Of a stretch of 64,000 nt of DNA, positions 1-64,000 are shown one piece after another; within the stretch, counting starts at the first letter, position 1, and each line of letters starts with the position of its first letter. Source of the DNA: Myxococcales bacterium 68-20 (GTDB lineage Bacteria > Myxococcota_A > Polyangia > Polyangiales > Polyangiaceae); assembly GCA_001899635.1 (NCBI GenBank), contig MKVQ01000016.1:1-64000 (forward strand), written 5' to 3'. The translations under genes were made by a program, and so were the position numbers. A model generated the notes under the pieces. It was not told where the DNA came from. It searched no databases and was given only the letters and a program-made list of their open reading frames with translations.

Positions 1-741
1 GCACAGGTCGTTGTTGCAATCGGCCTGCCCCCTAATGCAACCGAGGTCGCACGACGAGCTGTTGCAGACGGGACCGTAATTGACAGGAAGGACGCCTTCC
101 CCGCAGACCCACGCGTCCGCGCCCACGTCCGAGGTAGTGCACTTCCTCCCGCACGCGCTGCAGTTCTCTGGATCACGATCGAGCTGCGTGCAGTCGTTTC
201 CGCATTGCGTAAAGCCGGGAGGACAACCACACGCGCCGTTCCAGCAGACTTCTCCCTCCTTGCAGGCATTACCGCACCCACCGCAGTTCGCCGGCTCCAT
301 CAGTAATGCCTCGCAGCCGTCCTCGAGCTGCCCATTGCAGTCGCCAAGGATAGCGGGGCACTGCAGGTAACACTCGCCGTCCATGCAAGAAAAATCCCCG
401 TTGCCTCCGTTCGGCGAGAATCCCCCATCGGGATCAAAGCACTTCTTGCCGCACGCTCCACAATTATTCACATCCGTTTTGAGATTCGTATTGCAGAGGC
501 CGGGCTTGTCGAGACAGGTAGCGTACGGAGCCGGGCAGTCGTACGAAATGCACATTGGGACGACCGGCTCCGTCTGAGCGTCCACTTCGACGAAGGCTGG
601 AGCTGAGATGGGTGTTCCGCCATCTTCGACGGCGATCGGCTTGTCGGTGACCGCACACCCACCGGCAGCCATGACCGCGAACGCCAGGAGAGTCGCGCCG
701 GTCGCGAACGATGCCGCGGCGAGCCTTGCGAGATTGCTCAT
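1..741 (-). CDS. Cys-rich 'NCGxCG' repeat lipoprotein, cassette copy 1 (3' end outside window)
   Basis: The minus-strand frame opens with ATG at 741 and stays open to the left edge, so the C-terminus is missing. The N-terminus is a hydrophobic export signal ending AVMAAGGC, a plausible lipobox. The mature part has repeated Cys modules of the form NCGACGKKC, NCGGCGNAC and NCSACGRKC, alternating with DCN/GDCN segments. This resembles the Stig1/MXAN_6577-like Cys-rich proteins of myxobacteria and predicts a disulphide-rich, surface-anchored protein. The start overlaps the stop of the preceding one-TM gene by 4 bp (ATGA, 738-741), suggesting translational coupling. It is the paralogue of the genes at 23396-24646 and 62223-63386. 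The family match is by motif only; no function is known. Confidence 0.8.
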   Translation of the reverse strand, partial: MSNLARLAAASFATGATLLAFAVMAAGGCAVTDKPIAVEDGGTPISAPAFVEVDAQTEPVVPMCISYDCPAPYATCLDKPGLCNTNLKTDVNNCGACGKKCFDPDGGFSPNGGNGDFSCMDGECYLQCPAILGDCNGQLEDGCEALLMEPANCGGCGNACKEGEVCWNGACGCPPGFTQCGNDCTQLDRDPENCSACGRKCTTSDVGADAWVCGEGVLPVNYGPVCNSSSCDLGCIRGQADCNNDLC

Positions 742-1463
742 TCTACCCTCCCCATCAGATCCGATGCCCTCTCCGCCTGAGGGGACCCGGGTGCTCGCCC
801 CGCGAGCGATCGCGCCACGGCCTCGGCGTCGCTGCGCCGACCGAGCCGAAGCAGCGCGTCGACACGCAGCACGTCACGCTCGAGCGCGAGTTGTCCGCGG
901 GGGAAGTCGCGCGCGTGCGCATCGAGCAGACTCAGCGCGCTCGTCGGGTCGCTCGCGAGACGAACGCGAGCGCCGTCGACGAGCCGAAGCTCCAAGGTCA
1001 GAGCATCGACCACCGGCGGCGCACGCCGCACGGCAGGAGTCGTGGCCGACGGGAGATCGCCGACCGACCGCACCGGCACCGATTCACGCCGAATGTCGTC
1101 ACCCGCCTTAGACTCGATGGGCCCGCGCGCAGCCTCGGCCACCGGCGGCGCGAGGGATGTCGCTCCTGACACATCGACGGGCGCCGGCGCATCGGTTCCC
1201 TTCGTGAACGCCCGGTCGGACATCGAGCTCCAGGCGATGACGCCAATGGCTGCGCCGACGATGACACCGCCGACGATCTTCGCCACGAGCGACCGTCCGC
1301 TCGCCGAAGGCGCCGGGCTCGCGTCGGCCATCTCGACTTGAAGACGCTGAGCGACGCGCGCGTACGCGTCCTCATCGAGCCCTCGAGGGAGAGCGGCGCC
1401 CTCGAGCAGGCGCGCCGCCGGAGGGGCGTCCGCCGCGCGTGACCAGGGGACGAGTGGTTTCAT
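738..1463 (-). CDS. One-TM sigma-partner protein, putative anti-sigma factor, cassette copy 1
   Basis: The 241-aa protein has about 57 cytoplasmic residues, a single TM helix (about 59-78, LVAKIVGGVIVGAAIGVIAW), a Pro/Ala/Asp-rich linker, and a periplasmic helical C-terminal domain (about 155-241) with TPR-like spacing. It follows an ECF sigma gene with a 4-bp ATGA overlap (1460-1463), the usual place for an anti-sigma factor. I infer that the short N-terminal segment holds the sigma factor and the periplasmic domain senses a signal. No zinc-binding HxxxCxxC anti-sigma motif is visible, so this would be a non-classical type. Paralogues: 24675-25397 and 63383-64000. A structural role is an alternative. 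Confidence 0.72.
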   Translation of the reverse strand: MKPLVPWSRAADAPPAARLLEGAALPRGLDEDAYARVAQRLQVEMADASPAPSASGRSLVAKIVGGVIVGAAIGVIAWSSMSDRAFTKGTDAPAPVDVSGATSLAPPVAEAARGPIESKAGDDIRRESVPVRSVGDLPSATTPAVRRAPPVVDALTLELRLVDGARVRLASDPTSALSLLDAHARDFPRGQLALERDVLRVDALLRLGRRSDAEAVARSLAGRAPGSPQAERASDLMGRVE

Positions 1464-2029
1464 GGGGCCTTTCTATTCGGCACGAGCGCAAGCTTTTCGG
1501 CGATGCGCTCGAAGTCTTGCCGAGCGGCATGGACGCGGGAGTGGACCGTGCCGATCGGGATTTCGAGGATGGCGGCGATTTCCGCGGGGGTCTTTCCCTC
1601 GATCTCGAACATGACGAAGACGACTCGTTTGGGATCGGAGATTCGGGACAGCACGAGCTCGAGGCGCGCACGCCTCTCGCGCGCCTCCGCCGCTTCTTCC
1701 GGGCTCGTCCGTTCGCTCGCGAGCTCGGGGAACTCGGAATCGGCAGTCGCGAGCTCATGCTTTCGAAGGACGTGGCGCCGGTAGTTCGCCACGACGCGCC
1801 GGCAGATCGAGAACAGCCAGCTCCGGAGGGAGCCCTCACCCGAGTAGGTGTCGATCTTTCGGTACACGACGACGAAGACCTCTTGGAGGAGGTCCTCGAG
1901 ATCGCGGTCTCGCACCCCGAGACGCGCGAGCGAGCTCACGACGAAGGGGGCGTGCGCCTTGTAGAGGCGAGCGACGTCGAGCGTCCTTGCCGGCATCCTG
2001 CTTGACACGCCCAACGTCGTGACGCTCAC
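1460..2029 (-). CDS. ECF-family RNA polymerase sigma factor, cassette copy 1
   Basis: The 189-aa protein has the two-domain ECF layout. Region 2 (about 20-90) includes DLEDLLQEVFVVVYRK and the GSLRSWLFSICRRVVANYRR stretch; region 4 (about 125-180) has the helix-turn-helix TPAEIAAILEIPIGTVHSRVHAAR. It should direct RNA polymerase to a dedicated promoter set, probably including this cassette. The frame starts with GTG at 2029; ATG at 1996 is an alternative that keeps region 2 intact. Its stop overlaps the start of the one-TM gene. The 363-aa protein gene starts only 49 bp away on the other strand, so one short region holds both promoters. Paralogue at 25394-26017. Confidence 0.9.
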   Translation of the reverse strand: MSVTTLGVSSRMPARTLDVARLYKAHAPFVVSSLARLGVRDRDLEDLLQEVFVVVYRKIDTYSGEGSLRSWLFSICRRVVANYRRHVLRKHELATADSEFPELASERTSPEEAAEARERRARLELVLSRISDPKRVVFVMFEIEGKTPAEIAAILEIPIGTVHSRVHAARQDFERIAEKLALVPNRKAP

Positions 2030-2078
2030 CTACTAGCAGTGTTCGGAGCGCGCTCTCCGCTTCGAAAAATCGTCGTCG

Positions 2079-3170
2079 ATGAAGACTTCCCGCTATGGAG
2101 AGGGTCTGTTTCGCATCGTTCGTTGGACGACAGCAGCCTTCGCAGCGGCGATCCTCGCGACGGCCAGCCCCGTCGCAGGCCAAGAAGCGAGCCCCCACCA
2201 GCTCCGGTGGGAACGTGGCGGAGAGCTCTGCCGTGAGGGTGAACCGCGCCTACGAAGGTACGTGGTCACGCGCCTCGGCTTCGATCCGTTCGGCGCCGGC
2301 CCACCGAAGGCAGGTGCCAGCAACGTGCGCACCATCCTCGTGGACCTCTCCGTGCAGGGAGGCGGCTACCGCCTGACGCTCGTGTTTCACGATGACGCCG
2401 GCAACGTGCGCTCGACGCGGACGCTGGAGAGCGCCTCCCGCGATTGTCGCGTCGTCCTCGAGGCGGCGTCGCTCGCCGTCGCGCTCGGGATCCAAAGCTC
2501 GCTCGAGCAAACGGCGAGGCGCCCCATCGACACCGGCCCCGACGCCCCCGCCATCGATCGCGATGCGGAGACGATCGTCCCGCCGACGCCGACGCCGATA
2601 TCGACGACGAACCCCACGAGACGGCCCGTCGTCGTCCCCTCACCTCCGCTACCACCTCCGCTCGCGGCTCGCCTCGAGGTGGCATTCGGCGTCGCCGCCG
2701 GGACGCTTCCCAGGCTCGCCCCAGGACTCGCAATCGGAGGCCTCATCGAGATCCGTAAAGGGATCTGGGCCTCGGCGAGGATGCTGCACGTCCCCGGGGT
2801 CTTGGCGGACGATTCGCGCTTCGCAATGAGCCTCAGCACGGCGCGCTTCGGCGTTTGCCTCGATCCGTGGAGAGTACGTCGGTTCGATCTGTTGAGCTGC
2901 GCGCACGCTGGCGTCGGTCTGATCTCGACCGTCGTCTCCGAGCTCACGCCCGTAGATCGAACTCCCGCATTTTTCGGCGGCGGCGGCCTCGGCCAGTGGA
3001 TCTACTATCGACCGACCCGCGGCCTGGCACTCTTCGCCGGACAAGAGGTCACGCTTCCCTTCGATCGCTATCGCCTCTTCGTCGAAGGTTCGGATCGCAC
3101 CGTGTTCACCGTCGCGCCGATAACGGCGTACACCTTCTTCGGGATCGCGCTCACGACCGATCCTCAATGA
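2079..3170 (+). CDS. 363-aa outer-membrane-like protein, cassette-associated (copy 1)
   Basis: An N-terminal signal peptide (about 1-35, cleavage near SPVAGQ) precedes a small domain ending in a DCR/EAASLAVALGI helix, a Pro/Thr-rich linker (about 160-200), and a C-terminal region of alternating glycine/aromatic strands typical of outer-membrane beta-barrels (about 205-363). It matches the protein at 26074-27165 in layout and in exact length (363 aa). Shared features include the N-terminal Cys, the 'DC…A..LA….I' helix and the barrel end. Here it is divergent from the sigma gene; in copy 2 it lies upstream on the same strand. Membership of the cassette and an outer-membrane location are inferences. 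Confidence 0.75.
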   Translation: MKTSRYGEGLFRIVRWTTAAFAAAILATASPVAGQEASPHQLRWERGGELCREGEPRLRRYVVTRLGFDPFGAGPPKAGASNVRTILVDLSVQGGGYRLTLVFHDDAGNVRSTRTLESASRDCRVVLEAASLAVALGIQSSLEQTARRPIDTGPDAPAIDRDAETIVPPTPTPISTTNPTRRPVVVPSPPLPPPLAARLEVAFGVAAGTLPRLAPGLAIGGLIEIRKGIWASARMLHVPGVLADDSRFAMSLSTARFGVCLDPWRVRRFDLLSCAHAGVGLISTVVSELTPVDRTPAFFGGGGLGQWIYYRPTRGLALFAGQEVTLPFDRYRLFVEGSDRTVFTVAPITAYTFFGIALTTDPQ

Positions 3171-3453
3171 CCTCGCCAACCGCGTCCCGAGCAGGTCGCG
3201 AGCGCGTCTGGCAAGGAGGCGGCCTGACCAGGAAGCGCCTTCTTGCCCCGACGGCTCCCCTTCGTTTGGCGATACGCTCGCTCGTCGTGAGCGCCGATCG
3301 GTCCATTTTCGCTGAGCCTCTGCAAGCGGGGCTCTCGCCCATGGGCGACCAGGAAATCCAACCGTCATCCGGCAGCGAAGACCGCCCAGTGCCGATGTGG
3401 ACGCAAACGCCCGGCAAAGTTGGCTATGGCGATGCTCACTTGCATTGACCTCC

Positions 3454-3490
3454 GATTCACGCCCGCCCGTTGGGCGAGCGGGCGTGAATC
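3454..3490. terminator. Perfect 13-bp inverted repeat, terminator-like
   Basis: GATTCACGCCCGC and its exact complement GCGGGCGTGAATC flank an 11-base loop. It lies about 280 bases after the stop of the 2079-3170 gene. There is no T-run on either side, so factor-independent termination is uncertain. It could be a processing or stability element. Confidence 0.5.
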
Positions 3491-3540
3491 TCCGGTCAAA
3501 GCCTGCTCGTGTGAGCTGACCGCTTCGACCTTTCAGGATC

Positions 3541-3559
3541 GGCGCAACTGAGTTGCGCC
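3541..3559. repeat. 19-bp palindrome containing GCGCAACTG(A/G)GTTGCGC
   Basis: GGCGCAACT and AGTTGCGCC are perfect 9-base arms around one central G, followed by CTTAATT. The inner 17 bases recur with a single change at 54879-54895. It could be a dispersed palindromic element, an operator or a short terminator; the sequence does not decide. Confidence 0.6.
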
Positions 3560-3713
3560 TTAATTCGCGCATCCGAACCGGGCCCGTCGGCATCAACTCG
3601 TACACACGAGAACAAGGCGATCGTGATGCGACGCGCAATAGTCTGCATCAATGACCCCTCGCATATTGCTCTGGGCTGCATCTCGCACGCGCCAGTGATA
3701 AGGACTGCGCCGA

Positions 3714-4616
3714 TTGAGCAGCGAATCACACAGCCATCGGGTGAAAGCGGCGAAGGAGCTTGCTTGGGACGATGAAGCCCTGCACGCGCTGCTACTGGAT
3801 CGCAGCGAAGAAGTGGTTCTGACGATTTTGCGGCGGCCCGATTTTCCTCCGGCGCTCTATGCAAAACTCCCGGACCTGCCCCCGCCCGCCGTTCGCTTGT
3901 TCTTGGCCAAAGTCGAGCCACTCGAGGAGGCGCGCCTTCTGCGCTTGTCGAGAGATCTACTCGCGGATGTCCGAAAACGGATGGCACAGCGCCGCACGTT
4001 GAGTGCCGAGCACTTCGACATGCTCGCCAATGACAGTGAAGTCCTAGTGAAGCGAGAGCTCGCGCAACGAGACGATTGCCCTGCATCGTGGTTGCAGAAA
4101 TGGAGCCTCGACCCGAGCGAATGGCTGCGCAGGGCGGCGTTGGCGAATCATCGCGTCACCTCGGAGGTTCTCGCTAAAGCGAGTGTCCTCGCCGACAACC
4201 ATCGCGAGATTGCCGAACACCTGCTCACGCCCACGGAGATTCTCACCCGCTTGGCTGACTCCCAGGACGTCTTCGTTCGTGGCGCAGTTGCCAAGAATCC
4301 GAACACGCCAGAAAACGTGCTGTCTCAGCTGGCGCGCGACGCCGATTCGTTTCCTCGTTTGAACGTCGCCAGCAACAAGGTCTGTCCACTGTCACTGCTT
4401 CGCGAGCTCGAAAACGATCCGGACTTCGTCGTGCGTCGCCATGTCGTGTGACGCAGCGATTGTCCGCTCGAGATCTTGAAGCGACGCGCCAGCGACGACA
4501 GTCCACACGTTCGCTACGCGGTTGCCGATCATCCGCAAACGACGACGACGTTGCTCTCGGCGTTAGCCGGCGACGGCCAGAGCTTCGTGGCTGCGCGAGC
4601 GAAAGAGAGACTCTGA
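3714..4616 (+). pseudogene. LRV/ARM-type repeat protein split by an in-frame TGA
   Basis: A TTG start at 3714, with AAGGA 9 bases upstream, opens 245 codons of leucine-rich-variant style repeats: RRAALANHRVTSEVLAKAS, VRGAVAKNPNTPENVLSQLA, LNVASNKVCPLSLLRELEN. A TGA at 4449-4451 stops the frame inside a repeat. The same frame then continues without interruption as RSDCPLEILKRRASDDSPHV, RYAVADHP, to a stop at 4614-4616, with the repeat period intact. A CGA-to-TGA change would explain it. LRV repeats build superhelical protein-binding surfaces. The product is therefore either truncated by one repeat or two, inactive, or a readthrough/sequencing case. No close functional assignment is possible. 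Confidence 0.7.
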
Positions 4617-4978
4617 AGGCTACGGCGCCCTCGTCGATTCATCTCACCGCGGCAATCGCCTTCCACTGCGGCCACGTTTCGCGGTGGTGATGTTCGGGCG
4701 AACAGGAAACGCAAAGCCGTCGCGGCGATCAAGACCGATCGGATCGGGAGTGAACCTAGCGCTCGATCCACGAATTTCAGCCAGGACTGAGCCACCGACC
4801 TCGTTGACCACCACCAACAGCACACGTCCCGAGCGAGGCAGCATGACGCCCGCCGTCGTCGTTTGCCCCTGCGTGTGACCACACAGTCACGCGCGTCTCG
4901 GACTGCCGCACTCGATGGCCGCGCCCGGCTCGCATTTCTCGACACGAGGCGCTGGATCGCGCGTTGCTTCGGCACGCC
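4617..4978. other. Gap without a convincing gene
   Basis: Open frames exist on both strands but none has a start, codon bias and homology cue together. A minus-strand frame around 4644-4880 (GRVLLVVVNEVGGSVLAEI) looks faintly protein-like and might be a relic. I do not call it. Confidence 0.4.
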
Positions 4979-5530
4979 ATGATGACGAAAAACCTCTCTC
5001 TCGCACGCGTCGTTCGTTTCGCCCTCTCGACCTGCATCGGCGCGTGTACCGCCATTGCATCGAGCACTGCGCATGCGCAAGAGAGCGGCGATAGCGCCGC
5101 GATGGCGGCGAATCGCGGATTGAAGATCGGCTTGGGCCCCACCATCCTCATGCCGATGCGGGACGACGGACCGTTCGGCGGTGGTCTCACGCTCGACGGA
5201 CGTTACGGGTTCAAGGCAGGCCCGACGGTCCTCGCGCCCGGCGGTCGTCTCGCCGGTTACGTGATCTCGAGCCGCTTCATCGGGGTCGGGATGCCCACCT
5301 TCCGGATAACGATTCCGGTAGGGCCTCTCGCTCCCTACGTCGTTGGAGGCATCGGCGCGGGCTTGATCACGAACCGGAGCGAGTCAGGTCTCGCACTGCT
5401 TGGTGGTGGTGGACTGATGCTTCACTTCGGCCGCGTCTTTGCCATCGGTGCCGAAGCGACCTACCAGACCATCAGCGGAACGGAGTTCAGGAGCATCGCG
5501 ATCGGCCCTGCGCTCTCGTTCGGAAGCTGA
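4979..5530 (+). CDS. Small outer-membrane beta-barrel protein (hypothetical)
   Basis: The 183-aa protein begins MMTKNLSLARVVRF, has a signal peptide cleaved after STAHA (about residue 32), and then consists of glycine-rich amphipathic strands (GLKIGLGPTILMP, GVGMPTFRITIPVGPLAPYVVGGIGAGLI) ending in FGS. Length and pattern fit an eight-stranded outer-membrane barrel of the OmpA/OmpW-like size class. The ATG at 4979 is chosen because it gives a compact signal peptide; an in-frame start at 4964 is possible. It stands alone on the plus strand. Its function is unknown. Confidence 0.7.
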   Translation: MMTKNLSLARVVRFALSTCIGACTAIASSTAHAQESGDSAAMAANRGLKIGLGPTILMPMRDDGPFGGGLTLDGRYGFKAGPTVLAPGGRLAGYVISSRFIGVGMPTFRITIPVGPLAPYVVGGIGAGLITNRSESGLALLGGGGLMLHFGRVFAIGAEATYQTISGTEFRSIAIGPALSFGS

Positions 5531-5711
5531 CGCTCACGCGATGCGACGATCGAAGCTCGCGTGTGTTCGCGACCGGGTGATCGGGGCACGATCGGCGATC
5601 TAACGGTCGCGGTTGTGCGAACCGGGCGCGAAGGATGAGCGCCTCGTTGGATCGGAGGGAAGCTCACGCGAAACGCGGGCCGGGAGGATCGCCCCATGCA
5701 GCGCGGGAAGC

Positions 5712-6050
5712 ATGCCCGAAGTGCTCACCAAACATCCCGACGTCGTGCTCGAGGTCCTGAAGGCCGAGGGCGCGCAATGTGGTGTCGGCCTTCGCCCGAA
5801 GATCCTGAAAGACTGCCCACAGGACAAGCTCTGCGTGCTCAAGGGCGGAGAGCTGTGCGTCTACGGCCCGACGGAGCTCGGGCTCATGACCCAGCTCACC
5901 CGCGAGGAGGTCTGTGGCGCCGTGCCCACTCCGCGCGCGGAGGGCTCGTTCCCCCATCCTGCGGTCGGGATCGGTCTCGCCGTCGCCGCGGTCGCCACCG
6001 TCACCGCCGCTGCCACGCGAGCGCGTCGACGTCGTGGGAGAGCAACCTGA
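5712..6050 (+). CDS. Hypothetical small protein with C-terminal TM segment
   Basis: From ATG at 5712 the 112-aa product has a Cys-containing soluble part (CGVGLRPKILKDCPQDKLC, GELCVYGPTELGLM, REEVCG) and a hydrophobic segment at about 82-102 (VGIGLAVAAVATVTAAAT) followed by Arg-rich residues. This suggests a tail-anchored or one-TM protein with its Cys-rich part outside. The frame stays open upstream to 5613, but that extension lacks protein character. I do not recognise a family; the periodic Cys pattern and coding bias support a real gene. Confidence 0.55.
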   Translation: MPEVLTKHPDVVLEVLKAEGAQCGVGLRPKILKDCPQDKLCVLKGGELCVYGPTELGLMTQLTREEVCGAVPTPRAEGSFPHPAVGIGLAVAAVATVTAAATRARRRRGRAT

Positions 6051-6218
6051 GCTAGCTGTGGTTTGGCGTGCTCGGTTGCATCGACCGGCGACTCGCCGTG
6101 TTTCTGCAAGTGGATCGGGAGGGCGAACGGCCGCGTCGTGTCAGAGCACGCTGCGTCAACGTTCCGACCTACGGCTGGTGTGCAGATTGCCCGTCGGCCC
6201 CCTCGATGGAGGTGAACC

Positions 6219-6740
6219 GTGAGGCTCGGAGTCGCTGCCTTGTTCTTGCTCTCGATCGTGGGCTGTAGCTCAGAAGCTGAGAGAGAAGCGGTGCCGGCGC
6301 CAACGATCAGCGACGCGACCGACGTTCCTGCGGACGATAGGCCCGCGGAGTCGTCCAGTGCCCCTAGCGCGACCGAGAACCGGTCCGAGTCGCCCCCCGC
6401 GCCTGAGCGGACGCAGAGCTCGAACGAGGTTCGCAACCGCGTCCTCCGGGATCCTCTCGCAGAGTCTTGCCCGTTCCCAGCATCCGCGTGCACTGGTCCC
6501 TGTGTCCCGCTCACCGGAGCCCGCTTCGACGACGCGAACCAGTGCTTCTCATCCGAAGTCGTAGTTGGCTGCCTGCTTGGACGCGGCCAACTCAACTCGG
6601 ACCTCGTCTGCTTCAAGCGTAGTCAAGACGGCGTCGTCCTAAGCACATCGTCGTCGCTTCGCGAGAAGCTCGGACCTGACTGGGAAGGCTGCTCCCTCGA
6701 CGAGGAGGATGCCCTCCGAACCGGTGCAGTGTGTCGGTGA
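6219..6740 (+). CDS. Hypothetical lipoprotein
   Basis: GTG at 6219 is preceded by GGAGG eight bases upstream. The N-terminus MRLGVAALFLLSIVGC is a lipoprotein signal with the lipid-carrying Cys at about residue 16. A Ser/Pro/Glu-rich linker (about 20-75) leads to a compact Cys-containing domain with six Cys (about 84-173, CPFPASACTGPCVPL … GCSLDEEDALRTGAVC). It is probably a disulphide-stabilised periplasmic or surface domain. Family unknown. It lies between the tail-anchored protein and a repeat-bearing gap, on the plus strand. Confidence 0.75.
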   Translation: MRLGVAALFLLSIVGCSSEAEREAVPAPTISDATDVPADDRPAESSSAPSATENRSESPPAPERTQSSNEVRNRVLRDPLAESCPFPASACTGPCVPLTGARFDDANQCFSSEVVVGCLLGRGQLNSDLVCFKRSQDGVVLSTSSSLREKLGPDWEGCSLDEEDALRTGAVCR

Positions 6741-6804
6741 CCGGATCGTCGGCCTGAAAGCATCGTGAGGGTCGACGCTCGCTCAGCAGAACCGGAAAGC
6801 GGTG

Positions 6805-6984
6805 TCGGGGGCGGGGAGCCCTCGCGCCCGCGCAAGGAGCCAAGGATCATCCTCCCAGGTCGACACCACCTGGCCCGCGCGGGCTCGCGCCGATCAACCC
6901 CTCCTCAGTCCGCCGAGGCCTCGCGGGCGCGTGCCGCGCGCGGAAATGAGCTGACACGCGGGCGTGAGGGCTCCCCGCCCCCGG
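6805..6984. repeat. Long imperfect inverted repeat in an intergenic region
   Basis: The 28 bases from 6805 and the complement of 6957-6984 differ at two positions, with about 124 bases between them. The arms are very GC-rich (GGGGGCGGGGAGCCCTCGCG on the left arm). A smaller hairpin (CCAGGTCGACACCACCTGG, 6859-6877) sits between. It lies in the 6741-7068 gap between a plus-strand lipoprotein gene and the 3' end of a minus-strand gene, so a bidirectional terminator or a miniature element are both possible. Confidence 0.55.
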
Positions 6985-7068
6985 CGCCGCCCCCGCAGGA
7001 TGCGACCGAACACTGAATGAGAGCGAGGCCGATGCTCTGGAATCGCGAGTTCGCGCCGCCCGTTGCAG

Positions 7069-7965
7069 CTAGCGCCGGTCGCGCTTCTTCCCGCGCCCGC
7101 GCGTTCCGTGGCGGATGATCGTCGGATCGCGCGGCGGGCCCTTGCTCGTCTCGACGAGCTCCTTGATCCGCTTGATCTCCTCGCGGAACGACTTCTTCAT
7201 CTGCGTGTCGTCGATGTTCAGCAGGATCGCGTCGCGGAGCTCGGGGATCTTCCCTCCCTCCGCCCAGATGGCGTAGCGATCGAACATCTGCTGCGAGAAC
7301 CGCCTCGCGACGGCCTTCGGGACCGAGCCGAGCGCCTCGACGAGCGCCTTGTGTCCGGGGTAGCGGAACGCCGATCGCGGCGCGTCGTGCGCGAGCATGA
7401 ACGCAGCGTGGAGCAGGTTGATCGGCTGATAGTAGGCGTCGTGCGGGAACGTCTCGAGCCACGTGGGCTCCGCGAGGGCACGGATGACGGCAGCCGCCTG
7501 GAAGTAGCGATCCATCCACGACTCGACGCGGTCGGCGAGATCGGCCTGCATCTTCTGGCCCATCATCGCGAGCGCGAGCGGGACGGCGTCGCGGACGCGG
7601 AAGCGCGGATCGTCCGCCTTCTCCTCCAGGAGCACGAGCGCGCGATCGCGGACGGCGTTCTCCTTCGCCACCATCGCCCGGTTGCCGATCGCGAGCACGC
7701 CGCAGACGCTGAGGAACTCCTTGCCCGATGCGCCGCGCGCCTCGTCCGGCGGGAGATTCGCCATGGCGTAGACGAGGTCGTCGACCTTCGGGCCGATGCC
7801 CGCGCACTCGTGCGCGAACGCGAGCGCGAGGTTCATGTTCACGCGCGGGCCCGGCAGCCCCGATTGGAGCTCGAGCTGGCGGTACAGGTCCGCTGTCTTG
7901 CCTGCGATCGCCCGCTCGAGCGCTGTGGTGAGCTCCGCGCTGCGCAACCCCTCGGCCTTCGTCAT
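7069..7965 (-). CDS. Hypothetical helical protein (298 aa)
   Basis: The protein is soluble and almost wholly helical, with no signal peptide or TM segment, and has a very basic tail (RGRGKKRDRR). Recurring stretches such as NMNLALAFAHECAGIGP, FLSVCGVLAIGNRAMVAKEN and RDAVPLALAMMGQKMQ suggest a HEAT/ARM-like solenoid in the cytoplasm. Codon bias is strong over the whole length. I do not recognise a named family. It lies directly beyond the tRNA-Arg gene on the same strand. Confidence 0.7.
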   Translation of the reverse strand: MTKAEGLRSAELTTALERAIAGKTADLYRQLELQSGLPGPRVNMNLALAFAHECAGIGPKVDDLVYAMANLPPDEARGASGKEFLSVCGVLAIGNRAMVAKENAVRDRALVLLEEKADDPRFRVRDAVPLALAMMGQKMQADLADRVESWMDRYFQAAAVIRALAEPTWLETFPHDAYYQPINLLHAAFMLAHDAPRSAFRYPGHKALVEALGSVPKAVARRFSQQMFDRYAIWAEGGKIPELRDAILLNIDDTQMKKSFREEIKRIKELVETSKGPPRDPTIIRHGTRGRGKKRDRR

Positions 7966-7999
7966 GCGAGGAGCACGTTTATCACAGGAGATCGATGGG

Positions 8000-8073
8000 C
8001 AGCCCCTGCTGGATTCGAACCAGCGACCGAGTCATTAGAAATAACTTGCTCTATCCAGCTGAGCTAAGGGGCC
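8000..8073 (-). tRNA. tRNA-Arg (anticodon TCT)
   Basis: The minus strand folds as a complete cloverleaf: acceptor stem GGCCCCT/AGGGGCT (one G-U end pair), D-arm GCTC…GAGC, anticodon stem AGTTA/TGACT with loop TTTCTAA (anticodon TCT, reading AGA), and T-arm GCTGG-TTCGAAT-CCAGC. It should decode the rare AGA codon in this high-GC genome. No integrase or attachment-site duplication is visible beside it. Confidence 0.92.
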
Positions 8074-8159
8074 AGTCGCCGAAGCGGTCGTACCTCGTCG
8101 GCTAGTGCAACCATACCGCGTGCCCCCTGACCTGAAAACCCCTGCGCGGATGGCCCCCG

Positions 8160-8864
8160 TCAGCGGCCGCGACGCTCCGCGCTGCGGAGGAAGGCCTCGA
8201 GCATGGCCTCGATCCGGCCCTCGAACGACTCCTCGAGCGCGCGCGACGGCTTCTTTCCGAGGGCGCCGGCGAACGCGCGGTGGCCGAGCGTCCACACCGA
8301 GGTGAGGGCGAAGGTGGCCACGAGCAGGAACTCGAGGTCCTCCCGCGGCGCGGTCGAGCGCGCCTCGAGCGAATCGGCGAGGAGCTTCAGGCCTTGCATC
8401 CGGTGCGGGAAGAAGTCGTCGGCCGCGACGCGCCCGCTGAGCAGCGCCCAGATCACGAGGCGGAGCGTCGCCGGATCCGAGGCCGCCTTCGCGATCGCGC
8501 GGCGATGAGCGTCGAGCATCGTCTTCGCGTCCGCGTCCTTCGTGACGAGGCTCATGACGATCGGGACGAGGTTGTCCCGGAGCTGGTGGAAGCGGCGCTC
8601 GAGCGTCGCCTCGACGAGAGCCGAATACGTGCCGAAGTAGTGCGTCACCAGGGCATGGCTGACGCCGGCCTCGCGCGCGACGTCCTTCAGTCCGACCACG
8701 TCCGGCAGGTGCGTGGCGAAGACACGCTCGGCGGCCTCGAGGATCAATGCCCGCGCCTCCTCGGGTGATCTCCGGGTGCGCTTCTTGGCGGCGCCGCGCT
8801 CGCTTGCAGCGGCCTTCGGACTGGTGGTGCGCGCTCGAGCTCGAGCGATCCGGGGGGCCGCCAT
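8160..8864 (-). CDS. TetR/AcrR-family transcriptional regulator
   Basis: From ATG at 8864 the 234-aa protein has a basic, disordered N-terminus, then a TetR-type DNA-binding domain (about 32-80: RALILEAAERVFATHLPDV, DVAREAGVSHALVTHYFGTY) and an all-helical C-terminal ligand domain. A longer TTG-initiated form from 8900 is less likely. It is the last gene of a minus-strand run with two SDRs and a DprE1-like oxidase, with 71 bases to the upstream SDR stop, so it may repress its own operon. The ligand cannot be read from sequence. Confidence 0.88.
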   Translation of the reverse strand: MAAPRIARARARTTSPKAAASERGAAKKRTRRSPEEARALILEAAERVFATHLPDVVGLKDVAREAGVSHALVTHYFGTYSALVEATLERRFHQLRDNLVPIVMSLVTKDADAKTMLDAHRRAIAKAASDPATLRLVIWALLSGRVAADDFFPHRMQGLKLLADSLEARSTAPREDLEFLLVATFALTSVWTLGHRAFAGALGKKPSRALEESFEGRIEAMLEAFLRSAERRGR

Positions 8865-8935
8865 CGGCTCGAAGCTACTCTCTGTCGTCACGCACGACAA
8901 CGCGACGCGGGCCGGTGGCCCAGTCCGCGAGCGCC

Positions 8936-9679
8936 TTACCGTCCGGAAAGAAACGGCAGCCGCTGGAACAGCCGCTCCGGCGTGTTCTTCACGACGGGCA
9001 TGATCGCTCGCCAGAAGGACGGCACGTACGCCTCGGGGATCCCGTGGTCCATCGCGCGAACGATCCCGTCGGCGACGCTCCCGGGCTTTCCGAAGAGCAT
9101 GTGCTTCGCGTGGTCTCGCGTCATCGGCGTGTCGACGGGACCGAGCTTGAGCGTCGTCACCGCGACGCCGGCCGGATAGAGGCGCGTTCGAAGCCCCTGG
9201 AGGTAGACGTGGAGCGCGCCCTTCGCGGTGGCGTACGTGTAGTTCCGAGGACGGCCTCGGTCGCCCGCCACCGAGGTGATGACGCCGATGCGGCCCTGGC
9301 GCGCCGCCTCCATGTGGTTGGCGAGCGGGATGAGGAGCGCGACGACGCTGAGGAGGTTCGCTCGCAGGGTCGCCTCGGCGTCCTTGAACGAGCGCTCGGT
9401 CGCGAGCTGATCACCGAGGTCGCCGTGCGCGATGAGCGCAGTGTCGACGCCGCCACCGAGCGCAGAGAGCGCGCTCTCCACGACCGCCTCGTTCGCATCG
9501 AGCACGGCGAAGTCGGCCTGCTGCGTGGTGACCTCGGCCCCTCCGCAGCGCTTCGCGACCTCCTCGAGCTTCTGCGGATTGCGACCGACCAGATGAAGTC
9601 GGTCGCCGCGACGGGCATGGATCTGCGCCACCTCGCTCGCGATGGCAGACGTGGCTCCGAGGATGACGACGCGCTTCAT
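8936..9679 (-). CDS. Short-chain dehydrogenase/reductase (SDR)
   Basis: MKRVVILGATSAIASEVAQI is the N-terminal NAD(P)-binding strand and Gly-rich turn. The catalytic set is readable: SVAGDRGRPRN with Ser, then YTYATAKGAL giving YxxxK, then GPVDTPMT. Total length is 247 aa, typical for SDRs, with a hydrophobic C-terminal part (FWRAIMPVV) suggesting membrane association, as in DprE2-like reductases. ATG at 9679 is preferred; ATG at 9691 adds four residues. It follows a second SDR and a DprE1-like oxidase on the same strand, so it may act on the same polyprenyl-phosphate sugar or lipid substrate. Confidence 0.88.
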   Translation of the reverse strand: MKRVVILGATSAIASEVAQIHARRGDRLHLVGRNPQKLEEVAKRCGGAEVTTQQADFAVLDANEAVVESALSALGGGVDTALIAHGDLGDQLATERSFKDAEATLRANLLSVVALLIPLANHMEAARQGRIGVITSVAGDRGRPRNYTYATAKGALHVYLQGLRTRLYPAGVAVTTLKLGPVDTPMTRDHAKHMLFGKPGSVADGIVRAMDHGIPEAYVPSFWRAIMPVVKNTPERLFQRLPFLSGR

Positions 9680-9719
9680 GGGGCGGACCATAGCAACACG
9701 GGGCGCCCCCGACGATCGG

Positions 9720-10460
9720 TCAGAAACCGATCTTGCGCATCACGAAGCGCGGCAGGGATCGGATGACCAGCATGACCAGCGCCCAAATCCCGGGCGTGTA
9801 GACGAGCGGCTTCCTTCGATCCATCGCGTCCACGACGTCTCGTGCGACCTGGTCGGGCTCACCGGCGAACGGCGGCGGCTTGAGCCCCGCGGTCATGCCG
9901 GTCTTCACGAAGCCCGGCTTCACGCAGGTGACCGCGAGACCGGCCGCGTTGAACTTGTGGTCGAGCGCCTCGAGGTAGATCGAGAGGCCAGCCTTGCTGG
10001 AGCCGTAGATGGCCACCGGCTTCCGGCCGCGGTCGCCGGCCACCGACGAGAACACGACGAGGTGACCGCCGCCCCGCGCGAGGAGACGCTTCCTCACGTG
10101 CTCGCAGAAGACGACCGTGTTGGCGTAGTTCACGGTGACGAGACGGCGCACGAGATCGACGTCCGCCTCGAGGGCGTCCTGCGTCGCGTACATCGCGGCC
10201 GTGACGATGACCGCGTCGAACTCGCCGAGGAAGGCGTCGGCAGCGTCGAGCGCTGCCGAGAACCCATCGGGCTTCTCGAGATCACACACCGCGTAGCCGA
10301 CCTCGGCCCGCTGTGGATGGCGCTCCGTCAGGTCCGCAGCGCTTCGAACCAGGTCATCGGTGTCGAGTCCCATGAGGAACACGGAATCGCCGCGCTCCGC
10401 GAGGCGACGCGCAATCGCGCGGCCCATTCCCGTCGTACCGCCAAAGATGATGGCCTTCAT
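9720..10460 (-). CDS. SDR reductase, DprE2-like partner of the adjacent oxidase
   Basis: The 246-aa SDR starts MKAIIFGGTTGMGRAIARRL (TGxxxGxG-type nucleotide loop), with FSSVAGDRGRKPVAIYGSSKAG giving the Ser and YxxxK catalytic residues, and PGFVKTGMT. Its ATG overlaps the stop of the DprE1-like gene by 4 bp (ATGA, 10457-10460). In mycobacteria DprE1 and DprE2 are adjacent and together epimerise decaprenylphosphoryl-ribose to -arabinose; the same pairing is seen here. The C-terminal hydrophobic segment (IWALVMLVIRSLPRFVM) suits a membrane-bound lipid substrate. The exact substrate is inference. Confidence 0.85.
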   Translation of the reverse strand: MKAIIFGGTTGMGRAIARRLAERGDSVFLMGLDTDDLVRSAADLTERHPQRAEVGYAVCDLEKPDGFSAALDAADAFLGEFDAVIVTAAMYATQDALEADVDLVRRLVTVNYANTVVFCEHVRKRLLARGGGHLVVFSSVAGDRGRKPVAIYGSSKAGLSIYLEALDHKFNAAGLAVTCVKPGFVKTGMTAGLKPPPFAGEPDQVARDVVDAMDRRKPLVYTPGIWALVMLVIRSLPRFVMRKIGF

Positions 10461-11833
10461 GCCGCGTCCCCAAACAAACGAACCGACTGCGCGCTCCTGA
10501 ACCTTCGCTTCGGATCCCACTTGTCGCGGAGCGCTACGAACTGCGCGAGGCGTGGCTCCATCGCGCGGAAATGCTCTGCGCGCGTGAACCGATCCTTCGT
10601 GAGGTAGATGCGGCCTCCCGTTTCGATCACGAACGCGTTGAGGTTGTCGACGATGCGCTGGAGGTCCGGCGAGACCGCCATGTCGACGGCGATCGAGGTC
10701 CCTTCGAGCGGGAAGGACAAGACGCCCTGCCCCTGAGGCCCGCAGTCCTTGATCACGCAGAGCGGCGAGGCTCCTCCGAGCTTCGTCAGGAGGAACATGA
10801 ACTCGCGCACGGCGGCTGCCCCCGCTGCTCGCGGCAGCACGCACTGGTACTGCGTGAAGCCTCGCGGCCCGTAGGCGCGGTTCCAGTGGAGGATGGCGTC
10901 GAGCGGATAGAAGAAGGCATCGGGGGTCATGAGCCCCGACCAGCGGTGCGCCATGTGACGCCAGTAGTAAGCCGTGTTGAACAGGCTCGCCGTGACCGGG
11001 TTGAGCGCCCAGTTCGGCAGCTCGATCGGGAACGTCCGTTCCTTCGGGTCGGGCGGCGGCAGGGCGGGCGCCTCCTCTGCGGTCGCCCACCGGCCGGCGG
11101 TGAGGATCCCGCGTCCCATCGAGCTTCCGCTGGTCAGGCAGTCGATCCAGCCCATCGTCATCGGCCATTGCGGCGCGGTACGGCCGAGGCCGGCGAGGAA
11201 CTCGTCGAGGTCGCGCACGCGCTCGGTCTCCGCCCGGATCCAGCGGCTCGGGACGCGGTGCATCCGAAACTCGACCCGGAGGATGTGCCCGAGGAGGCCC
11301 ATGCCGCCGATCATCCCGTAGAACAGATCCGCGTGCTCCTCGGGCGAGCACTCGATGACGCTCTCGTCGGCGAGGCGGACACGAAGCTTCTGGACGTGAG
11401 CCCCGAAGCATCCTTCGCGGTGATGGTTCTTCCCGTGCACGTCGCTCGCGACCATCCCGCCGAGCGTCACGAACTTCGTGCCGGGCGTGACCGGCGTGAA
11501 CCACTGACGCGGAAGGAAGAGCCGGTTCAGCTCGGCAAGGCTCACCCCGGCTTCGCCGACGAGGTGGCCCGTCTGCTCGTCGAAGCTGACGATGCGATTG
11601 GCGAGCCGGGTGGCCACGACCCTGTCGGCGGCGTTCGCGGGCAAGGAAGAGTCACCGTACGAGCGCCCGAGGCCGCGGCAGAGCGTGGCGCCGAGCGTGC
11701 TTCGCTCGAGATCTTCGGAGAGGACCTCGCGCCCCTTCTCGGGGATGCGGCCCCAGGCGCTGAGCGTCGCGGATGGCGAGGAGGAGGAGGACGCCGGAAC
11801 GTCAGTGCGGGTATCGGAGACGGAGACGGCCAT
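10457..11833 (-). CDS. FAD-linked oxidase, DprE1-like
   Basis: The 458-aa protein has the PCMH-type FAD domain: CRGLGRSYGDSSLP near residue 53, VGEAGVSLAELNRLFLPR, TPGTKFVTLGGMVASDVHGKNHH. The C-terminal substrate domain ends with DKWDPKRRFRSAQSVRLF. GRGLGRSYGD is characteristic of the DprE1 family of decaprenylphosphoryl-beta-D-ribose 2-oxidases. It is coupled by ATGA overlap to the SDR at 9720-10460. It starts 12 bases after the stop of the deoxyhypusine-synthase-like gene, so they are likely cotranscribed. Substrate in a Gram-negative host is unknown; an alternative is another alditol/polyprenyl sugar oxidase. Confidence 0.85.
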   Translation of the reverse strand: MAVSVSDTRTDVPASSSSSPSATLSAWGRIPEKGREVLSEDLERSTLGATLCRGLGRSYGDSSLPANAADRVVATRLANRIVSFDEQTGHLVGEAGVSLAELNRLFLPRQWFTPVTPGTKFVTLGGMVASDVHGKNHHREGCFGAHVQKLRVRLADESVIECSPEEHADLFYGMIGGMGLLGHILRVEFRMHRVPSRWIRAETERVRDLDEFLAGLGRTAPQWPMTMGWIDCLTSGSSMGRGILTAGRWATAEEAPALPPPDPKERTFPIELPNWALNPVTASLFNTAYYWRHMAHRWSGLMTPDAFFYPLDAILHWNRAYGPRGFTQYQCVLPRAAGAAAVREFMFLLTKLGGASPLCVIKDCGPQGQGVLSFPLEGTSIAVDMAVSPDLQRIVDNLNAFVIETGGRIYLTKDRFTRAEHFRAMEPRLAQFVALRDKWDPKRRFRSAQSVRLFGDAA

Positions 11834-11845
11834 GGCGCCCGCCTT

Positions 11846-12868
11846 TCACTTCATGTGCCGGGCGATGAGCGCCTTCGCCTCGTCCGGATGGCGCTTGCAC
11901 TCGAGGAGCGCCGAGAGGACGAGCGGCGCGACGATCGTCGCGTCGGACTCGATCACGAACATCGGCGTGTCCTCCGTCAGCTTGTCCCAGGTGATCTTCT
12001 CGTTCGGCGTCGCGCCCGAGTAGGACCCGTACGACGTCGTCGAGTCCGAGATCTGGCAGAAATACGCCCAGGGCTTCACCGGCTGCTCGAGGTCGTACTT
12101 GATCGACGGAACGACGCAGATCGGGAAGTCACCGGCGATGCCGCCGCCGATCTGGAAGAAGCCGACCCCGGCCCCCGCCGAGAGCTCGCGATACTGATCG
12201 TAGAAGGCGGCCATGTACTCGATGCCGGACTTCACGATGCTCGCGCTGCATTCACCGTGCTTGACGTGCGAGGCGAAGATGTTGCCGAACGTCGAGTCCT
12301 CGTAGCCCGGGACGACGATCGGAAGGTTCGCCTGTGCGGCTGCAAGGAGCCAGCACTCGTCAGCCTGCCCCTGATGGAGATCGGCCGGCACCGTCTGCAC
12401 GAGCTCGTAGAAGTACTCGTGCCAGAAGCGGCGCTCGCGCTTCTCGGTCGCGCGCTTCCACATCGGTACGACGAACTTCTCGACCGCACGGAACGCCTCG
12501 TCCTCCGGGATGCTCGTGTCGGTCACGCGCCGCATCCGCTCGTTCAGGATCCGCGTGTCGTCCTGCTTCGTGAAGTAGCGGTACTCGGGGAAGTCCTTGT
12601 AGCCATGGTGGGCGACGAGCCGGAACAAGGACTCTTCGATGTTCGCGCCGGTGACCGAGAGACCGTGGATCAGCCCCGCTCGAATCGCCGGAGCGAGCGT
12701 GATCCCGAGCTGCGCGGACGACATCGCTCCCGCCACCGCCCAGAACATCCGGCCGCCGGCCTCGATGTGACGGACGTACGCGAGCAACGCGTCGCGCGTC
12801 GAACGGGCGTTGAAATTCTTGAAGTTTCGAAGAACGAGCTCGAGGGTAGGAAGAGCAGCTGTCGACAT
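11846..12868 (-). CDS. Deoxyhypusine synthase-family protein
   Basis: From ATG at 12868 the 340-aa protein covers the whole DHS fold: GRMFWAVAGAMSSAQLGI, SVTGANIEESLFRLV, GVGFFQIGGGIAGDFPICVV, and a lysine in the conserved C-terminal motif NEKITWDKL (about residue 290) that aligns with the catalytic Lys of eukaryotic DHS. Bacteria lack hypusinated eIF5A, and some bacterial members make homospermidine from spermidine (SpeY), so a polyamine reaction using NAD and spermidine is the best guess. It is the first gene of the minus-strand run to DprE1-like, SDR, SDR and TetR, and is divergent from the Coq4-like gene. Confidence 0.85.
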   Translation of the reverse strand: MSTAALPTLELVLRNFKNFNARSTRDALLAYVRHIEAGGRMFWAVAGAMSSAQLGITLAPAIRAGLIHGLSVTGANIEESLFRLVAHHGYKDFPEYRYFTKQDDTRILNERMRRVTDTSIPEDEAFRAVEKFVVPMWKRATEKRERRFWHEYFYELVQTVPADLHQGQADECWLLAAAQANLPIVVPGYEDSTFGNIFASHVKHGECSASIVKSGIEYMAAFYDQYRELSAGAGVGFFQIGGGIAGDFPICVVPSIKYDLEQPVKPWAYFCQISDSTTSYGSYSGATPNEKITWDKLTEDTPMFVIESDATIVAPLVLSALLECKRHPDEAKALIARHMK

Positions 12869-13200
12869 GGTCGTGGCAATAAGTGGCTGGCGCGCCGACG
12901 GGGCGGAGCCCGCGAGACAGTAGCACGACTGCATCGCGCCGTAGCGCAGTGGTGCCGCAGGGCGTCACGATGCTCAGCCGTGCCCCGGGCGCGAGCAGAA
13001 CCGGTCGTAGAGCTCGAGCATGAGCTTCTCCGTGAGCGCCCGCTTTTCGCAGGGAGGGCTCTCGACGCGGCCTCGGGCCCGCCCCCGCCCCGCCCGTGAG
13101 CTCGGCACTCACCGGGATGGCGACAGGCCACTACTGGCAGCCTTGACAGTTATTCGACCGCTCCTATTGTCACTGATGACAACAACAGGAACCGCCCCCC
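12869..13200. other. Divergent intergenic region between DHS-like and Coq4-like genes
   Basis: This holds the promoters for both directions. The plus-strand promoter and its palindrome are listed separately. A short minus-strand frame just before 12975 (LTEKLMLELYDRFCSRPGHG) looks coding-like but has no clear start; it may be a relic or tiny protein and is not called. Confidence 0.5.
13143..13182 (+). promoter_or_regulatory. Sigma70-type promoter with overlapping palindromic operator
   Basis: TTGACA (13143-13148) and TATTGT (13165-13170) are spaced by 16 bases, a good housekeeping promoter for the Coq4-like gene that starts at 13201. TTGTCA-CTGA-TGACAA (13167-13182) is a perfect 6-base-arm palindrome overlapping the -10 element, a typical repressor position. 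No regulator is identified; the TetR protein at 8160-8864 is one candidate. Confidence 0.65.
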
Positions 13201-13974
13201 ATGACCACGCTCGCCGCGCCTCTCCCGCCCGTCGTCCCGTCCTTCACCGAGCGCGCGCACGCCGCGCTCGGTGCGCTTCGAACCCTCGCGCACGATCACG
13301 GGCGCCTCGACCAGATCCTCGTGCTGACGCAAGCATCGCCCCCGTACGCACCCGCGCCGTCGAGCTCCTCCCTCGCCCGCCTGCCGGGACCTCGACAAGC
13401 GAGGATCCGCAGCATCGCCTTGGGCTCGAGCGCGCCGCTCAACGCAGGCTCGGTCGCACGCGCCGTGACGCGCTTCGGAGCCACCGACGAAGGCCGGCGC
13501 TTCTTCGCCGAACGTCCGCGGATCGATCGCGCCCATGTCGACTTCGACATGCTGCGGAGGCTCCCCGACGGCACCCTCGGGCGCGAATACACCCGCTTCC
13601 TCGACGACAACGGGATCACGCCCGATGCGTTCGAGGAGCTGCCGAAGATCGGCGACGAGCGCGCCGCGTGGATCATGCTCCGGATGCGCCAGACGCACGA
13701 CCTCTGGCACGTCCTCACGGGCTACGCGCCGGACGTGCGCGGCGAGATCCTGCTCCAGGCCTTCACGTACGCGCAGATCCGGGTCCCGAGCGCGCTCGTC
13801 ATCGCCGCGTTCGGCTCGCTCCGCTGGATGAAGCTCGGACGGCGTCACCTCGCCGACCTCCGTCACGCGTACCGGCGCGGAAAGGCAACGAGCTTCCTTC
13901 CGAGGTTCCGATGGGAAGAGCACTGGGCGACGCCGGTGAGCGAGCTTCGGTCGATGCTCGCTTGCCCGGCGTGA
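13201..13974 (+). CDS. Coq4 family protein
   Basis: The 257-aa protein carries the Coq4 hallmark HDxxHx11E: H166, D167, H170 and E182 in THDLWHVLTGYAPDVRGE. It also has the family's pattern of helices before it (MLRRLPDGTLGREYTRFLDD). Coq4 supports ubiquinone biosynthesis in mitochondria, with a proposed metal-dependent role in C1 oxidative decarboxylation; bacterial relatives occur outside canonical ubi operons. The start has a promoter 30-60 bases upstream. The next gene, a minus-strand kinase, ends four bases beyond its stop, so the two converge. A related non-quinone role is possible. Confidence 0.85.
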   Translation: MTTLAAPLPPVVPSFTERAHAALGALRTLAHDHGRLDQILVLTQASPPYAPAPSSSSLARLPGPRQARIRSIALGSSAPLNAGSVARAVTRFGATDEGRRFFAERPRIDRAHVDFDMLRRLPDGTLGREYTRFLDDNGITPDAFEELPKIGDERAAWIMLRMRQTHDLWHVLTGYAPDVRGEILLQAFTYAQIRVPSALVIAAFGSLRWMKLGRRHLADLRHAYRRGKATSFLPRFRWEEHWATPVSELRSMLACPA

Positions 13975-13977
13975 GCG

Positions 13978-14976
13978 TCAGCCGCGGAGCATCTCTTCCC
14001 AGTGCATCGGGAGCGTCGCGCGTGGCGCCGCGTCGGCGCGCGTCGACTGCGAGAGGGGCGCGAGCGACGCCTTGTAGAGCGGCGCGTGCGCCATCTCGAA
14101 GCCGGCCGCCATCGTGAGCCCGAGCTCGAGCTCGCCGACATTCGGCCAGCGCGCATCCGGCGAGCGGAGCAGCGCCGCGTGGACCGCGCGCGCGATCGAG
14201 GGCGGGACCCACGGCGCGGCCTGCTGCACGTTCGGGACATGCGCCTGCCCGACGAGGAACGCCATGAACGATCCCGAGCGCGCGAAGGCCACGTTCCCGG
14301 TGAGCGCGTGGAAGAGCACCATCCCGAGGCTGAAGACGTCGGTGCGCGCATCGACGCGCTTGGCGTTCTCCGCTTGCTCGGGCGACATGTAGTGAGGCGT
14401 TCCGAGGAGCGCCCCCGACGACGTGAGCGACTCGATCCCCGCGTCCTGGATCTTCGCGAGGCCGAAGTCCGAGACCTTCACGACCAGGAGCCCGTCCTCT
14501 TCCTCGAGGAAGAGGTTCGAAGGCTTGATGTCGCGATGGATGATCCCCGCCGCATGCCCGGCCGCGATCCCACGGCATGCCTGGACGACGATCGGGACGG
14601 CCACGCTCGGCTCGAGCACCTTCACGCGCGCGAGGAGCTGGCCGAGGTCCTCGCCTCGCATCCGCGGCATCACGAGGTAGGGCGCGCCGCTGGTGTCGTC
14701 GACGCCCGCGTCGCTCAGCGAGAGCACGTTCTTGTGGACGAGCCGCGCGGTCGCCTCGATCTCGCGGGCGAAGCGCGCGCGGGTCTCGGCCGCCACCGCC
14801 GGTGCCTGGGGCCCGACGAGCAGCGTCTTGATCGCGACGACGTTCCCACGCTCGTCCGTCGCCTCGAAGACGGCGCCCATCCCGCCACTCCCGAGCTTCG
14901 CACCGAGGACATATTTGCCCCCGAGCACGGTCCCAGGGGGGATCGAGGGAATGGAAGGACGCGCCACCGGCGGCAT
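13978..14976 (-). CDS. Hanks-type serine/threonine protein kinase
   Basis: From ATG at 14976 the 332-aa protein is a nearly bare kinase domain: Gly-loop LGSGGMGAVFEA, catalytic-pair Lys in VAIKTLL, HRDIKPSNLF catalytic loop, DFGLA metal loop, GTPHYMSPEQ activation segment end. No TM helix or extracellular sensor follows, so it should be cytosolic. Myxobacteria carry many such kinases. It is divergent from the GMC oxidoreductase (93 bases apart) and convergent with the Coq4-like gene. Substrates are unknown. Confidence 0.93.
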   Translation of the reverse strand: MPPVARPSIPSIPPGTVLGGKYVLGAKLGSGGMGAVFEATDERGNVVAIKTLLVGPQAPAVAAETRARFAREIEATARLVHKNVLSLSDAGVDDTSGAPYLVMPRMRGEDLGQLLARVKVLEPSVAVPIVVQACRGIAAGHAAGIIHRDIKPSNLFLEEEDGLLVVKVSDFGLAKIQDAGIESLTSSGALLGTPHYMSPEQAENAKRVDARTDVFSLGMVLFHALTGNVAFARSGSFMAFLVGQAHVPNVQQAAPWVPPSIARAVHAALLRSPDARWPNVGELELGLTMAAGFEMAHAPLYKASLAPLSQSTRADAAPRATLPMHWEEMLRG

Positions 14977-15069
14977 CCTACATGTTTCAGCAGGCAGCGT
15001 GGCACTCGCGAGCTCGAGCGCGAGCGTGCGCCTCGCCGTCGTGCGCGCGCAGTGGTACCTGTTCATCGC

Positions 15070-16674
15070 TTGAGCGACTTCGACTTCGACTTCGCGATCG
15101 TCGGCTCCGGCTTCGGCGGGAGCGTCTCGGCGCTCCGCCTCGCGGAGAAGGGCTACTCCGTCGCCGTCCTCGAGATGGGCAAGCGCTGGACGCAGGACGA
15201 CTTCCCGCACACGACATGGGACGTCCGGAAGTACCTGTGGAAGCCGTCGTTCGGGCTCTACGGCATCCTCCAGATGACGCTGGTGAAGGACGCCTTCTTC
15301 CTCCACGGCGCCGGCGTCGGCGGCGGAAGCCTCGTCTACGCGAACACGCTGCTCGTACCGCCCGACGAGGCCTTCGCCGATGCGCGCTGGGTCGGGCAGG
15401 ACTGGAAGGCCGCGCTCACGCCTCACTACGCGACGGCGAAGAGGATGCTCGGCGTCACGGAGAGCCCGGTGGTCGTCGAGACCGATCGGATGCTCAAGGA
15501 GGTCGCCGAGGAGATGGGCCGCGGCCACACCTGGAAGCGGGCCGACGTCGGCGTCTTCTTCGGCGAGCCCGGCAAGACCGTCCCCGATCCGTTCTTCGAC
15601 GGCGAGGGTCCGGCGCGTACGGGCTGCACGCTGTGCGGCGGATGCATGGTCGGCTGCCGCGTCGGCGCGAAGAACACGCTCGACCGGAACTACCTCTACC
15701 TCGCCGAGAAGAAGGGCGTGACCATCCAGCCCGAGTCCCGCGTCCTGGACGTGAGGCCGCTCCCCGACGGCGGCTACGAGCTCGTGATCGAGCGATCGAC
15801 CGGGATCCTCGCGCGGCGCCGCACCCTCCGCGTGCGCGGCGTCGTCGTGTCCGGCGGCTCGTACGGGACGGTCGACCTCCTCATGCGATGCAAGGAGCGC
15901 GGCACGCTCGGCAAGCTCTCGCGCCATCTCGGGAGCTACCTCCGCACGAACAGCGAGGCGCTCCTCGGCGTGCGCTCGAACCGGGACGACGTCGACTACT
16001 CGAAGGGCATCGCGATCACGAGCGGCGTCTTCGTCGACGACAAGACGCACATCGAGGTCGTGCGCTACCCGAAGGGCTCCGACGCGCTCGCGCCCCTCGC
16101 GACCGTGCTCACCAGCGGTGGCGGCTGGCTCCCAAGGCCGCTCCGGTGGCTCGGCACCATCCTTCGCCACCCGCTCCAGTTCCTCCGATCGGTGATCCCG
16201 TTCGGATGGGCGCAGAAGAGCGCCATCCTCCTCGTGATGCAGCCGGTCGACAACCACCTCGCGTACCGCCTCCGCCGTCCGTGGTACTGGCCGTTCTCGA
16301 AGAAGCTCGACAGCGATCACGGCGAAGGCGAGCCCGCGCCGACGTACATCCCGGTCGCGAACCTCGTCGCGAAGAAGCTCGCGAAGAAAATGGAAGGCAC
16401 GCCGCAGAGCGGCCTCCTCGAGGTGCTCCTCGGAAAGGCGTCGACGGCTCACGTCCTCGGCGGCTGCCCCATCGGCCTCACCTCCGAGGACGGCGTCGTC
16501 GATCCGCAGAGCCGCGCCTTCGGCTACGACGATCTCTACATCGTCGACGGGTCGGTGATCCCGGCGAACCTCGGAGTGAACCCGAGCCTCACGATCACGG
16601 CGATGGCCGAGCACGCGATGGCCCACGTCCCGGCGCGGGCCGAGCGGACGACCGGCGTCTGGGCAAACGGATAA
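15070..16674 (+). CDS. GMC oxidoreductase, cholesterol-oxidase-like
   Basis: The 534-aa protein begins LSDFDFDFAIVGSGFGGSVS, a Rossmann FAD loop (GxGxxG). HGAGVGGGSLVYANTL is the GMC signature, and ending ILGGCP…VDGSVIPANLGVNPSLTITAMAEH is the GMC_oxred_C region typical of cholesterol oxidases. A Cys cluster (GCTLCGGCMVGCRVGAKNT) also occurs in this group. TTG at 15070 is taken as start; an in-frame GTG at 15049 is an alternative. It should oxidise a hydroxyl on a sterol-like or other bulky alcohol using FAD. Myxobacteria make sterols, which makes that substrate plausible but unproven. Confidence 0.85.
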   Translation: MSDFDFDFAIVGSGFGGSVSALRLAEKGYSVAVLEMGKRWTQDDFPHTTWDVRKYLWKPSFGLYGILQMTLVKDAFFLHGAGVGGGSLVYANTLLVPPDEAFADARWVGQDWKAALTPHYATAKRMLGVTESPVVVETDRMLKEVAEEMGRGHTWKRADVGVFFGEPGKTVPDPFFDGEGPARTGCTLCGGCMVGCRVGAKNTLDRNYLYLAEKKGVTIQPESRVLDVRPLPDGGYELVIERSTGILARRRTLRVRGVVVSGGSYGTVDLLMRCKERGTLGKLSRHLGSYLRTNSEALLGVRSNRDDVDYSKGIAITSGVFVDDKTHIEVVRYPKGSDALAPLATVLTSGGGWLPRPLRWLGTILRHPLQFLRSVIPFGWAQKSAILLVMQPVDNHLAYRLRRPWYWPFSKKLDSDHGEGEPAPTYIPVANLVAKKLAKKMEGTPQSGLLEVLLGKASTAHVLGGCPIGLTSEDGVVDPQSRAFGYDDLYIVDGSVIPANLGVNPSLTITAMAEHAMAHVPARAERTTGVWANG

Positions 16675-16918
16675 GCAGGTCCCCCCCACGAGCGAGGCGT
16701 TCGAGATCGCTCGACGATCGGTCCGATCACGGGTCCATCGAGAGTCGATGCTGGATCGCGCGTCCCTCACTTTTCGGAGGCATCGCGCATGACGCACAGC
16801 GTCTGAATGCGCGAAATTACGCAATTTTCCGATCGCGTGAGCGTGTGTGGGCGATGGTCTGACAGTTGCTGAAGCCCTGGTGGGGGCCGTTCTCACAACA
16901 CCAGCTCGAGGTGATCCC

Positions 16919-17629
16919 GTGACTGCTGCCAAACTGCTCGGAGTTTTCGCGCTCACCAGCCTGTTCTCGGTCGTGACGGCCGGATGCGCTGTGGAGACCG
17001 ACGACGAAGAAGAGATGGTCGACGAGTCCGAGGACCGCCTCCTCGCCGGCCGCCGCCTCTCGCCGAGCGAGGTCGCCTCCCACCTCCGCGCGGCCGGCTT
17101 CCCTGAGAACACCATCGGCAAGATGGTCTGCACCGCGAAGTACGAGTCGAGCTTTTACGAGCGCGCGTCGAACAAGAACCGCAACGGCTCGATGGACCGC
17201 GGCCTCTTCCAGATCAACAGCATCCACCTCGGTGGAACGCGCGGGTGCCCGTCGAAGGGCAACGCGGAAGCGCTCTGGAACCCGGAGACGAACACGAAGT
17301 GCGCGCTCGCGATCTACAACATGCAGGGGATCCGCGCCTGGTACGGCTACCGCAAGCACAAGACCGAGTGCGACAACTACGCGGCCCCGGGCAGCGCGCC
17401 GATCTCGACGGGCAACGGCAACGACACCGGCGCGTCGTCCTCCGAGCCGGATGACGGCGGCGAGGGCGGCTGCTGGTCGGGCACGCTGCAGGACATGGTC
17501 GACGCGCGCACGTGCGTGCAGTCCAAGTCGAACGGCGTCTGGTTCCAGTGCATGGAAGGCGGCTGGTACCGCGGCGGCGACGCGACGTCCGGTAAGTTCG
17601 GCCAGTGCAACGGCTCGTATCCGCTCTGA
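16919..17629 (+). CDS. C-type (GH22, animal-like) lysozyme lipoprotein
   Basis: GTG at 16919 follows GAGGTGAT. The N-terminus ends in a lipobox (VTAGC, Cys23). Residues about 48-152 match animal c-type lysozyme: CTAKYESSF around Glu76 (lysozyme Glu35), GSMDRGLFQINS around Asp93 (Asp52), and QGIRAWYGYRK near the end of the domain. The Glu-Asp spacing is 17, as in hen lysozyme, and Cys71, Cys128 and Cys151 fit conserved disulphide positions. Both catalytic residues are present, so it should cleave peptidoglycan MurNAc-GlcNAc bonds. A second Cys-rich domain (about 185-236, CWSGTLQDMVDARTC … FGQC) follows an acidic linker and may bind the wall. It stands alone; predation or wall remodelling is inference. 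Confidence 0.85.
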   Translation: MTAAKLLGVFALTSLFSVVTAGCAVETDDEEEMVDESEDRLLAGRRLSPSEVASHLRAAGFPENTIGKMVCTAKYESSFYERASNKNRNGSMDRGLFQINSIHLGGTRGCPSKGNAEALWNPETNTKCALAIYNMQGIRAWYGYRKHKTECDNYAAPGSAPISTGNGNDTGASSSEPDDGGEGGCWSGTLQDMVDARTCVQSKSNGVWFQCMEGGWYRGGDATSGKFGQCNGSYPL

Positions 17630-17776
17630 GCGAACACCCGGTCGGCGAGCGCCCGCCTCGCGCGCGGCGATGCGCTGGCGGGTCTCCTCGGCGTCAGGAT
17701 CTTCTCGGTCAGGTGTCGCCGCTCGGTCGCGCGGTCATCGGCAGCCTCTGCGCGACGGCGCGGCCATCGAGCAGCC

Positions 17777-19561
17777 TCAATGGACCGGCACGAGAGGGGC
17801 CTCGACGAGCTTTCGAACGGCCATCCCGCCCGGATATGCGTAGCTGGCGTAGCTAGCCCAGCCCCACAATGTAGCGGTGAACGGTCCCTCGCTCTTCATG
17901 CGCTGGAGGCCGTTTTGGCAATTGCCGACCACGGGTCCAGGTCTGTCCTTGCGCGCGAGATCGACCCTCGTGAACTCGTACTCACCTCGTCGCCCGATGG
18001 GCTTCCAGCCCGAGAGATTGCCTGCACACTCGAGCCAGACATCCTTGAAGTCCGGTCCGGACTTCGCGCGGACGAGGACGAGTGACGTATCCTCGTATGT
18101 CGGATCGGCGTAAAAGCTGTAGGAGCTCAGGTATTGCCCCGTCGGTACGACGTTCACGAACTCTGGATCTCCAATATCTCCCATCGGCTTCGCGACACCC
18201 CCTCCCCCCGCCCCCGTCATGTAGGCGGCGACATAGATCGGGTGCTCGGCATCCTGCGTTCGAACGACGAACGCGTCGCCGGTCCCCGCGTAGAACAACG
18301 CGACCTCCCGCGCGTTCATCGTGGTCGGCGCTCCGGCAGGGATCGCCGGATCGTAGTCGAGGATGGTGCCGTCACGCGCAGCGACAATCCGATACGGTAT
18401 GGGCTCATGCTCATTCCCTAGACGCGGGCGATAGCCGACGCCGACGTACTCGGATCCCCATTGCTCGAACGGAGGGATCTGTTGACCCAGCGCATCACAG
18501 GCGGAAGCTTCCGTAGGGACGTTGGAACAAGCATGGCCGCCGAACATCGCGGTCGGCTTGGTCGACGTGACGATACTCCCGGTAAGCTCCTCGGCTTGGT
18601 TGAGCTGAAGAAACTGGCCCTTGTCGAGTCGATATTGGATTGGGCGCCCTGCCCCACCGCCCTTGACACCAACTCCGTCCTGGATGTCTCGCGTTGGAAC
18701 GATCGTCACTTCGGTATCGTCCTCGGAGGCGACAATCTGCGCACCAGGCGCACCGAACGCCGATATATCGCCCCAGCCATTGATGATGATGTTCTCCGTC
18801 GACCACGACGAAACCGGCAACAGGAGCATCGCCGTGGGCACGTAGCTCCCAGCTCCACCGAACGGATAGATGGTGGCTAGGGAGATCGGCGCGCTCGCCT
18901 GCAATCGGAACGACGACCCGAAGGTCGTCCCACTCGCTGCTTTGTCGAGGAGCAACGGGGCCACCACGCCGTGTGGGCAATGCACCATATTATGAGAATA
19001 CGGAAGCGTCGGAGCCCCGTCCGAGAGGAACAGAATCACGCTCTCTCCGGGCTGAACCGGTCCGGAGTGCGGGATCAAGTCTGCACTTCCGGGGTTCGTC
19101 CGAAACGTCGCTCGCGACAGGTCGAGCGGCTTGCCTTCGAGCTCGACTGAGAACTCGACCGGCTCTCGCGATGTGTTGACCAGGTACGAAGCAAAGCAGA
19201 CCGGCGGAGTTACCTTGCTGTAGGCCGTCGCCTGAAAATAGAACTCGCAGCCGTTCGAGGTGCGATCCGCCGCTGCGGCCGCGCATGGGGACAGGCAAGC
19301 CCCGGCACCACACGCGAGGCCAGGCGGACATGCCTCGACGACGCTGCCCGTGCAGGAATCGATCACCGACCAACCGTCGAGCGAGCACTGAAGCCGACAA
19401 TCGGGGCCATCACCCCCTGCCGCGTCCCTATCGACATCGAAATCCAGCGGCATGGTCTCGAACACGTTTCTGTCACCCGCGCACGCGCCAACGCATGCCG
19501 CCGACAGGACGGCCCCCGCGATGGCGAGGACCAGACGATTCGACAGGTGCAGACGGTTCAT
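17777..19561 (-). CDS. IgGFc-binding-like lipoprotein, cassette copy 2
   Basis: The 594-aa protein has a lipoprotein-type signal (AVLSAACVGAC), an acidic linker, a short Cys-rich module (CRLQCSLDGWSVIDSC … CPPGLACGAGACLSPC), then about 480 residues resembling the IgGFc-binding N-terminal domain: CEFYFQAT start, DDTEVTIVPT, YVGVGYRPRLGNEHEPIPYR, YSFYADPTYEDTSLVLVR. This domain occurs in mucin-like animal proteins and in many myxobacterial surface proteins and suggests adhesion. It is the last gene of cassette copy 2 and starts by ATGA overlap with the RCC1 gene (19558-19561). Closely similar to 56549-58363. The ligand is unknown; immunoglobulin binding is not implied. Confidence 0.85.
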   Translation of the reverse strand: MNRLHLSNRLVLAIAGAVLSAACVGACAGDRNVFETMPLDFDVDRDAAGGDGPDCRLQCSLDGWSVIDSCTGSVVEACPPGLACGAGACLSPCAAAAADRTSNGCEFYFQATAYSKVTPPVCFASYLVNTSREPVEFSVELEGKPLDLSRATFRTNPGSADLIPHSGPVQPGESVILFLSDGAPTLPYSHNMVHCPHGVVAPLLLDKAASGTTFGSSFRLQASAPISLATIYPFGGAGSYVPTAMLLLPVSSWSTENIIINGWGDISAFGAPGAQIVASEDDTEVTIVPTRDIQDGVGVKGGGAGRPIQYRLDKGQFLQLNQAEELTGSIVTSTKPTAMFGGHACSNVPTEASACDALGQQIPPFEQWGSEYVGVGYRPRLGNEHEPIPYRIVAARDGTILDYDPAIPAGAPTTMNAREVALFYAGTGDAFVVRTQDAEHPIYVAAYMTGAGGGGVAKPMGDIGDPEFVNVVPTGQYLSSYSFYADPTYEDTSLVLVRAKSGPDFKDVWLECAGNLSGWKPIGRRGEYEFTRVDLARKDRPGPVVGNCQNGLQRMKSEGPFTATLWGWASYASYAYPGGMAVRKLVEAPLVPVH

Positions 19562-20916
19562 GGGAGGATCACTTCCTGCGGCACGAGGCTCGGCTGGCGC
19601 ATCTTTCCGTTACCGAGTTGTCCGTAAAGATTTGTTCCCCAGCAATACACTTTGCCATTCGACAGGAGCGCGCACGTCGAGTCGGGGAACGCTCTCACTT
19701 CGACCGCGCTCTCGGGAAGTCCTGCGACCTTCACGGCCTCATATGCATGGTTCTTCGTACCATCACCGGCCTGACCGCCTGCGTTGTATCCCCAGCAGTA
19801 CACGGCACCCGATGCGCCAACCGCGCACCACCGCTGTGGCCGCTCTAGCGAATCGCCGTTCTGAATCGTCTTGATGCTCTGGGTCGTCGCGATTTGTACG
19901 ATGGGCTCGGGGGTCGCCACCGACTGCGGAACGAGTCGAACGAATGGCGGAGATAGCGATACGTCCGCGTTCCCCCAGCAGTAGCCGACCCCGCCTGCGG
20001 TGGCGCATGCGCTGTCATACGCGAGATCAATCGAGGAAATGCCCGCCAGTGGAATCGGCATCGGATTCGTATCTGGGCTGAGCGAGGAAATACGCCCGAG
20101 CGTCGGGCTCGCCCCCCAGCTCGACGTGACACCATCCTCACGGACGGCGAGGGCCGCCGCACCCACGCGGAGCTCGCGGATCGGTACGCCGGAACCGACA
20201 GCTACGCGCTGCGGACCGAGCAAGGTCCCAGGCGTCCGCGGAGCTGGCGCGACCACCCCGTTCGAGTTATCCCCCCAGCAGAGAACATCGTCCTCGACCA
20301 AGGCGCATCCGACAACGCGACCGATGGCGATGCTCCGCACAGGGGGCAGGGCGAGCTTCAGCGGTACATTCGAAACGTACGTCCAAACAGGCCCCTCCGG
20401 CCCCTCCGCCGGGAAGCCTCCCCACCCCCAACACCAGACGCCGCCGCTCTTGTCGGTCACACACGAGGGATACAGTCGCGCAACGTCCGACAGACCGACG
20501 ACCCGCTTCGCTGTCGCGCTCTCCGGGGGATCATAAGAGCCACGACCGAGCTCGCCAGTGACGTTCGCCCCCCAGCACGCCACCGTACCGTCGTCGAGCA
20601 GAGCGCAATAGGCTTCTGCGCTGGAGCTCGCCCGCTCGAGCGAGACAGCGCACGGAGCGGAGGTGCAGACGACGGAGCGTGGACCACCATCAAACGGTGC
20701 AGCGTCAGGCCGCGACCAGCCGTCGGGGATCGACGAAGCGTCGGCGCTCGTGTCATCCAGCGTGGCGGCATCGCCCGCGCCGCCGTCGTCCGCCCCGCCG
20801 TTCCGGCCTTCGTCGTCGCTCGCGCAGCTCGCGACGGCACCTCCGAGCGCCAAGCTCGGCGTGAGAACCCAGGCAAGGGATGAACGTCGCTCAAAGAGTC
20901 GTCTTATGAAGCGCAT
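19558..20916 (-). CDS. RCC1-repeat beta-propeller lipoprotein, cassette copy 2
   Basis: From ATG at 20916 the 452-aa protein has a signal ending GGAVASC (lipobox), an Asp/Gly/Ala linker, and repeated RCC1-type blades marked by CWG: CALLDDGTVACWGANVTGEL, GGVWCWGWG, DDVLCWGDNSNG, GYCWGN, GAVYCWGYNAGGQAGDGTKN, GKVYCWGTNLYGQLGNGKM. RCC1 propellers are protein-interaction platforms, here exported and probably surface-exposed. The start lies 26 bases inside the upstream propeller A gene, exactly as in the paralogous locus, and the stop overlaps the IgGFc-binding gene. Paralogue at 58360-59742. Confidence 0.88.
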   Translation of the reverse strand: MRFIRRLFERRSSLAWVLTPSLALGGAVASCASDDEGRNGGADDGGAGDAATLDDTSADASSIPDGWSRPDAAPFDGGPRSVVCTSAPCAVSLERASSSAEAYCALLDDGTVACWGANVTGELGRGSYDPPESATAKRVVGLSDVARLYPSCVTDKSGGVWCWGWGGFPAEGPEGPVWTYVSNVPLKLALPPVRSIAIGRVVGCALVEDDVLCWGDNSNGVVAPAPRTPGTLLGPQRVAVGSGVPIRELRVGAAALAVREDGVTSSWGASPTLGRISSLSPDTNPMPIPLAGISSIDLAYDSACATAGGVGYCWGNADVSLSPPFVRLVPQSVATPEPIVQIATTQSIKTIQNGDSLERPQRWCAVGASGAVYCWGYNAGGQAGDGTKNHAYEAVKVAGLPESAVEVRAFPDSTCALLSNGKVYCWGTNLYGQLGNGKMRQPSLVPQEVILP

Positions 20917-22180
20917 TGCGAACACCGATCGCCCACAAGTTGCCATTGGACGTCCCTTTTACTTGCCATATCGCTTGCGTCATCGGCGTACCGCCCGCCC
21001 AGATCGTGGATAGACCGAAGGCGCCACCATCCCAGACGGCGCCGCCGCGAACGACGCGCCCGGTACCGCCGAGCCACAGATCCCCACCGACGGCCGCAAG
21101 TGAATTCAAGGCGCCAGGGGAAACAGTCATCGGGACGGAGGCGATGGCCGTGGAATACGGCTCGCCCTCAGCTTTGATCCTTATGACATCGCGACCGCCT
21201 TTGAGCGCGACGAGATCGCCAAGCCCGAGCGCGTGGATATCGGTAAGTCCCCCCTCGGCTCCTCCGATCAGTTGAGCTCCGGCGCGCTCCGTGCACCGAT
21301 TCAGTTGTGCATTGGAGCCGTCCGCGACTCTCCCATAGACGTTCGAGGTCTTGCGGACCAGCAGCGCGCAAGTTCCGTAGCCGGAGCGGACACGCGCACC
21401 GGCGAACCAAATGTCATCTGCGCTCGTTCCGGCGGCGCCGAAGAAGAAGAACTTCTCCGTTCCAAAATCGGGGTCCGCCGCAGCGTATTCCGCGATCCAT
21501 TCCGGTGGTGCGCCATCGGCGCTCGTCCGGCGATAGATCGTGTCGTTGAACCACGCGTAGACATCATCATGGCTCGTTCCCCAGACCCCAATCGAGGGAT
21601 TCCCCGCGTTGCCAGCGTTGCCATTGCCAACCAAATCGCGCGCCCAAGACCACGTCCCCTGCGCAGTCCGCGTCCCGTGATAGATGTATCCGGGAATAGA
21701 CTCGAAACCACGTGCCCTGGAGACACCGTAGTAGACCTCATTTTCGTTCGGCATCCAGATCTTGCCTACGAATTGTTCGGCTGCAGAGATACCCAGATCG
21801 TTCTGAGTACCATCGTCGATGTACCGCCAGCGGGCCTCCGCATCGAGCCACTCCAGGACCTTGATCCCGAGCGTCGGGCTCTCCGCGACGGCGACGGCGC
21901 GGCTGGGAAAGACCCAGATATCTTTCATCACCAGGTCTACGTCCGGCAGGACGGTCGTGCACCAACCCGCTTCGCTGCACGGAGCCGCTTCGACCGAGCC
22001 GTCCGGTTCGTCACCGGGATCCGCGTCCGGCAATGGAGCCTCACCGTCCAAGACAGACGTCGCGTTCTCGTCTGGACGGACGGGCACGGACGGCTCTTCG
22101 TCCCCTGAAGCCATGCAGGCCATCGGCACGACCGCCGCGAGCACCACCGCCCCGTACGCCATGACGTGTGCGCTCCTCAT
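20891..22180 (-). CDS. Beta-propeller-like lipoprotein A, cassette copy 2
   Basis: From ATG at 22180 the 429-aa protein has a signal with lipobox (VVPMAC), a charged linker, then repeats with W and DxxW/DDxYAW marks: DLVMKDIWVFPSRAVAVAE, GVWGTSHDDVYAWFNDTIY, GTSADDIWFAGARV, SNGNLWAIGVRNALHKTTL. The spacing of 'GTS.DD.W' motifs fits BNR/Kelch-like propeller blades. It begins by ATGA overlap (22177-22180) with propeller B and ends 26 bases inside the RCC1 gene. Paralogue 59717-61012 has almost the same length (431 aa). Predicted secreted and lipid-anchored; binding partner unknown. Confidence 0.8.
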   Translation of the reverse strand: MRSAHVMAYGAVVLAAVVPMACMASGDEEPSVPVRPDENATSVLDGEAPLPDADPGDEPDGSVEAAPCSEAGWCTTVLPDVDLVMKDIWVFPSRAVAVAESPTLGIKVLEWLDAEARWRYIDDGTQNDLGISAAEQFVGKIWMPNENEVYYGVSRARGFESIPGYIYHGTRTAQGTWSWARDLVGNGNAGNAGNPSIGVWGTSHDDVYAWFNDTIYRRTSADGAPPEWIAEYAAADPDFGTEKFFFFGAAGTSADDIWFAGARVRSGYGTCALLVRKTSNVYGRVADGSNAQLNRCTERAGAQLIGGAEGGLTDIHALGLGDLVALKGGRDVIRIKAEGEPYSTAIASVPMTVSPGALNSLAAVGGDLWLGGTGRVVRGGAVWDGGAFGLSTIWAGGTPMTQAIWQVKGTSNGNLWAIGVRNALHKTTL

Positions 22181-23399
22181 GGTCGTCCTCCGAGCGAAAG
22201 AAGCACTCCGTGACCGCCAATCCAAACATGACCTGACTCGGCGACCCAAACCGTCGTCAATTGAGGACGGAGTCGGCCGAGCCCAGCGACCTTCACGCGT
22301 GACCAACTCGTGCCGTCGAAATGAAGAACGACGCTGTTTTCTCCGACGGCCCAGACATCCGTATTGGAGCTACCCCAGACCGCGTTGAGGTTCACCGCTG
22401 TCGGAACATCCGGCACGACATCCCAGAGCAGGGGATCCCCCGTATAGCGACGAATCGTTCCGGCCGCCCCAAGGCCCAGGCTTCCGTCGCCGAAGCAGCC
22501 CAGACTCCGGTGAGCGCGTTCAGCGTCTGGCTATTGTAGGTGGTGGCATTCGGCGCAGCGCCCTGCGCCTCCGAGATGCGTACGGTCACCCCCGAGAGCC
22601 CCACCGCCCAGAGGTCGTTCGCCGACCAGCCGTGGATGCTAGTCACCTTCGCGTCTGCTGCCGGGTCCGCGCAGGACGGCCAGACGCAACTAGCCTTCGA
22701 AATGCCACTTTCACCCTCGAAAGGCTCGGCTGCCCGTTGACGGAGACGCCAAAGTCCGCCGAGCCGAAACGAACCGTACGTCGGATTCCCCTGCGCGCCG
22801 CACCACAGCCACTCGGCGCCTCGAGCGGCCCACACGGCCGAGAAGATATCGCCGCCGTAGAGGTCCGGCTCCTCGCCAATAGCATAGGATGGGGCGTAGC
22901 GAGCCCACGCGTTGTCGACGGTCGCCACGCCCCCGTCCGGAACGTCGACGCCACGCGCGTAGAGGCGATCGAACCCCGCCAGCGAGACCTCCGAAGACTC
23001 GCGGAGCCAGAGCGCCTTCATCGTCTCTTGAATGCCGAGGTTCACGCGGGTCCACGAGGTCCCGTCGAAATGCGCCAGAGCTCCACCCGAGCCCGTCGCC
23101 CACACGTCGGTCCGTGAACGACCGCGAATGACGCTGATGGTCGTTCGGTAGTCGAGACCAGCACCGGATGGCGCAGGGTCGAACAAGCCGCTCGAGCAGA
23201 GCACGTCCGGGGAGCAGGCCTCCGGAAAATACTCGCAGTCGTCACATGAGCTCGTGTCGGCGTCGGCCCCAGCGTCTGTCGGCATCGGGTCCGGCGCTCC
23301 GAGCGGATGCGGAGCAGGGTCGGCTTGATCGCCGATTGGCTCCGTCGCCGCGCACGCCGCGACGATGCCGGAGAGGTAAACCAGCCAGCGCGTCTTCAT
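22177..23399 (-). pseudogene. Beta-propeller-like lipoprotein B, cassette copy 2, with a one-base frameshift
   Basis: From ATG at 23399 (ATGA overlap with the Cys-rich gene) the frame encodes a lipoprotein (GIVAACAATEP), a Cys module (CDDCEYFPEACSPDVLCSSGLF) and propeller blades, as in the intact 405-aa paralogue at 61009-62226. At the C-run 22467-22470 (G4 on the coding strand) the frame breaks after ATEAWALG. One extra G would restore AAGTIRRYTGDPLLWDVV and join it to the open frame that ends at 22177, giving 407 aa. Either a real mutation inactivates this copy, or the run is misread in the sequence, or the site slips during expression. Everything around it is intact. Confidence 0.8.
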
Positions 23400-24646
23400 T
23401 TCGGACCTCCGCCAGCGTCGGCGATATCGTCGCAAGGCTCGACGACACAACGGCCACCGACGCACGCCTGTCCCGCGACGGCGTCGCAGATGGTTCCGCA
23501 ATCACCACAATTCATGGGATCGCTATACGTATTCGTCTCGCAACCATCCGACGTGTTCCCGTTGCAATCGGCGTGACCTTCGACACATCGCTCGACGCAA
23601 ACGCCGTATCTACAAGCCCCCAGAGCATGGTGCTCCCAGGCGGAACCAACCACCGCGGTACAATCAAAGCCGCATCTACCACAATTCTCGTGGTCGGCCG
23701 TAAGATCGACGCACTTGCCATAGCAGGTGTCGCCTGCGCATTCCCCACAGAAAGTCTGACCTTCCGGACACATACACTCTGGCATCTGGGTAGAGCTATT
23801 GATTCTGCACGCCTGTCCCGGCGCGCACGAATTTCCGCACGAACCACAGTTGTCGGGCGAGAGGAGAGTCGTCTCGCATCCATTCTCGATGTCCCCGTCG
23901 CAGTTGGCCCAAAGCGAATCGCACTTCGCGTGGCCACACGTGGCGTCCACACATCCGTTGTACATATTCGGATGTGGCGGACCACCATCGACCAGACGAG
24001 GGCAGGCGTTACCGCACGCGCCACAATTCTGGTCGTCTGTCCAGGGGTTCACACACTTGCCAAGACAGATGACATCGTCGCCGCGGCAGCCGCATCCCAT
24101 GTCGCCGCTGGCGATCCCCCGCTTTACGCACGGCTTCGCCGGGTCCGTGCACTTGGCACCGCAGGTGCCACAGTTGTCGTTGCTTCTTGCGTTATCCTCG
24201 CATCCGTTGTCGGGGACTCCGTCGCAGTCGAACGCGCCGCTCTGACACTGCATGAGGCAGCGCCCCTCGATACATTCGAAGAGCTCCCTCTCCGTGGCAG
24301 GCGGACACTTCACTCCGCACGCTCCACAGTTGTCCCGATCCGTCTGCAGATCGATGTCACAGGCGAAGCGTGAATGGGGACACGTCGTGCGACCTACTGG
24401 GCAGCGGTTCGAGGCGCAATAGCTGACGAGCGTCGGAGCGCTCGTCGTGGCAGCGTCTTCGGTCGGAATGAAGCCTGGCCCGCCGTCGACCAGATCGCTG
24501 CCAAGGACGATGGGGGCCCCCTTCGTCGTGGAGCATGACGCGATCGACACGAGCGCGGTCGTGACGAAGGACACCATGAGGCAGCCGCGCAGCGTTCGAA
24601 CGCGCCCTCCACGGAAGGGAGGACGATGATGTCGGTGTTCAGTCAT
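23396..24646 (-). CDS. Cys-rich 'NCGxCG' repeat lipoprotein, cassette copy 2
   Basis: ATG at 24646 follows a GAGG-type site. The N-terminus reaches a lipobox (LVSIASC, about Cys38). The mature chain of 416 aa holds many modules NCGACGVKC, NCGTCGAKC, NCGACGNAC, NCGSCGNSC, NCGRCGFDC, NCGDCGTIC, alternating with 'DCDG…NGCE' segments, ending CVGGRCVVEPCDDIADAGGG. The layout matches the copy 3 protein segment by segment. It is predicted to be a rigid disulphide-rich rod on the cell surface. It starts 28 bases after the one-TM gene and is coupled by ATGA to propeller B. Function unknown. Confidence 0.88.
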   Translation of the reverse strand: MTEHRHHRPPFRGGRVRTLRGCLMVSFVTTALVSIASCSTTKGAPIVLGSDLVDGGPGFIPTEDAATTSAPTLVSYCASNRCPVGRTTCPHSRFACDIDLQTDRDNCGACGVKCPPATERELFECIEGRCLMQCQSGAFDCDGVPDNGCEDNARSNDNCGTCGAKCTDPAKPCVKRGIASGDMGCGCRGDDVICLGKCVNPWTDDQNCGACGNACPRLVDGGPPHPNMYNGCVDATCGHAKCDSLWANCDGDIENGCETTLLSPDNCGSCGNSCAPGQACRINSSTQMPECMCPEGQTFCGECAGDTCYGKCVDLTADHENCGRCGFDCTAVVGSAWEHHALGACRYGVCVERCVEGHADCNGNTSDGCETNTYSDPMNCGDCGTICDAVAGQACVGGRCVVEPCDDIADAGGGPK

Positions 24647-24674
24647 GGAAGCCTCGTGCGAGTCTGTCGCGCCG

Positions 24675-25397
24675 TCACGGTCCGGAAGCAGTGCGCTCGA
24701 GCAGCGAACCGACGCGCTGCGTGTAAGGGCTCGTGGCGTTCGACGCCAGGAAGTCCTTTGCCAGCGCATTTGCCTTTTCGCGTTCACCCGAGGCCGCGAG
24801 CGCCTCGATGCGAATGACGGCGATCTCTTGGGCGAAGAGTCCCGACGGAAAGCGCCTTTGGTAGTTCTCCACAGCCTCTCGGCACGACGCGAGGTCACGC
24901 GCGCGGAGGGTCGAGCGCGCCGTCGAGACGAGCGCGAGCTCCTCGCCGAACGTCGTCCCGCGCTCGTTGGCAGCCCTGGCAGACGGGGAGGTGTTCGCTC
25001 TCGCGCGCGCCGGAGGGGGCACCGTAGGGGGCGTGTTGCTCGGCGACACCGTATCCGACGGTGCAGCAAGGTCGTTCACGGAAACGGTCCTGAGCGACGC
25101 GCTCGGGGCGGTCGCGTGCGAGGCGGTCGCGTCCGGAGAGACGACGTCGTCCTTCGGAGGCGTCGGCGGAGCCTCGACGCGGGGCCCACCGAAATGCAGC
25201 GACACCGCGGCCACGACGGATGCGCCGATGAGGAGGCGTGGGGCTGCCCAGCGCCAGCCGTTCCGGCGGCCTGCGGTCGCGAACGACATGGCCTTCTCGA
25301 ACTGGCCGGGCGAGGGAGCTTCGGTGTCCGTCGCCGCGACGAGACGCGCAAACCCGCGATCTTCGTCCATGAGGCGCTTCGGTTCGTCGTGCATCAC
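24675..25397 (-). CDS. One-TM sigma-partner protein, putative anti-sigma factor, cassette copy 2
   Basis: The 240-aa protein has a charged cytoplasmic N-terminus of about 50 residues, a TM helix (about 51-68, APRLLIGASVVAAVSLHF), a Pro/Thr/Ser-rich linker and a helical C-terminal domain (about 150-240: EELALVSTARSTLRARDLAS, QEIAVIRIEALAASGEREKA). Length and layout match the 241-aa copy 1 protein. Start GTG at 25397 (or the ATG immediately after) overlaps the sigma-factor stop. Placement and topology suggest control of the sigma factor through the membrane. No zinc anti-sigma motif is visible. Confidence 0.75.
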   Translation of the reverse strand: MMHDEPKRLMDEDRGFARLVAATDTEAPSPGQFEKAMSFATAGRRNGWRWAAPRLLIGASVVAAVSLHFGGPRVEAPPTPPKDDVVSPDATASHATAPSASLRTVSVNDLAAPSDTVSPSNTPPTVPPPARARANTSPSARAANERGTTFGEELALVSTARSTLRARDLASCREAVENYQRRFPSGLFAQEIAVIRIEALAASGEREKANALAKDFLASNATSPYTQRVGSLLERTASGP

Positions 25398-26017
25398 GTA
25401 CTCTCCCCTCGCCTCGTTCGCATCCGATGCCGTTCGAGGCGTCCTCGAAAGTCGTCCCGCGCGCGCCTGAGACGAGACGCAACGGTTCCAAGAGGCACGT
25501 CCAGGGTGTCGGCGATCTCTTGCATCGTCATTCGTTCGAGCTCGAACATGACGAAGACGACGCGATGCGCCTCGTCGAGCTCGGACATCAATCGGTAAAG
25601 GAGGGCACGTGCCCTCTCGTCATCGAGGCGCTCTTCCGGTGTCGTGTCACCTTCGTCGGACTCGCTGTCGTCGCCGAGTTGCCCGGTCGGCACCTCGCGG
25701 CTCCTCTTTCGCTTCAGATGAGTCGCGATTCGGAACGCCGCCCCGAAGAGGAAGGCGCGCTCGCGCTCCGGATGGATCTCGTCGAGGCGACGGCGCACGA
25801 CCAAGAAGAGCTCCTGCGTCGCGTCGTCGGCGGTGTCCCTATCGAAGCCGAGACGCCGCAGGAACTTCCACACACCGTCGAAGTGCGCGCGTACGATCTC
25901 GTGAAGACGTTCGGTGCGCTCGTCCTCGGTCATTGGCGAACGATCCAACGGAGAGCCGTCGCGTTCCCTCGGATCGCCGACTGGAACAGCCGTCGACGAG
26001 ACAGACGGGGTGAGCAC
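25394..26017 (-). CDS. ECF-family RNA polymerase sigma factor, cassette copy 2
   Basis: Region 2 (DDATQELFLVVRRRLDEIHPE, AFLFGAAFRIATHLKRKRSR) and region 4 (TMQEIADTLDVPLGTVASRLRRARDDF) of an ECF sigma factor are clear. The longest frame starts GTG at 26017 (207 aa); ATG at 25933 (MTEDERTERLHEIVRAHFDG, 179 aa) starts just before region 2 and may be the true start. It is the likely activator of the seven-gene run downstream, with the one-TM gene coupled to it. The 363-aa protein gene ends 56 bases upstream on the same strand. Similar to, but clearly diverged from, the copy 1 sigma factor. Confidence 0.9.
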   Translation of the reverse strand: MLTPSVSSTAVPVGDPRERDGSPLDRSPMTEDERTERLHEIVRAHFDGVWKFLRRLGFDRDTADDATQELFLVVRRRLDEIHPERERAFLFGAAFRIATHLKRKRSREVPTGQLGDDSESDEGDTTPEERLDDERARALLYRLMSELDEAHRVVFVMFELERMTMQEIADTLDVPLGTVASRLRRARDDFRGRLERHRMRTRRGEST

Positions 26018-26073
26018 GCCGGGTAGTGACGACAGTCACCGGTTCTGATCCATTTTTCTTTCGGGGTCAGGCC

Positions 26074-27165
26074 CTACATTCTGATACCGGCTCCGAGGCC
26101 TCCAAGGACGCCGAAGATGGGCACGGTGGCGAGCTGTGCGCCGCTCGCCACCGTGAAATCGTGCCGAAAGCGAGCGGCGCTGACGAGTACGGTCGCGCTC
26201 AAGAAGACATGGCGGGAGAGCGTCACCGCTCCCCAGAGCGATCCGCCAATGTCGAGCCAGGTCATCGAACCCTGTCGAGCATCGTCGAATCGTTCGGCGG
26301 ATGCCCGAAGGACACCGAGGTTGGATTCGGCGCATGGGGAGAGCGACGCGACCGTTCCGAACGAAAGCTGGAACGGACAGAGGCGCAGATTCCCGGCCGT
26401 CCAGACGAACTCGGCGCTTCCAGAAGGAAGCGCCCGCTCTCTCGGGAGACTGCGCCGGATGCCGATCCCGAGGCTCGGACGCCAACCACGCATCCAGCGA
26501 GGCCCGGTCTCGAAGGAGATCTCAACCTTCATCGAGCCGCCGAGGAGCGGGAGTGGCCCGTCGATCACGGCCGAGGTCGTCTCGGCGCGGATGTCGAAGG
26601 CGAGGTGCGCGTGGACGCCCTCCTCCGGAGCATGCCGACGCCGAGCGGTGGGGACAGAGGGCCGCTCCGCGACACGATCCGCACGGGGAACGGTCGGAGC
26701 ATCGGGCCTCGAGCTCGGCTCGTTCGAGCTCGGCTCGTTCGCAAGCGACACTTCGGGGCTCGGCGGCGATTCGTCGTTCCGAGGGTCGATCGCGACCGCG
26801 ACCATGATCGCGAGCGCCTGGGATACCGCCGCGCAATCCGGACCGGCGATTTCGCGCTCCGACACCGTTCCCATCGCATTCGCCAGGACGAAGCTGCCGG
26901 AGGCTTCGGACCGGCCTCCGGATAGACGAATACGAATGCTCCGTGACGAGCCCGCCGGAACCTGCACCCAGCGGTCGGAGTACGTTCGCACTCGGGCGAC
27001 GAACTCCGACTCCGAAGGACAGCTCTTCGTCGCTTCATACGAGAGCGCGATCGGCTCGAGCTCGTCGGAGGCGGCCCGCACCGGCGCGGATTCCATCCAA
27101 GACACGGCGACGACGGCAATGCCGAACAGTCGTTTCGGCGTGCGCCGCACAGTCATCGACGGCAT
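26074..27165 (-). CDS. 363-aa outer-membrane-like protein, cassette copy 2
   Basis: From ATG at 27165 the protein is exactly 363 aa, the same length as the copy 1 homologue at 2079-3170, which supports this start (ATG at 27156 is the alternative). It has a signal peptide (VVAVSWMESAPVRAAS), a small N-terminal domain with one early Cys and a PDCAAVSQALAIMVAVAI helix, a Pro/Ser linker, and a barrel-like C-terminus (GPRWMRGWRPSLGIGIRRSL … FGVLGGLGAGIRM). I infer an outer-membrane protein that could receive or anchor the lipoproteins encoded downstream. Confidence 0.75.
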   Translation of the reverse strand: MPSMTVRRTPKRLFGIAVVAVSWMESAPVRAASDELEPIALSYEATKSCPSESEFVARVRTYSDRWVQVPAGSSRSIRIRLSGGRSEASGSFVLANAMGTVSEREIAGPDCAAVSQALAIMVAVAIDPRNDESPPSPEVSLANEPSSNEPSSRPDAPTVPRADRVAERPSVPTARRRHAPEEGVHAHLAFDIRAETTSAVIDGPLPLLGGSMKVEISFETGPRWMRGWRPSLGIGIRRSLPRERALPSGSAEFVWTAGNLRLCPFQLSFGTVASLSPCAESNLGVLRASAERFDDARQGSMTWLDIGGSLWGAVTLSRHVFLSATVLVSAARFRHDFTVASGAQLATVPIFGVLGGLGAGIRM

Positions 27166-27169
27166 CGCC

Positions 27170-27466
27170 TCAAGGCCGCTCCCGCGGCGCTCGTTCCGCC
27201 AAGACGGAGAGCACGAGCGTTCGAGGAACGGCAAGGCGCCGGCCCCCACCACTCCGGCCTGGCGTCCGCAAGGCCTCGAGAGTGGGACGAGCCATCGTCA
27301 CGTCGAAGCGCTGCCACGTGGCGAGGATAGCCGTTCGCAGCATGCGTGGTGACGCGAGAGTCCCCCGCCGGGCGAACTGGCCGATCGACCTCGGCCGTTT
27401 CGGAACCTCGCGCGGAGGCACGAGTGAATCCTCGAAGACCAGTGTGCGTAGGGGAGCGGACATCAT
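27170..27466 (-). CDS. Possible 98-aa hypothetical protein upstream of cassette copy 2
   Basis: An open frame with two Met codons (MMSAPLRTLVFEDSL) runs to a stop four bases before the 363-aa gene start. The product is basic (KRPRSIGQFARRGTL) with no signal peptide, TM segment or known motif. Codon bias is only moderate, so this may be a leader region, a relic or a small gene. Nothing comparable is seen beside copy 1. Confidence 0.3.
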   Translation of the reverse strand: MMSAPLRTLVFEDSLVPPREVPKRPRSIGQFARRGTLASPRMLRTAILATWQRFDVTMARPTLEALRTPGRSGGGRRLAVPRTLVLSVLAERAPRERP

Positions 27467-27512
27467 AGACGGTGTTGGAGGTCAAGGGCGTCGTTCTCGG
27501 GGCGCGGCCTGG

Positions 27513-28239
<727 letters not shown>

Positions 28240-28297
28240 CATCGACCGATCTCGGCGCTTCCGCCGACGCTCCCGCGGCTGATAGCCTTGGCGCTCG

Positions 28298-29995
28298 ATG
28301 ATCACCTTCAGCAACGATCCGAAGCGTGCCGAGCACGAGATGCACGCGATCATCTTCTACCTCGTGACCTTCGGCTACATCGACGGCGACTTCGACGCCG
28401 CCGAGAAGAGCTTCGTCCGCGAGATCATCCGGAAGCTGATCGAGCATCGCGCGAAGGTCGCGATGCCGGACGCCGCTGAGTCGGTCCGCGCGGAGATCGT
28501 CGGCAAGTTCACGAAGCACTTCCACGAGGTGTTCGAGGGGATCGATCAGAACGTGAAGGACCTCTTCACCGAGAGCGTCTCGGAGAACGAGGACCCGAAG
28601 GCGTTCGTTCACTCGAAGCTCAAGGTGCGTTGCTTCGAGATCTTCCAGAGCTTCGATCAGAAGGGTCAGGGCGAGCTGATGCGGCTCATCGACACCCTGC
28701 TGATGGCAGACGGTGTCGCCCACCCCGCGGAGGTGCAGTTCCGGAGCGAGCTCGCGCAGCTGCTCGAGGCGGACGTCGAGATCGAGCTCGACGACTCGAG
28801 CGCCGGAACCCGCGACAGCGCGCGCATCGCGGTGGCAAAGCCGATCGACGCCGGCCCCTCGAAGATCGACCATCCCTTCTTCAAGCCGTTCGAGTTCCAC
28901 TTCTCGCGCGATCCGGAGGCCCTCGCTCGTCAGGTCAGCGCCGATCGCGCGCTGATCGATCGAGCGCTCGGCGTGATCGAGACGCAGCGCCGGTCCGGCA
29001 ACGGTCGCCTCACGGGCAAGAAGAACATCGCCGAGCTCGCGGGCACCGAGCCCTTCCTCGACGGGCACACCTACGTGCGGATGCCGAAGCCCGGCACGCG
29101 GACGGAGCTCACCGTGCTCGGGGATCTCCACGGCTGCTACAGCATCCTCAAGGCGACGGTGCTCCAGAGCCGCTTCTTCGAGCGCGTCGACGCCTACCGC
29201 AAGGATCCGAAGAACGTCCCCTACCCGCTCCTCGTCCTGCTCGGCGACTACATCGATCGCGGCCGCTTCAGCCTCAACGGCGTCCTCCGCACGGTGCTCC
29301 AGCTGTTCGTCACCGCGCCCGACCACGTCGTGATGCTGCGCGGCAACCACGAGTACTACGTCGAGGTGAACGGCACGATGTACGGCGGCGTGAAGCCGGC
29401 GGAGGCGATCAACACGCTGAAGCCGCTCTTGCCCGTCGACGTCTTCCGTCACTACCGCACGCTCTTCGAGCAGATGCCGAACGTCTTCTTGTTCGATCGC
29501 TTCATGTTCGTCCATGGCGGCATCCCGAAGGACCGCCTGATCAAGGAGCGGTGGAAGGACCTCTCGTCGCTCAACGATCCGGATATGCGCTTCCAGATGA
29601 TGTGGAGCGACCCCAGCACCGCCGACGTCATCCCCGCCGATCTCCAGGACGCCGCGGCGCGCTTCGCGTTCGGACGGATGCAGTTCCGCGCGTTCATGCA
29701 ACGCCTCGGGACGACCACGATGGTGCGCGGCCACGAGAAGATCATCGAGGGCTTCTCGGCGGCGTACGACGACGACCTCGGCCGCCTCGTCACGGTCTTC
29801 TCCGCCGGCGGCAAGGACAACAACGACCTCCCGACCGAGAGCACGTACCGCGACGTGACGCCGATGGCGCTCACGATCACGCACGACGGGCAAGAGGCGC
29901 GCGTCGTCCCGTGGGTGCCCGACTGGCGGAGCTACAACGATCCCGAGCGCAACGCCTTCTTCAAGGTCGCCCCCGAGATCGAGCACCGCACCTGA
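28298..29995 (+). CDS. PPP-family protein phosphatase with N-terminal TerB-like helical domain
   Basis: The 565-aa protein has a helical N-terminal part (about 1-160: MHAIIFYLVTFGYIDGDFDA, LMRLIDTLLMADGVAHPAE) whose two acidic helix turns recall TerB/tellurite-resistance repeats. The C-terminal part is a metallophosphatase of the PPP class: GDLHGCY (about 274), GDYIDRG (about 314), GNHE (about 348), FVHGG and a late RGHEK. All metal-binding positions are present, so Ser/Thr phosphatase (or Ap4A-type) activity is likely in the cytosol. The last 60 bases of the gene are duplicated at 33873-33935. It may have been convergent with the M15 peptidase before a segment was inserted between them. Confidence 0.85.
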   Translation: MITFSNDPKRAEHEMHAIIFYLVTFGYIDGDFDAAEKSFVREIIRKLIEHRAKVAMPDAAESVRAEIVGKFTKHFHEVFEGIDQNVKDLFTESVSENEDPKAFVHSKLKVRCFEIFQSFDQKGQGELMRLIDTLLMADGVAHPAEVQFRSELAQLLEADVEIELDDSSAGTRDSARIAVAKPIDAGPSKIDHPFFKPFEFHFSRDPEALARQVSADRALIDRALGVIETQRRSGNGRLTGKKNIAELAGTEPFLDGHTYVRMPKPGTRTELTVLGDLHGCYSILKATVLQSRFFERVDAYRKDPKNVPYPLLVLLGDYIDRGRFSLNGVLRTVLQLFVTAPDHVVMLRGNHEYYVEVNGTMYGGVKPAEAINTLKPLLPVDVFRHYRTLFEQMPNVFLFDRFMFVHGGIPKDRLIKERWKDLSSLNDPDMRFQMMWSDPSTADVIPADLQDAAARFAFGRMQFRAFMQRLGTTTMVRGHEKIIEGFSAAYDDDLGRLVTVFSAGGKDNNDLPTESTYRDVTPMALTITHDGQEARVVPWVPDWRSYNDPERNAFFKVAPEIEHRT

Positions 29996-30137
29996 TCGCG
30001 CTTGCCGGGCTAATCGAGCTCGGCGGCGCGCTGCTGGCCGTGGGGGACGCCGCCTCGCAGGAGGACGACCTTCGCCTTCTGGACGTCCCCCGGGATTGGG
30101 ATGCGCACGGTCGTCGGTCCGCCGCGCGTCGGGAGCA
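29932..30137. repeat. Direct repeat copy A: phosphatase tail plus peptidase tail
   Basis: These 206 bases match 33873-34073 at about 95% by eye, with a 5-base indel just after the phosphatase stop. Copy A contains the true 3' end of the phosphatase gene, then a detached 3' end of the M15 peptidase gene (minus strand, still in frame: VRIPIPGDVQKAKVVLLRGG). Its right end is seven bases before the stop codon of the gene at 30144. Confidence 0.9.
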
Positions 30138-30143
30138 GCCGAC

Positions 30144-31697
30144 CTACTTCGTCGGTGCCCAGGTCACTTCCATGGACGACGTCACGCCGTCGATGACAAT
30201 GGCGCTCTCCACCGGCGCGTCCATCTGCCAGACGGCGAGCATACCGTCGCGATCGATAGCCACCGAGCGATCGTCGTCAGCCACTTTCGCGTCCCATCGC
30301 CAAACTGTCGGATCGGGAGGTACGCTCACGTCGATCGTGCGCGCCGCCGCCGCTTCGAGATCGATCCGGACACCTTTCTGGAGCTTCGGCGAGAATTCTC
30401 GAACGAGAAACAAGAAGCGCCCGCCGGGTGACCAGTAGGGCATCAACGTCAAGCCCAAGCCGTCCGCGTGGACTTCTCGCGGCTGCCAAGGCGGTGCACT
30501 CCACAAATCGAGTACCCCGAACCAGCCGGCTCGGTCGTCTCGGTGGTCGAGCACGAGCCAGCGTCCGTCATACGATCTCGTCGCTGCCGTGAACGTCGGT
30601 TGGTCCGTCGTCGGCACCTCGATCTTGGAGCCGTCTCCCATGTCGACAATCGAGAGGCGGTTCGACACTAGGTCGCGCAATAGAATCCGCATGCCCGATT
30701 GTCCGACCCAACCTTCGTACTTCACGTTTCCCAAAGAGACGACCGCTCCCGTCGCCGGACTCCAGGCGTCGATGGACGCCGAGCCATCTACTTTCCAGCG
30801 ATCGATGAGGAGCGTCGCCCCCTGCGGAAGCCAGCCGGACGGGCTGCAGCGATCGCCAGTGGCCGCCGCGCGCCGCCCGACCGGACAAGCGTCGAGTGCG
30901 GCAGGCGCATCTTCCCCCATCGTCGAAACCGCACGAAGGACGGTCGGCGCGCCATCTTCGGTCGTGACCGGCACGACAATCCACCGCCCATCCGATGAAA
31001 GCGTCCAACCCGGTCCGCCGTGGGAGTAAGGCGAGTCGCCGAAACTTGCGCCCTCGGGAGGGGAGATCTCGCGCGACGACCATGCGCTGTCGAGGTCGTC
31101 CGTACGAACGTCGACCATCACGATGCGCGCATTCGTCTCGTGACCTCGGAGGAGCCAAATGCGATCGCCTTTCGATGCCCAGTTTGCTCTTATCGAATCG
31201 CGCGATCCGATGACGTTCGTCGCGATCGAGCCGTCGTCGCGCGGCGTAGCGACGGCGACGGTCACGTAGCCCGAGTCGAGGGTCCGGCTCGTATAGAGAA
31301 GCTGATCATGCGCCGGAGACCATCCGATGACGCTGACGTGCTCGCCTTCATTCAGCGGCGTCACCAACTGCGGATCATACCAGCGCTCGCCGTCGAAGCG
31401 CCGGAGCGACACGCCCATGGCCCCATTCGGCAGTCTTATCGTAAAGGCCACCCATCGGCCGGTCGGCGACCACAGCACACTGTTCAGAGCGGAGGACTCG
31501 AGGATCACATGCTCGACTTTTCCCTCATGGACACGATGTGCCCGACGCGTTCCCGTGAAGTAACCATCGTTGTACTCGTAGGTCAGAAGCCAAGGTGAGC
31601 TCGCGGGCACGGGGGGATCGAGATTGCGTTCTCCGCCGCAGCTGCCGACGCTCATGAAGACAGGCAAGACGAGTACGAGGTGACCGTGGCGGATCAT
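30144..31697 (-). CDS. TolB/PD40-type beta-propeller lipoprotein
   Basis: From ATG at 31697 the 517-aa protein has a signal with lipobox (MSVGSC). The mature part shows repeated propeller strands: LNSVLWSPTGRWVAFTIRLP, VSVIGWSPAHDQLLYTSR, PGWTLSSDGRWIVVPVTT, LMPYWSPGGRFLFLVREF. 'WSPxGRxL' is typical of WD40-like PD40 blades as in TolB and DPP-IV-type propellers. No peptidase triad is seen. It is periplasmic or surface-bound and its partner is unknown. With the lectin gene upstream on the same strand it makes up the cargo between the two direct repeats. Confidence 0.82.
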   Translation of the reverse strand: MIRHGHLVLVLPVFMSVGSCGGERNLDPPVPASSPWLLTYEYNDGYFTGTRRAHRVHEGKVEHVILESSALNSVLWSPTGRWVAFTIRLPNGAMGVSLRRFDGERWYDPQLVTPLNEGEHVSVIGWSPAHDQLLYTSRTLDSGYVTVAVATPRDDGSIATNVIGSRDSIRANWASKGDRIWLLRGHETNARIVMVDVRTDDLDSAWSSREISPPEGASFGDSPYSHGGPGWTLSSDGRWIVVPVTTEDGAPTVLRAVSTMGEDAPAALDACPVGRRAAATGDRCSPSGWLPQGATLLIDRWKVDGSASIDAWSPATGAVVSLGNVKYEGWVGQSGMRILLRDLVSNRLSIVDMGDGSKIEVPTTDQPTFTAATRSYDGRWLVLDHRDDRAGWFGVLDLWSAPPWQPREVHADGLGLTLMPYWSPGGRFLFLVREFSPKLQKGVRIDLEAAAARTIDVSVPPDPTVWRWDAKVADDDRSVAIDRDGMLAVWQMDAPVESAIVIDGVTSSMEVTWAPTK

Positions 31698-31821
31698 GAC
31701 CGCGAACCATGTCACGCCGTGCGCGTGTCGACGTGAACGAAGTTCACGTTTGGGTGAGAATACTCCGGCTGCAGCGCGTCAGAGGTCGTGCCCCCTGAGT
31801 CAGCGCTTGCCGCCACCCGCC

Positions 31822-33621
31822 TTACTGACAGCTGGCCTGGATGTACAGGCGCTTGCCCGCCCCGAAGCAGGGATCGCCGAAGACTTCGTTGGTGGCGTTG
31901 ACGGTGCATGTCGTCTTGCCGAGGCAGCGTTGCTCGACCATGAGCTGCGAAGTCGCCGAGTGGCAGGTTCCGTTGGTGAAGCTGCCGCATGAACCAGTGG
32001 GAAGGCCGTAGCTCGCATATGCGATGCTCGTGATCACGGACCCCGCCGGGCAGGTCACCGTCGTCGCCGCCCCCTCGTTCCCCGTTGCGCATGCCGTCGC
32101 GTCTCCGCAGGGGCATACCGCGTAAACGCTCGGGGCAATGGTTGGGGTCAGCCGAAAGGCGGTCGGACAGCTCGGGTTGGTCGAGCAAGCCATACTGTTT
32201 CCATGGATCTCTGCACACGAAATGCTCCACGCGCCGAGGTTCGTCGAGCCGACGCCAAAGGCTGCTGCGAGCGCGCTGCATTCGTGGGCTTCGTTCTGCG
32301 CTGCGAACCATGTCGCATCGTCGATCGTCGGGGGGCTCAAGCCCGTCGCGCTGCAGAAGGTGTTGCAACTGCGCGCACCGACCACGTCCCGGCACCACAG
32401 CTGACCGCCGACCGTGCGGCATCGAGTATGCCCACAGGTCACCGTCACGTTGGTCACGTTCACGGTCGGCGTGCCGGAGGCGTTCACGATCTGGCACTCG
32501 CGATCCGTCGGCTGCGTCTTGATGGCAACGGCGTAGGTCGCGTCGGCCGATACCGGAGTGGCAAAAGTGAAGGTCCCGTTGGCGCTGACCGTGAGATCGT
32601 CGCCGCCGTTGTTGGTGAGGACGACCGACCCGGCGGCGAGCCCCGTGACGGTGCCGCCAATGGTGAAGAGATCGACGCACGCGACGGTGACATCGGTGAC
32701 GTTCGCGCCTTGAAGCGTGCCGGCGCCGTTCGTCACGGTACAGCGTTGCGCGGTTGGCTGGGTCTTGACCGTGATGTCGTAGGTGGAGCCATCCGCCTGC
32801 GGGGGCATGGAAAACGTGCCGTTCGCGTTGATGGGAACGTCACTGCCGCCGTTCTGGAGCACGAGTCCGACGCCGTCGAGGCCCGACACCGTTCCACCCG
32901 CCGTGTACCTCTCCGTCGTGCAGTTGACCGCGATGCTCACGACGTTGCCGGCCGCAACCGTTCCCGTGCCGCCCGTGACGACGCAGGTCTGGTTCGGCGC
33001 GCTCGGCTGCGTCAGCACGCTGACGGCGAAGCTCTCGCCGCTCTTGACCGGGGTGGCGAAGATGAAGCTGTCATCGGCACTGACCGTCACGTCGTCGCCG
33101 CCGTTGTTCTGGAGGACGACTTCGTTGCCCGCGGCGAGCCCTGTCACGTTGCCGCCGACGGTGAACGCGTCCGTCGTGCAGTCGACGGTTACCGTGCTGA
33201 CGTCGGCGGAGGCGACCGTACCGGTCCCGCCGGTGACGACGCAGGTCTGGGGCGGTGAGGTCGGCTGCGTCTTCACGGTCACCGCGAACGGCTTGCCGGC
33301 CTCGAGCTTCGTGGCGAAGACGAACGTGGCGCTGGCAGCGACGGTGATGTCGTCGCCGGCGTTGTTCTGGAGGACGAGCCCCGTGCCGGCGAGACCGTTC
33401 ACGATGCCGCCGACCGCGAAGGTCGGAATGGGAGAATCCGGACTTTCGGCATCGTCGGGGTCGTCGGGCGCGCCGGCGTCCAGAACGGCGGGCCCGCCGT
33501 CCTGTGCCGTCGGGCCTGCGTCGAGCTCGGGGGCCGCGGGCACTGCGTCCGTACCACATGCAACCGCCACCATGCCGAGCAGCAGCGCCACGCTGGTCAA
33601 TGGAAGGATGACTCTTGCCAT
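31822..33621 (-). CDS. Lipoprotein with four tandem beta-sandwich repeats and a C-terminal SUEL-type lectin domain
   Basis: The 599-aa protein has a lipobox (GMVAVAC, Cys22), an Asp/Pro linker, then four ~80-residue repeats (about 68-148, 153-234, 239-315, 319-396) with the pattern GGTVTGLAAG…LTNNGGDDLTVSANGTFTF…TYAVAIKTQP…C…GTGTV…VTVTC. A Cys-rich middle segment (about 400-510) follows. Residues 522-598 match the rhamnose/galactose-binding SUEL lectin family: CPAGSVITSIAYASYGLPTG, EQRCLGKTTCTV, NEVFGDPCFGAGKRLYIQ. SUEL domains are best known from sea-urchin egg lectin and animal latrophilins. I infer a surface stalk presenting a sugar-binding tip. Confidence 0.85.
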   Translation of the reverse strand: MARVILPLTSVALLLGMVAVACGTDAVPAAPELDAGPTAQDGGPAVLDAGAPDDPDDAESPDSPIPTFAVGGIVNGLAGTGLVLQNNAGDDITVAASATFVFATKLEAGKPFAVTVKTQPTSPPQTCVVTGGTGTVASADVSTVTVDCTTDAFTVGGNVTGLAAGNEVVLQNNGGDDVTVSADDSFIFATPVKSGESFAVSVLTQPSAPNQTCVVTGGTGTVAAGNVVSIAVNCTTERYTAGGTVSGLDGVGLVLQNGGSDVPINANGTFSMPPQADGSTYDITVKTQPTAQRCTVTNGAGTLQGANVTDVTVACVDLFTIGGTVTGLAAGSVVLTNNGGDDLTVSANGTFTFATPVSADATYAVAIKTQPTDRECQIVNASGTPTVNVTNVTVTCGHTRCRTVGGQLWCRDVVGARSCNTFCSATGLSPPTIDDATWFAAQNEAHECSALAAAFGVGSTNLGAWSISCAEIHGNSMACSTNPSCPTAFRLTPTIAPSVYAVCPCGDATACATGNEGAATTVTCPAGSVITSIAYASYGLPTGSCGSFTNGTCHSATSQLMVEQRCLGKTTCTVNATNEVFGDPCFGAGKRLYIQASCQ

Positions 33622-33945
33622 TGTCTTTCACGCTATCTGGCGCGTCCGGTGGAGGTGAAGACGGCGCGGGAGACGCGCACGACTTTCCTCCTACCTCACC
33701 GCACGCCGCAATCTTCTTCCTCGAACAGACGTCGTTTGCAGAGCGCGAGCACCGCGTCCGCGAGCTTCCGCACCAACCCAAGGCGCTTTCTCCACGTAAT
33801 CCACGAGACACCCCGCTCCGTCGCACCGCAGTCGCGCGAAGCCGCGACAGAGAAGGCCGGAGTCGAGGGAAACTACAACGATCCCGAGCGCAACGCCTTC
33901 TTCAAGGTCGCGCCCGAGATCGAGCACCGCGCCTGACCAGGCCGG
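33622..33945 (+). other. Gap holding a detached phosphatase 3' end
   Basis: No complete gene. The right part (33873-33935) is the duplicated tail of the phosphatase gene, reading NDPERNAFFKVAPEIEHRA and stop in an otherwise unrelated open frame. The rest is the upstream region of the minus-strand lectin gene and should hold its promoter. Confidence 0.7.
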
Positions 33946-34073
33946 CTAATCGAGCTCGGCGGCGCGTTGCTGGCCGTGGGGGACGCCGCCTCGCAGGAGG
34001 ACGACCTTCGCCTTTTGGATGTCGCCGGGGATCGGGATGCGCACGGTCGTCGGTCCGCCGCGCGTCGGGAGCA
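33873..34073. repeat. Direct repeat copy B: phosphatase tail plus peptidase tail
   Basis: This is the partner of 29932-30137. Here the peptidase 3' end is the functional one (gene 33946-35532) and the phosphatase tail is the detached one. The two copies are 3,941 bases apart in the same orientation. Confidence 0.9.
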
Positions 34074-35532
34074 AGACGTTGGCGCGGTTGTAGATCTGGC
34101 CGTGCACCGGGGCGGTGATCGCGGCGCGGTACGGCCACGCGACGCCGGTGTCGTTCGGCACCGGCTCCACGGCGACGACCCACGCATCCGCGAGCGGCGG
34201 ATACGCGCGCGGCTCGGTATCGGGATACGGTGAGAGCTTCTCGAACGTCGCGCCGGCGACGTAGCCCGCCGCCTCGAGGCCGGCGATCGGCGGCTGAGTG
34301 ATGGTGCCGACCGGGACGTCGAGCTTCACCTCGACGACCTTGCCGCGCCACTTCCGCGCCTTGCCCTTGACCACGCCCTCGATCGAAGGGGCGCTCGAGA
34401 CGATCACCGGCTTGCCGTGCTCGTCGAGATGAAGCGCGCCGCCCTTGCGATCGCATGCGTTCTCGCCGAAGGCGGCGAGCGTCCCGCATGCTCCGCAGTT
34501 GCAGCCGTCGCAGACCGGGAGCTCGGCGTCGGGCCCGGTGAGGCCCTTCTCGGCGCGGAGCCACTGCTCGACCGTGATCTCGCTCGGCTTGCCGACACCG
34601 CTCGCGGCGTGAGCCGCCTTGAAGCGCGCGGCTGCGTCCTTCCCGACGTAGCGGATGTGCCAGTGCTCGAAGCGGTAGCCCGTCTGCGGGTTGATGTTGA
34701 CGGGAATGTCCCAGCGAACGACGCAGCTCTGGCGGGGATGCCGATCGTCCGGATGGATCGGATACGGCATCACGTAGCCGTAGTCCGTCGCGTGCTCTCG
34801 GATCCAGCGGCCGGCGGCGGTGCAGCCGAAGCCTTCGCGGAAGACGCCGCGCTCGTGCTTCGCCCATTCCTCGGTGAAAAGATCGACGGTGGTGCCGAGC
34901 TGATGCTGGCTGTGCCCCGGAAGCGCGGACTGCTCGGTGGCCTCGCAGAAGCTGCTCTTGCGCGCCCAGTGCCCGAACGTCCCGCACTGATTGCCGTAGC
35001 TTCGAAAAGCAGACTCGACCTTGCCGGGGAAGCCTTCCTTCTTCATCTGCGCGAGGAGCTCGCCGAGCGCGCTCGCGGCCTCGCTGCGGAGGCACTGGAC
35101 CTTGTCGCATTCGCTCGGCGAGAGCGGCTTGCCGTTTCGGATGTCGACGAGATCGGACGGCGCGTAGTCGGGCGCGAGCTGACCGCTGGGCGATCGATTG
35201 ACGATCGCGAGGAGATCGTCGCCGTCGACGAACGACGTCTTCATGTCACGCTCGGCGACATGCTGACCGCCGAGCACGGCGCACGACGCGCGGCTCGCGA
35301 CCTTCGCCGGACCATACGGGTCCGCGTTCGTCGAGGTGGGCAGAGCCGCTGCGAGCGCGGCCTTGGGCGTCGGCGGCGCGGCAGCGTCGACCGCGGCGAC
35401 GGCTGCATCGAGCGTCGCCGTCGTGATGGTGAGCGAGGGTGTGGCGTCCGCGACGTCGGACGGAGCACTCCGCCGGCACGCCGCGAGGATCATCGCGGCC
35501 GTGATGCCAAAGGTGAAGACGCGCGATCGCAC
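33946..35532 (-). CDS. M15-family (VanY-type) D,D-carboxypeptidase lipoprotein
   Basis: The 528-aa protein starts GTG with a lipoprotein signal (MILAAC, Cys19). The VanY-type zinc peptidase motifs are complete: SAFRSYGNQ, SxHxxGxxxD as SQHQLGTTVD (His210, Asp217), and EHWHIRY with His292 as the third ligand. It should trim D-Ala from peptidoglycan peptides. An unusual extension of about 200 residues follows, with CDGCNCGACG (about residue 345) and a beta-rich C-terminal part (VEVKLDVPVGTITQPPIAG, TVRIPIPGD). Its last ~120 bases are duplicated at the left edge of the inserted segment. Confidence 0.88.
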   Translation of the reverse strand: MRSRVFTFGITAAMILAACRRSAPSDVADATPSLTITTATLDAAVAAVDAAAPPTPKAALAAALPTSTNADPYGPAKVASRASCAVLGGQHVAERDMKTSFVDGDDLLAIVNRSPSGQLAPDYAPSDLVDIRNGKPLSPSECDKVQCLRSEAASALGELLAQMKKEGFPGKVESAFRSYGNQCGTFGHWARKSSFCEATEQSALPGHSQHQLGTTVDLFTEEWAKHERGVFREGFGCTAAGRWIREHATDYGYVMPYPIHPDDRHPRQSCVVRWDIPVNINPQTGYRFEHWHIRYVGKDAAARFKAAHAASGVGKPSEITVEQWLRAEKGLTGPDAELPVCDGCNCGACGTLAAFGENACDRKGGALHLDEHGKPVIVSSAPSIEGVVKGKARKWRGKVVEVKLDVPVGTITQPPIAGLEAAGYVAGATFEKLSPYPDTEPRAYPPLADAWVVAVEPVPNDTGVAWPYRAAITAPVHGQIYNRANVLLPTRGGPTTVRIPIPGDIQKAKVVLLRGGVPHGQQRAAELD

Positions 35533-35644
35533 CGTGACCCCGGTTATTGCCGTGGAGGACGCCCGAAGTCCAGAAGCCGACAGTCGCTGATGAGCTGCGA
35601 TCCCTGCCCCGTACTCGTTGGCCTCGTTCGCCTCGAGCGACCTC

Positions 35645-35860
35645 TCAGATGTCGGTCGGGTCGGTCGCGCGCCGTCCGCCGCTCTGCCGCCGTCCCTCCG
35701 GGCGGGGCATCTCGCGGCGATCGGCTTCCGAGCGCCGGTCCGGGCCGGCGCGGCGCTCGGAAGCCGTTGCCGCTCCCGAGGTCCCCGACTTCGCCGCTCC
35801 CTTCGTCTCGGAGCTGCGTGACTTCGTGGGCTTGGCTTTCTTCCCGGCTTCGCGGCTCAC
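35645..35860 (-). CDS. Possible small basic, disordered protein
   Basis: The 71-codon frame has consistent G/C third positions and reads MSREAGKKAKPTKSRSSETK, then DRR/GRR-rich tails (RRAGPDRRSEADRREMPRPE). It is very basic and low in hydrophobic residues. It could be a small nucleic-acid-associated protein like those common in myxobacteria, or an open frame produced by GC-rich sequence. It is the only gene candidate in the 35533-35960 gap. Confidence 0.4.
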   Translation of the reverse strand: MSREAGKKAKPTKSRSSETKGAAKSGTSGAATASERRAGPDRRSEADRREMPRPEGRRQSGGRRATDPTDI

Positions 35861-35960
35861 TCATTTCATCTCGCGCGAACGCGCAGGCAAAGCAAGCTCC
35901 TCGCGGCCGTAGCGCCCGTGCCCACAACGGTTACGCTCCCTCCCGCATCGGAGGCCCTTC

Positions 35961-36362
35961 ATGACTACCCGCACCATTCTCGATCCATCGCGCATCCACC
36001 CCGCTGCTGCGGAGAAGATGAACAACCGTCACGCCGAGACGATCCGCGAGGTCGAGAAGGCGATCGCGGACAACGTCGTCGTCGTCGTCGGCATGGCGCA
36101 GAACCCTCACGTGATGAAGGTTCGCAAGGCGCTCGAGGCAGCGGGCATCCAGTTCACGTACCTGGAGTACGGCAGCTACTTCTCCGAGTGGGGGCGCCGG
36201 CTCGCGATCAAGCTCTGGAGCGGCTGGCCGACGTTCCCGCAGGTCTTCGTTCGCGGCGTTCTGCTCGGCGGCGCAGACCTCACGAACGCCGCCCTCGCGG
36301 ACGGAACGCTCCGCGCGCGCATCGCCGAGCCGAGCTCGCCGCCGAACCCCGTCACGGCGTGA
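35961..36362 (+). CDS. Glutaredoxin-like protein lacking the active-site cysteine
   Basis: The 133-aa protein has a glutaredoxin fold: an N-terminal helix (NNRHAETIREVEKAIADN), a VVVVVGMA strand, the active-site loop, KVRKALEAAGIQFTYLEY, and the cis-Pro segment WPTFPQVFVRGVLLGGADL. Where monothiol glutaredoxins have CGFS the sequence is AQNPHV, and the whole protein has no Cys. It therefore cannot do thiol-disulphide exchange and cannot ligate an Fe-S cluster in the usual way. A GSH-binding or regulatory role is possible. Monocistronic on the plus strand. Confidence 0.82.
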   Translation: MTTRTILDPSRIHPAAAEKMNNRHAETIREVEKAIADNVVVVVGMAQNPHVMKVRKALEAAGIQFTYLEYGSYFSEWGRRLAIKLWSGWPTFPQVFVRGVLLGGADLTNAALADGTLRARIAEPSSPPNPVTA

Positions 36363-36771
36363 CGCCGGCGCTCGGAGCCGACTCGACTCCGCTGCACTCG
36401 CGGCGGTTCGCCGACAAAATGAAAAGCGCGCTGCAGCGGGCTCGGGGGGGGACGAAGCCTCGCCGCAGCGCACCCGCCTAGGATGCGGATTCCGTGCCAG
36501 CCCTATCTATGCGTAATCTCGTCCGAATCGAAGCTTTGGCTGTGCACGCGCGCAAGCCGTGAAATCCAGATCTGGAATCGTGGAAACAATGTTTTTCGTA
36601 CGCTACTGACAACCACGTCGACGTCGGGCCACGCTCGTCGCTCCTCCCTCAGCTCATCGCGAGGTCACGACGTCGTGAAGCGCTGCGCGCGGTGGGCGAG
36701 CAGAGGAAGCGGCCGCACGAGGCGAGCCTGTCGTGACGCGACGGCCGCGGCGGTATCGGCGCCGTAGGCGA
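36363..36771. other. Gap with a degenerate copy of the TolC gene end
   Basis: No convincing gene. The right end (36705-36761) is a shortened copy of the last bases of the adjacent TolC-type gene, listed separately. The 36480-36610 part is locally less GC-rich (for example AATCGTGGAAACAATGTTTTTCG) and could hold promoter-like sequence or an acquired piece. Confidence 0.5.
36705..36761. repeat. Truncated duplicate of the TolC-type gene 3' end
   Basis: These 57 bases match 36777-36856 except for two internal deletions, of 14 and 9 bases. Each deletion lies between short direct repeats (GCGAGC…GCGAGC and GCG…GCG), as expected for slippage. The copy begins just past the TolC stop codon. Confidence 0.75.
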
Positions 36772-38094
36772 TCAGGGGAAGCGGCCGCACGAGGCGAGCA
36801 GATCGAGGCGAGCCTGTCGTGACGCGTCCTCCGCGACGGCCGCGGCGGTATCGGCGTCGTGCGAGCGACGCTCGGCGTCGATCACCTCGATGTTCGATGT
36901 CGCGCCGGTCTTGTACGCGAGCTCTGCGAGCTCGAGCGACTCCCGCGCGAGCGTGGCCGCATCACGTGCGGAGGCGAGCGCCTCGTCCGCGCGTCGCATC
37001 GACTCGAAGGCGACGCGGACCTCCGAGCGCGCCTGGCGGAGCGCGCCTTCGAGGCGGGCACGCGCCTGCGCCTCGACCGCCTCGCGCTCCTCGGCGAGGC
37101 CGTAGCGCGCGCCGCCGTCGAACAGCGGGATCTGGAGGACGAGCTGCGCCTGCCAGCCGGTACGAGGCTGCGTCAACGTCGGCGGGTCCTGATAGAACGG
37201 CTGCGCGACTGCGGAGAGGACGGGGAGGTAGTCCACCCACGAGTCGCGAGACGCCTTGCGGGCGACCTCGACCCGATCGCGCTGCGCGGCGATGTCCGCG
37301 CGCCGTGCAGCAGCCTCGCCGAGGGCGGACTCGATCGACGGCGGTGCGCCGAGCGCCGGATCCTCCGCAGCATCGAGAGAGCCTTCCTCTCCGACGACGA
37401 CGCCGAGCGCCTCTTGCGCCCGCGCGAGCGACACGAGCTGCGTCTTCACCCGCACCTCGGCCGTTGCACGCTCCTGCGATGCTCGCACGGCGTCGAGACG
37501 ATTGCCGACGCCGCCCTGGAAGCGAGTGCTCGCGAACTCCTCGTGTGCGCGGGCGGTGTCGAGCGCCCGCTGCGCGCTGCTCAGCACGCGGCGCTGGCCG
37601 ATCACGGTGAGGTACGCGCGCGCGGCCGCCAACGCGACCTCGCGACGCGCGTCGATGCCCGCGGCCCGCGCGACCGCGACGTTCTCCTTGCTCCGCGCGT
37701 GAGCGACCCACTGGCGCGGCGCGATCAGCGGCACGTTGAGCTGCAGGTTCGCGCTGAGCTGATTCGCGCCGGCGACGATGCGGTCGCCCAGCACGCGGTC
37801 GGCATCGAGCCGCGTGTAGGTACCGTTCGCGTTCAGCGTCGGGAGCCAGGTCGCGCGCACCTGCTTCGCGAGCGCTTCGGCGCGCAGGATCTCCTGCGCC
37901 GCGACCTCGGCCGTGGGATTGCGCTGGATGGCCCGCTTCACTGCTTCATCGAGCGTGAGCGCTCCCGCGGACGCCTTCACCGGCACCTCGCTCGGTCGCG
38001 GCGAGCTCGACGGCGGAGGCTCCTCGGCCACCGCCGGACCGACCACCGCCGTGCCCACAAGCGCGATCGCAACCACCAACATCGTCCTGGGCAT
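36772..38094 (-). CDS. TolC-type outer-membrane efflux protein
   Basis: From ATG at 38094 (AGGGAG eight bases upstream) the 440-aa protein has a signal peptide (VGTAVVGPAVAEE) and the two-fold TolC arrangement: LTLDEAVKRAIQRNP at the start, long coiled-coil helices (AREVALAAARAYLTVIGQRR, ALDTARAHEEFASTRFQGG), second half LQIPLFDGGARYGLAEEREA and ELAYKTGATSNIEVIDAERR near the end. It should form a trimeric outer-membrane export channel. No inner-membrane pump or adaptor gene is adjacent, so its partner is elsewhere. Confidence 0.92.
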   Translation of the reverse strand: MPRTMLVVAIALVGTAVVGPAVAEEPPPSSSPRPSEVPVKASAGALTLDEAVKRAIQRNPTAEVAAQEILRAEALAKQVRATWLPTLNANGTYTRLDADRVLGDRIVAGANQLSANLQLNVPLIAPRQWVAHARSKENVAVARAAGIDARREVALAAARAYLTVIGQRRVLSSAQRALDTARAHEEFASTRFQGGVGNRLDAVRASQERATAEVRVKTQLVSLARAQEALGVVVGEEGSLDAAEDPALGAPPSIESALGEAAARRADIAAQRDRVEVARKASRDSWVDYLPVLSAVAQPFYQDPPTLTQPRTGWQAQLVLQIPLFDGGARYGLAEEREAVEAQARARLEGALRQARSEVRVAFESMRRADEALASARDAATLARESLELAELAYKTGATSNIEVIDAERRSHDADTAAAVAEDASRQARLDLLASCGRFP

Positions 38095-38436
38095 GAGGAG
38101 CTCCCTATACATGGGCCGGCGCGTCCGCAACGACGTCGTCCTCACCGGTCAGCTCCTGACTTGGCGCCGAGCGGCGGCGCATCATACCCAAGCGCTCGCG
38201 CGACCGAGACCCGTCACGAGCGAGAAGCTACGAGCCGTCATCGCGGCACGCCGAGCCCGCGCTCGTTCACGACGAGACGGAGCGCGACCGCAAACGCGAA
38301 AGACCGCGGACCGGCGTTGCTGCTCGGCTGAGCCAGAACGCGTCTTCGCGCCTAGCGGGGCACGAGCGCGAGCGGACGAGTCGTCACGACGACGGCCCCG
38401 CCTGCAGAGCTCCTCGACGCGGCGGGGAGCGCGGCG
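38095..38436. other. Gap without a recognised feature
   Basis: This lies upstream of the minus-strand TolC gene and downstream of the minus-strand lipoprotein. I see no gene, repeat or strong hairpin. It presumably contains the TolC promoter. Confidence 0.5.
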
Positions 38437-38991
38437 TCACTCGGGGGAGTAGCGCGTCTCGACTCCCTCGTCGTCGGTCAGGGTCAGGGTCGCTTCGCCG
38501 GAGTCGTCGCGCTCGAAAACCCATCGATACGTCGCACGCACCTCGTCGATCGTCTCTTCGGAGAGGACCGCGTCCTTGCACGAGTCCTTCTTCGTCCGCT
38601 TCGAGAGCGTGGAGCTCAGCGTGAGGGAGTCTCCGTCGAATGTGGCCGCGCCGGAGCGGTGGGTGAAGTACTCGACGCCGCACGACTCGCCTGGATGCCC
38701 GTTCACGAAGACAGCGGTCGTGTAGCTCCCGTCAGCGTCGAACTCGAGCTGCATGGCACCGCTGCTCGTCACCCAACTCCACACGACGCCAGTGAGGTCG
38801 GCCGGGACCTCGGAGGGAGGAGGCGTGGAGTCCGCGGAGGCTGTCGCGTCGGTGGAGCCCGCCCCGGCGTCAGCGAGCGGGCTCTCGCCGTCACGAACGT
38901 CGGATGCCTCTGAGGGGGACGCCTTCTGGACCGTACAGGCAGCAAGAGCGAGGGCGAATCCGGCGATACAGGTCACGATACCGAGCTTCAT
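38437..38991 (-). CDS. Hypothetical lipoprotein with a lipocalin-like beta domain
   Basis: ATG at 38991 follows GGAG. The 184-aa protein has a lipobox (ALALAAC, Cys19), an acidic/Ser linker and an antiparallel beta domain (about 68-184): LTGVVWSWVTSSGAMQLEFD, GSYTTAVFVNGHPGES, EVRATYRWVFERDDSGEATL. This 'W…FxxDGSY…' layout resembles small secreted lipocalin-like domains. Function unknown. It is divergent from the beta-helix lipoprotein, with 229 bases between for two promoters. Confidence 0.7.
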   Translation of the reverse strand: MKLGIVTCIAGFALALAACTVQKASPSEASDVRDGESPLADAGAGSTDATASADSTPPPSEVPADLTGVVWSWVTSSGAMQLEFDADGSYTTAVFVNGHPGESCGVEYFTHRSGAATFDGDSLTLSSTLSKRTKKDSCKDAVLSEETIDEVRATYRWVFERDDSGEATLTLTDDEGVETRYSPE

Positions 38992-39220
38992 AGGCAAGAC
39001 TCCATGCAAGGGCGCGTCATGGCCTTCCCGATTGGCCGAGGACGGCAACCCGGAGAGCGTGCGACCTCCTCTCCGGAGCCGCCATGGTGCATCTGCACCA
39101 CGTCCGCTCGCCGGCGTCGCGGCGTACCGCAGATGCGCCATGGCGCGATTTCGGGCGGCGCCATACCAAACATTGGCGGCAACTCGGACCACAGCCGCCC
39201 TTTGGAATGGAGACTACCGA

Positions 39221-40657
39221 ATGAGCACGTCCCGACTCGACAACGCCTACATGCCGACTGCTCGCCGGACGGCCTCGGCTCTCACCGCCTGCCTGGCGCT
39301 GTTTGCGGCCGCTACGATCGCGACTGCGTGTACGACGACCGAGGCCGGCACCGAGCCGCCGAAGAAGCCGGTCGACCCGAACGCGTGTCCGGCGACCGAC
39401 GAGACGGCCATCACGACGGGACCGACGGTGCACGAGGGCGAGATCCAGGGAGTCGAGACGTGGGCCGCCTCGGCGAGCCCGCACGTCATCAAGGGCGACG
39501 TCAACGTCAGGAACGGCGCGAAGCTCGTGATCGAGCCGTGCGCCCGAGTGCAGTTCGTCGCGGCGGCGAGCTTGAACGTCGCCCATCCGCTGACGCCGAA
39601 CCAGGGCGAGCTCGTCGCCGAAGGCACCGCGGAGCGTCCGATTCGCTTCGAAGGAAAGGACGGGGCGCGCTGGAACCACGTCTTCGTGCATGCCCCCGGC
39701 AAGGCGCGCTTCGCTCACGTTACGTTCGTCGGCGGTGGCGGCGGCGATACTCTGGGCCACGAGACGATCGGCGCCATGGGTGACGGCTCGTTCCCGCGCA
39801 AGGAGATCCTCTTCGTCGACAACGTCACGATCGAAGGGTCGCGCGGTGCGGGCGTGCGCATGGACACGGGCGCCGCGTTCGCGCCGGGCTCGAAGGCTCT
39901 GACGATCAAGGGCTCGGGCACGGACGACCCGCAACATCCCTATCCGATCGAGCTCGGCGAGTCTGCAGTCGGCTCGGTGCCCGAGGGCACGTACACCGGC
40001 AACGCGAAGGACGAGATCCTCATCGCTCCCGAGACCGTCGATGCAGGGGGCGGATTCCAGGTCGACACGACGATGCGCTCGTACGGAGTGCCCTGGCACG
40101 TGGGCAACTCGGCGGACAAGGACGACCTCTCCATCGGCAACGGCAATCGCGACGCGATCCTCACGATCGAGCCCGGCGTGAAGATCGTGTTCGAGAAAGG
40201 CGCCGCCCTCCGCATCGAATCGGACGATGACGGCACCTCGGCCATCCGTGCCCTCGGAACGGCGGAGAAGCCGATCGTCTTCTCGTCGGCGGCGCCGACA
40301 CCGGCAGCGGGTGACTGGCGCGGCCTCTACTTCAACGGACCGGTCAGCGCCGACAACGCGCTCGAGCACGTGCGGATCGAGTACACCGGCGCCGACTGCC
40401 ACTGCAGCATGATCACCTGCAGTGCAGGCGTGAGCACCTACGAGGCAGCGATCATCTTCGCCCAAGCGCCGAAGACGATGTTCCTCAAGAACTCGACGCT
40501 CGCGCACGGATCGGGTCACGGCGTCGTCGCCGGCTACCACGGTGTCACGCTCGACTGGAGCGAGTCGAACACGTTCGACGAGATCGCTCTCTGTCCGGTG
40601 ACGCGGCCGGTGAACGTCGACACTTCGTGTCCGGAGCCGCTGCCCGCCTGCAAGTAG
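39221..40657 (+). CDS. Lipoprotein with right-handed beta-helix repeats
   Basis: From ATG at 39221 (GGAG upstream) the 478-aa protein has a lipobox (ATIATAC) and a long repetitive beta-strand region: VIKGDVNVRNGAKLVIEPCA, AEGTAERPIRFEG, AILTIEPGVKIVFEKGAALR, ALGTAEKPIVFSSA, DNALEHVRIEYTGAD, FLKNSTLAHGSGHGV. This is the usual look of pectate-lyase-like parallel beta-helices, often used for adhesion or glycan binding. No lyase catalytic set is evident. Common in myxobacterial surface proteomes; function unknown. Confidence 0.78.
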   Translation: MSTSRLDNAYMPTARRTASALTACLALFAAATIATACTTTEAGTEPPKKPVDPNACPATDETAITTGPTVHEGEIQGVETWAASASPHVIKGDVNVRNGAKLVIEPCARVQFVAAASLNVAHPLTPNQGELVAEGTAERPIRFEGKDGARWNHVFVHAPGKARFAHVTFVGGGGGDTLGHETIGAMGDGSFPRKEILFVDNVTIEGSRGAGVRMDTGAAFAPGSKALTIKGSGTDDPQHPYPIELGESAVGSVPEGTYTGNAKDEILIAPETVDAGGGFQVDTTMRSYGVPWHVGNSADKDDLSIGNGNRDAILTIEPGVKIVFEKGAALRIESDDDGTSAIRALGTAEKPIVFSSAAPTPAAGDWRGLYFNGPVSADNALEHVRIEYTGADCHCSMITCSAGVSTYEAAIIFAQAPKTMFLKNSTLAHGSGHGVVAGYHGVTLDWSESNTFDEIALCPVTRPVNVDTSCPEPLPACK

Positions 40658-40698
40658 CTCGGCTCGCTCTTCCCGAGCAACGCCGCACGCCGAAGGTG

Positions 40699-41694
40699 TC
40701 AGTCGACGTCGCGAGTCATTCGGTCGAGCTCGACTTTGCTCGAGATGCCGAGCTTCTCGTAGACGTTCGTCAGATGCCTTCGGACGGTGTTCGGCGCGAT
40801 CTCGAGCTTCTCGGCGATCTGCCGGAACGTGTCTCCGAGCGAGTAGGCCTTGGCGATCTCCCTCTCGCGCGACGTCAACGAGTCGGCGGCCACGCTCTCG
40901 CGTACATGCAGGAGGAGGCCCTCTTCGACCGCGTTGAATCGCAGCACGAGGGGACCGCGGACGAGCCGCAGCGAGCTCTCGCGCGCGATCGCGTCCCAGA
41001 GATCACGGGGCATCCACGGACCGGACCACGCCGGCCAGGCGCGCGTGAGCAGGTCCGAGAGCCCGGGCTCCGCCTCGAGGATGAGCGCGCTTCGGTTGAG
41101 GAGCGCCGTCGCCTGTCCATGACCGTCGACCAAGCGTGAAGCTGCACGGAGCTGTCCGAGCCGGGCACGACGCGACGCCATGACGATGTGGGGAGCGACG
41201 ACCTCCTTCGTCGCCCGCTCGGCCTCGGTGAATGGGCGCCCCTCGTCCGCCCGCGAGATCACCATCACCCAGTACAGATTCGAGCCGGGATGGACCTGGG
41301 TCGTGCAGAGCACGTGCCGGATCCTCATGCGCCGCTGGTGCTCCTTCACCGCCTCGAGGCCCTCGTAGAGCGGCCAGCGCTCCACGTCGCAGTTGATCGT
41401 CGTGCTGGCGCAGCGCATCGCCTCGATCACGATCCGATCCTCGTGCTTGATGCGCTCCCAGCTCTCCATGAACGAGGGGTCGAGACGGTCGATCAGCACG
41501 TCGTGCGGCAGCGGAACCGAGTCCTGGAGCGATCCCATCGCGAGCACACCCGAGTTGAAGGGCACGAGCTTCGCGAACCCCTCGAGGGCGCTTCGCTGCA
41601 TCTCGCGGTAGCCCAGATCGTGCGAGCGGGCGTGCAGGTCGAGGAGAAACGCCGAGACCGCTGCCAAGGAGGGGTGGCCTGGGAGCGCGCTCAT
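40699..41694 (-). CDS. LuxR-family transcriptional regulator with GAF-like sensor
   Basis: From ATG at 41694 the 331-aa protein has an N-terminal alpha/beta sensor-like region (about 1-250; YREMQRSALEGFAKLVPFNS, IRHVLCTTQVHPGSNLYWVM) and a C-terminal LuxR helix-turn-helix (about 268-325): LTSREREIAKAYSLGDTFRQ, IAEKLEIAPNTVRRHLTNVY, EKLGISSKVELDR. No phospho-acceptor receiver domain is present. It lies downstream of the sugar ABC operon on the same strand with 118 bases between, so it could regulate it, but an unrelated role is equally possible. Confidence 0.85.
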   Translation of the reverse strand: MSALPGHPSLAAVSAFLLDLHARSHDLGYREMQRSALEGFAKLVPFNSGVLAMGSLQDSVPLPHDVLIDRLDPSFMESWERIKHEDRIVIEAMRCASTTINCDVERWPLYEGLEAVKEHQRRMRIRHVLCTTQVHPGSNLYWVMVISRADEGRPFTEAERATKEVVAPHIVMASRRARLGQLRAASRLVDGHGQATALLNRSALILEAEPGLSDLLTRAWPAWSGPWMPRDLWDAIARESSLRLVRGPLVLRFNAVEEGLLLHVRESVAADSLTSREREIAKAYSLGDTFRQIAEKLEIAPNTVRRHLTNVYEKLGISSKVELDRMTRDVD

Positions 41695-41812
41695 GGAGGG
41701 GCCGGGACATTGTAGACCGAACTCGAGCCGCTCTCTCGACAACGGAGCTTGCTACTCGAAGCCCACGGGCCAGCGGTGACGCGAGCCCACCGACCCGGTC
41801 CGGGCGGTCGGG

Positions 41813-42682
41813 TCAGCCCTTCACGCCGCCTGCAGTCAGTCCGCTGAGAAGCTGACGCTGCGCGACGTAGAAGAGGACCATCACGGGGACGCTGACGAGG
41901 ACCGCGCCCGCGGCGAACGCACCCCACTGGGTACTGTACTCGCCGACGTAGGACTGGAGCACCACCGGCAGCGTGAACGCGCTCTCGCGTCCGAGAAGCG
42001 TCGCGGCGAGGATGAACTCGTTCCACGCGCTCATGAATGCGAAGAGCGCGGTCACGGCGATCGCCGGGCGCGCCGCGGGCAGCGCCACCTTGAGGAACGC
42101 CTGGGTCCGCGTCGCCCCGTCGACCATCGCGGCCTCCTCGAGATCCACGGGGATCGCGAGGAACGCGCCGCGGAGCTGGAAGACCGCGAACGGGACCGCG
42201 GTAGCGGCATACACGAGGACGAGGCCGGTCCGCGTGTCGAGGAGGTGGAGCGCGTCGAGGATCAGGTAGAGCGGCACGGCACTCGCGACGCCGGGGAACA
42301 TCTGCGTGAGCAGCATCCCGCGGAGGCCGGAGCGCTTGCCGACGAAGTCGAAGCGCGCGAGGGCGTACGCTGCGGGCGTGGCGATCGCGACGGCGGTCGC
42401 CGCGGTCGCGAACGAGACGACGAGCGAGTTCACGACCTGCCGCGCGAAGAGCCACCCGCGCTCCGGATCGCCCGCGCCGGTGACGAGGCGGAAGTTGTCG
42501 AGCGTGACGTCGTCCGCGCCGCGCGGGATGGGGAGCACACGCGACTCGGTGCCACCGGTGGGCGAGAGCGCGAGCGTCACGACCCAGAGCACGGGGTAGA
42601 GCGCGTAGACGACGGCCACGAGGAGCACGACATGAACGAGGACCGACTCGAGGAGGCTCCCCTTCTTCGCGCGCGCGCTCAT
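41813..42682 (-). CDS. malG: Carbohydrate ABC transporter permease (MalG-like)
   Basis: The 289-aa protein has six TM helices and the EAA loop EEAAMVDGATRTQAFLKVAL, PAARP that contacts the ATPase, and ends FYVAQRQLLSGLTAGGVKG as MalG proteins do. With the fused MalE-MalF protein (4-bp ATGA overlap, 42679-42682) and MalK it makes a complete type I sugar importer. Substrate is probably a maltose/trehalose-type oligosaccharide, by analogy only. A diverged fragment of a second malG lies at 56368-56516. Confidence 0.9.
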   Translation of the reverse strand: MSARAKKGSLLESVLVHVVLLVAVVYALYPVLWVVTLALSPTGGTESRVLPIPRGADDVTLDNFRLVTGAGDPERGWLFARQVVNSLVVSFATAATAVAIATPAAYALARFDFVGKRSGLRGMLLTQMFPGVASAVPLYLILDALHLLDTRTGLVLVYAATAVPFAVFQLRGAFLAIPVDLEEAAMVDGATRTQAFLKVALPAARPAIAVTALFAFMSAWNEFILAATLLGRESAFTLPVVLQSYVGEYSTQWGAFAAGAVLVSVPVMVLFYVAQRQLLSGLTAGGVKG

Positions 42683-44931
42683 CGGCCGACCTCCTTCGCG
42701 TCGCCGCCGATGCGGCCGAACACACGCGACATGAGCGCGAGGAGGCCGAAGATGATCACGGCGTAGGCCGCCGCGTAGCCGAGCTGGGCGTTACGGGCGA
42801 ACGCCCAGCGGTACGCCTCGCTGACGAGGATGTCGGTCGTCCCATCCGGCTCGCCGCCCGAGACGAGGAAGACGACGTTGAACATGTTGAACGTCCACAC
42901 CGAGCCGAGGACGACGGCAGGCAAGAGCGTCGGGCGAAGGAGCGGCAAGGTCACGAGACGGAACGCCTGCCACCGCGTGGCACCGTCGACCTCGGCCGCC
43001 TCGAGGACGTCCTTCGAGATCGACGTGAGCGCGCCCATGACGACGACCATCATGAACGGGAAGCCAAGCCACACGTTGGTGGCGACGTTCGCGGCGAACG
43101 CCGTCGAAAACTTGGAGAACCACGAGATCGGCTCGGCACCGAGCGCACCGAGGATCGCGTTCACCGCGCCGAACTGGCGGTGGAACATCCCCTTCCACGC
43201 GAGCGCGGTCACGTACGAGGGCACCGCCCACGGGACGATCAAGAGGACGCGATAGAACGCGCGAAGGCGGAGCACCGGTCGCGCGAGCGCGATCCCGAGG
43301 ACGAGCCCGATGCCGACATGAAGCGCGACGTTCACCACCGTCCAGAGAACGGTGACGAGGAGCGTCAGGTAGAACGAGCCGTGCGAGAGCAGCGGCTTGC
43401 CGCGCGCGGTGAGGATCTCGACGTAGTTCGCGAGGCCGACGAAGCGGGCGTCGTCGCGTGTCCCCGCGAAGAACGACGTCGCCGCTCCCGCCACGAGCGG
43501 GAGCACGACGAGCACGACGATCGTGATCGCGGCGTGGGTCACGTACTTGTACGCCGGCTTCGATGCGAGGAGCTCGCGGCGGAAGCCGGGCGCTCGGACA
43601 CGACGAACGACCGCGAACGCGGCCGCGAGGAGCGCGAGCCCGAGGACGACGACGAGCGGCGCAGGTGACGCCGGCTCGCGCGGCGGCGCACGCATGACGT
43701 CGTCGTATCGAGCCTTCGCCTCGGCGAGCGCGTCCTTCGGAGACGCATCGCCGCGGAGCACCTTGCGGATCGCCTGCTCCGCGGGCACCCAGACGGGGTT
43801 CATCGCCGTCGACACGGGCATCGGGATCGCGTCCGCGCTCGCGTCGTGGAACGCGGCGAGCAGCTTCCGCTCGCGCTTTGCGTCCATGGAGAGCGCGCCG
43901 TCGTCGGTCGCGAGGCCCTCCCAGTACGACCGCGTCGCGACGACCTGCTTTCCGATCGACGCGCGATCGCGAGCCGACTCGACGCTCCCGAGCGCACGCG
44001 CGAGCGCACGCGCCCCTTCGCTCTTCGCGCCCTCGGGCGTCATGAAGACGCCGTCGACGGTGAGGTACGGCCGCATCGGACCGACGTCCGAGATCGCAGG
44101 CAGCGGCACGACCTCGTACGGAACGTCGTCCTTCAGATCGCCAGCGAGCCACGGGCCCGAGATCACGGCCGCGACCTTGCCCGTCGTGAAGAGCGTCTTG
44201 ACGAGGTCGCCGCTCGCCTCGTCCGGCACGACATGCGTCGTGACGAGCTCGCGCGCCTTCTCGAGCGACCGCTCCGCGGCCTCGCCCGTCATCGCGAAGC
44301 CGGCTCCCCGTGCGGAGGGTTCTGCTCTTTCGCCCCTCCCCTCGTCGAAGAGCTTCCCTCCGTACGCATGGAGGAGCGCCGAGTGGTAGTACGCCGACTG
44401 GGACTCGTACGCGAGCGGCCACACGCCCGCGCCGAGCGCGCCTCTCCTCGACGCGAGAGCCTCGAGCGTGCGCGGCGGCTCCGGAAAGAGGCGCGGGTCG
44501 TAGTACAGCGCGACGCACTTGCTCGCGAGCGGCACCGCGTAGCGCGCACCTTCGTGCGTGACCGCCGCGACGGTGACCGGCTCGTAGAGGCTCGCATCGC
44601 TGTCGGGGACCGCGTCCCCCACCGGCGCGACGATGCGGTGGAGCAGGTACTCGCCGAGGCGGTTGTGTGGTCCGACGAAGACGTCGGGGCCGTTGCCGCG
44701 CGGGATCGCCGCCTCGAGCTTCGCGAGGTAGGCCTCGTACGGGACGGCGAGCACCGTCACCTTCACACCGCGCTCCGCCTCGAAGCGCAGCGCGACCTTC
44801 TTCAGCGCCGCCTCCTCACCACCGCGGTACGGGTGCCAGAGGACGATTCCTCGCGGCGGCTCGGTGCAGCCCGGCAGGAGCACGAGCGCGACCAGCGCGA
44901 CGAGCATCACGAGCGCGCGGAGGTGCTTCAT
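42679..44931 (-). CDS. Fused sugar-binding lipoprotein and MalF-type permease
   Basis: One 750-aa frame joins two usually separate proteins. Residues 1-420 are an extracellular solute-binding lipoprotein (LVLLPGC lipobox; GIVLWHPYRGGEEAALKKVA, GPDVFVGPHNRLGEYLL, AVISGPWLAGDLKDDVPYEV). A TM segment (about 428-446, LVVVLGLALLAAAFAVV) leads to residues 460-750, a MalF-type permease with the EAA loop LEAAEVDGATRWQAFRLVTL. Coding bias is even across the junction. The binding protein is thus tethered to its own channel. It starts 18 bases after the malK stop and overlaps malG. Confidence 0.9.
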   Translation of the reverse strand: MKHLRALVMLVALVALVLLPGCTEPPRGIVLWHPYRGGEEAALKKVALRFEAERGVKVTVLAVPYEAYLAKLEAAIPRGNGPDVFVGPHNRLGEYLLHRIVAPVGDAVPDSDASLYEPVTVAAVTHEGARYAVPLASKCVALYYDPRLFPEPPRTLEALASRRGALGAGVWPLAYESQSAYYHSALLHAYGGKLFDEGRGERAEPSARGAGFAMTGEAAERSLEKARELVTTHVVPDEASGDLVKTLFTTGKVAAVISGPWLAGDLKDDVPYEVVPLPAISDVGPMRPYLTVDGVFMTPEGAKSEGARALARALGSVESARDRASIGKQVVATRSYWEGLATDDGALSMDAKRERKLLAAFHDASADAIPMPVSTAMNPVWVPAEQAIRKVLRGDASPKDALAEAKARYDDVMRAPPREPASPAPLVVVLGLALLAAAFAVVRRVRAPGFRRELLASKPAYKYVTHAAITIVVLVVLPLVAGAATSFFAGTRDDARFVGLANYVEILTARGKPLLSHGSFYLTLLVTVLWTVVNVALHVGIGLVLGIALARPVLRLRAFYRVLLIVPWAVPSYVTALAWKGMFHRQFGAVNAILGALGAEPISWFSKFSTAFAANVATNVWLGFPFMMVVVMGALTSISKDVLEAAEVDGATRWQAFRLVTLPLLRPTLLPAVVLGSVWTFNMFNVVFLVSGGEPDGTTDILVSEAYRWAFARNAQLGYAAAYAVIIFGLLALMSRVFGRIGGDAKEVGR

Positions 44932-44949
44932 GCGCGGCTCATCCAGGGC

Positions 44950-46149
44950 TCAAGCCAACGCGCGGTCGGTCGCGGCGTCGAAGAGGTGAACCGCGCTCGG
45001 TGCGACGCCAAGCGGGATCACCGACCCAGGCTTCACCGAGCGCGCATCGGCAGCGTCGAGCCGCGCAACGACCGTGGGCCCGCTCGAGGTGAGCCAGCCG
45101 TGCGCGAACGCCTCCGAGCCGAGCGCCTCGACGATCTCGACCTTTAGCTCGGCGATCTTCGGCGCGTCGCCCTTGGCGAGGAACATGTCGTGCGGTCGGA
45201 TGCCGATCGTGACCTCGCGATCGTCGTCGAGCTCGCTCTTGAAGCGATCGTCGTCGACACGCGTTCGCACGCCTCCCCCCTCGGCGAACACGGCTCCGGC
45301 CTCCTTGACGAGACGGCCGGAGAGGAGGTTCATCTGGGGCGAACCGAGGAACGTGGCGACGAACTTCGTCCGCGGGCGCTCATAGATCTCGAGCGGCGGG
45401 CCCTTCTGCTCGACGAGACCTCCGTTGAGGACCCAGAGCGAGTCGGCGAGCGTCATCGCCTCGACCTGATCGTGCGTGACGTAGAGCGTGGTCGCGCCGA
45501 GCCGATCGTGCAGCCGGCGGATCTCGACGCGCACCTCGGCGCGAAGGGCGGCGTCGAGGTTCGAGAGCGGCTCGTCGAAGAGGAAGATCGTCGGCCGGCG
45601 CACGATCGCGCGGCCCATCGCGACCCGCTGGCGCTGCCCGCCGGAGAGCTGCTTCGGCAGGCGATCCATCAACTTCGCGAGGCCGAGCATCGCGCTCGCC
45701 TCCTCGATCCGCTTGGCGATCTCGGACGCGGGCGTGCCACGAAGCTTCAGGCCGAAAGCGAGGTTGTCGCGGACGGTCAGGTGCGGGTAGAGCGCGTAGC
45801 TCTGGAAGACCATCGCGACGTCGCGATCGCGCGGAGGCAGATCGGTCACGTCGCGATCGGCGAGCGTGATCGTCCCTTCGTCGGCCTGCTCGAGGCCGGC
45901 CACGAGCCGGAGCAACGTCGACTTGCCGCACCCGCTCGGCCCGACCAGCACCGCGAACGTGCCCTCCGGGATCTCGAGGTCGACACCTCTGAGGATCGGC
46001 GTCGTTCCGAACGCCTTCTTGATCCCCCGCGCAGCGCAGCGCATCGCACGCGAGGTCGAAGGAAGCGACGCCTCGCTGGAGTCGGCGGACGCCCCCGTCC
46101 CCTCGCTCTTCGCCACGCGTGAAGGAGTGGGTTGGATCGCCTCGGTCAT
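44950..46149 (-). CDS. malK: Sugar ABC transporter ATPase (MalK/UgpC-like)
   Basis: From ATG at 46149 the 399-aa protein carries Walker A (GPSGCGKST), Q-loop (MVFQSYALYPHLTV), signature (LSGGQRQRVAMGRAI), Walker B (IFLFDEPLSNLD), H-loop (YVTHDQVEAM), and the C-terminal TOBE/OB-fold regulatory domain of MalK-type ATPases (GIRPHDMFLAK, ALGSEAFAHGWL). An unusual ~35-residue Ser/Thr-rich N-terminal extension precedes the domain; ATG at codon 36 would remove it. It is first in the operon malK, malE-F, malG; a palindrome 78 bases upstream may be the operator. Confidence 0.93.
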   Translation of the reverse strand: MTEAIQPTPSRVAKSEGTGASADSSEASLPSTSRAMRCAARGIKKAFGTTPILRGVDLEIPEGTFAVLVGPSGCGKSTLLRLVAGLEQADEGTITLADRDVTDLPPRDRDVAMVFQSYALYPHLTVRDNLAFGLKLRGTPASEIAKRIEEASAMLGLAKLMDRLPKQLSGGQRQRVAMGRAIVRRPTIFLFDEPLSNLDAALRAEVRVEIRRLHDRLGATTLYVTHDQVEAMTLADSLWVLNGGLVEQKGPPLEIYERPRTKFVATFLGSPQMNLLSGRLVKEAGAVFAEGGGVRTRVDDDRFKSELDDDREVTIGIRPHDMFLAKGDAPKIAELKVEIVEALGSEAFAHGWLTSSGPTVVARLDAADARSVKPGSVIPLGVAPSAVHLFDAATDRALA

Positions 46150-46226
46150 CGGTCGTCTGGGAGCGCGGAGTGCTCTCCCCGGTATCGCGGGCACACGCCT
46201 GCCGTGCCCCGGAGCGGCTGTTCGTA

Positions 46227-46240
46227 ACTCAATTTTGAGT
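46227..46240. promoter_or_regulatory. Palindrome ACTCAATTTTGAGT upstream of malK
   Basis: The arms ACTCAA/TTGAGT are perfect, centred 85 bases before the malK start, in AT-rich sequence that contrasts with its surroundings. The position fits an operator for the sugar operon. No regulator is shown to bind it. Confidence 0.5.
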
Positions 46241-46331
46241 GACGTTCGAGGAGAACGTTCGTGGGACCGTCGGCGGGACGTTCGTGGGACGTCGGCGGGA
46301 CGTTCGCGGACGTTCGGGCGGAGGGAGAGAC

Positions 46332-46359
46332 AACAGGAAGGCGGGAAGGCGGGAAGGAT
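46332..46359 (+). repeat. 28-bp purine-rich repeat (forward copy)
   Basis: The sequence is AACAGGAAGG(CGGGAAGG)2-like. It matches the complement of 47683-47710 at 27 of 28 positions. The two copies point in opposite directions and flank the macrodomain and helix-hairpin-helix genes. Confidence 0.7.
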
Positions 46360-46603
46360 TTTTGTTTTTGGATTTCCATCGCTTCCCGGCTTCGGCGCTT
46401 CCCGACTTCCGCGGGGGCGCGCCCAAGGTCCGAGACGCTCTGACGAGTGCGGCGGGTTCGGCGCTTCCGGGGTTTCAGCGCTTCCCGGCTTCCACGGGGA
46501 GCGGTCAAGCTCCGAGACTCGAGCTCTCGTCGCGTGGGCGGCGGCGCCGGCACGAACGGCAGCTCGGTCCTTTGGTCCTTGCCCTAACCAAGCGGCGGTC
46601 TCC

Positions 46604-47155
46604 TCAGTCCGCGTCCTCGTCGCGGAGCGCGGCCAGCGCCGAGGCGAAGCACGACAAGGCGTCGTTGTCGAAGCAGACGAGCTCGACCCGCTCGAGCGTC
46701 GCGTGCTGCGCGAGGGACTTCGCGACCGTTGTGACCGCGATCCGTGCAGCCATCGGGAGCGGGAAGCCGTAGATGCCCGTGCTGATCGCGGGGAAGGCGA
46801 CCGAGCGGAGGCCATGCGCGGCCGCGAGATTGAGCGAGCTTCGATAGGCGGACGCGAGCGCGGCGGGCTCGCCCTGCGCGCCGCCGTACCAGACGGGGCC
46901 GACGGTATGGATGACGAAGCGCGCCGGCAGGCGGTAGCCCGGAGTGATCCGCGCATCACCGGTCGGGCAACGCACGCCGGGAGCCACCTCGGGGAACGCG
47001 CGGCACGCGGCGAGAAGCTCCGGCCCCGCCGCGCGATGGATGGCGCCGTCGACGCCTCCGCCGCCGAGCAGTCGCTCGTTGGCCGCGTTCACGATCGCGT
47101 CGACCGCGAGTCGCGTGATGTCTCCGCTCGTGACGACGATGCGATCGGCGCTCAT
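46604..47155 (-). CDS. Macrodomain protein (O-acetyl-ADP-ribose deacetylase-like)
   Basis: The 183-aa protein is a full macrodomain of the MacroD/YmdB type: [67 protein letters not shown]. The Asn, the Gly-rich loop and the STGIYGFP loop that bind ADP-ribose are all present. It should hydrolyse O-acetyl-ADP-ribose or remove ADP-ribose from acidic residues, in the cytoplasm. It is divergent from the small helix-hairpin-helix gene. Confidence 0.92.
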
Positions 47156-47258
47156 TCGGCTCCCTCCCCCCTCGCGCCAAGGTATCCGTCCGCTGCGCCG
47201 AAGTCGCGCCCGGCCGAATCGCCTTCGCCCGGCCGCGCGCGGCCGTTACGCTGCGACC

Positions 47259-47513
47259 GTGGCAGCGAAGAAGACATCGATCGCGAAGAAGACATCGGCC
47301 GCGAAGAAGACGAAACAGGCCGATGACGGCGCGCTTCCGAAGATCGGCAAGCCGGCCGAACGTGCGCTCGCGAGCATCGGCGTTGCTCGTCTGGAGCAGG
47401 TCGCGAAGCTCACCGAGCAGGAGCTCTCCGCGCTCCACGGGATGGGACCGAAGGCGATCGGTATCCTGCGGGAAGCGTTGAAGGCACGCGGGAAGACGCT
47501 CCGAGCGAAGTAG
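47259..47513 (+). CDS. Small helix-hairpin-helix protein (RNAP alpha-CTD-like domain)
   Basis: GTG at 47259 opens an 84-aa protein: a Lys/Ala-rich basic N-terminus (about 1-20) and a compact helical domain GKPAERALASIGVARLEQVA, KLTEQELSALHGMGPKAIGI, LREALKARG. The 'LxxLxGxGPKAxxxL' pattern is the helix-hairpin-helix seen in DNA-binding proteins and the alpha C-terminal domain. Such small proteins are usually annotated as DNA-binding or RNAP-alpha-CTD-like. The start is chosen where the basic tail begins; upstream sequence belongs to the divergent promoter. Confidence 0.8.
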   Translation: MAAKKTSIAKKTSAAKKTKQADDGALPKIGKPAERALASIGVARLEQVAKLTEQELSALHGMGPKAIGILREALKARGKTLRAK

Positions 47514-47682
47514 CCATCAACGGCGCGTCTCGCTCTCCGTCGGACCAAGGCTTTGGTTGCGAATGCCTCGACGTCGGCCGCCACTACACGCGCGTCGCGA
47601 AGGAGAGCTGCGGTTCGGCTCCGATGGAGGGCGGCACGACGCACGAAGCCGGGAAGACATTCATCATGAACATCTTCCCTCC

Positions 47683-47710
47683 ATCCTTCCCGCCTCCCCG
47701 CCTTCCTGTT
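47683..47710 (-). repeat. 28-bp purine-rich repeat (reverse copy)
   Basis: This is the inverted partner of 46332-46359. It is followed on the left by an imperfect palindrome (GGGAAGACATTCATCATGAA, mirrored in TCTTCCC; 47651-47680). It lies in the gap between two convergent genes, where a terminator would be expected. Confidence 0.7.
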
Positions 47711-47748
47711 TCTCCCGGAGGAGGCGGCGCGTGCGCGTGTGCGAGCGA

Positions 47749-48870
47749 TCAGCCGAAGAGATCGCGGAGCTTGTCCATGAAGCCCTTGCGGATCGGCGTG
47801 ACGTCTTCGCCGAGCTCCTTCGCGAGCTCCTCGATCAGCTCGCGCTGCCGATCCGTCAGCGACGTCGGCACCTCGAGAGCGACCTCGATGCGCTGATCGC
47901 CGCGGCCGATCCCGGCGCGCTTGGGCATGCCCTTGCCCTTGATCCGCAGCGTGGTGCCGGGCTGCGTCCCCGAGGGAACGCGCAGCTTGCCCTTGCCGTC
48001 GAGCGTGGGCACCTCGACCTCGGCGCCGAGGGCGACCTGCGTGAACGTCAGCGGCACGCTGCAAAGGACGTCGTCACCGGCCCGCCGGAAGAACGGGTGC
48101 GGCAGTACCTTGATCTCGAGCTCGAGATCGCCCGCCGGGCGATCGGAGCGCGGGCGGTTGCCGGCGCCGCTGACGACACGCGTGGCGCCGTGCTCGACAC
48201 CGGGCGGCAGCGTGACCTCGATCGTGTTCTCGTGGGTGACGAGACCGCTGCCCTTGCATCCGCCGCACGCGTGGGTGACGACGGCGCCGCGCCCCTTGCA
48301 GCGCTGGCAGACGCGCTCGACCGCGATCGGGAGGAGGCCCTGCTGGAAACGCACGCGGCCGCGCCCGTTGCACGCGCTGCAGGTCTCCGGCTGGTGGCCC
48401 TTCTCCGAGCCCGAGCCCTTGCAGTCGCCGCACGAGACGATGCGGTCGTAGTGCATCGTCTTGGTCGTACCGAAGGCGGCCTCCTCGAACGTCACCTCGA
48501 GCTCGCGCTTGAGATCGCCGCGGTCGCCCTTGCCGACGCCGAAGACACCGAGCAGGTCGCCGAGGATGCCGTCGATCGCGATCTCGCTGAAGTCGACGAC
48601 GCCTCCCGCGAACGGGCCGCCCGAGCCGAACGGGGAGCCGGGCTCCTCCGCACGGTGGCCGAAGCGGTCGTACATCGCGCGACGCTGCGGATCGCTCAGG
48701 ACCTGATAGGCGGCGTTGATCTCCTTGAAGCGGATCGCGGCTCGGGGGTCGTCAGGGTTCCTGTCCGGATGATGCTGCGCGGCGAGCTTGCGGAACGCAG
48801 CCTTGATGTCGTCCGGTCCAGCCGACTTCGACACCCCGAGGGTCTCGTAGTGATCGCGCTCCTGCGTCAT
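47749..48870 (-). CDS. dnaJ: Chaperone DnaJ
   Basis: From ATG at 48870 the 373-aa protein has a J domain with HPD (QHHPDRNPDDP), a G/F-rich segment (PFGSGGPFAGG), four zinc-finger repeats (CGDCKGSG, CSACNGRG, CQRCKGRG, CGGCKGSG) and the C-terminal substrate-binding domain (KLRVPSGTQPGTTLRIKGKG). It is a type I Hsp40, co-chaperone of DnaK. No dnaK or grpE is adjacent, and the genome probably holds further dnaJ paralogues. Complete and unremarkable in length. Confidence 0.95.
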   Translation of the reverse strand: MTQERDHYETLGVSKSAGPDDIKAAFRKLAAQHHPDRNPDDPRAAIRFKEINAAYQVLSDPQRRAMYDRFGHRAEEPGSPFGSGGPFAGGVVDFSEIAIDGILGDLLGVFGVGKGDRGDLKRELEVTFEEAAFGTTKTMHYDRIVSCGDCKGSGSEKGHQPETCSACNGRGRVRFQQGLLPIAVERVCQRCKGRGAVVTHACGGCKGSGLVTHENTIEVTLPPGVEHGATRVVSGAGNRPRSDRPAGDLELEIKVLPHPFFRRAGDDVLCSVPLTFTQVALGAEVEVPTLDGKGKLRVPSGTQPGTTLRIKGKGMPKRAGIGRGDQRIEVALEVPTSLTDRQRELIEELAKELGEDVTPIRKGFMDKLRDLFG

Positions 48871-49069
48871 TCCCGCATCTGCTCTTAGCAGGCTCCGGCC
48901 CATCGCGGGAGGGCAGCCGACCCGTCCCGGTCACCCGAAACCATCGATTCGGCTCGAGCCGGGACGCCGGGCAACCGACCCGCCTTTACCCATCCGCCCC
49001 ACCGCAAACGGCCGAGCCAGTCCCCAGCTTCCGCGGTCTCGGCTAGTGTGCTAACAGGTTCCGCTTCCC

Positions 49070-49819
49070 ATGAGCTCTGCGTACAGACGCATTTCGTCCG
49101 CCGAGCAGCACGCCCTCTTCTCGCGCGTGGTGCAGCGTTCGAAGCCGGTCGCCGGTCAACCCGTCCCCGTCGTCGTCTTCGACCTCGACGGCACGATCAT
49201 GGATAACCGTCCGCGAACGGCGGTCATCCTCCAGGAGCTCGCCGCCGAGCTGCACCGCGAGGCCCACTCCGCGGCGGAGGTCCTCGCCGCCGCACGGATG
49301 GAGGAGCTGGCCTACCTGCTCACGGACTCGCTCCGACGCCTCGGCCTCGAGCACCCGGAGCTGCTGGCGCGCGCCGAGTCGTACTGGCGGACGCGCTTCT
49401 TCTCCGACGAATACCTGAAGCACGACACGGCCGTGAACGGCGCCGTCGAGCTCGCGCGCGCCTGCTACGACGCCGGCGCTACGATCGTTTACTTCACCGG
49501 TCGCGACCTGCCGCTCATGAGCCTCGGCTCGTTCCAGAGCCTGCGCGACCTCGGCTTCCCGATCGGCGTCGTCGGCACCGAGCTCGTGTGCAAGCCGGAC
49601 GCGAAGATCCCGGACGAGGCGTTCAAGCGCGAGGAAGGCCCGCGGATCGCCCGCATCGGCAAGGTCGTCGCCGCGTTCGACAACGAGCCCGGCAACTGCA
49701 ACGCGTTCCTCGAGATGTGCCCGGACTCGGACGTCGTCTTCGTCGACACGCAGCACCTTCCCGGGGCTCCGTCGCTCGCGCCGAAGGTCCACATCGTCCC
49801 CGATCTCGCGATGCGGTGA
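49070..49819 (+). CDS. HAD-superfamily hydrolase
   Basis: The 249-aa protein carries HAD motif I FDLDGTIMDN (about residue 36), a helical cap, motif II (IVYFTGRD, Thr), a Lys-containing stretch, and motif III/IV FDNEPGN with acidic residues for magnesium. These give a phosphatase-like active site; the substrate is unknown. It is soluble and cytoplasmic. The next gene starts 9 bases after the stop on the same strand, so the two are probably cotranscribed. Confidence 0.85.
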   Translation: MSSAYRRISSAEQHALFSRVVQRSKPVAGQPVPVVVFDLDGTIMDNRPRTAVILQELAAELHREAHSAAEVLAAARMEELAYLLTDSLRRLGLEHPELLARAESYWRTRFFSDEYLKHDTAVNGAVELARACYDAGATIVYFTGRDLPLMSLGSFQSLRDLGFPIGVVGTELVCKPDAKIPDEAFKREEGPRIARIGKVVAAFDNEPGNCNAFLEMCPDSDVVFVDTQHLPGAPSLAPKVHIVPDLAMR

Positions 49820-49828
49820 CGGTGACAC

Positions 49829-51094
49829 GTGGGCGGGCTCTTCGTGACCGGGCGCGCTTCGCCCTGGACCGCAGGGCTCGCGCTCATCGTTCTCGCCGGC
49901 TGCCGCACCAGCGGGCCCTCACAGACGGATCCGCCCGAGAAGGGGGAGAGCCCGCAAGCGAGCGCTCAGCCCGCACCGCTCGCAGTCGCGCCCACGACAC
50001 CGCCGAGCGCCGCTCCGCTCACCATCTCGCTCGAGGGTGGTTCTCCGCCATCGCCGCTGCGAGGCGACGAGGTCCTCTCTCCTGACGCGCTGGCGCGCGA
50101 GAGCGCCGGCTACACGCTCTCGGCCGCGTTCCGCCTCGCCGACGTCACCGGCCCGACGCGCGCAGCGGAGGTGAGCAACGCCGGCCTCGATGCCGCGAGG
50201 AAGGCGACCGAGCTCCGCCTCGCGATCGATCTGTCGCCGACGCGAATGCGCGTCGTCGCGCACGGACAAGGCTTCGTTCTCCAACCGGACACCGAGATCC
50301 GCGCCCGGGCCGATCGCTTCGGTCACGTCGTGGTGTGGCCGGGAGCGGCGTCGTACCGTCCGCTCGCTCCGGGCTCGATGCGCGCACTCCTCGGCGAGCG
50401 CCGCTTCGATGTGGCCCCGATCACCGCGGCCGAGATCGTGCCGCGAGGCGACGGCGGCAGGCGCATCGGGATCCGGACGCGCAAGGTCGACGTCACCACA
50501 CGCGCCGCGGAGGGGACGTTCGAGATCGGAAGGCTCGAGGGCGCCGGCGAAGGCGGCGTCTTGCTCTGCCGGCTCCTGCTCGACCTGATGAACGCACCGC
50601 CGGGCAGCAGCGTGTGCGGGCTCGACGAGCTCCCGGTGCGGGTGGAGCTCCGCTGGACGAGCCGCGGTTCGCTCTCGTTCGAGCTCACCGGCGCGCTCCG
50701 CCGGACGGACATTCCGAGCACGCTGCTGCTCGTCCCGCCGCAGACGGCTTCCTTCGCGTCTGCGCCGCTGCAGGTACCGGCCGTGTCGCCGATGCTGTCG
50801 CCGCAGGAGCTCGCGGCACTTCGCACGAACGACATCGAGCTCCCGCCGAATCCGAACGTCACCGGCGATGCGCTCGTGGTCGCGAACCCGAGCGTCGAGC
50901 TACGGGTCCTCTTCCTCGACGGCGTACCGGTCGCGTGGGTGGCGCCCCTGGCGCGCGGAGAGCTCCGCGGGCTTCGTCGCGGTCGCTACATCGCGCAGTG
51001 GCGGACGTTCCTCGGCGATTCGGTGGAGGCCGCGATCACGCAGCCGGTGCCCGGGATCACGCAGGTCGGAGGCGCGCCGGACGCGGGGAAATAG
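49829..51094 (+). CDS. Hypothetical lipoprotein (421 aa)
   Basis: GTG start 9 bases after the HAD gene. The N-terminus GLALIVLAGC is a lipoprotein signal (Cys25), followed by a Pro/Ala-rich linker (about 26-70). The rest (about 90-400) is beta-rich without recognisable motifs: TRMRVVAHGQGFVLQPDTEI, RIGIRTRKVDVTTRAAEGTF, VELRVLFLDGVPVAWVAPLA. Possibly a peptidoglycan- or surface-exposed protein. Codon bias is strong throughout. I do not recognise the family. Confidence 0.7.
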   Translation: MGGLFVTGRASPWTAGLALIVLAGCRTSGPSQTDPPEKGESPQASAQPAPLAVAPTTPPSAAPLTISLEGGSPPSPLRGDEVLSPDALARESAGYTLSAAFRLADVTGPTRAAEVSNAGLDAARKATELRLAIDLSPTRMRVVAHGQGFVLQPDTEIRARADRFGHVVVWPGAASYRPLAPGSMRALLGERRFDVAPITAAEIVPRGDGGRRIGIRTRKVDVTTRAAEGTFEIGRLEGAGEGGVLLCRLLLDLMNAPPGSSVCGLDELPVRVELRWTSRGSLSFELTGALRRTDIPSTLLLVPPQTASFASAPLQVPAVSPMLSPQELAALRTNDIELPPNPNVTGDALVVANPSVELRVLFLDGVPVAWVAPLARGELRGLRRGRYIAQWRTFLGDSVEAAITQPVPGITQVGGAPDAGK

Positions 51095-51140
51095 CCCCGC
51101 ACCGCGCGCCTCCTTCGAGCCGCTCCCCCGGTCTCGACGC

Positions 51141-51803
51141 CTATTCGTAGTCCTCCTTCGAGAACGTCACGTCGCCGATGCCCGCCGCTTCGGCGCGGGC
51201 ACGGAGCGTCTCGACGACCGCGGTGACGACGTCGAGCCGCGTCGTCGGGAGGTAGTACTCCTCCTCGTCGACCTCCGGCATCGCCGCGAGACGCGCCTCG
51301 ATCTCGTCGCGCTCTCCCGGATCGAGCGCCATGTGGGCATGCCATCCCGGCTCCTCCGTCATCGTGATCGCCTCGCGCGCCATGCCGATCGGATTGAATG
51401 CAAGATACACATTCGTGAAATAGAGCCGCCAAGCATCGTGGTCGCCTTCCGCCCACCACTCGCCACCGAACTCCTGCCGCATGACCTCGCCGAGGTATGC
51501 GCCCACCGCCGGCGCGACGAGCTCGACGCTCTCCGGCCGCTCGCGCGCCGCCTCGCGGGCCTCGCGGACGTACTGGTCGAGCAGGCTCAGCGTGTCGGGC
51601 GTCCCGTCGAGCGAGACCTTGTACTTGCTGGCGACGAAGCGCATGCATGCCGCACAGAGCTCCGCCACGCGCTCCGGCGGGGCCGGCAGCGGAGCCGGTG
51701 CGCGCTCCTCGGCCTCGGCCTCGGCCTCTGCTTCGTCGTGGGCGTCGTAGCTCCCCGCTCCGTTGCTTCCGTTGATCATGCCGTTCTTGGGGTCGTGGGA
51801 CAT
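51141..51803 (-). CDS. Hypothetical acidic protein (220 aa)
   Basis: From ATG at 51803 the protein starts with a disordered acidic stretch (AHDEAEAEAEAEERAP) followed by helical segments: CAACMRFVASKYKVSLDGTP, DTLSLLDQYVREAREAARER, GAYLGEVMRQEFGGEWWAEG, NPIGMAREAITM. It ends with an acidic tail containing YYLPTTRLD. There is no signal peptide or TM. It resembles small myxobacterial proteins of unknown role. The upstream region contains a hairpin at 51829-51849. Confidence 0.7.
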   Translation of the reverse strand: MSHDPKNGMINGSNGAGSYDAHDEAEAEAEAEERAPAPLPAPPERVAELCAACMRFVASKYKVSLDGTPDTLSLLDQYVREAREAARERPESVELVAPAVGAYLGEVMRQEFGGEWWAEGDHDAWRLYFTNVYLAFNPIGMAREAITMTEEPGWHAHMALDPGERDEIEARLAAMPEVDEEEYYLPTTRLDVVTAVVETLRARAEAAGIGDVTFSKEDYE

Positions 51804-52229
51804 GGCTGACTCGATGCGGGCCGAAGGCCCACCTCTGCAGGTGGTTTTTGGAGAAAGAGGCCCGAAGGCCCAAAGGGAGAACCGAGCCGGTCGTACTCGA
51901 CCGGCGGAAATGACGCACGGACGAGCGGTCGCGAGCGAAGCTCGGCGCACGCTAGCCGGACGGGCGCTCCCGCGCGACGAGTTCCCGTCGCAGCCGAGCT
52001 GACGCGAAAACCGCTCGCTCCGGAGGGCGCTCGGTCCGCCCATCCGCGTGGCCCCGCGGAATTTGGGCCTTCCGCCTGCGTTGAACTGCACGACCGGAGG
52101 GCCGGAGGGCGCTGGTTTCGGGGGGTTCGGGGGCGCCCAGCAGGATGGCGGCAAGCGATGGCCGCCCCTCAGCAGATAACCACGAATCCGCTTCACGGAA
52201 GGCCAAACCCGGCCTACCTTGTCAGGTCC
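51804..52229. other. Intergenic region between divergent genes
   Basis: No gene. It contains a hairpin with a T-run at 51829-51849 and repeated GGCCCGAAGGCCC-like stretches around it. It must contain the promoters of the acidic protein (minus) and the phosphoesterase (plus). Confidence 0.55.
51829..51849 (+). terminator. Hairpin followed by T-run
   Basis: CCACCT-CTGC-AGGTGG then TTTTT, a short intrinsic-terminator shape on the plus strand. No plus-strand gene ends nearby, and it lies in the 5' leader of the minus-strand gene, so its role as a terminator is doubtful. An attenuator-like or chance structure is possible. Confidence 0.35.
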
Positions 52230-52967
52230 ATGCGCATCGGTATTTTCAGCGACATCCATGCGAACCTGGAGGCCTTGTCCGCGGTCCTCGAGGCGTATCG
52301 GAAGGAAAATATCGACGTTTACTACTGCCTCGGCGACACCGTCGGGTACGGCGGCTCGCCGAACGAGTGCGCCGACCTCGTCCGCGAGCTCTCCAAGGTC
52401 ACGATCCTCGGCAACCACGACGCGGCCGTCTCGGGACGGATGGACTACTCGTACTACTACGAGGCCGCCCGTCATGCGCTCGACGTCCACGCCGCGATGA
52501 TCTCCCCGGAGAACATGGCGTGGCTGAAGGGCCTGCCGTACCAGCACAAGCTCGACGACGTCGACCTCCTGCTCTGCCACGGCTCCCCGGTCCGGCTCGA
52601 GGAGTTCGAGTACATCTTCGCGCCGGAGCAGGCGCGCGAGTGCCTCCCCATCTGGGACAAGCTCGGGCACCTCACGCTCATCGGCCACTCGCACCTTTGC
52701 AAGGTGTTCGCGCTGACGAAGACCAGCGTCGAGGAGATGCCGTCGGTCGACTTCGAGCTCGCGCCCGACCGCAAGTACATCGTGTCGGTCGGCTCCGTCG
52801 GTCAGCCGCGCGACTTCGACAACCGCGCGAGCTTCACCGTGTTCGACACGGAGAAGAAGCGCTTCGAGTTCAAGCGCATCGAGTACGACATCGAGCTCGC
52901 AGCGGACAAGGTCCTCCGCGCGCGCCTCGAGCGCAACTTCGCGCACCGCCTCTTCATCGGCGTCTGA
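52230..52967 (+). CDS. Calcineurin-like metallophosphoesterase
   Basis: From ATG at 52230 the 245-aa protein begins MRIGIFSDIHANLEALSAVL, then GDTVGYGGSPNECADLV, ILGNHD, LLCHGSPV and IGHSHL: all metal-ligand motifs of the class III metallophosphoesterase family (D-x-H, GDx2G, GNHD, GHxH). Such bacterial proteins act on cyclic nucleotides, phosphodiesters or other phosphate esters. Cytosolic. The substrate cannot be told. A longer frame upstream lacks coding character. Confidence 0.9.
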   Translation: MRIGIFSDIHANLEALSAVLEAYRKENIDVYYCLGDTVGYGGSPNECADLVRELSKVTILGNHDAAVSGRMDYSYYYEAARHALDVHAAMISPENMAWLKGLPYQHKLDDVDLLLCHGSPVRLEEFEYIFAPEQARECLPIWDKLGHLTLIGHSHLCKVFALTKTSVEEMPSVDFELAPDRKYIVSVGSVGQPRDFDNRASFTVFDTEKKRFEFKRIEYDIELAADKVLRARLERNFAHRLFIGV

Positions 52968-53058
52968 CTCGCCGTTCGCCCAGCGCGAAGGAGAGAGTGC
53001 GCCCGCTCGACGACAGCGCGCTCGCGCCATCGTCGAGGAGCCGCCATGTGGAGGAGCG

Positions 53059-53532
53059 TCAGCCCTCGTCAGCCGAGGTCACGCCGAGCGCGCAGCGCTT
53101 CGTCTTTGCATCGCAGCCGGCCATCTGAGTCTCGCACGGCCCGCATGCGACGTCGTCTCGAGAGCAGTCCGTGCCCGCCTTCTCGAGGTCCTTCGAGTAG
53201 TTTTCGAGGTCCTTCCGGTTGACCGCGGCGTTCGGACAAAGGCACGCCTGGCAGACGACGCCCTGGTAAACGGCGACGCAGTCGCTGTCTTCGCTGCATG
53301 TCGTGTCGTAGTTCGTGACGGTGATGATCGCCGGCGGGGCCGGCGGGGCATCGTCCGTGCTGTCGCCCGTACGTCCGCCACTGCCCTCGCTGGCGCTCGT
53401 ATCGCCGGTAATGCCGCCTCCCTGGCTCCCCTGGTCCGGGCCTTGATCGGGGAGCGGCCCCGGCCCGCCGACGCACGCAACGAGCAACGTCACGAGACTT
53501 CCAGTCACCAGAGCGACGCGAGTGCTTTGCAT
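53059..53532 (-). CDS. Hypothetical Cys-rich lipoprotein
   Basis: The 157-aa protein has a lipobox (VTLLVAC, Cys20), a Gly/Pro/Asp/Ser linker (about 21-65) and a small Cys-rich domain: TCSEDSDCVAVYQGVVCQAC, LCPNAAVNRKD, TDCSRDDVACGPCETQMAGC, KTKRCAL. Eight or more Cys suggest a disulphide-knotted exposed domain. Other myxobacterial lipoproteins have the same 'C.DDDCV' motif. Function unknown. It is on the minus strand, downstream of the 411-aa lipoprotein. Confidence 0.75.
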   Translation of the reverse strand: MQSTRVALVTGSLVTLLVACVGGPGPLPDQGPDQGSQGGGITGDTSASEGSGGRTGDSTDDAPPAPPAIITVTNYDTTCSEDSDCVAVYQGVVCQACLCPNAAVNRKDLENYSKDLEKAGTDCSRDDVACGPCETQMAGCDAKTKRCALGVTSADEG

Positions 53533-53571
53533 GAAGCTACCTCCGCGCGCAGGATACCAAAGCGGCGCGGC

Positions 53572-54807
53572 TCAGCCTCCATCTCGACCGAAGAGCCGAG
53601 GGCTCCCCTGCCCCGCACCGTCTCTCGGCAGAAGGGCCGGATGAACCGGCGGCAAGACGCGGCTACCGGCGAGCTCGGACACGACGTCGCGCACGAACGT
53701 CGCGAGATCGATGGAGACCTTGAACGCGCGGCTCCCGTTGCTCACCGTTCCTTCGAGGGCGATCGCGACCTCGGCGCCGCGGGCCTTTGCGACTCGGGCC
53801 GTCGTGATCGTGCAGTCGCACGTCGCCGGGGGCGAGACGATCGGCGCTTCGCCGGGCAGCTCGAGCTCGAGCTTCTGCAGGACGGGACGAGGCTCGTCTT
53901 TCTTCCCCGGCTCGAGGATCACAGCGAGCCCGACACGCGGCTTCTTCTGCGGAGAGGCGGCGATCCTCGCGGCTTCGCTCTCGACGACGGTGCCGAGCTC
54001 GACGCGCATGCGCTCACCGGCCGTCACCACGACGACACCACGCGTGAAGTCCGATGCGAGATCGACTTCTGTCGCCGGCGGATCGGGCGTACCCGACACG
54101 CCACGAATCGCGAGCTTGCCCCTCGGCGCCGGGAGCTTCGCGAGGCCTTCGAGCGGCGGCGACAAGACCGAACGCCACCGCGCGACCTCGCGCTGGCAAG
54201 ACGCTCGCTGGTTCGGCATGAGCGCATCGCACTTCGCCGGCTCACGCGCGACCAGCGCCTCGCACGTGGAACGTTGGACCGTCCGGGATTCGCCGTTGCA
54301 GAGCCGGGGATCCTTCGCGGCGATCGCGACGCAGCTCGCATTGCGACCGCGCGTGACCAGCCCCTCGAACTGCAGCGGACATGCGTCGGGCGTCTGCGCG
54401 ACCATCGCAACCCAGCTCTGACACCGCGCGCGAAGGGCGCTCGAGTCGATCTTGTCGCAGGTCTCTCGCTTGCGGTCCTTCGTAGCCTCGAGCAGGCGAC
54501 ATGCGTCGCGCAGGAAGGTCTCGTAGCCGATCGCGCCGAGAGCATCACCGACGAGCGGATCGAGCTTCGCGCGCTCGGCGACGCACTGGTCGACGTTGAC
54601 GAACCGGTCGAGGTCCGCGGCGAGATCGCCGGCGGGCGGAGGCGGGTCGAGCGGATCGCCGAACGCTCCGGCATCGACGGAGAGCGCAGCCTCGGTCGCC
54701 GCGGAGGACGCCGAGCCCGGTTCGACCGGCGGCGCGGGCTTCCGCTCCTCGCAGCCCGCAGCGAGGAGAAGTACGAGCGAGAGCTGCGCCGTTCGTGAGC
54801 GCGTCAT
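53572..54807 (-). CDS. Hypothetical lipoprotein (411 aa)
   Basis: A lipobox (LVLLLAAGC, Cys19) is followed by a Pro/Ala-rich linker and a helical Cys-bearing region (about 60-215; RDACRLLEATKDRKRETCDK, CQSWVAMVAQTPDACPL, STCEALVAREPAKCDALMPN). These form a run of short helical repeats with Cys pairs. A beta-rich C-terminal part (about 220-390) follows, with CDCTITTARVAKARGAEVAI. It appears to be an exported helical-repeat protein linked by disulphides. Function unknown. It is upstream of the small lipoprotein on the same strand and may be cotranscribed. Confidence 0.75.
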   Translation of the reverse strand: MTRSRTAQLSLVLLLAAGCEERKPAPPVEPGSASSAATEAALSVDAGAFGDPLDPPPPAGDLAADLDRFVNVDQCVAERAKLDPLVGDALGAIGYETFLRDACRLLEATKDRKRETCDKIDSSALRARCQSWVAMVAQTPDACPLQFEGLVTRGRNASCVAIAAKDPRLCNGESRTVQRSTCEALVAREPAKCDALMPNQRASCQREVARWRSVLSPPLEGLAKLPAPRGKLAIRGVSGTPDPPATEVDLASDFTRGVVVVTAGERMRVELGTVVESEAARIAASPQKKPRVGLAVILEPGKKDEPRPVLQKLELELPGEAPIVSPPATCDCTITTARVAKARGAEVAIALEGTVSNGSRAFKVSIDLATFVRDVVSELAGSRVLPPVHPALLPRDGAGQGSPRLFGRDGG

Positions 54808-54877
54808 CGCGGTCGATTATAGCGGTGCTCGCTTGCATGGGACCGATCCGAGCACTCGCCTCCTACTTTCTGCAATC

Positions 54878-54896
54878 AGCGCAACTGGGTTGCGCT
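54878..54896. repeat. 19-bp palindrome containing GCGCAACTG(A/G)GTTGCGC
   Basis: AGCGCAA and TTGCGCT arms around CTGGG; the inner 17 bases match 3542-3558 with one A/G difference. It lies in the short gap between two minus-strand genes. See the paired feature at 3541-3559. Confidence 0.6.
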
Positions 54897-54912
54897 AGGC
54901 CACACCTCTCGG

Positions 54913-56106
54913 TCAGCGCAGCGTGCAGCGGATCTCGTGCGTCGTGATCACGATCATGTCCCCGTCGGACAACGCGCGACGCGTAACGCGCTCTCCGCCG
55001 ATGTGGACGCCGTTCGTCGATCCGAGATCGACGATGTAGAAGGCCGCGCCCACACGCTCGATCACGGCGTGTTGCCGCGACACGTTCGGATCGTCGAGGC
55101 GAAGATCCGCCTGCGTCTTCGAGCGACCGAGGAGAAAGCGCTCCTTCTCCACCGGGTAGGCCCGGCCTCGATACTCGAGCATGAGCTGCCTCGCGCCCGA
55201 GGGGGCTTCGCGCGCGGCCTCGCGCACGCGCTGCGCCCCCGGCGGCATCCGCGGCGGCGGCGTGAGCGGGAGAGGAGGCGGGAGCGCACCCGAAGAACGT
55301 GCGGGCGGCGGAGGCACGCGCATCGCGGACGTCACGACGGACCGGCTCGATCCTCCGTCGGGAGGAACGGGAGGTGGCAGCTTCGATGCGGCGCGGCCCT
55401 CGCCGAATCCTCGCGGTCCTCCGTCCTGCGGAGCCGAGCGCTGCCCGCCTTGGCTCATCCGAGGCTTGGTCCGTGAATCGGGGCCGTCCCACGACGGCGG
55501 AGGTCGTCCCGCGCCGGGGCGCGCGAATGCGCCGCGTGCCTCCGTCCGCGCGAGGTCGTCATCGGGGCCGCCCTGCGCGCGCGGCGGCGCGTACGAGCGA
55601 TCGAGCGGCGTCATCCCGAGCGCGTCGTGAGTCTCCGCGAACAGCTCGCGATTGTCCTCGCCGGCGGAAGGACGCCTCGGCGCCGCCGCAGTCACGCGCG
55701 GCTCCGGCGCGGCCACGACGTATCCGCGCGCGCTCGCGTATGCCGCCATCGCCTCGTTGACGAGCTCGTCGACCGAGACATCCATCTCGCGCGCCATCGA
55801 CTCGAACGTCGACCAGACGATCGCGCGCGACTGGAAGGTCCGATCGCGCGAACGATCCGCCGGCGTCCCCGCCTCTGCGTAGTGATCGCGCGCGGGCTCG
55901 ATGCTCGCCTCGCGCGAGCGGACGTAGTCACCGCAACGGCCGTCCTCGCACGCCGCGAGGTGCTCGTTCACCGCCCGCGCCATCTCCGGGTGCAGCTGTC
56001 CGGCAGCATGACGCGCGAGCGTGTCGACGTCGATGTGGTCGGCCGACGGATGCGCATCACGGCGCGAGTCGAGCCAGCGCTGAAGGCGTGCTTCGTCCGT
56101 CATCAT
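54913..56106 (-). CDS. FHA-domain protein with long Pro-rich linker
   Basis: The 397-aa protein has an N-terminal helical part with a possible zinc-finger-like or anti-sigma-like segment (VDTLARHAAGQLHPEMARAV, NEHLAACEDGRCGDY), a Pro-rich disordered linker (about 150-310), and a C-terminal FHA domain (about 320-397: RFLLGRSKTQADLRLDDPNV, SRQHAVIERVGAAFYIVDLG, STNGVHIGGERV). The GRS, SRQH and STNG motifs that bind phosphothreonine are present. It probably reads a Ser/Thr-kinase signal; the kinase at 13978-14976 is not adjacent, so any link is speculative. Confidence 0.87.
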   Translation of the reverse strand: MMTDEARLQRWLDSRRDAHPSADHIDVDTLARHAAGQLHPEMARAVNEHLAACEDGRCGDYVRSREASIEPARDHYAEAGTPADRSRDRTFQSRAIVWSTFESMAREMDVSVDELVNEAMAAYASARGYVVAAPEPRVTAAAPRRPSAGEDNRELFAETHDALGMTPLDRSYAPPRAQGGPDDDLARTEARGAFARPGAGRPPPSWDGPDSRTKPRMSQGGQRSAPQDGGPRGFGEGRAASKLPPPVPPDGGSSRSVVTSAMRVPPPPARSSGALPPPLPLTPPPRMPPGAQRVREAAREAPSGARQLMLEYRGRAYPVEKERFLLGRSKTQADLRLDDPNVSRQHAVIERVGAAFYIVDLGSTNGVHIGGERVTRRALSDGDMIVITTHEIRCTLR

Positions 56107-56548
56107 CCCTCGATCCGGGGGACGCGATACCGCGCGTCTCCGTCACTCCTGATTGAGGCATCCTAGAGCACCGTCCCCCCTCTGTGAACGGCCTCCTCCC
56201 AACGGTGGAGCGGACAGGTAGACGGTGCTGAGCGGCTACGGCGCAGCGCGCGGGGGCCTGCCCGGTGCCAGCGCATGTACTCCTTTCCGGAGCGGCACGG
56301 GCAGATCGCGTTCTGGGGACGGGGGACGGGTTGGGCCTGAACGACCAGGTAACGATGCGCTCGGGCTCCTCGACACACCGCACCGCCCTGGTGCTCGTCT
56401 ACGCTGCGATCGCGATCCCGTTCGCGGTCTTCCAGCTGCGCGGTGCCGTCCTCGCGAGCCCGATGGCCCTCGAGGAGCCCGCTATCGTCGACGGCACGAC
56501 GCAACGCGACCCGAGCGCTAGAGCGCGGAAGAAACGCGGTGCCTCCGC
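56107..56548. other. Gap with eroded gene fragments
   Basis: No intact gene. A plus-strand malG fragment lies at 56368-56516, and on the minus strand a fragment reads NAICPCRSGKEYMRWHRAG (about 56256-56312), a decayed SEC-C (PCPCGSGKKYK) zinc motif with Cys losses. Both lie just beyond the 3' end of cassette copy 3. Confidence 0.7.
56368..56516 (+). pseudogene. malG fragment
   Basis: The reading TALVLVYAAIAIPFAVFQLR, GAVLASPMALEEPAIVDGTT matches the malG region TGLVLVYAATAVPFAVFQLR, GAFLAIPVDLEEAAMVDGAT in the intact gene at 41813-42682. The preceding LLDT codons are in a shifted frame. About 50 codons, covering one TM helix and part of the EAA loop, remain. A diverged second copy has been lost, apart from this piece. 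Confidence 0.8.
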
Positions 56549-58363
56549 TCAGTTGATCGGTGCGAAAGGCATCTCGACGAGCTTCCGCTGCGCGAATCCA
56601 CCAGGGTACGCGTAGCTCGCGTATTGGGCCCACCCCCACACCGTAGCCGTGAACGGGCCCTCGCTCCGCATGCGCTGGAGGCCGGTCCTGCAGACCCTCG
56701 TATCGCCGCCCTCGCCAAAGCTGTCCCCGGGGCCACCTCGTCGCGCCAAATCGACCCGGGTAAACTCGTACTGTCCTCGCGTTCCGACGGGCTTCCAGCT
56801 CGGCAGGTTGCCTGCGCACTCGAGCCAGACGTCCTTGAACTCGCCGCCACTGCTCCTCCGCACGACGACGAGCGATGTCTCCGGGTAGGAATGGTCGGCA
56901 TAGAAGCTGTACGAGCTCAAATATTGAGCCGCCGGAACCACGTTGACGAATTCTGGGTCCCCCCAGCCGAAGAAGCTCTGCGCGGAGCCCGGCGCGCCGA
57001 CGTTGGTGTCGTTGCCAGCACCGCCCGTCATGTGAGCGGACACGTAGATGGGATGTTCGCTGTCCTGCGTACGGACCACGAACGCGTCCCCCGTTCCCTG
57101 GCTGAACTGAACGACCTCGCCCGCATTCATCGTCGTGGGAGCGCCCGGCGGGATCGCCGGATCGTAGTCGAGGCGCGTGCCATCCCGCGCCGCGACGATT
57201 CGATAGTAGACGGGCTCATGTTCATTTCCCAACCGCGGACGGTAGCCAACTCCGACGTATTCAGCGCCCCACTGCTCGAGCGCGGGGATCTGTTGGGAAA
57301 GAACGTCGCACGCGCTGGCCGTCCCCGGAATTCGTGCGCAGCTATTTCCACCGAAGAGGGTCGTCGGCTTGCTCGACGTGACGAGACTCCCGGTGAGCTC
57401 TGCGCTTTGCACGATCTGCAAGTGCTCTCCCTTCGCCAGTCGGTACGTCGCTTTGTTGTTCGCGAGCGTGCCGACCACGCGAGCGCCGTCCTCGATGTCG
57501 GCCTTCGGCAGGATGCTCACCTCGGTGTCGTCCTCGGCCGCCACGATCTGAACGGAGGGGTCGCCGGTTCGCGAGGCGGCCCAACCGTTGACGATCATAT
57601 GCTCCTTCGCCCACGTGGCGACGGGCAACACCAGCGTTGCCGTGGGCACGATGGATGGGGCTCCACCGAACGGATACATCGACGTCAGCGCAATCGGAAC
57701 GCTCGCTGTGAGTAGGAACGACGATCCGATTCCCGTGCCCTCGGGAACCGTATCAACCGTCGTAGCCGGCGTCACTTCGGATGGGCAAGCGATGTAGTCC
57801 AGCGGGAGTCCGGATTGCGGTGGCGAGTCGGAGACGAAAAGGAGCGCGCTCTCCCCCGCAGGAATGGGGCCGAGTAGAGGAGCAAGCGTCGAGGAGCCGA
57901 CTTCAGCACGAAACAGCGAGCTCGAAATGTCTATCGGTCGGCCATCCCGCACGAGCGATAGGGTGACGGGCTGCGTCGAAGTATTGACGATGAACGCCGC
58001 TTCACATGAGTGCGGATACTTCTTGGTCATGCGCGGCATCTGGAAATAGAACTCGCAGCCGTTCGAGCTTCGATCCGCAGCTGCGGCGGCGCACGGCTCT
58101 TGGCATTTCGCGCCACCACACGCGAGCTCTGGACGGCACGTCTCGACGACCGCCCCCGTGCACGTGTCGATGATCGAGCGTCCATCGAGTGAGCACTCGA
58201 CGAGGCAGCTCGGGGCATCTGCCGACGACGCGTCGAGGTCGAACGTGCGATCCTGCGGATCGAAAGCGTCTCGCTCATCCGCGCACGCGCCCACGCTCAC
58301 GACTGAGCACGTGAGACCGAAGACGAGCGGCAGCGCGCGACGATAGATTTGGGAGCGGCTCAT
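56549..58363 (-). CDS. IgGFc-binding-like lipoprotein, cassette copy 3
   Basis: From ATG at 58363 (ATGA overlap, 58360-58363) the 604-aa protein has a signal peptide (VVSVGAC), an acidic linker, a Cys module (CLVECSLDGRSIIDTC … CRPELACGGAKCQEPC) and a long IgGFc-binding-like domain: CEFYFQMPRM, DDTEVSILPKADIEDG, YVGVGYRPRLGNEHEPVYYR, YSFYADHSYPETSLVVVRRS, ending GWAQYASYAYPGGFAQRKLV. It is closely similar to copy 2 along its whole length, with small insertions, for example near residues 490-505. Predicted surface adhesin-like. Confidence 0.85.
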   Translation of the reverse strand: MSRSQIYRRALPLVFGLTCSVVSVGACADERDAFDPQDRTFDLDASSADAPSCLVECSLDGRSIIDTCTGAVVETCRPELACGGAKCQEPCAAAAADRSSNGCEFYFQMPRMTKKYPHSCEAAFIVNTSTQPVTLSLVRDGRPIDISSSLFRAEVGSSTLAPLLGPIPAGESALLFVSDSPPQSGLPLDYIACPSEVTPATTVDTVPEGTGIGSSFLLTASVPIALTSMYPFGGAPSIVPTATLVLPVATWAKEHMIVNGWAASRTGDPSVQIVAAEDDTEVSILPKADIEDGARVVGTLANNKATYRLAKGEHLQIVQSAELTGSLVTSSKPTTLFGGNSCARIPGTASACDVLSQQIPALEQWGAEYVGVGYRPRLGNEHEPVYYRIVAARDGTRLDYDPAIPPGAPTTMNAGEVVQFSQGTGDAFVVRTQDSEHPIYVSAHMTGGAGNDTNVGAPGSAQSFFGWGDPEFVNVVPAAQYLSSYSFYADHSYPETSLVVVRRSSGGEFKDVWLECAGNLPSWKPVGTRGQYEFTRVDLARRGGPGDSFGEGGDTRVCRTGLQRMRSEGPFTATVWGWAQYASYAYPGGFAQRKLVEMPFAPIN

Positions 58364-59742
58364 GGCAGCAAGACTTCCTTGGGAACGATGTTCGGCACCC
58401 TGAACGCCCCATTGCCAAGTTGGCCAAAGTAATTGGCTCCCCAGCAATACACTTTCCCGTTCGTCAGGAGTGCGCACGTGGAGTCGGGCATCGTCTTCAC
58501 CTGGGAGGCGGTCGTCGGGAGGCCTTGCACTTCGACCGCCTCGTACGCGTGTCGTTTGGTCCCGTCGCCCGCCTGACCGCTCGCGTTGTAGCCCCAGCAA
58601 TACACGGCGCCGGACGCGCCCACCCCGCACCATCGCTGCGGTTGAACCGTGCCGTCGGTGTTCTTTCGTCCGGTCGTCGTCGCCACCTGAACGAGTGGTT
58701 CCGGCGCCACGATCGGTTCGGGGAGCGCGTAGTCGAGCGGCGTGCTGCCACCGATCACCGATCCCCAACAGTAGCCGACCCCCCCGACCGTCGCGCATGC
58801 GCTCGTCGGTGTCAGATCGACCGAAGAGACATCGGCGATCGCGATGGGCATCGGATTCGGGTCGGGGTTGAGCGACGAGACGCGCGCGAGCGGAGGGTTC
58901 GCCCCCCAGCTCACGAGCGCGCCGTCCTCGCGCAGGACGAGAGACGCGCTGCTCACGAACAACGCGCGGACCGGCGCTCCGTTCGGGAGGGCCATCGGGC
59001 GTGGAGGCAGTACCTCGCTTGCAGGGGTCGTTGCGAGCGGCGCGAGCTGCGCGTTCGTGTTCTGCCCCCAGCAGAGGACGGCGTCGGCGACGGACGCGCA
59101 AGCGACCTCCGCGCCAACGGCGACGCGAGCGGCGGGCGGCAGGGGGAGCTTGATCGGTGTGAGCTCCCTGCTGAGTGAACCTCCGTCGTCGCGGAGGAAC
59201 GGTCCGGTTCCCCAGCACCAGATGTCGCCATGGTCGTCGAGCGCACACGTATGATCGAGCTGGACGATATCTGCGACGCCTACGACGCGCATCGGCGTCG
59301 AGTCGTCGAGCGTACCCGCGTCCGCGCCGCGGCCGAGTTGTCCGGCACCGTTCGCGCCCCAACATGCCACCGTGCCGTCGTCGAGCAGCGCGCAATACCC
59401 CTCCCCGCGATCGGAGGCGCTGAGGGGGATCGTCGTCACCAGAGCCGTGGCGCACGGAGGCGACACGCACACGACGGGCAAAGGCCCCCCGTCGAACGAC
59501 GACGCCGCATCCCTCGTGACATGGGCGTCGCGCGCTTCGGCATCCGTCGGCCCACCATCCGCGGCCGCTTCTGCCCCGCCGTCGAGCGGCTCGAGCGTCG
59601 GCCCGCTGGCGTCGCCGTCCTCGTCACTCGAGCAGCTCGTCACCGCGCTCGATGCCACCACGCCGGTGAGGAGCAGAAGCACGGCGGATGCGCGATGGTC
59701 GATGAATGACCGTAGATCAAGGGGTCGTCTTGTGAAGTGCAT
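58360..59742 (-). CDS. RCC1-repeat beta-propeller lipoprotein, cassette copy 3
   Basis: From ATG at 59742 the 460-aa protein has a signal ending SSAVTSC, an Asp/Gly/Ala linker and RCC1 blades marked by CWG (ALLDDGTVACWGANGAGQLG, GDIWCWGTG, DAVLCWGQNTN, GYCWGSVIGG, AVYCWGYNASGQAGDGTKRH, GKVYCWGANYFGQLGNGAFR). Strongly alike to copy 2, including linker style. Its start lies 26 bases inside the preceding gene, the same overlap as in copy 2. It ends by ATGA overlap with the IgGFc-binding gene. Confidence 0.88.
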   Translation of the reverse strand: MHFTRRPLDLRSFIDHRASAVLLLLTGVVASSAVTSCSSDEDGDASGPTLEPLDGGAEAAADGGPTDAEARDAHVTRDAASSFDGGPLPVVCVSPPCATALVTTIPLSASDRGEGYCALLDDGTVACWGANGAGQLGRGADAGTLDDSTPMRVVGVADIVQLDHTCALDDHGDIWCWGTGPFLRDDGGSLSRELTPIKLPLPPAARVAVGAEVACASVADAVLCWGQNTNAQLAPLATTPASEVLPPRPMALPNGAPVRALFVSSASLVLREDGALVSWGANPPLARVSSLNPDPNPMPIAIADVSSVDLTPTSACATVGGVGYCWGSVIGGSTPLDYALPEPIVAPEPLVQVATTTGRKNTDGTVQPQRWCGVGASGAVYCWGYNASGQAGDGTKRHAYEAVEVQGLPTTASQVKTMPDSTCALLTNGKVYCWGANYFGQLGNGAFRVPNIVPKEVLLP

Positions 59743-61012
59743 GGCGGACACCGATCGCCCAAATGTTCGTGTTGGAGGAGCCTCGAACTCGATGGATATG
59801 CCGTTCGAACGGTGCTCCGTTCATGGCTATCGTCGAGACTCCGTACCCGCCGCCGTTCCAGACGTCGCCGCTGGAACGAACGAGCAGCCCGCGTGAGCTC
59901 AGCCAGAAATCGTCGGGGCCTGCCCAGAGCGAGTTCATTGCCTTTACCGTGACCGACGTGGGGACCGGCGCGGCGGCGACCGAATAGTCGTCTCCACTCA
60001 GGAAGATCTTCACCACGTCCTGTGCGCCTTTGAGGCCGAGGATTCGGCCTTCGGACACGGCCTGAATGTCAGTGAGCCACCCATGAGCACCGCCGATCAG
60101 CAGCGCGCCGGCCCGCGCGGTGCACGGAGAGACGATGCTCGTCAGGGTGCCGTCCGCGATCCTTCGATAGCCCGCGGCGGTCTTGCGCACGAGGATGGCG
60201 CACCCCGACGACGTTCGAGAGCGCGCGCCCGAAAACCACATGTCATCAGGCCCCGTCCCGGCAGCGCTGAGAAAGAAGAGCCGCTCGCTGGAATTGGCGC
60301 GGTCGGTTGCAACATACTCGGGGAGCCACTCCGGCGCGCCACCGTCGACACTCGTGAGGTGATAGATCGTATTCGTGAACCACGCATAGACGTTGTCGGG
60401 CCCAGTCCCCCAGATGCCCAACGCCGGGTATCGCGTGGCGGCTCTCCAGTAGTTAGGATAGCCCGCGAGCGGATCCACGCTACCGCTGTTCTCTTGGAGT
60501 CTTTGTCGAGTCCACACCCACGCGGTCGCGGGAGGCACGGGCCTCTTGCCGTGATAGACGTAGCCAGGCGCAACTCCATAGTAGACTTCGTCTTCACTGG
60601 GCGCCCAGATCCCTCCAGCGTAGGCGCCGAAGCCAGGCGCGTTCTGGGTCGTATCGTCGATGTAGCGCCACGCTTCGTCGGCGTTGTTCCACTCGAGGAC
60701 CTTGACGCCGAGCGTCGCGCTCTCTGCGATGGCGAACGCTCGCTCGCCGACCGGCCAGATGTCCTTCATCACCAGGTCTTCGTCCGGCAAGGCGGTGGGA
60801 CACCAACCCGCGTCGCTGCACTTCGCCTCGACGGGCTCCGGGCTCGGGCCCGCCTCCCGCTCGACCGGTGCTGCGTCGACCGTGGCGGGAAGACCTCCGT
60901 CCGTGTCGGGTGAGGGCTTCACCTCCGATGGCTCTTCCGCGGTGGCACACGCCACGAGCGTTGCGATCCCTCCGAGCAGCAACGTTCCCCAGCTCGACGA
61001 CATGACCCTCAT
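59717..61012 (-). CDS. Beta-propeller-like lipoprotein A, cassette copy 3
   Basis: From ATG at 61012 the 431-aa protein has a lipobox (GIATLVAC), an acidic linker, then the same blade marks as copy 2: DLVMKDIWPVGERAFAIAES, GIWGTGPDNVYAWFTNTIYH, GTGPDDMWFSGARSR, NTNIWAIGVRHALHKTTP. The EWNNADEAWRYIDDTTQNAP segment aligns with copy 2. Start overlaps propeller B by 4 bp (ATGA, 61009-61012). Secreted and lipid-anchored by inference. Confidence 0.82.
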   Translation of the reverse strand: MRVMSSSWGTLLLGGIATLVACATAEEPSEVKPSPDTDGGLPATVDAAPVEREAGPSPEPVEAKCSDAGWCPTALPDEDLVMKDIWPVGERAFAIAESATLGVKVLEWNNADEAWRYIDDTTQNAPGFGAYAGGIWAPSEDEVYYGVAPGYVYHGKRPVPPATAWVWTRQRLQENSGSVDPLAGYPNYWRAATRYPALGIWGTGPDNVYAWFTNTIYHLTSVDGGAPEWLPEYVATDRANSSERLFFLSAAGTGPDDMWFSGARSRTSSGCAILVRKTAAGYRRIADGTLTSIVSPCTARAGALLIGGAHGWLTDIQAVSEGRILGLKGAQDVVKIFLSGDDYSVAAAPVPTSVTVKAMNSLWAGPDDFWLSSRGLLVRSSGDVWNGGGYGVSTIAMNGAPFERHIHRVRGSSNTNIWAIGVRHALHKTTP

Positions 61013-62226
61013 GGCTTTCCTCCGAGGGAGAGGAGCACGCCCTGACCGCCGATCCAGACATGGTCTCGGGCTGCTCCCCACACCGTGGTGAGATTCGGCC
61101 GGCGCCCATCCAGCCCGGCAATCTTCACGCGTGACCAGCTCGTCCCGTCATATCGGAGGACCACGCCAGCGTCCCCGACCACCCATATGTCCCTCGAAGA
61201 GGATCCCCAGATGGCCCTGAGGTCCTCGTCGGTCGGGATGCCGGATACCACTTCCCAGACACCTGGATCTCCCGTGTAGCGACGCACCGTCCCGGCAGCA
61301 CCGACAGCCCAAGCCTCGGCGGGTGAGGCGACCCAGACTCCGTTGAGGGATTTCCACGTCCGGGTGTCGAACTCCTTCAGAGTCGGCTCGGCGCCGTCCG
61401 CGTTGGAGATCAGGATTGCCGACCCCGACTCCCCGACCGCCCATGCCTCGTCGGCCGAGAGGCCGTGGATGCTCTTCATCCTCGAGCATTGATTGCACAC
61501 GGTCGTCAACGGCGGATGAGCCTCGATCACGAACGTACCGGAAGGCGACTGCTGCATACGCCAGAGCCCGGCGGGATGAAAAAAGCCCGGCGCGAGATCG
61601 GTCGAGGTGTACCAGTGCCAGTTCCCATTCGGCCCGCTCCAGCTCGCGGTGAGCGTCGCTCGATCGGGTTGTCGCTCCACCGGCGCAGGCAAGACTACGG
61701 GGCTCCAGCCGCTCGTCGATGGGCCGGCTCCGGCGTCCGGGATTGCGAGGTTGCGCGTGTACGCGCGAGAGATGGAGCTGAACGCGACTTCGCTCGATTC
61801 ACGTATCCATAGAGCGAGCAGCGAATCTCCGCTGCCCAGGTCCGACGGCGTCCAAGTCGTGCCGTCGAAGTGGACTATCGTGCCGAGGGCGCCAGCAGCC
61901 CAGACGTCGTCGACGGACCTTCCGCGGATGACGTTGATCTGGAGGCGCCGATCGAGGGCGCCGGGCCGGCTCGAATCGAAGAGTCCGTTGGGACAGAGGC
62001 TGCCCGCGGAACAATTTTCGGGAAAGAACTCGCAGTCGGGGCACTCACGCGCGGGTCGCTCGGCCGCGTCTCCAGCGTCCGCTCCACCGTCCTGTTCGGA
62101 CGGCGTCGGTGGGATGGAGCTCGATCCAGCAGGAGAGGGCTCCTCGACCGGCTCGTGCGTCGAAGCGCAGGCCGTGAGCCACGCGACGAGAATGAGTCCG
62201 TGCGTGTCCAGCGCGATTCGATTCAA
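61009..62226 (-). CDS. Beta-propeller-like lipoprotein B, cassette copy 3 (intact)
   Basis: The 405-aa protein starts ATG at 62226 (ATGA overlap with the Cys-rich gene). It has a lipobox (VAWLTAC), an acidic linker, a Cys module (CPDCEFFPENCSAGSLCPNG) and propeller blades: NVIRGRSVDDVWAAGALGTI, SIHGLSADEAWAVGESGSAI, AIWGSSSRDIWVVGDAGVVL, TVWGAARDHVWIGGQGVLLS. The repeats have the BNR/Kelch-like GxxxDDxW pattern. This is the unbroken version of the frameshifted gene at 22177-23399 and shows what that copy should encode. Confidence 0.84.
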   Translation of the reverse strand: MNRIALDTHGLILVAWLTACASTHEPVEEPSPAGSSSIPPTPSEQDGGADAGDAAERPARECPDCEFFPENCSAGSLCPNGLFDSSRPGALDRRLQINVIRGRSVDDVWAAGALGTIVHFDGTTWTPSDLGSGDSLLALWIRESSEVAFSSISRAYTRNLAIPDAGAGPSTSGWSPVVLPAPVERQPDRATLTASWSGPNGNWHWYTSTDLAPGFFHPAGLWRMQQSPSGTFVIEAHPPLTTVCNQCSRMKSIHGLSADEAWAVGESGSAILISNADGAEPTLKEFDTRTWKSLNGVWVASPAEAWAVGAAGTVRRYTGDPGVWEVVSGIPTDEDLRAIWGSSSRDIWVVGDAGVVLRYDGTSWSRVKIAGLDGRRPNLTTVWGAARDHVWIGGQGVLLSLGGKP

Positions 62227-63386
62227 TTCGGGCCTCCCGCGTCGTCATTGATTCGATCGCATGGCTCGACGACACATCTCCCGCCGACGCAAGCTTGGCC
62301 TGCGACTGCGTCGCACACGATGCCGCACCCGCCGCAATTCCGTGGATCGCTGGCGGTGTTGACTTCGCATTCGTCCGCCAAATCACCGTTGCAGTCACCT
62401 CTTCCGACCACGCATTCGAACGCGCACGTGCCGTGTTTGCAGCTACCGACGGCGGTTTCGCCCTTCGTCCTGCACGACCGGCCACACGCCCCGCAGTTCA
62501 ATGCGTCGGCGGCGACGTCTACACATCTGTCAGTGCACCATGTCTTGCCCGGGGGACACGCGCATTCCCACTTGTAGGAAGAGTTTTGTCGACACGTCTG
62601 GTCGGGGGAACAGGCGTTTCCGCAGGTGCCGCAGTCCTGCGACGTGTTCAGGCGGACCTCACACCCATTCTCGATCAGGCCATCGCAATTCCCCCACAGC
62701 GCTCCGCATTTGGGTACACCGCACTCCCCTTCCTTGCAGCCATAATACATGTTCGGAGGCAAGGGAGGCTTGCCTTCCAGCGGGTGACACCGGTAGCTAC
62801 ACTCTCCGCAATTGGTGTCGTCGTTATCGATGTCGACGCATCCGGATGCGCAATACGTCAGCCCCGGCGAGCAGCCACATTGGTAGTTGATACCATGCTC
62901 CACGAGACACGGTGCATTCGGATCAGTGCATTGGATACCGCACCATCCGCAGGAGTCGTTCGATGATGCCATCGACTCGCAGCCATTGTCCGGGATCCCG
63001 TCACAGTCGAGGTATTTGCTCTTGCAGTTGAGGACGCATTGCCCGTCGACGCACTCGTAGCCCTCGCGGGCCGTCTCCGCAGGACACGCGGCCCCGCAGG
63101 CTCCGCAGTTGTTCCGGTCCGTCAGCAAGTTCACGTCGCACGGGAAGCGCGAGCTCGGGCAGTTCGTGTATCCCGTGGGGCACTTGTTCGACGGACAGTA
63201 CGAGGTGAGCTCCGCGCTCGCGTCGATCGTCGAGGCGTCGGCCGTAGGAGTGAACGCCGTCACTGCTCCGGCGTCGTCGCGGGTGCCGAGGATGACATCG
63301 CCACGGATCGGCGCTGCGCACGAGATCACGAGCGCCGTCCCGGCGGCCGTCCAGAGGATGGCGTGAGTCACACGAGGGAATGTCAC
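62223..63386 (-). CDS. Cys-rich 'NCGxCG' repeat lipoprotein, cassette copy 3
   Basis: GTG at 63386 overlaps the stop of the one-TM gene (GTGA, 63383-63386) and has GGAGGG just upstream; ATG at 63398 is an alternative. The 387-aa protein has a signal (AGTALVISC lipobox) and Cys modules NCGACGAAC, SCGWCGIQC, NCGECSYRC, DCGTCGNAC, NCGACGRSC, NCGGCGIVC, with 'DCDGIPDNGCE' segments, ending AGQACVGGRCVVEPCDRIND. Layout matches copy 2 nearly module for module. Predicted disulphide-rich surface protein. Confidence 0.87.
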   Translation of the reverse strand: MTFPRVTHAILWTAAGTALVISCAAPIRGDVILGTRDDAGAVTAFTPTADASTIDASAELTSYCPSNKCPTGYTNCPSSRFPCDVNLLTDRNNCGACGAACPAETAREGYECVDGQCVLNCKSKYLDCDGIPDNGCESMASSNDSCGWCGIQCTDPNAPCLVEHGINYQCGCSPGLTYCASGCVDIDNDDTNCGECSYRCHPLEGKPPLPPNMYYGCKEGECGVPKCGALWGNCDGLIENGCEVRLNTSQDCGTCGNACSPDQTCRQNSSYKWECACPPGKTWCTDRCVDVAADALNCGACGRSCRTKGETAVGSCKHGTCAFECVVGRGDCNGDLADECEVNTASDPRNCGGCGIVCDAVAGQACVGGRCVVEPCDRINDDAGGPN

Positions 63387-64000
63387 TGTCCCTCCCATTC
63401 GACGAGTCGCGATCGGAGGCGCGCCTCGTAGGGATTCCCCGGCAATCTCGTCAGGAGCTCCCGAGCAAGGACGGCGGCACGCGCGCGGTCGCCCGCGATG
63501 GCCGTCGCTTCGATTCGCATCATGTTTCCTTCCAGGGCAAACTGGCCTGCCGGATATTCGCGGTCGTAGAGCGCAATCGATGTCAGGCAGTGCTGGGCGT
63601 CTCCGCGCGTGAGCGCCTGGCGAGCCGCGATGATGAGCTCTACTTCGCGACGTAGCGTGGGGCGCGACGCGGGGGCCGGAGCCGCATGTTCCGTCGGGTC
63701 GTCGTGTTCGACGGCCGGCACGCGCGCCGGCAGCGCACGGGATCGCGGCGGAACGCGGGAGAGGGCGTCCGGGAGCTCGCCGACGGCCATCGAAGGAAGC
63801 GCCTCGGTTGCCGCCGGCTCGGACGATACCGCCGGCACGACGCCGGTGGTTGATGGGGCCGTAGGAGCGGTCGTCGTCGTGATGCTCGACGTTGGCTCCC
63901 TGGACATCGAGAGGGACGTGGAACGAAGCGCTGGGACGAGCACCACGACGCTTGCTCCTACGAGCGCGAGCCATCTCCAGGCGTTCGAGGCCGCCCGAGG
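63383..64000 (-). CDS. One-TM sigma-partner protein, cassette copy 3 (5' end outside window)
   Basis: The frame stays open to the right edge. Visible are a TM segment (NAWRWLALVGASVVVLVPAL) that aligns with NGWRWAAPRLLIGASVVAAV in copy 2, a Ser/Thr/Pro-rich linker, and the helical C-terminal domain (VELIIAARQALTRGDAQHC, GNMMRIEATAIAGDRARAAV, LARELLTRLPGNPYEARLRS). By the order in copies 1 and 2, an ECF sigma gene should lie just beyond 64000. Same inferred role as copies 1 and 2. Confidence 0.78.
   Translation of the reverse strand, partial: PRAASNAWRWLALVGASVVVLVPALRSTSLSMSREPTSSITTTTAPTAPSTTGVVPAVSSEPAATEALPSMAVGELPDALSRVPPRSRALPARVPAVEHDDPTEHAAPAPASRPTLRREVELIIAARQALTRGDAQHCLTSIALYDREYPAGQFALEGNMMRIEATAIAGDRARAAVLARELLTRLPGNPYEARLRSRLVEWEGQ

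Follow-up and report, generated by a model that had tools for sequence, protein, structure and literature searches.

Cell-surface signaling of the FecI-FecR-FecA type relies on an outer-membrane protein with a large TonB-dependent barrel, a regulator with a single transmembrane helix, and an ECF sigma factor, and ECF switches also adjoin some of the polysaccharide utilization loci of Bacteroides. In antigenic variation by gene conversion, as in pilE, vlsE, and msp2, sequence blocks shift between paralogous surface loci. According to the available sections of PMC13088901, the Bacteroides loci comprise many paralogous SusC/D operons with surface lipoproteins, and the Dma1-3 anti-sigma factors of Bacteroidota, which go with the Das sigma factors, combine a sigma-binding end, a transmembrane helix, a disordered tether, and an outer-membrane barrel. 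No published description of the cassette presented here was found by a text search that took in the available parts of PMC13088901 and PMC3696898, few subscription papers, and no bioRxiv preprints.

The window (the whole 64,000-nucleotide stretch of Myxococcales bacterium 68-20 contig MKVQ01000016.1 that was analyzed) contains eight consecutive minus-strand genes at positions 17777 to 27165. They probably represent one member of a genus-specific, amplified operon family that is built of two exchangeable modules, a trans-envelope ECF switch and a five-lipoprotein surface complex. The first module, referred to as the head, consists of OMP (26074 to 27165), SIG (25394 to 26017), and TM (24675 to 25397), whose start overlaps the SIG stop. 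The second, the body, comprises the genes for five lipoproteins, namely, the Cys-rich, STIG1-like or MXAN_6577-like CYS (23396 to 24646), the DVWAVG-type beta-propeller B (22177 to 23399), its paralogue, the second propeller A (20891 to 22180), the RCC1-repeat propeller RCC (19558 to 20916), and IgG (17777 to 19561), which carries an IgGFc_binding domain and starts within the overlap with the RCC stop. This gene set and its order, initially proposed in a sequence-only reading, were borne out, with Pfam support for the IgGFc_binding, RCC1, STIG1-like, and ECF sigma families. The same reading described this copy as complete, which does not hold for B, frameshifted near positions 22464 to 22470 and split between two frames (22464 to 23363 and 22186 to 22470, covering profile positions 2 to 282 and 281 to 374, respectively). 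Because no other of the 129 detected B genes has under 85% of its profile in a single frame, the frameshift may reflect either a mutation or an assembly error. The reported repetition of the order at 56549 to 64000 (minus strand; IgG, RCC, A, B, CYS, and a partial TM) was confirmed and continues beyond the end of the window, with SIG at 64174 to 64647 and OMP at 64814 to 65755 of the same contig. A third copy, truncated by the contig start, occupies positions 4 to 3122, with SIG-TM-CYS on the minus strand (4 to 1972) and a divergent OMP on the plus strand (2145 to 3122).

The earlier copy count proved far too low: the 11.9-Mb genome encodes 130 cassettes, each with at least five of the eight families, and these occupy 1,186,973 bp, or 9.98% of the genome. 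Exactly the same eight-gene order on a single strand is found in 100 of them, whereas in some other copies OMP is divergent or placed behind IgG. The first clustering split the clusters partly by the expected order; clustering by distance only also yielded 100 exact eight-gene strings, a number that, in one genome, rules out chance as the source of the order. The argument from conserved order to cofunction has thus become stronger, given 130 copies, 100 of them in the exact order, and a TM-B-IgG order and spacing kept in four congeners. Among the 1,040 gene places (130 cassettes with eight genes each), 50 had no match, and 980 of the 990 detected gene copies were intact, i.e., had at least 85% of the profile within one open frame, copies too decayed to match lying outside the 990. 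The search for headless or bodiless copies covered the sequence stretches fetched from the genome. Copy number, order, and intactness, as well as the two-module history and block transfer described below, were computed directly.

The sequence-only reading treated the cassette as a single unit under one sigma factor. This view has to be modified: OMP, SIG, and TM co-evolve, and so do the five lipoproteins, but the two groups have been reassorted, so that the cassette consists of two units, each with its own shared history. Among the 100 full cassettes, identity correlations are 0.64 to 0.72 within the head and 0.82 to 0.94 within the body but only 0.05 to 0.13 between them, and the nearest neighbor is the same for head and body in just 2 cassettes. 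The body tree contradicts 54 of 55 supported head splits, and the head tree contradicts 71 of 72 supported body splits; in the control comparisons, the contradicted splits were 8 of 54 and 5 of 41 within the head, 3 of 57 and 3 of 59 within the body, and 10 of 49 and 13 of 57 for CYS versus B plus A. Where bodies are more than 0.75 identical (23 pairs), the heads resemble each other no more than at random (mean identity of 0.285 versus 0.297). A slight residual head-body association was detected (Mantel r of 0.088, attained in 2 of 999 permutations), and mixed head clades numbered 8 versus 11.8 expected, with the bodies in four clusters; a two-cluster division was dropped since one outlier spoiled it. 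Head-specific contacts were also sought by partially correlating the two ends of TM with SIG and with OMP; this did not separate the cytoplasmic from the periplasmic partners and was set aside.

Similar bodies appear as ∼7-kb blocks behind unrelated heads, joined inside CYS. In 7 of the 8 pairs shown, these blocks span 6.8 to 7.0 kb at 83 to 88% nucleotide identity and start just inside CYS; in the remaining pair, the alignment continued into the head. Averaged over 27 pairs, the identity of similar bodies climbs only 100 to 150 bases beyond the CYS lipobox. In the window copy, this lipobox reads IASC, with the Cys codon at 24535 (frame checked), which by homology would place the joint at 24385 to 24535 on the minus strand, from the Cys codon to ∼150 bases downstream. 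Bodies would thus be copied as ∼7-kb blocks onto other heads via recombination, with one joint in the N-terminal region of CYS and the other immediately after IgG. A cross-species swap was seen in 1 of the 3 full cassettes of Labilithrix sp. ACE_MYX5.

The 363-aa OMP has a signal sequence, a periplasmic alpha/beta domain (residues 36 to 126), and a Pro-rich tether, followed by residues 184 to 363, which are predicted to form an eight-stranded OmpA-like transmembrane barrel. The AlphaFold2 model (pLDDT of 82.9, pTM of 0.58) matches OmpA, Ail, and NspA in Foldseek with E values of about 1e-6 and, in VIA-align, OmpA, NspA, and OprF with Z scores of 16 to 17 (for OmpA, 16.9 over 159 residues at 2.8 Å). 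The "outer-membrane-like" label previously given to this protein is refined to a predicted barrel plus a periplasmic domain. The C-terminal peptidoglycan-binding OmpA domain is absent from the window OMP (no Pfam match), and Pfam recognized in 20 OMP members only one weak, unrelated family, so they do not belong to the OmpA family proper. SIG (207 aa) scores above the cutoffs for PF04542 (25.0 versus 24), PF08281 (47.3 versus 25.7), and TIGR02937 (74.8 versus 42.9) and, with only regions 2 and 4 in ∼200 residues, is by sequence an ECF sigma factor. TM (240 aa) includes a short N-terminal part, one transmembrane helix, a Pro-rich linker, and a TPR/BamD-like C terminus. The transmembrane helix and the barrel thus reside in two separate proteins. 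Among the 21 aligned TM members, Pfam matches were mainly to TPR-type families (TPR_14 in 8 and YfiO in 4), with no match to any anti-sigma family, and the family profile matches BamD with an E value of 8.6e-4. TM is presumed to be the anti-sigma factor, as judged from its position, topology, and co-evolution.

A motif search in the OMP-SIG gaps, the first model of which included the OMP end and had a null at width 16 only, was repeated on 93 gaps strictly behind the OMP stop. The top-scoring motif was GC-rich (80.7 at width 14 and 211.6 at width 40). Scoring below it was a TGATC motif, tttcgTGAtcaaa...cccggcAtt, found in 46 to 47 of the 93 gaps, with scores of 60.8 to 64.4 at width 14, compared with 41.7 to 47.8 in three synthetic sets, and 207.5 to 208.0 at width 40, compared with 112.2 to 118.1 in the null. 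This motif is promoter-like and might be the putative sigma target. Hexamers were enriched upstream of SIG (GATTTT in 20 of 100 cases versus 0.7 expected) and modestly upstream of CYS (TTCCTC in 24 of 100 versus 6.3 expected). A common promoter upstream of OMP was sought and rejected: spaced words were no commoner there than in shuffles, and hexamers were only slightly enriched, the best being TAGAGT (8 of 100 versus 0.5 expected). Because OMP lies upstream of the motif-containing gap and some copies have it in divergent orientation or after IgG, it may be transcribed separately from the rest of the cassette. The SIG-TM-OMP architecture, together with the promoter-like motif, is suggestive of stimulus control.

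Among the body proteins, a lipobox rule recognized 57 to 86 of 100 members per family. CYS matches PF04885 with 31.3 bits and the MXAN_6577-like family NF041328 with 67.9 bits, which is under its curated cutoff of 100 and places CYS outside that family. The B profile matches the Ycf48-like structure 5ojp with an E value of 2.9e-9, and PF14870 was found in 8 of 20 B members at E values up to 0.05, a sequence-profile relationship that identifies B as a predicted propeller of the Ycf48/BNR type. Before A and B were separated, the profile of each gave 256 matches; the window A has no Pfam match of its own. RCC contains RCC1 repeats, with 61.3 bits for PF13540 (gathering threshold of 22) and 51.5 bits for PF00415 (21.7). 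IgG is a member of PF17517 (351 bits versus a gathering threshold of 25.6; E value of 6.7e-105), a domain named after other proteins, so that IgG Fc binding is not implied for the window protein. Its structural model (pLDDT of 89.9) consists mostly of beta-strands. A PitA pilin fold, the sole Foldseek match below 0.001, was discarded in view of TM-scores near 0.1; as for other known folds, VIA-align gave a best Z score of 7.4 (1nc7), with Gram-positive adhesin and pilin domains below 5. The protein was assigned to no structural family, and a new fold is not claimed.

The signature gene B was detected in 5 of the 183 genomes of the order, all from one genus (best 10 candidates scored per genome), and in no genome outside it in wide searches (best 10 or 5 candidates scored per genome). 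As these wide searches scored the best 7, 10, 6, or 5 candidates per genome, they reveal presence, not copy number; sigma-factor counts have a ceiling of 150 scored candidates. The congener comparison used 53 of 56 B rows (the three weakest, A-like second matches were omitted), 48 of 136 TM rows, and 46 of 64 IgG rows; the TM and IgG rows were selected by eye from contigs that also had a B row, so that the counts are lower bounds on these fragmented MAGs. The sequence-only reading had accepted that its system view would fall if the gene order occurred nowhere else; the full order was recovered in the MAG Labilithrix sp. ACE_MYX5 (JAHBWA01), where all eight genes occur in the same order at three of the four loci, the fourth beginning inside a cassette. 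This is the nearest named relative found. The flanks of its loci L158 and L160 match source-genome genes near other cassettes; that set is biased toward cassette surroundings and was not used. PF17517 is present in 213 of the 377 sampled genomes of the phylum, with at most 27 first-look IgG candidates per genome, compared with 144 in the source genome; this sample did not draw one congener (G005) that has 59 candidates.

In the proposed mechanism, the head would act as a trans-envelope switch, whose outer-membrane barrel and periplasmic domain relay a surface cue to TM, and TM, with its periplasmic TPR domain, would retain the sigma factor as long as no cue is received. Once released, the sigma factor could activate a promoter in the OMP-SIG gap and read through SIG-TM-CYS-B-A-RCC-IgG, and the five presumed outer-membrane lipoproteins (the Cys-rich protein, two DVWAVG propellers, the RCC1 propeller, and the IgGFc-domain protein) would act as one complex. 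Anti-sigma action, autoregulation, complex formation, and surface recognition or adhesion are inferred, and the contact, prey recognition, or matrix binding suggested by the sequence-only reading would be possible roles. With this arrangement, over 100 inputs, each triggered on its own, would be connected in one cell to reassorted surface complexes drawn from a pool. A tentative extension, possible but not favored by us, is a combinatorial surface-identity system, in which switch and complex are reassorted by in-place module conversion, putting any complex under any trigger. If true, bacteria would have their own equivalent of modular repertoires of receptors or antigens, with which a cell could recognize kin or prey or evade phages and predators.

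Several other explanations have to be weighed against the preferred one of two exchangeable modules. If the cassettes were ligand-matched uptake or sensing operons like the Bacteroides polysaccharide loci, each head would sense the ligand bound by its own body. An ECF sigma with a membrane partner next to surface-type lipoproteins, the high copy number, and the physical linkage retained in some rearranged copies all fit such operons; however, the predicted head-body co-evolution is nearly absent, and this independence of input and output argues against operons sensing the ligand they bind. In addition, the barrel is modeled as eight-stranded, and Pfam searches of the eight window proteins and of 20 to 21 members from each of the TM, B, and OMP families revealed neither SusC/D nor a TonB-dependent transporter (porin), features of a Sus-type locus, nor an enzyme domain. 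This explanation is therefore unlikely. A repertoire of variable coats serving discrimination of phages, predators, or kin, where differing bodies matter, the cue matters little, and gene conversion refreshes the set, would account for body blocks that move between heads and for B copy numbers that range from 0 to about 130 within the genus. Gene-wide dN/dS values are 0.31 to 0.46 (27 nonindependent body pairs), and sliding windows peak at 1.02 to 1.17 in CYS, B, A, and RCC, so that diversifying selection on the body genes is suggestive at best; in no window is the ratio clearly above 1, and in IgG it does not exceed 0.71. Given also that neither a silent-cassette store nor a single expression site was seen and that 122 of the 130 clusters have their own sigma gene, we regard such a coat as somewhat doubtful.

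Selfish or neutral proliferation of the operon, with no selected function, would agree with copy numbers that differ wildly among congeners and with dispersed copies lacking a conserved ninth gene (the commonest flank family adjoins just 9 of 118 cassettes). It is improbable in light of the intactness of nearly all detected copies despite deep divergence, dN/dS values below 0.5, and the fact that none of the 100 full cassettes is nearly identical to another, the closest bodies having 0.88 identity. Furthermore, Pfam searches with six flank families gave no transposase; they identified kinases, a response regulator, a reductase, and a hydrolase, and one family had no match. As for an assembly or binning artifact, i.e., mixed strains or chimeric contigs, the reported contamination is 4.2% and the assembly is a draft of 52 contigs. 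Nevertheless, the cassettes are spread over 36 contigs of up to 755 kb, their G+C content is close to that of the flanks (0.672 versus 0.683), mean pairwise identity between copies is just 22 to 47%, depending on the family, and the same order recurs in ACE_MYX5, all of which renders an artifact hardly credible.

The two-module family offers about 100 natural sigma/partner/barrel sets in which orthogonal switches and the divergence of ECF specificity can be studied, and a second library, also of about 100 members, of surface sets with five proteins. That input and output are independent strongly constrains function, and it becomes possible to test directly whether the many regulated surface sets of one cell serve recognition, foraging, or evasion. 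Already known are the individual protein families, surface operons under ECF control, and large families of surface proteins as such. However, we know of no bacterium that devotes 10% of its genome to a single eight-gene operon, and of no operon family whose sensing and output halves have been exchanged until their trees share one supported split.

Myxococcota proteins with PF17517 share the domain of IgG, but the source genome has far more candidates, plus B. Similarly to pilE, vlsE, and msp2, blocks are transferred among paralogous surface loci; unlike in those systems, the block is multigenic, nearly all copies are intact and have their own regulator, and neither silent donors nor a single expression site were seen. 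As in FecI-FecR-FecA, genes for an outer-membrane protein, a protein with one transmembrane helix, and an ECF sigma stand in a row, whereas the predicted barrel is eight-stranded and no FecR family match was found in the 21 TM members. The likeness to the Bacteroides loci lies in many paralogous operons with surface lipoproteins; the cassette differs in its fixed eight-gene content and in the reassortment of head and body. Finally, as far as the available sections of PMC13088901 describe Dma, a sigma-binding end, a transmembrane helix, a tether, and a barrel likewise form one signaling path, which in the cassette would be divided between two proteins, TM and OMP, that both carry a Pro-rich linker, and would be joined to a lipoprotein body.

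The cassette at 17777–27165 of the window (G000:C16:1-64000) consists, as the sequence-only reading had claimed, of eight minus-strand genes, coding for a predicted outer-membrane barrel (OMP), an ECF sigma factor (SIG), and a one-TM protein (TM), referred to here as the head, followed by the five lipoproteins CYS, B, A, RCC, and IgG, which make up the body. Four-base overlaps are found at SIG/TM, B/A, and RCC/IgG. The copy had also been described as complete, which is not strictly the case because its B gene is divided over two frames near 22464–22470. It is the sole B gene, among 129 detected, with <85% of the profile in one frame, and the frameshift could be either a mutation or an assembly error. 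A third cassette, at 4–3122, is truncated at the contig start, and its OMP gene is divergent from SIG instead of being located upstream on the same strand.

In the draft genome G000 (11.89 Mb, 52 contigs, 98.4% complete, 4.2% contaminated), the IgG query produced 144 matches, 131 of them with E <1e-70 (including the query itself), the other strong matches being 36 to 67% identical to it; the SIG query produced at least 150 matches. Iterative profiles were built for the eight families, 140 genomic stretches were taken, mostly around IgG matches (2.49 Mb once merged), and the profile matches were grouped into clusters. A total of 130 clusters hold five or more of the eight families; they are located on 36 contigs and sum to 1,186,973 bp (9.98% of the genome); 118 contain at least seven families, and 100 contain all eight on one strand. 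This clustering rule makes use of the expected gene order; clustering by distance only again recovered 100 exact OMP-SIG-TM-CYS-B-A-RCC-IgG strings. For each of the eight genes in 93 of the 130 clusters, a single open frame spans at least 85% of the profile; the same is true of 980 of the 990 detected gene copies, and 50 of the 1,040 gene places (130 clusters by eight families) have no match. Only 17 neighboring pairs are <3 kb apart, so that the cassettes are mostly dispersed. The surroundings of 118 cassettes revealed no recurrent ninth gene family; the biggest flank families adjoin 9 and 8 of them, on either side and either strand, and the six largest represent, according to Pfam, histidine kinase, protein kinase, hydrolase, response regulator, aldo/keto reductase, and one family without a match.

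The head and the body have separate histories. Among the 100 full cassettes, pairwise identities correlate at 0.64 to 0.72 within the head and 0.82 to 0.94 within the body but only at 0.05 to 0.13 between head and body genes, and just 2 cassettes have the same nearest neighbor by both modules. The 23 pairs with body identity >0.75 show a mean head identity of 0.285 (maximum, 0.348), compared to 0.297 for all pairs; the 91 pairs with head identity >0.50 show a body identity of 0.437, compared to 0.384 overall. Of 55 supported head splits, 54 conflict with the body tree, as do 71 of 72 body splits with the head tree; the only common one is C40_486907 plus C48_542757. As controls, trees were compared within a module: OMP+TM and SIG contradict each other at 8/54 and 5/41 splits and share 23, while B+A and RCC+IgG do so at 3/57 and 3/59 and share 42. 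The CYS tree sides with the body (10/49 and 13/57 splits contradicted, 32 shared) and against the head (48/49 contradicted). A residual association (Mantel r of 0.088, matched by 2 of 999 permutations) and the presence of both large body classes in 8 of the 16 multimember head clades, versus a random expectation of 11.8, indicate that the two modules are not totally independent, with whole cassettes being inherited for a while and then swapped. The heads are older than the bodies; the closest two heads are 0.72 identical and the closest two bodies 0.88.

The joint was studied in the eight most similar body pairs. Seven of these align as a single block of 6.8 to 7.0 kb with 83 to 88% nucleotide identity that starts just within CYS and ends 17 to 112 bases past the IgG match, with heads only 25 to 32% identical; in the eighth pair, C16_98474/C19_230233, the alignment, at 80%, extends upstream as far as the sigma region. 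In the mean of 27 such pairs, identity climbs from a background of ∼0.67 to 0.75 to 0.85 only 100 to 150 bases past the CYS lipobox, so that the CYS signal peptide and linker seem to stay with the head and the Cys-rich domain to move with the body.

Four loci of the metagenome-assembled genome Labilithrix sp. ACE_MYX5, which to judge from its coordinates is probably the congener G005, include both whole-cassette correspondence and a swap. For L160, the closest G000 cassette is C19_131726 for all eight genes; for L159, it is C23_157648 for six genes and C13_150995 for B and IgG, with C23_157648 second. L158 has a head of the C40_523484 type, ranking first for OMP (79%), SIG (85%), and TM (74%), whereas the body of C40_523484 ranks only 18 to 55 (30 to 54%), and the L158 body belongs to the C17_74150/C17_83775/C40_513763 group (70 to 83%), which implies a swap after the species split. 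L157 begins within a cassette and includes the body only. Flank genes at L158:14469-16547 and L160:13465-17524 are 78 to 88% identical to G000 genes adjoining other cassettes (C23:256-258 kb and C20:88-92 kb; a biased sample). A given genomic site may carry different cassettes from one species to the next.

Rearranged copies are also found. Of the 130 clusters, 21 lack OMP, but in at least 10 of these it lies nearby, divergent from SIG in 5 (by inspection) and on the same strand behind IgG in 5. In a few copies, such as C44:191811-201311 and C4:437738-445969, head and body adjoin on opposite strands, so that linkage is retained without cotranscription. Heads (OMP-SIG-TM or SIG-TM) with no body in the fetched stretch are located at C17:7629-9918, C43:74324-76727, and C40:332897-334176. 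A variant at C9:51953-59394 combines OMP-SIG-TM with a short CYS match and two consecutive IgG matches, with no B, A, or RCC matches, and may resemble an ancestral form.

The recurrence of the gene order in related genomes, put forward earlier as a check, was observed. B (E ≤1e-30) was found in 4 of 11 congeners, with 42, 11, 2, and 1 matches (39, 11, 2, and 1 when three A-like rows are excluded). Among the remaining 53 genes, 34 are preceded by TM and followed by IgG in the same orientation, 18 have a single one of these neighbors, and 1 lacks both; the spacing is nearly constant (medians of 1286 bases to TM and 2730 to IgG, with one IgG gap of 213). TM-type proteins were detected in 10 of the 11 congeners (best E ≤4e-23 in each), so that the head type seems more widespread than the body. 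At 1e-40, B was detected in 5 of 183 genomes of the order, all from a single genus, and in 1 of 377 in the phylum sample, G000 itself. The IgGFc family is common (149/183 and 213/377 genomes, respectively), with 144 first-look candidates in G000 and at most 27 in any other genome of the phylum sample, which did not include the congener G005 (59 candidates with the IgG query). Sigma region-4 matches number at least 150 in G000 and 9 to 93 in congeners, where the larger counts are lower bounds.

In the OMP model (pLDDT, 82.9; pTM, 0.58), a Pro-rich tether connects a periplasmic alpha/beta domain to an 8-stranded barrel that resembles OmpA (Z of 16.9 across 159 residues). In TM, a Pro-rich linker joins a single helix to a TPR-like end. 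A relay through OMP, TM, and SIG, from the outer membrane via the periplasm to the cytoplasm, is plausible. A promoter-like motif, tttcgTGAtcaaa followed at a distance by a cccggcAtt-like block, is present in 46 to 47 of 93 OMP-SIG gaps, and a GC-rich motif scored slightly higher; either could be the family's sigma target. Transcription would read through from SIG to IgG, which fits the promoter-like motif in that gap and the short TM-CYS spacing (a median of 85 bases between the TM stop and the beginning of the CYS profile, signal peptide included). In the body, B is a Ycf48-like propeller and A its paralogue, RCC is an RCC1 propeller, CYS is Cys-rich, and IgG is a predominantly beta-strand protein that weakly matches adhesin and pilin domains of Gram-positive bacteria. 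By a strict rule, lipobox-like signals occur in 57 to 86 of 100 members per body family, versus 6 for OMP and 3 for TM. The dN/dS ratios of body genes are 0.31 to 0.46.

The separate input and output histories argue against operons in which each switch senses the ligand of its own surface set; they favor a repertoire with free pairing of surface sets and triggers. Given the lipoprotein signals, propellers, weak adhesin-like fold matches, and large copy-number differences between congeners, the output may serve contact, recognition, adhesion, or evasion. The protein families are individually known, but no account of this cassette was found in the literature searched, which covered few subscription papers and no bioRxiv preprints. 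We know of no precedent for an eight-gene operon in ∼130 mostly intact copies with reassorted signaling and surface halves. The novelty lies at the system level; on a more cautious view, the cassette could be classed with ECF-controlled surface operons as a distant variant. The proposed relay has a parallel in the Dma anti-sigma factors of Bacteroides, where a single polypeptide combines the same kinds of parts (PMC13088901).
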